A program made the position numbers and the translations under genes. From Acidilobaceae archaeon (lineage in GTDB: Archaea > Thermoproteota > Thermoprotei_A > Sulfolobales > Acidilobaceae), in the NCBI GenBank assembly GCA_026413755.1, contig JAOAKH010000013.1:1-32343 (forward strand): DNA of 32,343 bases, read 5' to 3'. Below, piece after piece: positions 1-32,343 of this stretch (within the stretch, counting starts at the first letter, position 1; every line of letters begins with the position of its first letter). A model generated the notes under the pieces. It saw nothing but the letters and a program-made list of their open reading frames with translations. It was not told where the DNA came from and did not search any database.

Positions 1-1
1 A

Positions 2-238
2 GGGAGCACCGTAGGGCCTTACGTCATGTACGCTCTAAAGAGGAGGGGCCTTGCGCCCGCCGCAGTCCTCCTATCTTCCCGCAGCGACCCGGTGCTCGTC
101 TCTGGCGCTGTGATCTCAGAAGTGGTCCTAGTGGACAGCCTGCCCGAGGAGCTGCTCTCCGCCGTAAAGGACGGCATGTGGGTGAGGGTGCTGAGCGACG
201 GCACAGTTATCTTGGAAGGGACCTCAGGGCGTCAGTGA
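2..238 (+). CDS. Phosphomevalonate dehydratase small subunit (DUF126, aconitase-X swivel domain), 5'-truncated
   Basis: The reading frame is open from the window edge, so the N-terminus lies outside. The visible 78 residues begin GSTVGPYVMYALKRRGLAPA and continue with a stretch ending VSGAVISEVVLVDSLPEELL, then a KDGMWVRVLSDGTVIL beta segment. This is the pattern of the DUF126 swivel domain, where the Gly-Ser-Thr loop and Ala-rich segment face the active site. In archaea this small subunit pairs with the aconitase-X large subunit to dehydrate mevalonate 5-phosphate in isoprenoid (lipid) synthesis. The large subunit would be expected upstream and is not in view. Its last 32 bases overlap the convergent tmk gene. 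Family call is from motif recognition. Confidence 0.8.
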   Translation, partial: GSTVGPYVMYALKRRGLAPAAVLLSSRSDPVLVSGAVISEVVLVDSLPEELLSAVKDGMWVRVLSDGTVILEGTSGRQ

Positions 239-848
239 GCTTTGCGTATATCTCCTCGTGCACCTCCTTCACGCTCCTCTCCCCCCTCGCGTCCACCCCC
301 AAGACCCTTATCACGAGGACCCCCTTCCCCTCCGCCCTCTTCAGCACCCTCTCGAAGTTCTCCTTAACCCTCGCCAGCCTGCCCTCCTCCTCGTAGAAGA
401 ACCTCTCCCTCCTCCTCCTCACCCTCTCCAGCGCTACGTTCACCGGCACGTCTATGTATATCACCACATGAGGGTCCGGCGCGAGGGAATTCACCAGCTC
501 TACCCACTCCTCCCTGGCGGCCAGGCTCTGGTATGCGAGGCTAGAGTGCTTGTACCTGTCGAGGATCACAACGTACTCCCTCCTCAAGGCCTCCTCCAAG
601 GAGATCCCCCCTACGCCCCTCCTGAGGTGCCATAGCCTGTCCGCCGCAAAGAGGAGCGCCATTATGTCCTGGTCCACCTCTTCCCCTCTCAGCAGCTCCC
701 TTATGAGGCTCCCCACTGGGCCGCTCGTGGGCTCCTTGCTCAAGACGACCTTCCACCCCTCTAAGGAGAGCCTCTCCGCTAAGAGCCTTGCGTGCGTGCT
801 AAGGCCAGAGCCGTCTATCCCCTCGAAGGCCACGAGCACGCCGCCCAA
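207..848 (-). CDS. tmk: Thymidylate kinase (dTMP kinase) with altered P-loop
   Basis: Phosphorylates dTMP to dTDP using ATP, for DNA synthesis in the cytoplasm. The 213-residue length fits the family. The N-terminus carries the P-loop context AFEGIDGSGLSTHARLL (residues 7-23). A DR motif lies at D70-R71 (FAADRLWHL) and the catalytic DRY-type motif at D97-R98-Y99 (VILDRYKHSSLAYQS). The residue normally Lys in the Walker A loop (GSGKST) is Leu16 here. That may reflect a crenarchaeal subfamily, or a changed activity. The chosen start is TTG at 848, which leaves only two residues before the first beta strand. The gene diverges from the next gene across a short AT-rich stretch containing TTTAAA. 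Its 3' end overlaps the DUF126 gene. Confidence 0.82.
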   Translation of the reverse strand: MGGVLVAFEGIDGSGLSTHARLLAERLSLEGWKVVLSKEPTSGPVGSLIRELLRGEEVDQDIMALLFAADRLWHLRRGVGGISLEEALRREYVVILDRYKHSSLAYQSLAAREEWVELVNSLAPDPHVVIYIDVPVNVALERVRRRRERFFYEEEGRLARVKENFERVLKRAEGKGVLVIRVLGVDARGERSVKEVHEEIYAKLTDALRSLPR

Positions 849-863
849 GCCGTGCCCGCAGAT

Positions 864-908
864 CTATTTGTCTAAAGCTCTTTAAACGGGGGAGGAAGAG
901 AGAGCGCG
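864..908 (+). promoter_or_regulatory. Putative promoter between divergent genes, TTTAAA box at 881-886
   Basis: The box TTTAAA is centred about 25 bases before the GTG at 909, the spacing expected for a leaderless crenarchaeal transcript. A GGAGGAAG tract at 891-898 could alternatively serve as a ribosome-binding site. Because TTTAAA is self-complementary and sits about 36 bases from the tmk start, it could serve both directions. Confidence 0.5.
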
Positions 909-1499
909 GTGAGGGGCTTAAGGAGGGTAATAGTCTGGGCCCGCGGCGACCCGGAGTCCATAAGGGTAGCCAGGGCCCTCAAGGGGATCCTGGAGGAGCA
1001 GGGCTTACAGCTGATCCTGGCCGAGAGGGGAAGCGAGATCTCTTGCGACGTGCTCGTGGAGCCTCCTGACGAGAGAGAGCTGGAGCTGCTCGACTTAAGG
1101 GTGGAGGCGAGGGAAAGGGTGAGGGAGAGAGATCCGTGGAGGGCCGCCTTCAAGGCCCTCTTCCCCCAGGGGCCCAGAGTGCTCAGGATAGGCATAGACC
1201 CAGGGCTGTCCTGCGCCATGGCTGCCTACGCCGAGGGGATCTTGATCTGGGCAGAGAGGCTCGCTTGCGAGGAGGTAGGGCGCCGCGTGTCCTGGCTAGT
1301 GCAAGTTACCGGCGCAGCTGCTTACCGCATAAACCTGGGAGCAGGGGAGGGCTATGAGGCGGTGGCGGAGGAGCTCCTGAGGAGCGGCCACCCCTTTGCC
1401 CTCGTGCCGGAGGAAGGGACTAGCAAGAGGAGGTCCTTGGGGGCAGTGAAGGACAAGGACATATCTGCCGCCGCCTCGCTCGCTCTCAGGATGAGCTGA
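909..1499 (+). CDS. RuvC/RNase H-fold-like protein, uncharacterised
   Basis: I do not recognise a named family with certainty. The 196-residue protein has an N-terminal region of about 90 residues with an alpha/beta feel, then RIGIDPGLSCAMAAY (D97). That segment is the classic first strand and catalytic aspartate of RNase H-fold nucleases such as RuvC and YqgF. E116 in ILIWAERL is a candidate second acid. The C-terminal KDKDISAAASLAL (D184) resembles the helix carrying the last catalytic aspartate of RuvC. A role in nucleic-acid cleavage (junction resolution or RNA processing) is inference from these three spaced acids. It begins with GTG 25 bases after a TATA-like box and ends 36 bases before tRNA-Leu. 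Confidence 0.6.
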   Translation: MRGLRRVIVWARGDPESIRVARALKGILEEQGLQLILAERGSEISCDVLVEPPDERELELLDLRVEARERVRERDPWRAAFKALFPQGPRVLRIGIDPGLSCAMAAYAEGILIWAERLACEEVGRRVSWLVQVTGAAAYRINLGAGEGYEAVAEELLRSGHPFALVPEEGTSKRRSLGAVKDKDISAAASLALRMS

Positions 1500-1535
1500 A
1501 AAGATAAGAGGTCAGGGGCCGATTTGGTTATCGGC

Positions 1536-1620
1536 GCGGGGGTGCCCGAGCCTGGCCAAAGGGGTCGGGCTTAGGACCCGATGGCGTAGGCCTGCGTGGG
1601 TTCAAATCCCACCCCCCGCA
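1536..1620 (+). tRNA. tRNA-Leu (anticodon UAG)
   Basis: An 85-base class II tRNA without intron. The acceptor arm GCGGGGG (1536-1542) pairs with CCCCCGC (1613-1619), followed by discriminator A1620. The anticodon stem TCGGG/CCCGA encloses loop CTTAGGA with anticodon TAG at 1572-1574. The long variable arm is characteristic of Leu, and the T arm is GTGGG TTCAAAT CCCAC. CCA is not encoded. The minus-strand gene to the right stops inside the T loop. Confidence 0.96.
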
Positions 1621-2255
1621 CTAAGCGCGCTGGCAGCCAGAAGGGGCAAGAACTCCTCCTCTGCCTCGCCCTCGAGCTCCAGCGCGCTGGCTGCCAGCAT
1701 CATGTGGCCGCAGTTCCTGCAGGAGTACGCCGTGAGCTTGCCGACGGGGCGTGAAGAGAGGTCTCGGGACTTGCACTGAGGGCACGCTATCCCCTGGGAC
1801 TCCCACGAGCGCCCGCAGAGGCACTTGTACCTCGCGCGCCCCTCCTCCGCCACGAGGGCTATCGGCACGAGGCCGCAGACGGGACAGAAGGGGCCGTCCC
1901 ACCGCTGCGAGACGGCCCTGTGGCCAGAGGACCTCGCAGCTTTGTAAACAAGCCGCCTGAAGGCAAGGGAGGCAAAGGAGGAGGCCTCGTTGCTAGGTAG
2001 CCCCCTGAAGCCTCTCTCCACTGCCTCCCTCTCCAGCTCGTACCCCAGCTCTTTCAAGGCCTCCAGCAGCCTTGACGCGGCCTCCGAAAGGATCTCGTCG
2101 GGCAGCGAGGGCACGAGGGGTATGGGCGAGTCCAGCGGAACGGAGAGGTCGACGGCCCCCAGCTTCTCGTCCAGCTCTACGAAAGATCGGAGGAGCCCGC
2201 CCAGCTCCTCCCCGCATTTCCTGTCCTCCGCGCAGAAGGACTCTATGAGCCCCAA
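1602..2255 (-). CDS. FdhE-like zinc protein in hydrogenase maturation operon
   Basis: A 217-residue protein with a helical N-terminal half and a C-terminal double zinc-ribbon. Cys pairs occur at C124/C127 (FCPVCG), C145/C147 (KCLCG), C158/C161 (CPQC) and C179/C182 (CRNCGHM). The layout CPVCG-x-P, Arg-Tyr-x-C, W, CxxC, CxxCGHM is that of FdhE. FdhE binds twin-arginine-exported formate dehydrogenase catalytic subunits before export. No formate dehydrogenase is visible here. The neighbours are hydrogenase maturation genes, so I infer a comparable chaperone or proofreading role for the Tat-exported hydrogenase. It starts TTG one base after the protease stop codon. The last seven codons run antisense into tRNA-Leu, and the real C-terminus could be shorter functionally. 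Confidence 0.7.
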   Translation of the reverse strand: MGLIESFCAEDRKCGEELGGLLRSFVELDEKLGAVDLSVPLDSPIPLVPSLPDEILSEAASRLLEALKELGYELEREAVERGFRGLPSNEASSFASLAFRRLVYKAARSSGHRAVSQRWDGPFCPVCGLVPIALVAEEGRARYKCLCGRSWESQGIACPQCKSRDLSSRPVGKLTAYSCRNCGHMMLAASALELEGEAEEEFLPLLAASALSAGGGI

Positions 2256-2256
2256 G

Positions 2257-2820
2257 CTAGCCCCCCTCCCGAGCTAAAGGGCATGCGGCGAGGAGCTCGC
2301 TCCTCACGCACTCGTCATCTATAGAGAGCTCGCACCCGTACTTCCTCAGGAGCCTCTCCAGCACCTCCAGAGCCCTCAAAGCGCTCTCAAACGTCGCGCT
2401 CGATATGCCTCCCGGCTCGAGCGAGAGGGCAGGGATGCCGAGGATGTAGGAGTCCCCGCTCAGCTGGCCGCTGGCTGCAGCGAGGGCCACCAGCGCGGCG
2501 GGGCTCACGCTGTGGGGATCAAGGGACCTCATGAACTCCTCGAGCTCTTGCGCGTTGAGCCTCCCCGGCTCCACTTTGAAGAGCTTGGGGCCCTCTGAGA
2601 TCCTCGCCGCGTCGAGGAACACCACTAGCCCCCAGCCGTGGAGCATGCCCACCTCCCATAGGCCCAGCGTCTCACGCACCTCCCCGTTTATCCCAGGCAC
2701 GCACTTCATCAGAGCTGTAGCTAGGCAGCTCCCTATGCCGTCGTCGCCGTAGAGGGGGTTGCCTACCCCCACTATCAGCGCCCTCGCGCAACCCTCTCCC
2801 TCAGCCCTTGCCTGAGCCAC
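2257..2820 (-). CDS. Hydrogenase maturation protease (M52, HyaD/HybD-type)
   Basis: Endopeptidase that removes the C-terminal extension of the [NiFe] hydrogenase large subunit once nickel is inserted. The signature GVGNPLYGDDGIG is at residues 18-30. Candidate metal-binding residues matching the HybD Glu/Asp/His triad are D27, D70 (VVFLDAAR) and H103 (SLDPHSVSP). The 187-residue length fits. The GTG at 2820 is the only plausible start before the first strand and gives a 46-base overlap with the preceding ACS-like gene, which indicates translational coupling. The likely substrate is HynL (11845-13716), which ends 24 residues after its DPCLACAVH motif. The distinctive C-terminal tail ends in CPLAREGG. 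Confidence 0.88.
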   Translation of the reverse strand: MAQARAEGEGCARALIVGVGNPLYGDDGIGSCLATALMKCVPGINGEVRETLGLWEVGMLHGWGLVVFLDAARISEGPKLFKVEPGRLNAQELEEFMRSLDPHSVSPAALVALAAASGQLSGDSYILGIPALSLEPGGISSATFESALRALEVLERLLRKYGCELSIDDECVRSELLAACPLAREGG

Positions 2821-4505
2821 CTCTTCTCTCCCCGTAGCTCCTCTACTATGACCAAGGAGGGCTCTGCAATGGGCCCCACGAGCTCCCTCACGGCCCTCCT
2901 TATATGCTCGGGCTCCCCCTCTGCCGCCACGACTACTGCCTCGAACCTCGTCGCATCTGGCACGCCGAAGGCCACTGCCCTCTTCGCAGCCCCGCTCTCC
3001 TCCAGGGCAGCCTCTATGGCGCCGGGGCTTATCCTATAGCCGCTCGTCTTTATGACCCCGTCCCTTCTCCCCAGCACGCTCAGGTAGCCCTCCCGATCCA
3101 TTACGGCTAGGTCGCCCGTGTCGTAGTAGCCCTTCCACTCTACCTCTGCCGGCAGCGCAGGCCAAGGCGTCCTGACTATGAGCCTCCCAGGCTCTCCCCT
3201 TAGCGGCCTGCCCTCCCCGTCGACCACGTCCAGGTAGAAGCCAAGCAGAGGGAGGCCGGCTGAGCCTGGGAGGAGCGGCGCGAAGGCGGAGTTGACGAGG
3301 TTGCCGCTGACAAAGGTGCCCAGCTCCGTTTGAACGTAAGTGTTGATCACAGGTATTCTCCCCGTCCTCCCCGGCACGGACTCTACCATTGGTGAGGAGC
3401 CTGAGCCTAACTCCTCATATGCCCACTGCCACAGGGGGGCCTCCAGGGGCTCCCCTGTGACAACTATGGCCTTCAGCGCATCGAGCTCGTAGCCCGCAGC
3501 CCTCACGTTCCCCTTCAGCAGCCTTAGCGCGGTGGAGGTGGTCAAGAAAACTGTGACGGCATAGTAGTCCATGATCTCAAGCCACCTCCCCCAATGGGGG
3601 TAGTCCGGGGCGCCGTTGTAGAAGACTATCGTGGAGCCCAGCATGAGGGCGCCAATGAGGCAGTGCGAGACGCCCGTTATCCAGCCGAGGCTCACTGTGC
3701 AGAAGACGGTGTCCCTTGCCCTCAGCCCCACCCACCTTGTGACCGCTAGCGCCTGCACCAGGTAGCCGCCGGCCCTATGGGTAACGAGCCTGAAGTCGTC
3801 CTCATATCCCGCGTGGAAGCCTACGAGGGGGCTCTCTGAGCTGAATATCCATGACTCCTTCACGGATGGCCCCTTGATGAGCTCCTCAAAGCCCCTCCAC
3901 CTAGAGCTCCCGCCCACCACGAAGACCTCCGGCTCGTAGTCGAGCCTCTCGAGGGCCTTGGAGAGAGGCAAGAGGAGGTCCACGCGCTTCCCCCTCCTAG
4001 TGAGTTCAGAGAAGGCTACAACGGCCTTAGGCCTCCTCCTCTTCAGCCTCCTCATCACCTCCCACCAGCCAAAGCCCGTGAATATGGTCTCCACCGCTGC
4101 GCCCGCCCTCAGAGCGCCCAAGATAGCTACGGTTGCTTCCACTGACTGCGGAGCTATCACAGCCACCCAGTCTCCTGCCCCCACTCCCACCTCTCTGAGC
4201 GCCCGCGCAGCTCTCCCGCTGGCCTCGTGGAGGTCCTCGTACGTTACGGCCTCCGCAGAGCCGTCCTCCCACTCCACTACGACTGCTGGCTTGTCCCTCA
4301 GGGTGGTGGAGAGGTGCTTTCCCACGAGGTTGTAGTAGGGGTCCAGAGCTCCCCCCACGAACCAGCGAGAGCCGCTGAAGGCCGCGCTCCAGGCCCTCTC
4401 CCACTTGAGCTGAAGGGCCTGGGAGGCCCAGAAGGACTCGAAGTTCTCTACGCTCTCCTTGTGGAGACGCTGGTACTCCTTTACGCTTACGGCATTGTAC
4501 TTCAT
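2775..4505 (-). CDS. Acetyl-CoA-synthetase-like protein (ANL superfamily) lacking the P-loop motif
   Basis: A 576-residue protein that aligns by eye along the whole acetyl-CoA synthetase fold. There is an N-terminal ACS cap (YQRLHKESVENFESFW), the GWITG segment, PDYPHWGRW, VTGEP, YVQTELG (A5), YYDTGDLAVMDREGY (A7) and GRRDGVIKTSGYR (A8). The nucleotide P-loop, normally like TSGTTGKPKG before a conserved H-x-x-GGYL, reads HAGYEDDFRLVTHRAGGYL, so every glycine/lysine feature is lost. The C-terminal A10 motif (PKTRSGK) is also degenerate (EELRGEKRWLR). An active adenylating enzyme is therefore doubtful, and a binding or structural role is possible. It is embedded between a beta-lactamase-fold gene and the hydrogenase protease. 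ATG at 4505 is chosen; GTG at 4526 is an alternative. Confidence 0.75.
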   Translation of the reverse strand: MKYNAVSVKEYQRLHKESVENFESFWASQALQLKWERAWSAAFSGSRWFVGGALDPYYNLVGKHLSTTLRDKPAVVVEWEDGSAEAVTYEDLHEASGRAARALREVGVGAGDWVAVIAPQSVEATVAILGALRAGAAVETIFTGFGWWEVMRRLKRRRPKAVVAFSELTRRGKRVDLLLPLSKALERLDYEPEVFVVGGSSRWRGFEELIKGPSVKESWIFSSESPLVGFHAGYEDDFRLVTHRAGGYLVQALAVTRWVGLRARDTVFCTVSLGWITGVSHCLIGALMLGSTIVFYNGAPDYPHWGRWLEIMDYYAVTVFLTTSTALRLLKGNVRAAGYELDALKAIVVTGEPLEAPLWQWAYEELGSGSSPMVESVPGRTGRIPVINTYVQTELGTFVSGNLVNSAFAPLLPGSAGLPLLGFYLDVVDGEGRPLRGEPGRLIVRTPWPALPAEVEWKGYYDTGDLAVMDREGYLSVLGRRDGVIKTSGYRISPGAIEAALEESGAAKRAVAFGVPDATRFEAVVVAAEGEPEHIRRAVRELVGPIAEPSLVIVEELRGEKRWLRQGLRERVARGR

Positions 4506-4516
4506 GCTTGGCGGCA

Positions 4517-5065
4517 CTACCCCCACTTATCCTCCCCCTTCAGAATGATCACCTGAGAGTAGTAGTAGGCCAACAGCTTGAGCTTCTCCGCCTCCCTCAC
4601 GTCCTCGTAGAGCGGCACGACGACGCTAGGCCTGACGCTCCTCACGACCTCCAGCCCCTCCTCCGGCGTGAAGGCCCCTTTGCCCAGCGGGAGGAGCAGG
4701 ATCGTCGCCCTCTCCTCCCTCGCGGAGGCCAGCTCAGCTATCAGCCCTGCGGCGCCCGTGTGGTACACCTTACAGCCGCCCGCCTCCACGATGTAACCTA
4801 CGCCCTCTCCCCTCCTGTAAAGCCTCTCATCCCCCACGTCCTCCCTGCTGTACGCCTCCGTTGCCCTCACCCTGAAAGCCCCTAGGGATGCCTCCTCCCC
4901 TGGCCTCAGCGATGGAGCATTGCCAGAGAGCCTCGTGTAGAGGCGGTGGTTGCAGGCGCCTTGGAGGACGTCTATGCAGAGGGACTCGCTGCCGACGCTT
5001 ATCTTAACGCCGAAAGGTCCTACTCTTTCTACCACGCACCCCCTGACCTTCAGGGCGCTGGGCAA
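4517..5065 (-). CDS. Degenerate metallo-beta-lactamase-fold protein (UPF0173-like)
   Basis: A 182-residue protein whose C-terminal half fits the second half of MBL-fold hydrolases. It has GYIVEAGGCKVYHTGAAGLIAEL (compare the family's VYHAGDT), then ILLLPLGKGAFTPEEGLEVV and a strand SVVVPLYED where the family has a metal-binding His. The HxHxDH metal motif is represented only by GACNHRLYTR, the Asp of the H-x-G-D motif is Ala, and the final His is missing. Metal-dependent hydrolysis is therefore unlikely as drawn. It starts with TTG 11 bases after the hypE stop codon and precedes the ACS-like gene by 11 bases, so it sits inside the maturation operon. Function unknown. Confidence 0.6.
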   Translation of the reverse strand: MPSALKVRGCVVERVGPFGVKISVGSESLCIDVLQGACNHRLYTRLSGNAPSLRPGEEASLGAFRVRATEAYSREDVGDERLYRRGEGVGYIVEAGGCKVYHTGAAGLIAELASAREERATILLLPLGKGAFTPEEGLEVVRSVRPSVVVPLYEDVREAEKLKLLAYYYSQVIILKGEDKWG

Positions 5066-5076
5066 AGCGGGACCCC

Positions 5077-6135
5077 TTAGCAGATCCTCGGCACTAGGTC
5101 GCCCGTGGGCGGCTCCAGCACCCTGTAGCCCCCAACGGTGGAGCGAAGGAGGACGTAGCCTTTGTACCTCTCGCTGCCTCTGACCTCCCCTATTATTCTC
5201 GCGTCCTCGAAGCCGAGGCCTCTCATGTACTCCACCACCTCCTCCGCCGCTGCCGCGTCCACTGAGAGCACGGCCGCGCCCTCGCTGGCCAGGTATAAAG
5301 GATCTACGCCCAGCATCTCCGCGTAGTCCTTCACGGGCCTCCTTATCGGGATCTTCCCCTCATCTACTACTATAACTTTTCCCGCAGCCTTTGCCCACTC
5401 GTTCAGGACCCCCGCAAGCCCTCCCCTCGTGGGGTCCCTCGCAGCCCTTATGTGATCCCCGTACTTCTCCACGAGGGGCACCATGAGCCGCGTGAGAGGC
5501 CTTGCGTCGCTCTTCAGCAGCCCCTTCTCCAGCTCTTCCACCCTCTCCCCCACCCCCATCTGGAGCAGCAAGATCACGGCCCCGTGATCTCCTACATGGC
5601 CGCTCACGATCACCTTGTCGCCCTCCCTGGGCACGTCCACTATGGGCTTCCTTGCTATGCCCAGGACTGTGGTGTTTATGATCACCTTGTCCACCGAGCC
5701 CTTGGGCATGACCTTGAAGTCGCCCCCTATCACCGCCACGCCCTCCTCCCGGAAAACGAAAAGCATGGAATCCACTATCCTGCTGAGGTCCTCTATGGGG
5801 AAGCCCTCCTCCACGACTATAGCATCGAGGGCCGCGAGAGGCACTCCTCCCATCATTAGCACGTCGTTTATAGAGCCCGCTGCTGCAAGGGTCCCTATGT
5901 TCCCTCCGGGGAAGAAGGGCGGGCTAACCGTGTACGTGTCTGTGGAGATCACCAGGAACTCGCCGTTCCCCATGGGTATGAGGGCGCCGTCGTCAGGGTA
6001 ATCAATGCCGAGGCCCCCCTCCACCTTCTTCTTCTCCACCCTCGATATGATCAGGCTCTCTATCAGCTTGTGCATCTCCACGCCTCCAGAGCCGTGCGCT
6101 AGCTTCACGAACTTGTCCCTATCCAAGCCCCCCAC
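5077..6135 (-). CDS. hypE: Hydrogenase maturation factor HypE
   Basis: PurM-like ATPase that dehydrates its own C-terminal S-carbamoyl-cysteine to thiocyanate and donates cyanide to iron on HypC-HypD. Diagnostic features are LAHGSGG near the N-terminus, DDGALIP, STDTYTVSPPFFPGGNIG, GSINDVLMMGG, IGGDFKVM, ARDPTRGGLAGVLNEWA, and the C-terminal LVPRIC with the reactive Cys as residue 352, the last residue. Full length. It overlaps the end of hypC by 17 bases. GTG at 6135 is used; an in-frame TTG at 6126 would give the equally plausible start MDRDKFVKL. Confidence 0.97.
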   Translation of the reverse strand: MGGLDRDKFVKLAHGSGGVEMHKLIESLIISRVEKKKVEGGLGIDYPDDGALIPMGNGEFLVISTDTYTVSPPFFPGGNIGTLAAAGSINDVLMMGGVPLAALDAIVVEEGFPIEDLSRIVDSMLFVFREEGVAVIGGDFKVMPKGSVDKVIINTTVLGIARKPIVDVPREGDKVIVSGHVGDHGAVILLLQMGVGERVEELEKGLLKSDARPLTRLMVPLVEKYGDHIRAARDPTRGGLAGVLNEWAKAAGKVIVVDEGKIPIRRPVKDYAEMLGVDPLYLASEGAAVLSVDAAAAEEVVEYMRGLGFEDARIIGEVRGSERYKGYVLLRSTVGGYRVLEPPTGDLVPRIC

Positions 6136-6421
6136 CCGCTGCGCTCCTGAAGAGGGACCTAAGCCTAGCTATGAGGTCCTGCGGGGGCTCCTCCCCCGCT
6201 ATGGCGGCGAGCTCCTCTATGTACTTTATGACCTCCTCTATCTGCTCATATGAGAGCCTCGAGACTATAACTCCTGCGTGCACGAGCACTGCCGCCCCGG
6301 GCAGGACCTCTTGGGCAGAGATGCCCAGCACCACCCTCTTTGGCATCCCGTCGCCGAAGTCCACCTCTGCCGTTGTGTCGTCTATGACGCTAACGACTAT
6401 TGCAGGCACTCCCCAGCACAA
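6119..6421 (-). CDS. hypC: Hydrogenase assembly chaperone HypC
   Basis: Small chaperone that carries the Fe(CN)2CO unit with HypD and delivers it to the large subunit. The essential N-terminal cysteine is directly after the initiator (MCWGVPA), which fixes the start at the TTG of 6421. The 100 residues include the OB-fold-like core (AEVDFGDGMPKRVVLG, VLPGAAVLVHAGVIVSRL) and a C-terminal helix YEQIEEVIKYIEEL. It follows hypD by six bases and overlaps hypE by 17. Confidence 0.96.
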   Translation of the reverse strand: MCWGVPAIVVSVIDDTTAEVDFGDGMPKRVVLGISAQEVLPGAAVLVHAGVIVSRLSYEQIEEVIKYIEELAAIAGEEPPQDLIARLRSLFRSAAGGGLG

Positions 6422-6427
6422 CGCTCC

Positions 6428-7633
6428 TCACCCCTCCAGCAGCCCCAGCTCCCTCACCATGTCCTCCGTGACCCCTCCCTCCCCGAACCTAGCCCAAATA
6501 GCGCACGTTCCTTCCATCGAGACCATGCAAGGCCCGTATGGCGTGCTTGGAGTGCACTTCCTTAGGAAAAGCGGGCAGTCCGTGGGCTTGGCCTTGCCGA
6601 GCACTACTTCGGCGCACTTGCAACCCGGCGGCGTGTCCTTCTTCCACTCCTCCACCCTCATCTCTCGTATGCCGTACCTCGTCCTCGCGTCGTGCTCCGA
6701 GTACTTCTCCCTCACCCTCAGCCCGCTGCGCGGCAGGAAGCCTATCCCCCTCCACGCAGCATCAGAGACCTCGAAGGCCTTGTGGATCGCCGCCTGAGCC
6801 CTGAGGTCCCCGTCAAAGCTCACGGCCCTCTTGTACTCTATTTCCACCTCTGCCCTCCCTTGCAGCAGCTGCCTAAGGATGAGCGCCACTGCCATCATGA
6901 CGTCAATGGGCTCAAAGCCCGCCACCACTACGGGGATCTCGAAGGCCTCAGCTACGGGCACCCAGGCCTTTGCGCCCGTTATCGTAGATACGTGGCCGGG
7001 GGCTATGACCCCCATTACCGGGGGCTCGGGGGGCTTCTCCCTGAGGATGCTAAGGGAGTAGAACATGGCAGGGGGCGTGAGCCTCACGAGACTCATGAGG
7101 CTCAGGTTCTCTGGCATAAGGCCTGCTAATAGAGCATGAGCATAGCCAGGAGCTACTGTCTCGAAGCCTATGCCCAGGAAGACAGCCTCCTTCCCGTACT
7201 TCCTTGCGTCTGCTATCGCGTCGTATATGCTCGTCACCACCTTCACGCTCCCCCCTAGTGCCCTAGCCTCTGCGAGCGAGTAGGCCCCGTTAACGGGGCT
7301 CACCGTTCTCAGGCGGTAGGAGTCGCCGTAAGTGTAAACTGTGACCCCCTTGAAGGAGAGCTTCATGGCCTCCTCCAGCTCCCAGGAGGGAGTAACGCAG
7401 ACGGGGCACCCGGGGCCTGCCACGAGCTCCAGGCCCTTGGGCATGAGGGTCCTGAGGCCGTAGTGAGTTATGGTCCACTCGTGGGTTCCGCAGAAGTCCA
7501 TGATCTTGAGCCTCGCCCTTGAGCCCCACTTTTCCCCTAGCTTCTCCAGCAGCTTGGCTATGTAGCTCCTTAGCTGGAGGGCCAGCTGCGGGTTCTCCCT
7601 AAAAACGGCCTCCACGAGCAGCCTTGGGTCCAC
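6428..7633 (-). CDS. hypD: Hydrogenase maturation factor HypD
   Basis: Iron-sulfur scaffold on which Fe(CN)2CO is built with HypC. The 401 residues contain the conserved DFCGTHEWT (C48), AGPGCPVCVTP (C76, C79), GIGFETVAPG, IAPGHVSTITG and AGFEPIDVM. The C-terminal [4Fe-4S] region includes PPGCKCAEVVLGKAKPTDCP, then RKCTPSTPYGPCMVSMEGTC. GTG at 7633 gives a normal N-terminus. The 54-base gap upstream is AT-rich and probably holds its own promoter. Downstream hypC follows after six bases. Confidence 0.97.
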   Translation of the reverse strand: MDPRLLVEAVFRENPQLALQLRSYIAKLLEKLGEKWGSRARLKIMDFCGTHEWTITHYGLRTLMPKGLELVAGPGCPVCVTPSWELEEAMKLSFKGVTVYTYGDSYRLRTVSPVNGAYSLAEARALGGSVKVVTSIYDAIADARKYGKEAVFLGIGFETVAPGYAHALLAGLMPENLSLMSLVRLTPPAMFYSLSILREKPPEPPVMGVIAPGHVSTITGAKAWVPVAEAFEIPVVVAGFEPIDVMMAVALILRQLLQGRAEVEIEYKRAVSFDGDLRAQAAIHKAFEVSDAAWRGIGFLPRSGLRVREKYSEHDARTRYGIREMRVEEWKKDTPPGCKCAEVVLGKAKPTDCPLFLRKCTPSTPYGPCMVSMEGTCAIWARFGEGGVTEDMVRELGLLEG

Positions 7634-7650
7634 CGAGGCCCCCGGAGGAG

Positions 7651-7690
7651 ATTAATGGCATATGTTTATGAGTTCTACATATATATTCTA
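7651..7690 (-). promoter_or_regulatory. AT-rich gap with putative internal promoter for hypD
   Basis: Within the otherwise tightly packed maturation operon this stretch is strongly AT-rich. Read on the minus strand it contains AATATATATG (about 7678-7687) and CATAAAC (about 7663-7669). Either could act as a TATA box for a second transcription unit beginning with hypD at 7633. No experimental support. Confidence 0.4.
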
Positions 7691-8113
7691 CGCACAAAGC
7701 TCGCCGAGAGCCTCCATGGCGAGCTCGTAGGCCCTCTCCTCGGCGTTGGCAGAGACCTCCACGACTATGAAAGGCTCCTCCACGAAGAGCCTCAGCGCGT
7801 TAGCAGTGCCGCGCACGTCCACGTCACCTGAGAGGGAGAGCTGTAGGTCCTCCCTCAACGCCTCCCACCCCTCGGGGCTCCGCAGGGGCTCCACCACGAG
7901 CCTCCTGTAGCCCTCTCGCTCTCCCTCTGCGCAGCCCAGCAGCACGAGGCCCCTGCCCGCGGCGTCTGCGGCTATCCTCAGAGAGTCGAGGAGCCCCTCC
8001 CCGAGGACGCACCTACCGATCCTCTGCCTCTCCAGAACCCTGAGGAGCCCCCTCCCGCACTTCGTCACTACGTGCGCCCTCACTGCCACGTAGAGCTCTT
8101 CTAAGCGCTTCAT
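7688..8113 (-). CDS. Unknown protein between hypB and hypD
   Basis: I do not recognise it. From ATG 8113 it encodes 141 residues beginning MKRLEELYVAVRAHVVTKCG. It has an alternating alpha/beta pattern: LRIAADAAGRGLVLLGCAEG, then VDVRGTANALRLFVEEPFIVVEVSANAEE. Cysteines occur in VTKCGRG, GRCVLGEG, LLGCAEG and near the C-terminus (GELCA). Its first 101 bases overlap the end of the preceding gene in another frame. This is either a long gene overlap or the trace of a frameshift splitting one longer protein. Position between hypB and hypD suggests a hydrogenase accessory role (inference). An extended GTG/ATG start at 8149 is possible but less likely. Confidence 0.5.
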   Translation of the reverse strand: MKRLEELYVAVRAHVVTKCGRGLLRVLERQRIGRCVLGEGLLDSLRIAADAAGRGLVLLGCAEGEREGYRRLVVEPLRSPEGWEALREDLQLSLSGDVDVRGTANALRLFVEEPFIVVEVSANAEERAYELAMEALGELCA

Positions 8114-8366
8114 ATAGGTCCTCCCCCTCCAGCCCCATGGCCCTCGCAATCTCTGCCTTTAGCTCCTCCGCGCTGGGTTGGGCGGGCGTCCTCAGCTCGT
8201 AGAAGGCCCTCAACGCCTCCTCGCCGAGCTGCCTCTTCATGTCACCTAGAAGGGCCTCCAGGAGCTCCCTCTCTAGGCTCCTCACGGCTTCCTCCAGCGC
8301 TGCCCCACCCTTCAGGAGGCTTGCAAGCAGCCTCAAGATCTCCTCTCTCTTCTCCAAGGCCCCCAT
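8013..8366 (-). CDS. Small predicted helical protein downstream of hypB, unknown
   Basis: Not recognised. It has 117 residues from ATG 8366, almost entirely predicted helix and very rich in Glu, Leu and Arg (ILRLLASLLKGGAALEEAV, SLERELLEALLGDMKRQL, AEELKAEIARAMGLEGEDL). There are no cysteines and no obvious active site. The last 35 or so residues, where it overlaps the next gene, turn Ser/Gly/Glu-rich and look unstructured. Its true function may end near residue 85. It begins 10 bases after the hypB stop codon, so it is probably co-transcribed with hypA-hypB. Confidence 0.5.
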   Translation of the reverse strand: MGALEKREEILRLLASLLKGGAALEEAVRSLERELLEALLGDMKRQLGEEALRAFYELRTPAQPSAEELKAEIARAMGLEGEDLYEALRRALRGSEGARSDEVREGAPQGSGEAEDR

Positions 8367-8376
8367 GAGAGGGTCC

Positions 8377-9099
8377 CTACAGGCTTAATATGTCGTCCAG
8401 CATGCGCTCCGCTTCCCTTGCAAAGCGAGTCTCGAGGAGCCTCTCCGCCCTCCCTAGAGCGCTGCTGAGCCCCTCGTCGAAGCCTATGACGCCTAGGTGC
8501 CTGAAGCCCAGCCTCTCAGCCTCCTCCCTCAGCAGAGGGCCTCCGCGGCCCATGTTCTCCACCACGCCGACTGCTCTCAGCCCCTCCTTTTTGAACAGGC
8601 TCAATGCTTTCGAAACGCTATAGAGACTAAGGGGCTCCTGCGTTGAGATCACCAGGCCCCTCGCCCCTAGGCCCATTACCTCCAGGGCCTCGTCCTTAAG
8701 GCCGGGCGGCATGTCCAAGATCAGCACGTCTAGCTCCCCCCACTCCGCTGCCACGAGCAGCTCCTTGAGGGCTTCTGTTGCAGAAGAGCCCCTCAGGGCA
8801 AGAGGGTTATCCCTCGTGAAGATCACCGGCGTCACTAGCTTCACGCCGGAAACCTCTAGGGGCCTGAAGCCCTTACCCTCCTCGATAGAGGCCCTCCCTG
8901 CCTCAACGCCCAGCACCACATGTGCTGTGGAGTTAGTGAGGTCCGCGTCCACCAGCCCCACCCTCAGCCCTCTCCGGGCAAGGAGGAGGCTGAGGACTGC
9001 TGCCGCGGTGGTCTTCCCCACCCCGCCCTTGCTGCTCAAGACGGCGTACGACCTCACGCTCCCTAGCAGCTTCCTAGCATATAAAGCCTTGAAGTCCAA
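8377..9099 (-). CDS. hypB: Mrp/MinD-type HypB (ATPase-type nickel insertion partner of HypA)
   Basis: SIMIBI-class ATPase with a deviant Walker A KGGVGKTT (signature K24, catalytic K29), VDADLTNST (D51, D53) and switch II LDVLILDMPPG (D129). Later motifs include TQEPLSLYSVSKAL and VVENMGRGG. This is a Mrp/MinD-like protein, not the bacterial GTPase HypB. In Thermococcales an ATPase of this kind is encoded beside hypA and partners it in nickel delivery; the adjacency here, four bases downstream of hypA, supports the same role. TTG at 9099 is preceded by GGAGGGGTGA at the end of hypA, a strong ribosome-binding site. Length 240. No CxxC Fe-S scaffold motif is seen, which argues against an Mrp/Nbp35 cluster carrier. 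Confidence 0.85.
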   Translation of the reverse strand: MDFKALYARKLLGSVRSYAVLSSKGGVGKTTAAAVLSLLLARRGLRVGLVDADLTNSTAHVVLGVEAGRASIEEGKGFRPLEVSGVKLVTPVIFTRDNPLALRGSSATEALKELLVAAEWGELDVLILDMPPGLKDEALEVMGLGARGLVISTQEPLSLYSVSKALSLFKKEGLRAVGVVENMGRGGPLLREEAERLGFRHLGVIGFDEGLSSALGRAERLLETRFAREAERMLDDILSL

Positions 9100-9102
9100 G
9101 CC

Positions 9103-9495
9103 TCACCCCTCCAGCACGAAGGAAACTCTTGCCCCCCTGCCGCCTGCTATTTCATAGTCGTGGGTGCCACAGCTGGGACACCTAACATACGCGTATACTG
9201 CCTCCGGTAGGAAGTGAATGTACTCCCTTACCTCACTGCTTAGCTCCAGCTCTCTCAAATTCCACAAGCGGCCGCACCTCCTGCACCTGAAGGACGCCTC
9301 CTCCTCTACTAGCTCGTAGCCCGCGCCTATCCCCATCTCCTTTAGTCCCGCCTCCAAGTGCTCTCTTATCACCTCTCTGTCTAGGCCCTGTAGCTCCCCC
9401 AAGTGAACTCTGATCTTCCTGATCTTGCCCCTCTCCTTCTGGTGTACCTCTTCTACAGCAGAAAGTATGGCCGTAACTAGCGCGAGTTCATGCAC
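9103..9495 (-). CDS. hypA: Hydrogenase nickel incorporation protein HypA
   Basis: Nickel metallochaperone. The start is fixed at GTG 9495 because the conserved nickel-binding N-terminus Met-His-Glu must be formed (MHELALVTAIL). Longer in-frame extension runs through the promoter and is rejected. The zinc domain has C71/C74 (FRCRRCG) and C106/C109 (VRCPSCG), with a long insertion between the pairs as in other archaeal HypA proteins. 130 residues. A GGAGGG tract at about 9503-9508 precedes the start. First gene of the maturation operon, divergent from hynS. Confidence 0.95.
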   Translation of the reverse strand: MHELALVTAILSAVEEVHQKERGKIRKIRVHLGELQGLDREVIREHLEAGLKEMGIGAGYELVEEEASFRCRRCGRLWNLRELELSSEVREYIHFLPEAVYAYVRCPSCGTHDYEIAGGRGARVSFVLEG

Positions 9496-9524
9496 CCTGA
9501 GCCCTCCATAAGACGTCCTCTTTG

Positions 9525-9540
9525 CCCTTATAAATTTATC
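9525..9540 (-). promoter_or_regulatory. Putative hypA promoter (TATA-like box)
   Basis: On the minus strand the stretch reads GATAAATTTATAAGGG, an AT-rich TATA-like element about 37 bases before the hypA GTG. It leaves room for a short leader containing the GGAGGG ribosome-binding site. Confidence 0.5.
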
Positions 9541-9544
9541 GCTG

Positions 9545-9600
9545 AAATATATAAATATATAAGCACTCGCCAATATATATGTATATGTGGACAGGTGATT
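9545..9600 (+). promoter_or_regulatory. hynS: Putative hynS promoter and ribosome-binding site
   Basis: Two TATA-like tracts lie at 9545-9562 and 9572-9587. The first would give a leader of about 24 bases that includes AGGTGATT at 9593-9600, a long match to the anti-Shine-Dalgarno consensus, four bases before the TTG at 9604. The second would give a nearly leaderless transcript. The doubled arrangement may allow switching between two start sites. Confidence 0.5.
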
Positions 9601-9603
9601 TGG

Positions 9604-10872
9604 TTGAGATTAAGCCGCCGCGACTTCATGAAGCTAACAGGGGCCTCTGCAGCGCTGCTCGCCCTAGACTGGGACAGAGTAGTGAGGGCCGCAGCGCAGG
9701 CACTGGGTAAGGGTAAGTATAACATAGTCTGGTTTGAGGCTCAGTCGTGTACCGGAGACACCAGTGCGCTTCTGCTAGCCACAGATCCCGATATACTCCA
9801 GGTGCTTACCGGCCACCTTCACGTAGTAGGCCCTGGGGCCGTCTCGCTGGTCTTCCACGACGCCGTTATGCCGGAGTGGGGCGATGCTGCTCTAGACATC
9901 CTTTACAAGGCGGCAGCGGGCGAGCTCGACCCCTTCGTGCTGGTGGTCGAGGGCACAATTGCTGTGGACGAGAAGGCAGGAGGGCCTCCTAACAGCGACT
10001 ACTTCTGCTACGTGGGGAAGGAGTACGGGAAGCCCATCTCCTGCCTGGAGTGGATCAGGAGGCTCATGAAGAGGGCCGCTGCCGTAGTTGCCGTAGGCAA
10101 CTGCGCCTCCTTCGGCGGCATATACTCTAACAGGGTCATTGAGGAGGAGTTCTTTGTAAAGTACGGCTTCGATTGGTTCCTCCAGTACCCAAAGCTCGGG
10201 AGGAGCAGGTCCCCCACGGGCTGCGTGGGCTTCGTGGACAACAAGCAGAAGGGCTTCAAGGGACTGCTCAGCCTGCTGGGAGAGGAGGCGGAGCCTTACA
10301 GGAGGTTTGCCGAGGGGAGGGACTGCCAGCTGCTAAAGAACTGCAAGCCCATAGTTGCCGTACCAGGCTGTCCAGCAAACGGGAACGCCACCCTGAAGAC
10401 CCTCGCCCACCTCGTGCTAGCCCTAGAGGGCCTCATGCCGCTGTCGAGGGATCAATTCGATGAGCTCCTGAGGCCTAAGTACTTCTTCCTCGAGACCACT
10501 CACAACAACTGCCCAAGGGCAGGCCACTATGCCGCGGGCAGGTGGAGGAAGTACCCGGGCGATGGCTCCCAGTACTGCCTCTGGGGGGTAGGCTGCAAGG
10601 GCCCCGTCTCCCACTGCCCCTGGAACAGGCTGGGCTGGGTGAACGGCGTGGGGGGCTGCGTGAGGCAGGGCTCCGTCTGCATGGGTTGCCACGAGCCGGG
10701 CTACTCAGATGCGTTCCAGCCGTTCTTCGAGAAGCTGCCATACGTCTTCGTTAGCAGGGACGCTCTAGTAGATGCGCTCGTGGGGGCTGCCGCCGCGGCG
10801 GCAGTGATCGGGGTTGCCAGCGGCGCGCTGGCTTACATGAGGTCCCGGGGAGGTGGGGCGAAGCATGGCTAG
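9604..10872 (+). CDS. hynS: [NiFe] hydrogenase small subunit, Tat-exported, membrane-anchored
   Basis: Electron-transfer subunit carrying three Fe-S clusters. The 422 residues begin with a twin-arginine signal (LSRRDFMKLTGASAALLAL) and end with a membrane anchor at about 389-412 (ALVGAAAAAAVIGVASGALA), so it faces outside. Proximal cluster ligands are C49, C167 (GNCASFGG) and C256 (PGCPANG). The fourth, normally the second Cys of CTGC, is D52 (SCTGDTSALL). Distal ligands are H300, C303, C325 and C331. Medial ligands are C338, C359, C362 plus an extra C352 at the position usually occupied by Pro. TTG 9604 is chosen because of the ribosome-binding site and the ideal Tat signal; GTG 9595 is possible. 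It overlaps the cytochrome gene by eight bases. Resembles crenarchaeal group 1 uptake hydrogenases. Confidence 0.95.
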   Translation: MRLSRRDFMKLTGASAALLALDWDRVVRAAAQALGKGKYNIVWFEAQSCTGDTSALLLATDPDILQVLTGHLHVVGPGAVSLVFHDAVMPEWGDAALDILYKAAAGELDPFVLVVEGTIAVDEKAGGPPNSDYFCYVGKEYGKPISCLEWIRRLMKRAAAVVAVGNCASFGGIYSNRVIEEEFFVKYGFDWFLQYPKLGRSRSPTGCVGFVDNKQKGFKGLLSLLGEEAEPYRRFAEGRDCQLLKNCKPIVAVPGCPANGNATLKTLAHLVLALEGLMPLSRDQFDELLRPKYFFLETTHNNCPRAGHYAAGRWRKYPGDGSQYCLWGVGCKGPVSHCPWNRLGWVNGVGGCVRQGSVCMGCHEPGYSDAFQPFFEKLPYVFVSRDALVDALVGAAAAAAVIGVASGALAYMRSRGGGAKHG

Positions 10873-11848
10873 GCTCCTGCTCGGGGTCATAAACGTCATA
10901 GTGGCGGCCATCCTCTGGACTATCACTGCTGTGCTGGTGTACTACGTCGCCGTAAAGCCCCTGCCGTCAATGATATCTGAGCTCCAGCTTGCCATGAAAG
11001 CGCCGGCGCTCTCTAGCTGGGAGTGGTGGATCCCGGCAGCGAAGTTTTTGCTCGCAGCGGCTTCCGTGATCTTACTCTTGCTGGGAATCTACGTTGCTGT
11101 GAGGTATCTCTCCCTGGGCTTCTTTGAGTCAGGCAAGTGGCTGCGCTTCCAGCTCTCCCCCGAGGCGGCCTCTGAGAGGTTCATAATGAGGATACCCCTC
11201 TTCGACAGGGTAAACCACATGATCCTTGTCCTGGGCTTCTTTATGTGCCTCAGCGGCTTCATACTCTACTTCGGCGACAACGCGTACATATACGGCTTCC
11301 TGTACCTGGGCGGCAGGGACTTCCTTGCTAACATTCATGTGATCGGAGGCTACGTAGTGTTCTTCGCCGTCACGCTCCACATAAGCCGCTACCTCACCCT
11401 CTTCCTGCTTTACGCAAAGGACCGCGGCCTCAGGGGAGCGATCAGGGCGTTCCCGCTGCTCCGCCTGCTGCCTTCCCTGCCTCGCGACCTCCTCCACTAT
11501 TACCTCTGGCTGTTCTTCTTGAGGAAGGAGCACCCGAAGTACCATAAGTACATGCCCACTCAGACCATTGCATATTATGCCATAGGGGCCTTGTTGCTCA
11601 TATCGGGCGTCACAGGCTTCTCCATGGTCCTCTACGGCATGCAGTCAGGGGACGGGCTGGCCTGGTGGGTTCACCTGTATTCCTCTCTGTTCTTGACAGT
11701 CTTGATAACCTTCCACGTCTTCATGACTAGCCTGAGGCCAGAGTACTTCCCCCTCGACCTGACCCTCTTCACGGGCGAAGTCCCGGAGAGGGCTGCGAGG
11801 GAGGAGTGGCCCCTTTGGGTTGAGGAGGTGAGGGGTGAGAAGGCGTGA
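10865..11848 (+). CDS. Hydrogenase cytochrome b subunit
   Basis: Membrane heme subunit expected to pass electrons from HynS to the quinone or sulfur-reductase side. The 327 residues have about six membrane segments: roughly 5-30, 55-82, 117-136, 155-183, 235-257 and 267-288. Candidate heme-ligating histidines are H118, H158 and H172 (14 apart in one helix), and H270 and H284 (again 14 apart), the pattern of two b hemes as in HyaC and formate dehydrogenase gamma subunits. ATG 10865 overlaps the hynS stop (ATGGCTAG). Its stop overlaps the hynL start (GTGA). Placement between small and large subunit genes recalls the crenarchaeal hyn clusters. Naming as isp1 is not secure. Confidence 0.85.
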   Translation: MARLLLGVINVIVAAILWTITAVLVYYVAVKPLPSMISELQLAMKAPALSSWEWWIPAAKFLLAAASVILLLLGIYVAVRYLSLGFFESGKWLRFQLSPEAASERFIMRIPLFDRVNHMILVLGFFMCLSGFILYFGDNAYIYGFLYLGGRDFLANIHVIGGYVVFFAVTLHISRYLTLFLLYAKDRGLRGAIRAFPLLRLLPSLPRDLLHYYLWLFFLRKEHPKYHKYMPTQTIAYYAIGALLLISGVTGFSMVLYGMQSGDGLAWWVHLYSSLFLTVLITFHVFMTSLRPEYFPLDLTLFTGEVPERAAREEWPLWVEEVRGEKA

Positions 11849-13716
11849 GCGTTAGGGAGCTCATGGTAGATCCTATAACTAGGATAGAGGGCCACCTCGG
11901 GGCAAGGCTTCTGGTTAACGTCCACACCAGGAGGCCGAACCACGGGAGCGTCAGGGTCTTCGCCACGGCCTTTAGGGGCTTCGAGGTCTTCGGGCTAGGG
12001 AGGCCTCCTGAGGACATGCCAGCCATGACCAGCAGGTTCTGCGGCGTCTGCGGTTCCTCGCACGCTAACGCCTCGATGCATGCCGTAGATATGGCATACG
12101 GCGTCTCGCCCGAGCCCCTAGGGGTGGCGCTTAGGAACCTGGGCTTCGGGATGGATGAGTACCTCTACGATCACACGATCATCCTCAACCTGCTGGAGGG
12201 CCCAGATTACAGCGAGGTGATGGTGAAGAAGTTCACGCCGAGCGTTTGGAGCGAGGCAGAGAGGACGCTGGCAGAGAACAGGGGCAGGCACGGCTTCGAG
12301 AAGATCTCCGACATAATGAGGGCTTTTAATCCAGTTACAGGCAGGATGTGGCAGCTGGCGGTTCACTTCCAGAGAATAGCTAGGGAGGCGGGCGTGCTAA
12401 TATACGGCAAGCACCCGCACCCCAACGCGCTGATACCCGGCGGCATACAAACTAACATATATGACATAGAGGAGACCCTGATAGCCATAACTTACAGGCT
12501 CGTGAAGCTCACAGCTTGGGTGAAGTTCAACTACTACGTCTGGGAGGACCTGCTCAACTTCTACAAGAACATAGGCTACGAGATGGTAGGGCTTACGTAT
12601 CAGCGGCCTAGGCTCATGAGCGTGGGCCTCTTCGACGACCCGGAGAAGTACTCTCAGATAGGCAACTATGTGAGCTGGGAGGAGTTCTACAAGAGCATAG
12701 ACGCGGCCGCAGAGGCGAGGGACTTCAAGCCGGGCCTTGTGCTGGAGGGAGAGATGGTGAGCACAAAGTACACAGACATGAACGTCTCCACCATGGAGCA
12801 CGTTGACATGTCCTTCTACGACGAGTGGAAAGACAAGGTGAGGAAGGAGGAGTGGTACACAGAGGTAGATCCCTTCGGCAGCAAGCTCCTCTGGGGCAAC
12901 GAAGACCCTGCTTATCACCCATGGAACAAGGTCACGCTGCCTAAGCCCAAGAGGCTAGACTGGAACGATAAGTATACGTGGGTAGCGAGGGTCAACATTG
13001 TCTGGAAGGACGGCACCATAGGGCCCATAGAGGTAGGGCCCTTCGCGAGGGTCTACGTGCAGTCCAGGAGGTCCGCCACTACGGCGGGCGGCCTCATGAA
13101 GTCGGGCAACGGTAAGGTGGAGGTAACGCTGCCCAGGGCTGTAGCAAGCGAGCTGCCTCCCACGGTATGGGAGGAGGCCACGATAGAGTGGAATGTGCCG
13201 GAGAGCAGCACCACCATATACAGGCTCTGGGGCAGGGCCTTCTGCCTGGTTATGGTGGCAGCCAGCATGTGGGGCAACGTCCTCAAGACTATGGAGATCC
13301 TCAGGCAGGGGGAGAGGAAGTCCTCGAGGCCGTGGAAGGTGCCGAGGGGCATAACGAGGGGAGCTGGCTTCGTGGAGGCGCCGAGGGGAGCCGTGAGGCA
13401 CTGGATAGTGCAGAGGGGAGGGAGGACCCTGAACTACCAGGCCCATGCGCCGACCACAGCAAACGCGTCTGCAAGGGACGAGAAGAGGGTGACCGACAAG
13501 GAGCGCTACGCGCCAGGGCCTTTCGAGGCAGCAGTGTCTAACGTAGTGATCACAGAGGAGCTGCCCCCCGAGAAGTGGGAGGGCCTGGACGTAGTGAGAG
13601 CCATAAGGAGCTTCGACCCCTGCCTTGCGTGCGCAGTTCACATCGAGTTCGGTGAGGGAGACAAGATCATAAAGACCGTAAAGAAGATAGTTACTGAGAT
13701 CCCCACGACGCTCTAA
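11845..13716 (+). CDS. hynL: [NiFe] hydrogenase large subunit
   Basis: Catalytic subunit with the NiFe(CN)2CO site. 623 residues. N-terminal L1 motif RFCGVCGSSHANAS (C66, C69, H73) and C-terminal L2 motif DPCLACAVH (D591, C593, C596, H599) supply the four Ni ligands. PITRIEGHL near the N-terminus contains the conserved glutamate (E15). The protein continues 24 residues past H599, the peptide expected to be removed by the protease encoded at 2257-2820. No signal of its own, so it would be exported with HynS through Tat. GTG start overlaps the cytochrome stop codon. Followed by T-rich tracts. Confidence 0.97.
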   Translation: MSVRELMVDPITRIEGHLGARLLVNVHTRRPNHGSVRVFATAFRGFEVFGLGRPPEDMPAMTSRFCGVCGSSHANASMHAVDMAYGVSPEPLGVALRNLGFGMDEYLYDHTIILNLLEGPDYSEVMVKKFTPSVWSEAERTLAENRGRHGFEKISDIMRAFNPVTGRMWQLAVHFQRIAREAGVLIYGKHPHPNALIPGGIQTNIYDIEETLIAITYRLVKLTAWVKFNYYVWEDLLNFYKNIGYEMVGLTYQRPRLMSVGLFDDPEKYSQIGNYVSWEEFYKSIDAAAEARDFKPGLVLEGEMVSTKYTDMNVSTMEHVDMSFYDEWKDKVRKEEWYTEVDPFGSKLLWGNEDPAYHPWNKVTLPKPKRLDWNDKYTWVARVNIVWKDGTIGPIEVGPFARVYVQSRRSATTAGGLMKSGNGKVEVTLPRAVASELPPTVWEEATIEWNVPESSTTIYRLWGRAFCLVMVAASMWGNVLKTMEILRQGERKSSRPWKVPRGITRGAGFVEAPRGAVRHWIVQRGGRTLNYQAHAPTTANASARDEKRVTDKERYAPGPFEAAVSNVVITEELPPEKWEGLDVVRAIRSFDPCLACAVHIEFGEGDKIIKTVKKIVTEIPTTL

Positions 13717-13720
13717 ACTC

Positions 13721-13747
13721 CCCCTTTTTACCCCTCGCCCTTTTTCT
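13721..13747 (+). terminator. Possible transcription terminator after hynL (T tracts)
   Basis: Two pyrimidine-rich runs each with five T (13725-13729 and 13741-13745) follow the hynL stop codon. Archaeal termination occurs at such T tracts. Because the next gene begins at 13756 on the same strand, termination may be partial. Confidence 0.4.
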
Positions 13748-13755
13748 CCTCACCT

Positions 13756-14355
13756 TTGGTGGGCTACGTGGAGGAGGTAGTGTCGAGAGCCCTCTCCCAA
13801 GCACTCCTTTACGGCTTCCCCATAGAGTTCAAGGTCTCGGGAAGCGTAGTCACGATACGCTACAAGGGGAGAGGGGTCCAGTACGTCGTCCTAGAACTGA
13901 GAGACCTCTCGGGGAAGCCCTCAGGCGTGGGCCTTGCGGTCCCAGGCCTAGAGCAGTTCCACGTCAAGATAGCTGAGCTGGGCGAGGACGGGGCTAAGGT
14001 GCTCTGGGAGGAGCTGCCGAAGGCCATAGCCCTTGACAAGAAGTTCATGGGGTGGGGAGAAACTGACCTCTGGATCATCAGGTTCAAGCTGAGGGGACAG
14101 CTGAGGGAAGCAAAGGACCCTCCCGAGCCCTTGCGGGAGCTCCTGGGGCTGGGCCTCAAAGCCTACACTTCCCCAGAGCAGCTCGAGTACGCCGTGGGCT
14201 CAGAGGGCGTCATAGGGCTCTGGTACACTCCCATGACGAGCAGGGTTGACTTTGCCATGGAGATCCAGGAGAGGATGGGCCTCTTCAGGTGGGGAGAGGC
14301 CCTGAGGGGGGCAAGGGAGTGGGTAGAGAGGGTAGAGCAGTCAAGGTGGCTGTGA
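13756..14355 (+). CDS. Unknown protein between hynL and hypF
   Basis: Not recognised. About 199 residues, no cysteine, no membrane segment or signal. It has mixed alpha/beta character: SGSVVTIRYKGRGVQYVVLE, LAVPGLEQFHVKIAEL, MGWGETDLWIIRFKLRGQL, EQLEYAVGSEGVIGLWYTP. A basic, Trp-containing C-terminus ends EWVERVEQSRWL. The start is uncertain: TTG 13756, GTG 13759 and GTG 13768 are in frame and none has a clear ribosome-binding site. It overlaps hypF by several codons, implying translational coupling, and lies between two hydrogenase genes, so an accessory role is likely but unproven. Confidence 0.65.
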   Translation: MVGYVEEVVSRALSQALLYGFPIEFKVSGSVVTIRYKGRGVQYVVLELRDLSGKPSGVGLAVPGLEQFHVKIAELGEDGAKVLWEELPKAIALDKKFMGWGETDLWIIRFKLRGQLREAKDPPEPLRELLGLGLKAYTSPEQLEYAVGSEGVIGLWYTPMTSRVDFAMEIQERMGLFRWGEALRGAREWVERVEQSRWL

Positions 14356-16634
14356 GGGGAGTAGTGCAGGGGGTGGGCTTCAGGCCCTTCGTATACAGGC
14401 TCGCCTCCTCCCTGGGGCTCAGGGGATACGTAAGGAACATGGGCGGCAGCGAGGCGGAGATCTGGCTTGAGGGGGAGGACAGCAAGGTAGAGGAGTTCCT
14501 CAGGAGGCTGAGGGAGGAGAAGCCCCCGCCTGCAAAGCTGGAGGAGGTGAGGCTGGAGGAGGTGGCGCCTGCAGGACATATGCAGTTCTTGATCCTCGAG
14601 AGCTCGGCGGCAAAGAGGGTGAGGAGCTCCATACCCCCGGACATAGCGATCTGCGAGGACTGTGCGAGGGAGGTCCTGAGCCCCGGGAGCAGGTTCTCCG
14701 GCTACCATTGGAACAGCTGCGCCTGGTGCGGGCCGAGGTTCTCCATGATATACGAGATACCTTACGACAGGCACAACACAGCTATGAGGGATTTCCCGCT
14801 CTGCGAGGACTGTGCGAGGGACTACGGCGATCCTGCTAACGCCAGAAGGTTCCACGCCCAGGGCATAAGCTGCAGCCGCTGCGGCCCCAAGACCTTTGTG
14901 CTCTCCGGTAGGGGCGAGAGGATAAGCGTAGAGGACGCCGTGGAGTTCATTGCAACGGCGATAGAGGAGGGCCGCATAGTTGCAATAAAGGGGGTGGGAG
15001 GGTACCACATAGCCTCCCTGGCCTCCCGCGACGAGGTGGTGGCGGAGCTCAGAAGGAGGAAGAGGAGGCCCACTAAGCCCTTCGCCCTTATGGCCAGAGA
15101 CCTGGAGGTAGTGGAAAGGATAGCCGAGGTGCCGCCCATTGCGAGGGAGCTCCTCCTCTCGCCCCAGAGGCCCATAGTGCTGCTGCCAAAGAAAGAGGGG
15201 GCGCCCGTTTCAGAGCTAGTGGCCCCCGGCCTCTCCTCCCTCGGCATAATGCTGCCCTACACCGCCTTCCAGCTACTGCTCATGCAGAAAGTCAAGGACG
15301 GCTTCCTGATCATGACGAGCGCGAACGTCCACGGCAGGCCTATGTGCACAGAGCTGGACTGCGTGCTCAGGGAGCTCTCGGACGCTGTGGACTACGTCGT
15401 GGAGCACGAGCGCAAGATAGCCCATAGGGCTGACGATAGCGTCGTGAGGCTCACAGATGGCGAGCCCGTCATGCTAAGGAGAGGGAGGGGGTACGCCCCC
15501 TCCTGGCTCCAGCTGCCCTTCCAAATAGCGGAGTCAGCAGCGGTGGGGGCGGAGCTGCAGACGGCGGGGGCGGTGGCTTTCGAGGACAAGGCCGTGCTAA
15601 CTCAGTACATAGGCGACGTGGACGAGCCGGCCACGCTGGAGGAGCTGGAGAGGGAGGTGAGGTGGCTCCTGCGCGCCTATGACTTGAGGCCTGCCTTTGT
15701 TGCCCGTGACATGCACCCGCTCTACCATAACAGGAGGCTTGCGGAGGAACTGGCGCAGGAGCTGGGGGCCAGCATAGTGGAGGTGCAGCACCACCACGCT
15801 CACGCAGCTGCTGCCATGGTAGAGGCAGGAGTGGGAGAGGGGGAGAGGGTGGCAGCCATAGCTATAGACGGCACCGGCTACGCTTCTCCGGGGAGCATAT
15901 GGGGAGGGGAGGTTCTCATAGCTAGCTATGAAAGCTATGAAAGGGCGGGGAGCATTAGGCCCTTCAGCCTCCCGGGCGGCGACAGCGCCGCTATCTACCC
16001 AGCGAAGCCGCTCGTAGCCCTAATGGCCTCTTACGGCTACTCCGAGGATGAGGTTCTAGAGGCCCTGAGGAGGAGGGGCTTGCTGAGGTCCCTCCCCTAC
16101 GGGGAGAAGGAGGCTATAGTAACTTACGAGGCGGCAAGGAGGCGGAAGGGGGTAGAGACCTCGAGCCTCGGGAGGACTCTCGACGCCTTCTCTGCACTGC
16201 TGGGGACATGTGCAGCGAGGACTTACGAGGGAGAGCCCCCGATGCTGCTAGAGTCCCTTGCAGAGAGGGGCAAGAGGGTGATAGCGGAGGCGGAGGTGAC
16301 CTCCGAGGAAATACCCAGGGTGAGCGTGCGCCCCCTCTTGGAGGTGGCGCTGGCGGGAGGAGCGCCAAGAGAGGACGTAGCTCTCTCCGTACAGCTGAGC
16401 ATAGGGGAAGCCCTGGGGAGGATAGCCGTCTCTGCCCTGAAGGGGAGGAGGGGGGTGAGAGGAGACCTGCTTGTAGTCAGCGGCGGTGCCGCTGTTAACA
16501 CCTTCATACTGAGGGGCATACGGCAAGCCGCGAGAGAGGGGGGGCTGAGGGTCTTCGTCCCCAGGCTCGTGCCCCCCAACGACGGCTCCATAGCTCTCGG
16601 GCAGCTCGCTGTGGGCCATCACCTCGTCCGCTAG
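14319..16634 (+). CDS. hypF: Carbamoyltransferase HypF
   Basis: Makes carbamoyl-adenylate from carbamoyl phosphate and transfers the carbamoyl group to the HypE C-terminal Cys. Domains appear in the usual order. First is the acylphosphatase domain (VRGVVQGVGFRPFVYRLA). Then come two zinc fingers (CEDC...CAWCG and CEDC...CSRCG), then a YrdC-like domain (GRIVAIKGVGGYHIA, RRRKRRPTKPFALMA, SPQRPIVLLPKK), then a Kae1-like domain (VQHHHAHAAAAMVEAG, AIAIDGTGYASPGSIWGGE). About 771 residues from GTG 14319; GTG 14289 and GTG 14346 are alternatives. The start overlaps the preceding unknown gene. A 9-base tandem duplication encodes Ser-Tyr-Glu twice at 15924-15941. Confidence 0.96.
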   Translation: MGREGRAVKVAVRGVVQGVGFRPFVYRLASSLGLRGYVRNMGGSEAEIWLEGEDSKVEEFLRRLREEKPPPAKLEEVRLEEVAPAGHMQFLILESSAAKRVRSSIPPDIAICEDCAREVLSPGSRFSGYHWNSCAWCGPRFSMIYEIPYDRHNTAMRDFPLCEDCARDYGDPANARRFHAQGISCSRCGPKTFVLSGRGERISVEDAVEFIATAIEEGRIVAIKGVGGYHIASLASRDEVVAELRRRKRRPTKPFALMARDLEVVERIAEVPPIARELLLSPQRPIVLLPKKEGAPVSELVAPGLSSLGIMLPYTAFQLLLMQKVKDGFLIMTSANVHGRPMCTELDCVLRELSDAVDYVVEHERKIAHRADDSVVRLTDGEPVMLRRGRGYAPSWLQLPFQIAESAAVGAELQTAGAVAFEDKAVLTQYIGDVDEPATLEELEREVRWLLRAYDLRPAFVARDMHPLYHNRRLAEELAQELGASIVEVQHHHAHAAAAMVEAGVGEGERVAAIAIDGTGYASPGSIWGGEVLIASYESYERAGSIRPFSLPGGDSAAIYPAKPLVALMASYGYSEDEVLEALRRRGLLRSLPYGEKEAIVTYEAARRRKGVETSSLGRTLDAFSALLGTCAARTYEGEPPMLLESLAERGKRVIAEAEVTSEEIPRVSVRPLLEVALAGGAPREDVALSVQLSIGEALGRIAVSALKGRRGVRGDLLVVSGGAAVNTFILRGIRQAAREGGLRVFVPRLVPPNDGSIALGQLAVGHHLVR

Positions 16635-16739
16635 CAGTACTAATGAACGTAGCTGCGGCTCGAGGAAGCTCAAAAATTACATGTGCTACGATGTCTACAT
16701 GAGTTTGCGAGAAGAGATAAGCCCATAAGCTCACCCGGG

Positions 16740-16753
16740 ACTTTGCGCAAAGT
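16740..16753. promoter_or_regulatory. Perfect 14-bp palindrome upstream of permease gene (candidate operator)
   Basis: ACTTTGCGCAAAGT reads identically on both strands and ends 14 bases before the GTG at 16768. A weak TATA-like CATAAG lies about 16725-16730, so the palindrome would cover the expected transcription start, typical of a dimeric repressor site. The rest of the 133-base gap (16635-16767) shows nothing else I can support. Confidence 0.45.
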
Positions 16754-16767
16754 GGGCGGTGTCGTAG

Positions 16768-18063
16768 GTGGACACACTTACGCTGGCGGTCTTTCTGATC
16801 ACGATAGCTTCAATAATATTCCTCCCCCTCGAGAGGTCCCTTGTGGCCTTTGCAGGGCTTATAGCGATGGTGCTGCTCTCCCAGCACTACGACTTCGTGG
16901 ACGCCTTCAAGGCGGTGGACTGGAACGTTATGATGATACTCCTCGGTATGTGGACCCTCTCCGGCTACCTCTCCAAGTCCCGCCTGCCAGAATACATAGT
17001 GTACGAAGTTGCAAAGAGAACGCACTCCTACGCTGCGTTCCTTCTCTCCCTTACGCTCATAGCCTCCTTCACCACGCTCTTCGTCGACAACGTGCTAGTC
17101 ATCCTCCTCTTCGGTGGGCTAGCGGTGAGGGCCGCAAAGCTCGTGGGCAAGGACCCGCTGTTGACCTCAATGATAATTGGGCTGGCTGCCAACTATATGG
17201 GCACCGGCTTGCTGCTGGGCGACTTGCCCCCCCAGCTCCTCCACAGCGTTGCGGGAGCTGAGTTCCTCGACTTCGTATGGTTCCGTGGCACCCCCGGCAG
17301 CCTGTTCCTCCTGACGGCCTCCTTCCTCCTCACGCTTGCCCTCTTCTACAGGCCTTGGTTTGGCGGGAGGGCGAGGCAGGTAGACATAGACGTGGAGAAG
17401 CCCAAGGACTTCGACGCCTTCACCGCAGCCATGGCGCTCCTTGGCTTCCTCGCCTTCGTGGTCCTCGCCTCCTTCAGGCCTCTGCTGGGCGTAGAGCTGG
17501 GAGCCATAGCAGTCTCCGTTGCCATAGCAGTAGCTGCGCTGTTGGAGACGGCAAGGGCATATGGGAGGAGGAACGTGCCCTCCTACGAGGAGGTGATCAG
17601 AGACATGGAGTGGAGGGTCTTCATATTCTACGCCAGCCTCTTCGGCCTCGTGGGAGGGCTAAAGGAGGGGGGCGTCATAAAGAGCTTCCTCGAGCCCATC
17701 CACTCCTTCCTTGCCTCTCACTCGCTGCTCTCCTTTGCTGTAGTTTACTGGCTATCCGCGGCCCTCTCTTCCTTCGTGGAGCACGATGCTGTCATACTCG
17801 TAGCCCTCGTTACGGTAAAGGAGCTGGCCCAGTCCTTCGCCATAGATCCCTGGCCTTTCTACTGGGCGATCGTGTGGGCGGGCACTCTCGGCAGCAACGC
17901 CACCATAACGGGAGCTCCGGCGCTGTACCTCTCTCTATTGCTTGCAGAGAAGGAGAGAGGGAGGGCCAGCTGGGTAGAGTGGATGAAGATAACGGTGCCC
18001 TTCACGCTTGTCTCCACGACTATACACTTTGCAATATCGCTCCTTGTGCTACAGTTTTGGTGA
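16768..18063 (+). CDS. ArsB/NhaD-type ion permease
   Basis: Integral membrane protein of 431 residues with roughly 10-12 hydrophobic segments, of the ion transporter superfamily that includes ArsB, NhaD and citrate/dicarboxylate permeases. Family-like features are the early FLPLERSLVAFAGLIAMVLL segment, the FVDAFKAVDWNVMMILLGMW re-entrant region, SFTTLFVDNVLVILLFGGLAV in the first half and the repeat-related WAGTLGSNATITGAPALYLS in the second half. This fits a secondary transporter with two inverted halves. The substrate (arsenite, Na+/H+ or organic anion) cannot be told from sequence. GTG 16768 is the start. It is preceded by a palindromic candidate operator and followed after five bases by the long hairpin element. 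Confidence 0.8.
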   Translation: MDTLTLAVFLITIASIIFLPLERSLVAFAGLIAMVLLSQHYDFVDAFKAVDWNVMMILLGMWTLSGYLSKSRLPEYIVYEVAKRTHSYAAFLLSLTLIASFTTLFVDNVLVILLFGGLAVRAAKLVGKDPLLTSMIIGLAANYMGTGLLLGDLPPQLLHSVAGAEFLDFVWFRGTPGSLFLLTASFLLTLALFYRPWFGGRARQVDIDVEKPKDFDAFTAAMALLGFLAFVVLASFRPLLGVELGAIAVSVAIAVAALLETARAYGRRNVPSYEEVIRDMEWRVFIFYASLFGLVGGLKEGGVIKSFLEPIHSFLASHSLLSFAVVYWLSAALSSFVEHDAVILVALVTVKELAQSFAIDPWPFYWAIVWAGTLGSNATITGAPALYLSLLLAEKERGRASWVEWMKITVPFTLVSTTIHFAISLLVLQFW

Positions 18064-18068
18064 GAAGG

Positions 18069-18352
18069 GGCGGACGCGCTGCGCAGAGCACTTCATGAAA
18101 CGCGTTGCGCCCTACCTCGGGGCCCCGTGAGACAGCAATAAGGCAGAAATCGCATAGAGTGGGGGCATAATGCTATCTCAAGCCCTAATGCTCTGGGCCT
18201 TCCATCCCTCGGGGGTCGCCCCTCGGGTGTATGGCCCAGGGCATTGGGGCCTGGGACGGCATTATGCCCCCACTCTATGCGATTTCTGCCTTATTGCTGT
18301 CCCAGGCAGGGCGCAACGCGCCTGCGCAGGTGCTCTGCGCAGCGCGTCCGCC
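18069..18352. repeat. Giant inverted repeat / 284-nt long hairpin element
   Basis: Nearly the whole stretch folds back on itself around 18216. The inner arms 18131-18173 and 18259-18301 are a perfect 43-bp match. The pairing continues inward with the same register to 18213/18219: over 18131-18213, by my count, 71 Watson-Crick pairs, five G-U (plus strand) and seven mismatches. Outward, 18101-18113 pairs with 18308-18320 (13 bp) and 18069-18091 with 18330-18352 (23 bp), separated by a 9x9 internal loop. The left arm carries an 11-nt insertion with the self-complementary CGGGGCCCCG (18118-18127). The loop also holds self-complementary TTCATGAA (18092-18099) facing CCTGCGCAGG (18321-18330). No coding capacity that I believe. 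It fills most of the 359-base gap between two convergent genes. It could be a MITE-like foldback element, a structured RNA or a terminator. Confidence 0.9.
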
Positions 18353-18387
18353 AACCCTATCTAATGTCAGCGGAGGTTAATAAGGGA

Positions 18388-18420
18388 TTAAGCCGGCTCT
18401 GAAGATAGAAAGGCTTAAAT
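18388..18420. other. Inverted repeat TTAAGCC/GGCTTAA with promoter-like ends
   Basis: TTAAGCC (18389-18395) and GGCTTAA (18412-18418) form a 7-bp inverted repeat with a 16-base loop just beyond the S8 stop codon. It could help end the ribosomal operon. Each arm also resembles a TATA box: the left one, read on the minus strand, would start RNA near 18365, just outside the long hairpin. Both readings are tentative. Confidence 0.35.
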
Positions 18421-18422
18421 AC

Positions 18423-18824
18423 TCAATAGACGTAGGCTATCAGAACTCCTCCAGTCTTCTTCTCTATTGCCTCCAGGCTGGTCATGACGCCCTTGTCAGT
18501 GGAGAGGATGAGTATGCCTATGTCCCTGCTTGCTAGGTACTTGCGGTAGTGCTCGGGCAGCTTCACTAGCTCCCTGTACTTCACGGAGACCCTGGGCTTT
18601 ATGGCGCCGCAGTCGTTTATCCTGCCCAGGAGCTGCACCCTGAACTTGCCCCACCTCCCGTCGTCTATGTACTCAAAGTCGCCGATGTAGCCCTCTCTCT
18701 TCATTACGTTTAGCACCTGGGCTACCAGCTTGGAGGCAGGCCATACTATTGCCTCGCTCTTCCCCCTCTTCTCCGAATTCTTTATCGTTGAGAGAGCGTT
18801 AGCCAGGGGGTCCAGGGTCACCAC
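18423..18824 (-). CDS. rpsH: Ribosomal protein S8
   Basis: 30S protein binding the central domain of 16S rRNA. 133 residues, archaeal length. N-terminal [20 protein letters not shown] is the S8 signature helix, and the C-terminus has [20 protein letters not shown] and ends GGVLIAYVY, the conserved rRNA-binding part. GTG start six bases after the S14 stop codon. It is the last gene of the operon here; L6, which normally follows, is absent. Confidence 0.97.
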
Positions 18825-18830
18825 GGCTCC

Positions 18831-18995
18831 TCACGCCCTCTTCCTGAAACCTATGGCGTAGGCTATCTCCCTAAAGCATTGCCTACAGAGGTAGAGCCCG
18901 TACTTCTGGATCACCGCGTCCCTCGTGCCGCAGCGCTGACAAGCCTGAGCTCCCATCCCCATCTTCTTAGGCCTCATGGGCTTGAACTTCCCCAT
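18831..18995 (-). CDS. rpsN: Ribosomal protein S14 (zinc-binding, 54 residues)
   Basis: Short gene. It reads MGKFKPMRPKKMGMGAQ, then a zinc finger C19xxC22 (ACQRCG) with a second pair C39xxC42 (LCRQC), and ends FREIAYAIGFRKRA, the archaeal S14 C-terminus. ATG at 18995 follows GGTGATGAGC, a good ribosome-binding site that overlaps the L5 stop region. Located between L5 and S8 exactly as expected for the spc-type order. Small subunit head protein contacting 16S rRNA. Confidence 0.96.
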   Translation of the reverse strand: MGKFKPMRPKKMGMGAQACQRCGTRDAVIQKYGLYLCRQCFREIAYAIGFRKRA

Positions 18996-19004
18996 GCTCA
19001 TCAC

Positions 19005-19550
19005 CTACACAAAAGTAATGCCCAGCTCGCGCGACAAGAGCAGCATTGACTCCTCCCTCGTGACCCTGTGCCTCCTAGGTATCCTAGCTTTGGCCCTCCT
19101 CCTGAGGGCGACCCTGTGGCCAGGCCTCTGAACAGTTATGCACACGTCTAGCCCGAAGATGCCTATGGCTGGATCGTACCTAATCCCCGGTATCTGGATG
19201 TGCTCCGGTATGCCGAAGCAAACGTTGCCGTGCTGGTCGACGCTGGAGGCCTTCAGCCTGTAGCCCACTGCATCGAGCAGCCTCTTCAAAATAGATATTG
19301 CCTCCTCCCCCCTCAGCGTCACCACAGCCCCGATCGCCTCACCCTTCTTGAAGCCAAAGGCCCTCTCCGTCTTTTTGGCCCTCCTGGGCGCGGGCTTCTT
19401 GCCAGTTATAGTCTCGAGCACCTTCATTGCCTTCGCCAGCCTCTCGCCGCTCTGCCCCACGCCTATGTTCAGCGTTACCTTCACTATCCTGGGCTTTCTC
19501 ATGGGGTTTTCCCAGGACTTAAGTATCTGCTCCTCCAGGCTCACTTCCAT
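19005..19550 (-). CDS. rplE: Ribosomal protein L5
   Basis: 50S central protuberance protein binding 5S rRNA. 181 residues. Recognised by NPMRKPRIVKVTLNIGVGQSG near the N-terminus, the TGKKPAPRRAKKTERAFGFKKGE segment (first 20 residues shown in family alignments as the 5S contact) and GIRYDPAIGIFGLDVC. ATG start overlaps the S4e stop by ten bases. Followed immediately by S14. Confidence 0.97.
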   Translation of the reverse strand: MEVSLEEQILKSWENPMRKPRIVKVTLNIGVGQSGERLAKAMKVLETITGKKPAPRRAKKTERAFGFKKGEAIGAVVTLRGEEAISILKRLLDAVGYRLKASSVDQHGNVCFGIPEHIQIPGIRYDPAIGIFGLDVCITVQRPGHRVALRRRAKARIPRRHRVTREESMLLLSRELGITFV

Positions 19551-20302
19551 GCACCCGCCGGCAAGGAAATAAGCGGCTTCTCGTCGCCTATCACGAATAT
19601 GTAGTTTAGGCTAGTCTGGAAGAGGTTTCTCTTCGCATCCTCCAGCGTCACAACTGTGCTCTCCTTTCTCCAGCCCGGCGCAACCGACTTTATTCTCCCC
19701 ACTCTCCCCACGGCCCTGCCGCCCATAACTATAGCTATCTTCCCCTCGCCGAAGGGCACATAGCTGAGCACCGCGGAGTCGGATAGCGACAGAAGCACAG
19801 TGCCCCAGGTGTCGTATATGTCCTCCACCGGGTTCCTGGGGTCCTTCACCCTAATGAGCACGTTCCTGCCGCCGTAAAGGTTAAGCTGAACGTGCCCTCC
19901 CTTAACGGTGGTCTTGTTCTCTATCCTCAGCGGCTTCACCCCGGCCTCAGCTGGGTTAATGGGGTGGAGCTTGAAGAAAGTGGTGGGGTACGGCAGCACC
20001 CTGAAGACCTCCCCGCTCCCCTTCACCTCTAGCACGTCCATGAAGCCCACGGGGAACTTGTAGTCCCTCCTCACCACGCCGTCTACTTTGAAGTTCCCCT
20101 CAGCTATTAGCCTCCTGGCCTCCCTAGCTGTCTTCGCGTACCCCAGCACGTCCCTCACCACCAGCAGCAGCGGTAGGCTTGAGGCCTTGCTGTGGGGCCC
20201 GGCCCTCGGCTTCACTGTCCAGGGATGCTCCTTCCTCTTAACAGGCCAGAAGGGAGGGGCTGCTAGGGCTTTCAGGTGCTTGCTCTCACCCAGCTTGCCC
20301 AC
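19541..20302 (-). CDS. rps4e: Ribosomal protein S4e
   Basis: Archaeal/eukaryotic-type small-subunit protein with an N-terminal S4 RNA-binding domain (about 45-105, [19 protein letters not shown]) followed by the S4e central domain ([19 protein letters not shown]) and a KOW-like C-terminus ([13 protein letters not shown]). 253 residues, normal length. GTG start, 17-base overlap with the L24 end. Absence from bacteria makes it a clear archaeal marker for this window. Confidence 0.97.
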
Positions 20303-20705
20303 CCTCTTTCACCTCCTGCTTCTCCTCTAGCTCCACGGCCCTCCCCGTCTTCCTCTCTATGATCTCCTTCCTCCGCTCGTCCTTGAGGTCCAGGGAGATT
20401 ATCACCACCTTTGAGGGATGTATGGGGACGAAGCGCGGAGTGCCGTCAAGCCTCTTCCTCGTGACGCCGTCCACGAATATTCTCGCCCTCCTTAGGTTCA
20501 CCTTCACTACCGCGCCCTCCTGGCCGGCGAAGTCGCCCCTCACTATCCTCACCTTGTCGCCCTTCCTCACGGGCAACCTCTTCACGCCCAGCTTTTCCCT
20601 CAGCTCGGGGCTGAGGGGAGCCGTCACCAGCTTCTGCCTCCTATGGAGGGGCGCTAGCCTGAGTGCAGCCCTCACCTTCCTAGGCTGCGAGCTCACTGCG
20701 CTCAC
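20286..20705 (-). CDS. rplX: Ribosomal protein L24
   Basis: Assembly-initiating 50S protein with a KOW domain ([36 protein letters not shown]). 139 residues. N-terminal basic stretch ([20 protein letters not shown]) is the archaeal form, and the C-terminal charged tail ends [16 protein letters not shown] start one base after the L14 stop codon. Confidence 0.96.
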
Positions 20706-20706
20706 C

Positions 20707-21123
20707 TCAGACTATCATAGTGGCCAGCTTTGCCACCTTTGGCCACCTCTCCGCTGCCTCCCTTGCTATGGGCCCCCTCACCTCGCTCCCCCTCGGCGTC
20801 CCATCTGGGTTGATAAGGACCACCGCGTTGTCCTCGAAGGAGACCCAAGTGCCGTCGGGCCTCCTAAAAGGCCTCCTCTGCCTTACTACGACGGCGTACA
20901 CTATTTGCTTCCTCATCTGCGGCGTCCCCTTCTTGACTGAGGCTACCACGAGGTCCCCCACGGCTGCAAAGGGCACCCTCCTGAGCCTGGTCTTTATAAG
21001 AGGCACGTTAATTATCATAACCTCTTTTGCACCGCTGTTGTCCGCTACTGGCACATAGCTCCCTACCTGAAGGCCCGCGTTGACCCTAGGCCTTGCGGCA
21101 GTAAGCTCGTATTTCCTCTTCAC
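20707..21123 (-). CDS. rplN: Ribosomal protein L14
   Basis: 50S protein at the subunit interface. 138 residues with [34 protein letters not shown], and [19 protein letters not shown] followed by [18 protein letters not shown], all L14 signatures. GTG start overlaps the S17 stop (GTGA). One-base gap to L24. Confidence 0.97.
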
Positions 21124-21473
21124 CCTGACTTCACCCCTAACGTTACGAACCTAACTGTCTTAGCCAAAGGCCTGGTCTCCCCTATGATCACTCTCTGGCC
21201 CACCTCCACCTTAACGCAGGGCGGCACCCTCGCGTGGATCTTCTTCCTCCTCCTCTCGTACCTCTTGTACTTCTCGTCGTACTTGAGGTACTCGTGGCTG
21301 ATCACAGCCATCTTCTGCGCCTTGTACTTAACGACCACCCCCTCCAGCAACACCCCCCTTACCCTCAGCGAGCCGTGCCAGGGGCAGTTCCTGTCGCTGC
21401 AGCTCTCAGCAGGCGGCTTAACGCCGGGTATCTTCAACTCCTTCAGCTGGCTAGGCGCGGGCACTGCAGTCAC
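21120..21473 (-). CDS. rpsQ: Ribosomal protein S17
   Basis: 16S rRNA-binding OB-fold protein. 117 residues. The archaeal form is shown by an N-terminal extension with [16 protein letters not shown], then [22 protein letters not shown] and [26 protein letters not shown] start lies inside the end of the Rnp1 gene (23-base overlap). Confidence 0.97.
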
Positions 21474-21741
21474 CCCACGCTATTCTCTTTGCTCTCTCCA
21501 GCGGATCTCCCAGGTCTTCCCCTCTCACCTTAACCCACTCACCCTTTACAAGTAGCTCCAACACGAGTCCCCCCTTAAGAAGTTTCACCCTCTTGCCGCT
21601 CACCTCCAGCTCTACAGTCCTTGCTGTCTCCCACGTAACGGCGCCTTCCCATCCTATGGCAGTATGGTCGGGGTAATCGACCACTCGAGCTCTTAGGCCC
21701 AAGATCTCGTGACAGAGCAGGTTCTCAGCCCTTAGCTCCAC
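21451..21741 (-). CDS. rnp1: Ribonuclease P protein component 1 (p29/Pop4)
   Basis: Protein cofactor of RNase P, which matures tRNA 5' ends. The 96 residues have an Sm-like fold: NLLCHEILGLRARVVDYPDH, IGWEGAVTWETARTVEL, GKRVKLLKGGLVLELL. Always placed between L29 and S17 in archaeal ribosomal operons, as here. GTG start overlaps the L29 stop by 17 bases. Confidence 0.93.
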   Translation of the reverse strand: MELRAENLLCHEILGLRARVVDYPDHTAIGWEGAVTWETARTVELEVSGKRVKLLKGGLVLELLVKGEWVKVRGEDLGDPLERAKRIAWGDCSARA

Positions 21742-21943
21742 GCCTCTCCTCCCTCATTATTGTCAGGATCCTAGCCACGTTCCTCCTCAGCTCCCTGAGC
21801 CTCCCCGGGTTCGTCAGCGCGCCTACTGCTGCCTTGTGCCTTAGGGTTATGAGCTCCTGCCCGAACTCTGCTAGGGCTTTCTCCCTCTGCTCCATGCTCA
21901 TCTTCCTTACGTCGTCCGCCCTAAGCTTGTGCTTCGGAGCCAC
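21725..21943 (-). CDS. rpmC: Ribosomal protein L29
   Basis: Two-helix 50S protein near the tunnel exit. 72 residues: KLRADDVRKMSMEQREKALA, ELITLRHKAAVGALTNPGRL, RELRRNVARILTIMREERRG. GTG start overlaps the S3 end by 23 bases. Confidence 0.96.
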   Translation of the reverse strand: MAPKHKLRADDVRKMSMEQREKALAEFGQELITLRHKAAVGALTNPGRLRELRRNVARILTIMREERRGAKG

Positions 21944-22697
21944 CTTTCTCCACCTCCTCCTCTTCCAACTCCTCTAGGCTGATGGGCTCCTCTTCCTCCA
22001 GCATCGCCTCCTCTATCTCCTCCACTTCTGCTATCGGCAGGCCCTTTGCCCTCACCTCCTCCCTCACCTTGCTTACGAACTCCTGCACCTCGGACTGATC
22101 CTTGATCCTCACGTAGTCCGGCGGGACGCCGGGCCTGGCTATTATGACCTCAACGCCTATGATCCCCTTCGGGAGCCTTGCATATGATATCGCCTTGTCC
22201 ACGAGTTCATCCACCACCTGGCCTGCCTTGTACACCTTGCCCTCCTTGTACTTCTCGAACTTAGCCCTCTCTGCCACGATCTTCCCACTTATAGTTATCT
22301 CCGCCCCCAAGGCCCCGTTGGCCATGATCCTCCGGAGGGCGGCGAAGGCGACCCTCCTGAAGTGGAAGCCTCTCTCGAGGAGCCTCGCGATCCTAAAGGC
22401 CTGCACCCTTGCGTTAAGCTCCGGCTGCTCGGGCTGTCCTACCGTTACTTGCGGGTTCTCCATGCCGAAGACCGTGGCGAAGGCCTTCTGGAGCTCCCTC
22501 ACGGTCGCCCCCTTTTTCCCTATTATCAACCCAGGCCTCTCTGCAAAAATGTGGATCCTCGTGCCCAGCGCAGTCTTCGTCACGCTAACGCCGCTATAGC
22601 CGGCCTCGTAGAAGTTCTGCGCCAGGAACTCGTCCACCTTGACCCTGAGCAGGGCCTGGCTTAGGAAGAACTTCTTCACCTTGTAGCTCATGCTCAC
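21921..22697 (-). CDS. rpsC: Ribosomal protein S3
   Basis: 30S head protein with a type II KH domain (IIGKKGATVRELQKAFATVF) and C-terminal S3 domain (GALGAEITISGKIVAERAKF). 258 residues, ending in a strongly acidic tail (EEIEEAMLEEEEPISLEELE), common in archaeal S3. GTG 22697 overlaps the L22 stop (GTGA); ATG 22691 is an equally good start. Confidence 0.97.
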   Translation of the reverse strand: MSMSYKVKKFFLSQALLRVKVDEFLAQNFYEAGYSGVSVTKTALGTRIHIFAERPGLIIGKKGATVRELQKAFATVFGMENPQVTVGQPEQPELNARVQAFRIARLLERGFHFRRVAFAALRRIMANGALGAEITISGKIVAERAKFEKYKEGKVYKAGQVVDELVDKAISYARLPKGIIGVEVIIARPGVPPDYVRIKDQSEVQEFVSKVREEVRAKGLPIAEVEEIEEAMLEEEEPISLEELEEEEVEKGGSEAQA

Positions 22698-23164
22698 ACC
22701 TCTGCCACGACCACCTCTACGTGGCTAGTTACCCTGAAGCTTGGGGTCGCCCTCCCAAAGGCCCTGGGCATATACCTCTTCATCGTCAACCCCTTGTGCG
22801 CAGAGACATGGATCACCCTCAGCCTCTCCAAGTCGAGCCCTTTGACCTCAGCGTTGTTCTCAGCGTTCTCCAGCACCTTCAGCAGTGCCCTCGCGGCCTT
22901 AACGGGGTACCTGCCTATCGGCCACCCCCACTTGTCCGCCAGCCCCCTCCTATGGGGGAGCTTCCCGTGAGCTCTCCTGAAGGGGACTGCCTCCTCTTTC
23001 CTGATCACCCTCTGGAGGAACTCCTTTGCCTCCTTCAGCGTCATGCCCTTTATGGCAGCGCAGACCTCCCTCATCACCTTCGGGTGCACTCTTACGTCCC
23101 AGCGCATGGCCTTAGCGATCTTGCTCTCATCTACGAAGCGGACGCTGTAGTGCCACTCAGGCAA
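22694..23164 (-). CDS. rplV: Ribosomal protein L22
   Basis: 50S protein lining the exit tunnel. 156 residues with RVHPKVMREVCAAIKGMTLK, KWGWPIGRYPVKAARALLKV, IHVSAHKGLTMKRYMPRAFG, typical of archaeal L22 (also L17e). TTG start six bases after the S19 stop. Confidence 0.96.
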   Translation of the reverse strand: MPEWHYSVRFVDESKIAKAMRWDVRVHPKVMREVCAAIKGMTLKEAKEFLQRVIRKEEAVPFRRAHGKLPHRRGLADKWGWPIGRYPVKAARALLKVLENAENNAEVKGLDLERLRVIHVSAHKGLTMKRYMPRAFGRATPSFRVTSHVEVVVAEV

Positions 23165-23170
23165 CCTGCA

Positions 23171-23611
23171 TCACTTCTGGCCGCCTACGTGTAGGCTGCT
23201 CTTCGTTGCCTTCAGCCCTGGCTCTCCGTGCTGCACCGTCTTTGTAGTGGGGGCGAACTCCCCAAGGTAGTGCCCTATCATCTCAGGCACTATCTTCACA
23301 GACACGAACTCCTTGCCGTTGTGAACGGCAATCGTGAGCCCTACCATCTCGGGAAGGATTATCATGTCTCTCGCGTGGGTCTTGATGACGGGGGCCTTGT
23401 CAAGAGAGCCCTCTGTAAGCATCCTCCTGATCTTCTTTACCCTAGCCAACAGCTTTTTCTGCTGAGGAGTGAAGCCTCTCAGTATGCTCCTCCTCTGCCT
23501 TGCCGGCAGGAGCTTTGCCAGCTCCTGCGGCTGCATTTTCAGCAGCTCCTCCAGCGTCTTGCCTCGGTACTTGAACTTCTTCCACTCTGGCCTCATGAGC
23601 TCCGCTTCCAT
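23171..23611 (-). CDS. rpsS: Ribosomal protein S19
   Basis: 30S head protein. 146 residues: [20 protein letters not shown], the basic middle [34 protein letters not shown], and [23 protein letters not shown] start. It is the first S10-type gene of the operon here. The gene upstream is trmJ, where L2 would be expected. A TATA-like box over the trmJ stop codon suggests a promoter. Confidence 0.97.
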
Positions 23612-23642
23612 GCAGATCCCTAAATGCCAGGCGCCCGCTAGG

Positions 23643-23651
23643 CTTATATAC
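23643..23651 (-). promoter_or_regulatory. Putative promoter for the S19-S8 operon
   Basis: On the minus strand GTATATAAG overlaps the trmJ stop codon and is centred about 36 bases before the S19 ATG. This gives an expected start site close to 23620 and a short leader. Confidence 0.45.
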
Positions 23652-24354
23652 GTTCCCTGCTCCTCTCGAGAGCCCTATATGCTCGAGATAGCAAGAGGAG
23701 AACGTTCTCCGCCTCCACCCTGTCCATGATGTTCTTCGCAGCGAGCTTCCTGAAGCTCAAGGCTACCTCCTCCGCCCGCCTCTGGTCTGCGATCAGCAGC
23801 TCCGCTATCCCCCTTGCGTACTTCTCTATCAGCCCCACGAGCTTAGGATCTGGGGGGACTCTCTCGTGGTGCGGCACGCCCCTTGTCTTGAAGAGCTCGT
23901 AGAGGAGTATGGCGGTGGCGTTCGTGAGGTTCAGCACTGGGTAATGGGGGCTCGCGCCTATGGTTACCAGCAGCGTGCAGAGCTTAAGCTCGTCGCGCGT
24001 CAGCCCCACGCTCTCCCTCCCCATGACCAGCGCGACGGTGCCGGGGGTCTCCCTCGCTATGATAGCCGCCTCCTCAGGCGAGATCGCGCTCCTGAGCACG
24101 TCGGAGGCGGAGGCAAGGGAGGAGGTGCAGAGGGAGAGGGAGGTCCCCTCTAGGGCCTCCTCCAGCCTCTCCTTCACCTTAGCCTCCCTTAGCTTTCTCG
24201 CTGACCTGGCTGCGTACTGCTCCGCCTCCTGCAAGCTAGCGGTGGGCTTCACTAGATATAGCTCCTCCACGTCGAAGTTCTCCACAAGCCTAGCTATCAT
24301 GCCCAGGTTCACTGCGCCCTCTGTGCCCACCAGCACCAGCCTTAGCCTTTCCAT
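23644..24354 (-). CDS. trmJ: tRNA (cytidine/uridine-2'-O-)-methyltransferase, TrmJ-like (SPOUT)
   Basis: SpoU-family methyltransferase probably modifying residue 32 of the tRNA anticodon loop with S-adenosylmethionine. The 236 residues show motif 1 [19 protein letters not shown], motif 2 [17 protein letters not shown] and motif 3 [17 protein letters not shown], which make the trefoil knot. A helical C-terminal tail follows ([20 protein letters not shown]). ATG start overlaps the HemK-like gene by 13 bases. Its presence directly before S19 is not the common gene order. Confidence 0.88.
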
Positions 24355-24920
24355 ATCAGTTCCGCGTATAGCTCCTCGAAGAAAAACTTATTGCTAGCTA
24401 GCCTTAGCCTCCTTATGCCCTCCAGCTCCGGCTTAAATGGAGACAGGGAGGAGTAGACCAGCAGCACCTCGCTTGCGCCTGAGAGCGCCTCCTGGACGAG
24501 CTCCTCCATGGCCCCCTCCCCTGCCCAGGCAGCGCTTAGCCAGCCGCTGCAGCCGTCTTCCTCTCTCTTCTCTGGCAAGTATGGGGGGTTGAGGATAGCC
24601 AGCTCCCAGCCGCGCGTGGAGCAGAGCCCACTGCAGCGCACCACGTGGACCTCCGGCGGCAGGTTCTGCCGCGCCACGGAAACTGCGAAGGGAGATATGT
24701 CCGTCGCTAGAACTAGAGGAGGCCTGAAGGCCATGTATGCGAACAGCGCAAGGGCCCCGCTGCCTGTCCCTACGTCGACTATCGACTCGTAGCTCCTCCC
24801 CATAAGCTTAAGCCTCCAGAGGGCTTCCATAGCTAAGTAGGTGTCCTCGGCGGGCTCGTAGACGCAGGGGTGGAGCCTAAGCGTTATCTCGCCGAGCGGC
24901 GTCCAGACGCGCTTGAACAA
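24342..24920 (-). CDS. HemK/PrmC-like N5-glutamine methyltransferase
   Basis: Class I methyltransferase of the HemK/Mtq2 type, likely methylating the glutamine of the release factor aRF1 GGQ loop. The 192 residues carry VYEPAEDTYLAMEAL, SAM-binding VDVGTGSGALALFAY, ATDISPFAVSVARQN and the catalytic ILNPPYLP (N111-P-P-Y). Short form lacking the bacterial N-terminal domain, as usual in archaea. TTG 24920 overlaps the ksgA end by 44 bases. Confidence 0.9.
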   Translation of the reverse strand: MFKRVWTPLGEITLRLHPCVYEPAEDTYLAMEALWRLKLMGRSYESIVDVGTGSGALALFAYMAFRPPLVLATDISPFAVSVARQNLPPEVHVVRCSGLCSTRGWELAILNPPYLPEKREEDGCSGWLSAAWAGEGAMEELVQEALSGASEVLLVYSSLSPFKPELEGIRRLRLASNKFFFEELYAELIWKG

Positions 24921-25638
24921 CAGCTTCCACCTCCTCCAGGCTCAGCTCCTCTACCCTCTTCTCCCCCAGCTTCACCTCCTTCCCTGTGCATATCCTTGCC
25001 ATCTTCTCCGCCCTCTTGTTACGCCCAGAGAAGAGGCACCTAGTGACCTCCTCGAAGAGCTCGTCCCCCTCCCTCCACTCCCTAACTCTCTCGAGCTCTA
25101 CCACCGCGCCCGAGACCTTCGGCACGGGGTAGAACTGCTCCCTCCCCATCACGCCCACCAGCCTCGTCGAGAAGTACCTCTTGACTAGGAGCGTCAGCCT
25201 CCCATAGCTCTCCTCCCCCTCCTTTGCTATCATCCTCAAGGCCAGCTCCTTCTGCACTCCCAGCAGCAGCCTCCTCACGTAGTTGTTCCTCGCTGCGACG
25301 GCTACGACGGCGCTAGAGATGTTGAAAGGCGTGTTCGAGTACAAGAAGCCCACCCGCATGGAGCTGAGAAATGAGAGGCCCTCCGCGTGAGCTACCGCTA
25401 CGTTAGGAGGCGCGTTGGCAGCAAGCTGCCTCGCCAGCCTGCCGTCGAGCTCTACTGCAACTATGCGGGAGAGCTTGGCAGAGGCGTAGTAGGTTAGAGC
25501 CCCTAAGCCGGGGCCGATCTCCACCGCGTCCCCTCCCTCCATGCGCGAGAGAAAGAGCTGGAGGCCGCGAGGGTCCACGAGGAAGTGCTGGCCGAGCCTC
25601 TCGCTAGGCCTAATGCCCAGCTCCTGCAGGCGCCTCAA
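24877..25638 (-). CDS. ksgA: 16S rRNA dimethyladenosine transferase KsgA/Dim1
   Basis: Dimethylates two adjacent adenosines near the 3' end of 16S rRNA. The 253 residues include LGQHFLVD (15-22), EIGPGLGALT (40-49), AVELDGRLARQL and FYPVPKVSGAVVELERV. The catalytic motif IV is NTPFNIS (N102) instead of the usual NLPYNIS, a small departure at the third and fourth positions. TTG start; gap of 48 bases after DUF655. Member of the conserved L21e-RpoF-DUF655-KsgA-HemK cluster. Confidence 0.94.
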   Translation of the reverse strand: MRRLQELGIRPSERLGQHFLVDPRGLQLFLSRMEGGDAVEIGPGLGALTYYASAKLSRIVAVELDGRLARQLAANAPPNVAVAHAEGLSFLSSMRVGFLYSNTPFNISSAVVAVAARNNYVRRLLLGVQKELALRMIAKEGEESYGRLTLLVKRYFSTRLVGVMGREQFYPVPKVSGAVVELERVREWREGDELFEEVTRCLFSGRNKRAEKMARICTGKEVKLGEKRVEELSLEEVEAVVQARLDAARRDNA

Positions 25639-25686
25639 GGTCCAGGAGAGGAGAGACCGCCTAGTGGGGGGCTCGGGGAGGAAAGG

Positions 25687-26589
25687 TCACTGCGCCCTCC
25701 TCTTAGAGAAGTAGGCCCTCTTCATCTTCTCCAGGTAGCTCAGGTAGGGGCTCTCCGCGCCCTCCGGCTCCACGAAGACGTAGTATTTTGCCTCCCCCCT
25801 GATCTCCTCTGCTATCTTCTCTGCCAGCGCTTGGAGGGGGTCTATCTTGAGCACCTTCCTCACCTCCTCAAAGTTCTCGAAGGGCTTTTGCTTCCTCCTC
25901 TCCAGGAAGTTTGCAAGCGTCTTCTTCCCTACCCCCTTGAAGAGCTCCAAGACGTGGAGCCTGATGTTTATCGCATCTGCCACATTGAAGAACTCCACGT
26001 AGAGCCTCTCTTCCGTTGAAATGATCGTCTTTAGCGCCTCCTCGAGGTTGTTCTTAGCTATGTCCGTCAGCTCGCTGTACTTCAGAGGCGTGTAGGGGAC
26101 TACGAGGAGAGTGGGAGGGAGGTTTTTCTCCTGGGCTATCTTCGAGAGCTCGGCCGGCGAGTCTACTATGAGAGCCCATCCCCCCTCTTCTTGGATGGTA
26201 GTAGCCAAGGCGTCGCTTGCCGCCCTGTCAAGAGGGGTTAAAGAGTAGCAATACACGAGCCTCTCAGGACCAGGAAGGCAGGCCAGGAGCACGGTTTGCC
26301 TCCTGATCCTCTGCCCCCTCGCATCAGGGAGGACTATCGTACGCACCACGCTCCTAGCCAACGTCACCCTTTGCAAAGGCTCTACGTCGGCCAGAGGTAT
26401 GCCGTCCAGCAGCGTGAACCTCCTCACTCCCACAGCTTGAGCCACAGGCCTATCCCTGTGTTCTTTGTGCTGGTCGTTGTACAAGCCCTGGGGAATGTAA
26501 TCTAAGATGACCGCCTCCACCTCGACGGCGGCTGGATGTTGGCCTCTAGTGCCCCCTCTACGGACCTCCTGCTCGTCCAATTCAGACAA
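25687..26589 (-). CDS. DUF655 protein with a large internal insertion
   Basis: Archaeal DUF655 protein, always linked with rpoF and ksgA; role unknown but presumed translation/RNA related. Family parts visible are AVILDYIPQG (about 28-37), VAQAVGVRRFTLLDGIPLAD, then after a gap PYTPLKYSELTDIAKNNLEE, FVEFFNVADAINIRLHVLEL as family core, and the helix-hairpin-helix FKGVGKKTLANFLERRKQKPF. The familiar protein is around 200 residues; this one has 300. About 90 extra residues lie between RVTLARSVVRT and the PYTPLKYSEL segment (about 80-170), with alpha/beta character (IQEEGGWALIVDSPAELSKI). Start TTG 26589 is approximate. Confidence 0.82.
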   Translation of the reverse strand: MSELDEQEVRRGGTRGQHPAAVEVEAVILDYIPQGLYNDQHKEHRDRPVAQAVGVRRFTLLDGIPLADVEPLQRVTLARSVVRTIVLPDARGQRIRRQTVLLACLPGPERLVYCYSLTPLDRAASDALATTIQEEGGWALIVDSPAELSKIAQEKNLPPTLLVVPYTPLKYSELTDIAKNNLEEALKTIISTEERLYVEFFNVADAINIRLHVLELFKGVGKKTLANFLERRKQKPFENFEEVRKVLKIDPLQALAEKIAEEIRGEAKYYVFVEPEGAESPYLSYLEKMKRAYFSKRRAQ

Positions 26590-26622
26590 CCACCGTTAAC
26601 TCCTAGTAAAAGTAATTGGGTG

Positions 26623-26633
26623 GGCTTATATGT
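26623..26633 (-). promoter_or_regulatory. Putative internal promoter before DUF655
   Basis: ACATATAAGCC on the minus strand, at the rpoF stop codon, is centred about 40 bases before the DUF655 TTG. The 43-base gap between the two genes is AT-rich, unlike the rest of the operon. Confidence 0.35.
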
Positions 26634-26974
26634 TATGTTTCTGGCCTGCAGGCATGCCTCACTGATGAAATTATGGACTCTATGACCTTCCCGTCGAAGC
26701 TTATGTCTTTCTGGGTAGAGATGATTAGCTTCACCTCCTCCTCGCGCTCTGGACAAATGTTCAACAAGTTAACCGCTATCTCCTCAGAGAGCCCTAATTT
26801 CCTCAAATGCTCGTAAGCTTCCCTCGCCCTCTGCAGATCAAGAGCGGGGAAAAGGGAGAGATACTCCCACACCCTCTCTTGGAGTTCCCTCACTTTCTCT
26901 CTCTTCCGCTCCTCAAGAATTGCTCTTGCCTCATACACCGTGAGGTATCTCTTCGAAATGATTTTTCTCCTCAA
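26633..26974 (-). CDS. rpoF: RNA polymerase subunit F (Rpb4-like)
   Basis: Forms the stalk of archaeal RNA polymerase with RpoE. 113 residues: ISKRYLTVYEARAILEERKR, RVWEYLSLFPALDLQRAREA, HLRKLGLSEEIAVNLLNICP. Normal length; TTG start 15 bases after the L21e stop codon. Gene order L21e-rpoF is conserved in archaea. Confidence 0.95.
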   Translation of the reverse strand: MRRKIISKRYLTVYEARAILEERKREKVRELQERVWEYLSLFPALDLQRAREAYEHLRKLGLSEEIAVNLLNICPEREEEVKLIISTQKDISFDGKVIESIISSVRHACRPET

Positions 26975-26989
26975 CAGGCCTCCCCGAGG

Positions 26990-27289
26990 CTAGCTCTTGA
27001 GAGGTTTCAGGTGGAGAGGCGGGACGAACAACGTCTTCTTCTTGTTGCCTAGGTAAACCTCTACCTCATAAGCCTCTCCCCTCCTGCCGACAACTACGCC
27101 CGTCAGCCCATGGTACCTCCGGTGAGGCATACCTTTGTGAAAACTAGGGTCTATCTTAATAGCGACCTTGTCTCCTACAGAGTACTCTCGAAGGAGGACG
27201 CTCAGCTTGGGGAGGGCGCCCTTGCTCCTCACCTCCTTCTTCAGCAGCCTTCTAGTCCTGTTCCTGAAACCCCTAGGGGCCTTTACCAC
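26990..27289 (-). CDS. rpl21e: Ribosomal protein L21e
   Basis: Archaeal/eukaryotic 50S protein. 99 residues with KAPRGFRNRTRRLLKKEVRS, YSVGDKVAIKIDPSFHKGMP, HRRYHGLTGVVVGRRGEAYE, and C-terminal LFVPPLHLKPLKS. GTG start. First gene of the minus-strand translation superoperon. Confidence 0.97.
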   Translation of the reverse strand: MVKAPRGFRNRTRRLLKKEVRSKGALPKLSVLLREYSVGDKVAIKIDPSFHKGMPHRRYHGLTGVVVGRRGEAYEVEVYLGNKKKTLFVPPLHLKPLKS

Positions 27290-27322
27290 TCTAAGGCACC
27301 CCGGAGGCGGGACGCTCCTGTC

Positions 27323-27333
27323 CTATTAAACTT
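27323..27333. promoter_or_regulatory. Shared TATA-like box between rpl21e and the HAD gene
   Basis: TATTAAACTT on the plus strand lies about 36 bases before the HAD gene GTG. Read on the minus strand AAAGTTTAATA lies about 39 bases before the L21e GTG. A GGTGG at 27356-27360 precedes the HAD start. Confidence 0.45.
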
Positions 27334-27363
27334 TGAGAGGGCCAGCATATAGCGTGGTGGAAA

Positions 27364-28029
27364 GTGAGGACGATAGTGTTTGACCTTGACAACACCCTGT
27401 ACGACGAGTGGTTGTTCCTACGCGAGGCCTTCCTCAAGGTCTCGGAGTACTTGAGCAAGAAATTCGGGAGGAGAACTGAGGAGGTCTTTCAGCTTCTCGT
27501 TACGATATACGAGAGTCATGACAGGACGTTCCCGATATTCGATGAGCTGCTAGCGAGGCTGGGCGCGCCGAGGGAAGAAATAGGGAAGGTGCTGGAGCTA
27601 TATTACAGCAGTGGAGAAGACGTAAAGCCTTACGAGGACGCCGAGGAGGTCCTAGAGCAGCTGAGCAGGAAGTACGAGCTTCTGCTCCTAACTGAGGGTA
27701 GACCGGAACTCCAGCGGAAGAAGCTTCGGTCCCTGGGCATAGAGAGGTTCTTCCGAGAGATCGTTATCATAGACGAGAGGTTCGGCAAGGTCCATAGGAA
27801 GCCCTCTCCTCTCCCCTTCCTTCACCTTCTCAACGGCAGGCGAGCGAGCGAGACAGCTTATGTAGCAGACAACCCCTTCAAAGATTTCATAGCTCCAAAT
27901 AGGCTGGGGATCTTAACCGTCAGGGTTCTGAGGGGCATCTACGCAAAGTACCCCAATGATGCAGTGCTCTACGAGATGAGGCCAAAGGTAACTGTGAAGA
28001 GCTTAAGGGAGCTCCTAGACCTCCTGTGA
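27364..28029 (+). CDS. HAD-superfamily hydrolase (probable phosphatase)
   Basis: 221 residues with all four HAD motifs: VFDLDNTLYDEW (nucleophile D7, general acid D9), LLLTEGRPELQ (motif II Thr), HRKPSPLPF (motif III Lys) and YVADNPFKDFIAP (motif IV acids). The helical cap domain lies between about residues 20 and 85. A small-molecule phosphatase is most likely; substrate unknown. It is directly upstream of an ATP-grasp gene, whose start overlaps or abuts its stop codon, so the two probably act together. Confidence 0.85.
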   Translation: MRTIVFDLDNTLYDEWLFLREAFLKVSEYLSKKFGRRTEEVFQLLVTIYESHDRTFPIFDELLARLGAPREEIGKVLELYYSSGEDVKPYEDAEEVLEQLSRKYELLLLTEGRPELQRKKLRSLGIERFFREIVIIDERFGKVHRKPSPLPFLHLLNGRRASETAYVADNPFKDFIAPNRLGILTVRVLRGIYAKYPNDAVLYEMRPKVTVKSLRELLDLL

Positions 28030-28037
28030 GGAGGACC

Positions 28038-28952
28038 ATGAATAGGGCAACCGTTCTGGTCACCGGGGCCGGGGGACCTGCTGGGATAAACGTAGTGAAG
28101 CTGCTGAAGAGAGACGGCTTTAAGGTTTGGGCTGCCGATGCAAGTCCATACTCAGAGGGCTTTGCTCTGGCGGACGCAAGCTACGTGATCCCTCCTGCCA
28201 ACGACCCCCGGTTTCCCGTAGAACTAGATAAGCTAGTGCGGGAGGGAAACGTGGATCTCGTGATCATAACAGTTGACGAAGAGATAGAGGCGCTGGCGGG
28301 GAAGGGATCAAGAGAGAGGTACGTAATGCATCCCCCTCATACAATAGAGGTATGTCTCAACAAGTACCTGACTTACAGGACTCTTGAGAGGGCGCTTCCG
28401 GAGATCGTGCCCGAGTACTCCCTCAGGCCGCAGGACTTGAGCGCGGAGCTCGTAGTGTCCAAGCCTGTGAAGGGGAGAGGGAGCAGAGGAGTGCTTGTGG
28501 GGAAGAGAGATGAGTTCCTTGAAAAAGAGGGGGTGTTTTTCGTCGAGTACTTGCCGGGCGACGAGTGGACAGTAGACGTCGTAACGAGCAGGGAGGGGGA
28601 GCTGCTGGCAGCAGTCCCCCGCAGGAGGCTCAAGGTCAGGGCAGGCGTCTCGGTGATCGGCGAGGTGCGGCTAGAGGAGAGGGTGATGAAGTACACCGAG
28701 ATGGTTCTGCAGAGCATGGAGTTCACAGGCCCCCTCAACATACAGTTCAAGGAGAACTCAAGGGGAGAGCTGAAGCTACAGGAAATAAACTTGAGGTTTT
28801 CGGGAGCTCTGGACATAAGCGCAGCAGCAGGCGTTAACCTGCCGAGCCTGCTCGTGAAGTCGTGGCTCTACGGGGAGAAAGTGGACTTCCGCATAAAGGA
28901 AGGGAGATATGTGAGGGTGCCGGAAGTATATGAGTGGCGGACTAGTGGTTGA
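28038..28952 (+). CDS. ATP-grasp ligase-like protein (CarB-like)
   Basis: 304 residues. N-terminal Rossmann-like pre-ATP-grasp domain (VLVTGAGGPAGINVVKLLKR), then the ATP-grasp core: SKPVKGRGSRGVLVGKR (glycine-rich loop), FFVEYLPGDEWTVDVVTSRE, GPLNIQFKENSRGELKLQEI and the metal-binding QEINLRFSGALDISAAAG. Similar proteins join carboxylates to amines using ATP and are often found in polysaccharide or cofactor clusters; substrate not predictable. ATG 28038 has GAGGAGG just before it; GTG 28026, overlapping the HAD stop, is the alternative. The 3' end overlaps the convergent glycosyltransferase by 11 bases. Confidence 0.85.
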   Translation: MNRATVLVTGAGGPAGINVVKLLKRDGFKVWAADASPYSEGFALADASYVIPPANDPRFPVELDKLVREGNVDLVIITVDEEIEALAGKGSRERYVMHPPHTIEVCLNKYLTYRTLERALPEIVPEYSLRPQDLSAELVVSKPVKGRGSRGVLVGKRDEFLEKEGVFFVEYLPGDEWTVDVVTSREGELLAAVPRRRLKVRAGVSVIGEVRLEERVMKYTEMVLQSMEFTGPLNIQFKENSRGELKLQEINLRFSGALDISAAAGVNLPSLLVKSWLYGEKVDFRIKEGRYVRVPEVYEWRTSG

Positions 28953-30303
28953 GTATCTTGTAGGTCTTCTCCTTCTTGCCGAGCAACTTCTCCATGATGG
29001 CCTTCCGAACTATGTATCTCCCTAACCCCAAGGGCATGAAGAAGGCCAGGTAAGCAGCGCTGCTCCCAGTGTATATGAGCAAGTCTGCGAGCCCTAGCCT
29101 TCTGTCCCTGCTCCTTTCCCCCTCGTTGGCCTTGTATAGCGCATAGTTCAGGTAGACCAGGCTTGCAGCTATGCCAACCAGGGGGATCGATAGAAGCGAC
29201 CAGTTGCCGTAAAGGCTGAGGTACGCCGCTAGAAGGAGCAGGAATATTAGGCCTGCGTATAACCCTCCGTATAGCTTCACCGACCCCCTGAAGCTGTCCC
29301 TCACCTTCCCTGGCAAGTAAGTTGCCACGAGCATCATCTGTGCCAGCAAAAACGCCATGCCAAGGAGCGCCACATAGGCCCTCAACTCCCCCAGCGGGAG
29401 TAACATAATGGCTACAAATGGGACCGCAGAAACGTATGCAGTGTAGAAGGGGTCCCTAAGGGAGGTCCTGAGGTGCGCGAAGAAGGCCCTGTAGGCGCCG
29501 TAGTTCCACATGATCTTCTGCCTCACTATGGCCCTTGGGTTGCTCACGAACTCTGCATACATAGAGATCTCATCCGAGAACTTTATGCCCCTGCCCAACT
29601 TCCTCAATATGACTCCCATCTCTATGTCGTCCCCGCCGTGCTCGCCGCTGTGATGCTTTAGCACCTCCGCTAGCCCTGTGGAGAGCCAGAGAAGGGCAGT
29701 GCCGTTCACCCAGATGCCCTCCCCTGTCGCCCTCCTCAGGTGGAGGGTCATGACCAGGTGCTCCACGTGCTGAACCCTGTCAAGAAAGTTGGGCTCCCTC
29801 AGGTAGCTTTTGAAGACGTCGTAGCTAGGGTTGACTCTCCTCACCCTCTCCCCAAGCTCCGCTAGCCCTTGTCCAAGAGAGTACTTCTCCACGAGCTCCC
29901 TCAGCACGTAGATCTGGTTGAGAGTCGGGTAAGTCATGACAGGGAAATCCTCGTCAAGCTGAGCGCAGTGCCTGCTCAGGAGCTCGTCGAGCTCTCCTAC
30001 CATGGGCACGGGCGTTACGTCGTCGTCCTGAGTGAAAACGCACCTCGAGCCGTACGTTTTCATAGCATACTCTAGCCCAACTCTGATCGCGTCCATTTTG
30101 CCCCCGTTAGGCTTCCTAAGCACCACGACAAGGCCCTTCTCCTCAACTAGCTTGAGGGCCTCCTGAGTCTCCTTCCTCGTCGAACCATCGTCAACGACTA
30201 TGATCGGGTTCTTGCTCAATGCCCTCAGGTACGCGACCGTCGTATATATTGTGGCCGGAGTGGTGTTATATACCGGGACAATTATGGGAACGGGCTTGCT
30301 CAT
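28942..30303 (-). CDS. Membrane glycosyltransferase, family 2 (processive type)
   Basis: 453 residues. GT-A domain in the first 270: VPIIVPVYNTTPATIYTTVA, VVDDGSTRKET (D38, D39), FTQDDDVTP (DxD, 93-95), EHGGDDIEMG (catalytic base region, D225-D226) and RQKIMWNYG at 261-269 corresponding to QxxRW. The following 180 residues carry about five membrane segments (AVPFVAIMLLPLGELRAYV, YAGLIFLLLLAAYLSLYGNW). Resembles hyaluronan/cellulose synthase-like enzymes. ATG 30303 overlaps the deacetylase stop codon (ATGA), so the two genes form an operon for a surface or lipid glycan (inference). Confidence 0.88.
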   Translation of the reverse strand: MSKPVPIIVPVYNTTPATIYTTVAYLRALSKNPIIVVDDGSTRKETQEALKLVEEKGLVVVLRKPNGGKMDAIRVGLEYAMKTYGSRCVFTQDDDVTPVPMVGELDELLSRHCAQLDEDFPVMTYPTLNQIYVLRELVEKYSLGQGLAELGERVRRVNPSYDVFKSYLREPNFLDRVQHVEHLVMTLHLRRATGEGIWVNGTALLWLSTGLAEVLKHHSGEHGGDDIEMGVILRKLGRGIKFSDEISMYAEFVSNPRAIVRQKIMWNYGAYRAFFAHLRTSLRDPFYTAYVSAVPFVAIMLLPLGELRAYVALLGMAFLLAQMMLVATYLPGKVRDSFRGSVKLYGGLYAGLIFLLLLAAYLSLYGNWSLLSIPLVGIAASLVYLNYALYKANEGERSRDRRLGLADLLIYTGSSAAYLAFFMPLGLGRYIVRKAIMEKLLGKKEKTYKILNH

Positions 30304-30899
30304 ATCTCCCTGAACCTCACTATCTCGAAACCCTCTGCATACTCCAAGCCGTTCATGTAGCCGTGATACCTGTTAATGCCTATGACGACCTCCCTCTTAA
30401 CTCGCGAGCTCTGGGACTTGAAGAGCTCGAGCACCTTCATCTTCTCCCTTATCTCCTCCTTGATATCGATGAAATAGTTGGGGCTGAAGTGGTTGTAAGT
30501 AGAGGGGGACCAGTACGAGAGGATCTGGGCCACTCTTCTCCCGCTCACCCTCGTCGCCTCGGCGAGGGTCCTGTGATCTTGATGAGCGTCGTTGAGGCTG
30601 TGCGTGTATATTCTGTCAGGACGGAACTTCATGACAAGGTCCTCGATCAGATCCTTCAGCTCGTTGAACCTCTGATTGAGGTAGGTGTCAGGAAAGTCGA
30701 AGAGGAGGTAATCCTTCACCCCCACATAAGATATCACTTCCTCTAGCTCCTTGATCCTCTCGACAGGATCTCCTCCCTTTTCTCCGCGAGTGACCACGAT
30801 ATAGAGAACTGAGTGGTTCCTCTTTATGTGCTTTATGAGAGTGCCGCCAGCACCTAGCTCTATGTCGTCAGGGTGTGCGCCCACGAACATGACTCTCAC
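30300..30899 (-). CDS. LmbE/PIG-L-family N-acetylglucosaminyl deacetylase
   Basis: Zinc-dependent deacetylase removing the acetyl group from GlcNAc-type sugars. 199 residues with the metal motif VGAHPDDIELGAGGT (H9, D12) and the second motif THSLNDAHQDHRTLAEA (HxDH). C-terminal half has helices for substrate contact (EIREKMKVLELFKSQSSRV). GTG start at 30899, with ATG three codons later as an alternative. Acts with the overlapping glycosyltransferase. Confidence 0.9.
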   Translation of the reverse strand: MRVMFVGAHPDDIELGAGGTLIKHIKRNHSVLYIVVTRGEKGGDPVERIKELEEVISYVGVKDYLLFDFPDTYLNQRFNELKDLIEDLVMKFRPDRIYTHSLNDAHQDHRTLAEATRVSGRRVAQILSYWSPSTYNHFSPNYFIDIKEEIREKMKVLELFKSQSSRVKREVVIGINRYHGYMNGLEYAEGFEIVRFREI

Positions 30900-31035
30900 A
30901 GCTCTTTCCCCCTGCCGCAGCGTAGCATAATTAGGTATTAAACTAACTAGGGGGTTTCCTATATAGAACTATATAGTATTGCCACTTTCCAGAAGAAATC
31001 ATAAGGACAGCAGTGAAATACTTCGGGAGATCATA
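30900..31035. promoter_or_regulatory. Divergent promoter region with tandem CTATATAG palindromes
   Basis: For the deacetylase (minus) AGTTTAATACC lies at 30934-30944, about 40 bases before its start, with a GGGGGA ribosome-binding site. For Pus10 (plus) two copies of the self-complementary octamer CTATATAG occur at 30959-30966 and 30969-30976, ten bases apart. GGGAGATC at 31025-31032 precedes the GTG at 31036. Confidence 0.45.
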
Positions 31036-32343
31036 GTGGAGGTCTTGGGACTAGCAAGAGAACTAGTGAGAAACATTGCCCTATGCGATAGATGTATGGG
31101 CAGGATGTTCGCCTCCCTGAGCGTAGGTCTCTCCAACAAGGAGAGAGGCATCGCCATAAAGAGAGCCCTTGTTATGGAGTACCACCGCCGGATAAAAGAG
31201 AGCTCGGAGGAGGCGAAAGAAGAGTTCCGTAAAGTAGCCCCAAAGATAGGCTCAGAGGCGGCTGCCCTCTATCGCTCCCTCTTTGAGGAGGAGCTGTCGC
31301 CGGAACCCTGCGCCATATGCGGCAACGAGCTAGAAGAATTTATTGAAAGAGCCGCTGAGAAAGGTAGAGAACAACTAACTCTTGCCAACGCTAGAAGCTT
31401 CCTGGTAGGGGTGAGGGCAAAGGAGAGTATAGTGAGGGCAGAGGAGCAGCTGATCTCACGCTTCTCGCTGCCCTTCGCTGAGTCCATCAAAAGGGAGATC
31501 AAGAGAGAGGTAGGTAAGAGGATAGCCAAGGAGGGCCTTCAGGTGGACTTCGAGGAGCCGGAAGCAATACTTCTCGTCGAGTTCCCTTCGGGGGACGTGA
31601 AGGTGCAGCTAGCAAGCCTCTTGTTGAAGGGAAGATACTGGAAGAGGGGCAGACTCATAAGCCAGGCCTTCTGGCCGTCGCCAGAGGGGAAAAAGTACTA
31701 TTCCGTGGAGGAGGCTTGTTGGAACATTCTCCGCCTTGCAGATGGCAAGGGCCTCTCCATTCACGCGGCAGGAAGGGAGGACGTCGATGCCAGGATGCTA
31801 GGCAGCGGTAGGCCTATCGTGATAGAGATCAAAGAGCCGAGAAACCGTATGATCGACGAAAGGAGAGCAGAGGCAGTAGTGAGAGAGGCATCGGGGGGAG
31901 CGGTGGAGGTGAGCCTAAGTGGGAGGGCAAAGAGGAAGCTCGTGAGAGTATACAAAGAAGAGTCGAAGCTGAGGTCCAAGGTGTACAGAGCCCTCGTATT
32001 TGTGGAGGAGGGCTTGAGCGAGGCGGAGCTGCTGAGAGTAGAGGATCAGCTGCGAGGGGCCTTGGTGAGGCAGAGAACGCCTACGAGAGTCCTTCACAGG
32101 AGGAGCGACGTAGAGAGGGTTAAGAGGGTGCTGGGGATCAAATGCATGCTGTTGAACAGCTTTACAGCAGAGTGCCTCATCTGGGCCTCGGGCGGTCTAT
32201 ATGTGAAGGAGCTGGTGAGCGGAGACGATGGCAGGACCTCTCCGAGCTTCTCAAGCATCCTAGGCAAGAGGGCCGAGTGCGTGGAGCTAGACGTGCTATA
32301 CGTGGAGATGCCGCCGGGGTCAGAGTCTGTCTCTTATACACAT
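31036..32343 (+). CDS. pus10: tRNA pseudouridine synthase Pus10, truncated at contig end
   Basis: Makes pseudouridine at tRNA position 54 and/or 55 in archaea. The frame is open to the window edge (436 codons). N-terminal zinc-binding/THUMP-containing part: C17/C20 (ALCDRCMGRM) and C92/C95 (PCAICGNE). Catalytic domain: SIHAAGREDVDARMLGSG with the conserved Asp region at about 249-251, PIVIEIKEPRNR, RTPTRVLHRRSDVERV, and near the end ECLIWASGGLYVKELVSGDD followed by GRTSPS. About five or six terminal codons come from adapter bases, so the true C-terminus is missing but probably short. GTG 31036 is chosen after a ribosome-binding-like GGGAGATC; TTG 30979 would add 19 residues. Confidence 0.93.
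   Translation, partial: MEVLGLARELVRNIALCDRCMGRMFASLSVGLSNKERGIAIKRALVMEYHRRIKESSEEAKEEFRKVAPKIGSEAAALYRSLFEEELSPEPCAICGNELEEFIERAAEKGREQLTLANARSFLVGVRAKESIVRAEEQLISRFSLPFAESIKREIKREVGKRIAKEGLQVDFEEPEAILLVEFPSGDVKVQLASLLLKGRYWKRGRLISQAFWPSPEGKKYYSVEEACWNILRLADGKGLSIHAAGREDVDARMLGSGRPIVIEIKEPRNRMIDERRAEAVVREASGGAVEVSLSGRAKRKLVRVYKEESKLRSKVYRALVFVEEGLSEAELLRVEDQLRGALVRQRTPTRVLHRRSDVERVKRVLGIKCMLLNSFTAECLIWASGGLYVKELVSGDDGRTSPSFSSILGKRAECVELDVLYVEMPPGSESVSYTH
32327..32343. other. Nextera/Tn5 mosaic-end adapter remnant
   Basis: The window ends CTGTCTCTTATACACAT, which equals the first 17 of the 19 bases of the Tn5 mosaic end as read through in Nextera libraries (CTGTCTCTTATACACATCT). This is library sequence left at the contig end, not genome. 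It alters the apparent Pus10 C-terminus. Confidence 0.95.

Follow-up and report, generated by a model that had tools for sequence, protein, structure and literature searches.

We identified positions 18069–18352 of the window (the whole stretch of Acidilobaceae DNA analysed, 32,343 nt) as a probable stand-alone, unannotated noncoding RNA gene on the minus strand, whose working form is predicted to be a homodimer; to this reading as a whole we assign a probability of about 0.75. The RNA would be made from the minus strand by its own TATA promoter at 18376–18385 and would fold into a rod of ~284 nt, in which an outer stem is followed by an internal loop with a palindrome on each strand, then by an inner stem and a lateral mini-hairpin whose loop is GGCC, a middle stem that can vary in sequence provided that pairing holds, and a conserved apical domain.

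The 284-nt hairpin at 18069–18352 was confirmed as real when its coordinates, arms and folding were rechecked. The predicted transcript runs on the minus strand from 18352, or just before, down to ~18069. Its outer stem, with a 5′ strand at 18330–18352 that begins GGCGG, forms 23 bp with the 3′ strand at 18069–18091; the inner stem forms 13 bp between 18308–18320 and 18101–18113; and the variable middle stem forms a perfect 43 bp between 18259–18301 and 18131–18173. None of these three arms contains a mismatch. The conserved apical domain (18195–18237) carries a GNRACCCCC-type apex and shares 93% identity with that of G001 (Acidilobaceae archaeon SKYB59), a member of the same genus. A preliminary description of this DNA had given the coordinates, the arms of 23, 13 and 43 bp, three palindromic blocks and a start 5 nt after a stop codon (TGA at 18061–18063, hairpin from 18069), all of which were recovered. 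By comparison, the single uniform register that it reported does not hold, because an 11-nt insertion in the left arm sets two registers, centred at 18210.5 for the outer arms and at 18216 for the inner arms. Folding of both strands, as had been suggested there, gave minimum free energies of –243 and –247 kcal/mol on the two strands, with z ~–22 for either (0/100 shuffles as low). When hairpins were ranked over 322 kb of this genome, the region scored 226 bits, compared with 41 bits for the next best.

Within its own genome, a 1.12-Mb draft of 51 contigs in which the window is contig 4, the hairpin is present as a single copy; no second copy was found there at E<0.001, and an exact 40-mer search of the genome contigs for the hairpin returned no match. 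All 6 genus genomes contain one hairpin each, directly after rps8. Because six separate assemblies carry it, an assembly artefact is excluded, including the fold-back that the preliminary description had named as its refuting case. In the window, the hairpin is flanked by rps8 (uS8; 18423–18824, minus strand), which only in this genus lies upstream of it in the same orientation, and by a convergent CitMHS/NhaD-like permease (16768–18063, plus strand), both lying outside the RNA; the G001 orthologue is likewise flanked by rps8 and, convergently, by a CitMHS/NhaD-type permease. Between G000 and G001, the outer parts and the apex of the hairpin are 93–97% identical, more than the flanking genes (rps8, 81%; permease, 77%), whereas the middle stem is 51% identical, against 49% for shuffled sequence, with its complementarity retained. 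In the six-member alignment, 88.9% of cells pair, a share that falls to 46.6% or less if the partners are shifted against each other, and both sides have changed at 53 of the 96 consensus pairs and, within the genus, at 12 of the 23 outer-stem pairs. The preliminary description had called for a search of the genome and its relatives and for a test of covariation, and had favoured selection for an RNA fold; the orthologues found in relatives, the single copy at home, the covariation, the conserved end and apex motifs and the conserved promoter described below all argue for such selection.

The conserved spc ribosomal operon is interrupted after rps8 in the window's genus (window 18423–18824, loci L023–L027), with the RNA gene at the break; rpl6, which comes directly after rps8 in many other Acidilobaceae genera, is absent after rps8 here. 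In most of the other genera for which sequence was inspected, rpl6 or another coding region begins at once after rps8 and no hairpin is present. On the other side, the ORF translations show structural genes and hyp maturation genes of NiFe hydrogenase across window 2257–16634, reaching the permease that precedes the hairpin.

Relatives of the hairpin occur at other loci in other genera of the family. The covariance model R1 matched each genus member once and also matched G013 (E 1e-14) and G025 (2e-6) at other loci, as well as G023, likewise not at the genus locus, when laxer filters were used (1e-8). A common 3′ motif, CACCGGGCCCGGGG, added G010, which was recognised by motif and fold, and G012/G016. 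Genomes of other families (G053, G066, G072, G077, G082, G109 and G185) also match CACCGGGCCCGGGG in GC-rich stretches, but these show no such fold and were discarded as chance. Neither the R1 scan across the phylum (398 genomes) nor the order-wide R2 scan gave a match outside the family. When the hairpins of G010 and G013 were aligned to those of the genus with MAFFT, the palindromes fell out of register, so that no joint covariance model was built. Neighbours of the hairpin differ between genera: potC-type permeases adjoin it in G013, G025 and G016, and KaiC-like and fumarase genes in G012 and G023. The members in G016 (L169, G016:C35, 1–180) and G025 (L165, G025:C147, near 6700) sit close to a contig start or end and could be collapsed, and those of genus g8 are weaker. 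The latter (L168 3939–4136, L167 5934–6094) are GC-rich, with an uncertain outer boundary and an extra CCGCGCGG beyond the matched stem. Furthermore, genus g12 has a short form of 103 nt that may represent an assembly collapse of a longer hairpin, and the contig ends near hairpins suggest that short-read assemblies may conceal members of the family. Elsewhere on L167 (10468–12001, G012), short peptides (YPTKGIAT/HTLQRELQ) recur in every frame, which points to a CRISPR array that was translated as ORFs.

The complete genome G017 contains exactly one outstanding hairpin, of 320 nt, which scored 201 bits in the hairpin ranking, compared with 65 for the next, and lies between trpS and a VKOR gene. 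The tryptophanyl-tRNA synthetase of G017 is identical over 371 residues to PDB 3a04, which we take to be the Aeropyrum pernix K1 enzyme, and by this exact match G017 is identified as A. pernix K1. Two further species of the same genus have a hairpin at the same locus. The outer stems have diverged beyond alignment, while an apical block with GCCGGCCGGC is kept. As the stems of the Aeropyrum and window-genus RNAs are not alignable, the homology of the two sets is argued from the promoter, the overall architecture, the number of copies and the mini-hairpin with GGCC. The A. pernix transcript would be ~320 nt long, on the minus strand at 1563283–1563602, and would start ~28–30 nt past CCCTATAAAC. 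In Aeropyrum (L260 3387–3501, L301, L302), the apical loop CCCCCCA could pair with a conserved downstream UGGGGG, a possible pseudoknot. Across the Acidilobaceae, a family of heat-loving archaea, A. pernix K1 included, we infer a vertically inherited, single-copy RNA that would act in trans and whose genomic neighbours switch between genera.

The strand of the predicted transcript is indicated by a conserved promoter. The TATA-like box CCTTATTAAC (18376–18385, minus strand), which begins 33 nt before the 5′ end of the hairpin, is conserved in 6/6 genus members, where CACCCTAACCCCTTATAAAC or a close variant occurs upstream of the hairpin, just past the rps8 stop. In the whole G017 genome, CACCCTAACCCCTTATAAAC occurs once at ≤3 mismatches, immediately upstream of the sole giant hairpin and on the strand matching the minus strand of the window. 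A TATA-like box stands 30–36 nt before the hairpin in 11/11 clear members, the spacing in G010 and G013 having been read by eye from the sequence; since archaeal TATA boxes lie at about –26 to –30, with this spacing transcription would begin at the hairpin or immediately ahead of it. On the minus strand of the window, no gene follows the hairpin downstream of the box, only the antisense of the convergent neighbour. On the opposite strand of A. pernix, a TATA-like string lies ~50–55 nt from the hairpin, beyond the usual distance. The CACCCTAACCCCTTATAAAC matches in G041, G045, G025:C145, G035, G037, G002:C24 and G005:C22 are not followed by a long hairpin. Thus, a conserved promoter at fixed spacing to a conserved structured region, as expected of an independent noncoding RNA gene, is found here; its conservation suggests that the gene is transcribed, and its orientation points to the minus strand.

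The preliminary description had leaned to the plus strand from G-U counts. The asymmetry that it noted is present in the inner part of the window copy (about 4–5 versus 2) but disappears over the six species (35 versus 35). Applied to isolated mismatches, the same measure gave 22 versus 14 in the SRP RNAs of the same six genomes and 25 versus 20 in the hairpins; because known SRP RNAs also show little bias, G-U asymmetry has no power as strand evidence and decides nothing here.

Self-complementary patches interrupt the rod. Palindrome P (18321–18330, minus strand; CCTGCGCAGG), on the 5′ side of the internal loop, and palindrome Q (18092–18099, minus strand; TTCATGAA), on its 3′ side, face each other and never pair mutually, each being palindromic in itself. 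In relatives, P reads CCGCGCGG, CACTAGTG or CGCTAGCG, palindromic every time, and is also written CTGCGCAG among its forms, while Q reads TTCCGGAA, TTCTAGAA, TTCCAGGAA or CTCCGGAG, of which TTCCAGGAA is the sole odd-centred form. Both remain palindromic through sequence change (GCGC/CUAG; CAUG/CCGG/CUAG), and their adjacent central bases change together (AU/CG/UA, CG/UA). In addition, the lateral mini-hairpin CGG-GGCC-CCG (18118–18127, minus strand; CCG-GGCC-CGG or GCC-GGCC-GGC in relatives) keeps its self-complementary GGCC loop invariant on three covarying stems (CCG/CGG, CGG/CCG and GCC/GGC). P and Q are clear only in genera g1, g6 and g9 (Q also in g12), and the loops of Aeropyrum differ.

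These patches suggest pairing between molecules. Kretsch et al. (PMC12286853) described palindromic kissing loops in OLE and GOLLD RNAs, with changes of the OLE GGCC to GAUC or AGCU, and argued that covariation of adjacent bases cannot come from pairing inside one chain; on the same argument, the patches described here would pair intermolecularly. Palindromic loops that covary as palindromes across species, the hallmark of the ornate RNAs in that study, are found in this family as well. Similarly, dimerisation of the Hatchet ribozyme is driven by a palindromic internal loop (review PMC7357161). Palindromicity kept through change, as in OLE, together with the Hatchet precedent, leads to the prediction of a homodimer, in which P:P, Q:Q and GGCC:GGCC would pair between two identical molecules. 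The working form would be a homodimer or a higher homo-oligomer, with the variable rod as a rigid spacer, and the opposed palindromic strands, at a length of 10 nt or about one A-form turn, could geometrically give a double-crossover-like contact. Tentatively, and at somewhat below even odds, we propose a self-assembling, Acidilobaceae-wide archaeal noncoding RNA of ~300 nt that homodimerises through two opposed palindromic strands and a GGCC kissing hairpin, held apart by a sequence-free rigid spacer.

The strongest competitor, rather doubtful but deserving serious weight, is a monomeric RNA gene with no homodimer, in which P and Q would form the lateral hairpins of a four-way junction, each with 3 bp and a tetraloop, and GGCC would be a site of protein or tertiary contact. 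Hairpins of 3 bp are indeed possible in 10-nt palindromes, and the counterpart strands in Aeropyrum can form longer local hairpins. However, the four central loop bases stay self-complementary (GCGC, CUAG, CAUG, CCGG, GGCC), a property that local hairpins would not require, the odd centre CCAGG in G004 being the only exception.

An improbable alternative is an element that acts at the level of DNA and is not an RNA gene, such as a cruciform, a chromosome-organising site, a replication-fork barrier or a set of protein-binding palindromes, with arms kept by template switching. Long perfect tracts between fixed mismatched islands are the expected residue of quasipalindrome correction, as is the lack of G-U strand bias, and palindromes also suit dimeric DNA-binding proteins. 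Against this, promoter motif and spacing persist from genus to genus although no protein gene lies further along the same strand, the palindromes change compensatorily, and the SRP RNA controls are equally without bias. A bidirectional terminator or a stabiliser of mRNA 3′ ends would suit the position between convergent genes in the window but is very unlikely for a hairpin that has its own promoter upstream, neighbours that vary by genus, a length of 270–350 nt with conserved internal motifs and apex, and no equally large counterpart in the scanned DNA. Least probable of all, despite the long near-perfect inverted repeat, is the foldback mobile element entertained in the preliminary description, whether MITE-like or the remnant of a hairpin transposon: there is one copy per genome, inherited vertically at the same locus in the six species of the genus, with none extra at E<0.001 in its own genome and hairpin ends more conserved than coding DNA, and neither the multiple copies nor the variable insertion sites in close relatives that characterise a MITE were found.

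Comparison with known RNAs sets the predicted RNA gene apart. Rfam 15 gave no match to the hairpin at a family gathering threshold, in keeping with the earlier statement that no family of such form is described; the below-threshold matches at E≤1 were to long hairpins only (miRNA precursors and the like) and reflect chance. No description of such an RNA was found in the literature searched. Archaeal SRP (7S) RNA is similar in length, rod form, single copy number and TATA promoter, but a separate SRP RNA (RF01857) is encoded on other contigs in 6/6 genus genomes, with no match at the hairpin. Archaeal RNase P RNA (RF00373), likewise a single-copy structured RNA of ~300 nt, has a separate copy elsewhere in 6/6 genus genomes. 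The closer likeness is to OLE, together with ROOL and GOLLD (PMC12286853), in that the RNA is conserved and noncoding, its loops carry palindromic tetranucleotides that covary as palindromes, read there as symmetric intermolecular kissing, and its stem sequence is poorly conserved while pairing is conserved. By comparison, OLE, ROOL and GOLLD are bacterial, whereas the present RNA is an archaeal rod of about 250–350 nt with its own TATA promoter, without sequence or Rfam match to OLE (scanning the window against all of Rfam gave none to OLE RNA proper), and its oligomerisation is predicted from sequence. The Hatchet ribozyme dimer (PMC7357161) shares the palindromic internal-loop sequence; Hatchet is a small self-cleaving ribozyme, whereas the present RNA has two opposed palindromes of 8–10 nt.

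In this regard, the anatomy of the RNA fits a structural or scaffolding role, or the sequestration of an RNA-binding protein, better than antisense regulation, which suits it less well because the middle-stem sequence is not conserved. To our knowledge, few single-copy structured RNAs are kept across genera, namely rRNA, SRP RNA and RNase P RNA, and newly found RNAs of this kind with their own promoter have usually proved important. Ranking the hairpins of a genome and then seeking a common promoter offers a discovery route for genes that escape sequence and covariance searches. As the gene is unannotated, according to Rfam and the literature searched, in a genome identified as that of the culturable A. 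pernix K1, its expression, structure and oligomerisation are directly testable. If self-assembling, these RNAs would give the OLE, ROOL and GOLLD kind, known from bacteria, some of its first members in archaea, and if they dimerise, RNA-only quaternary structure would reach the archaea and growth temperatures near boiling.
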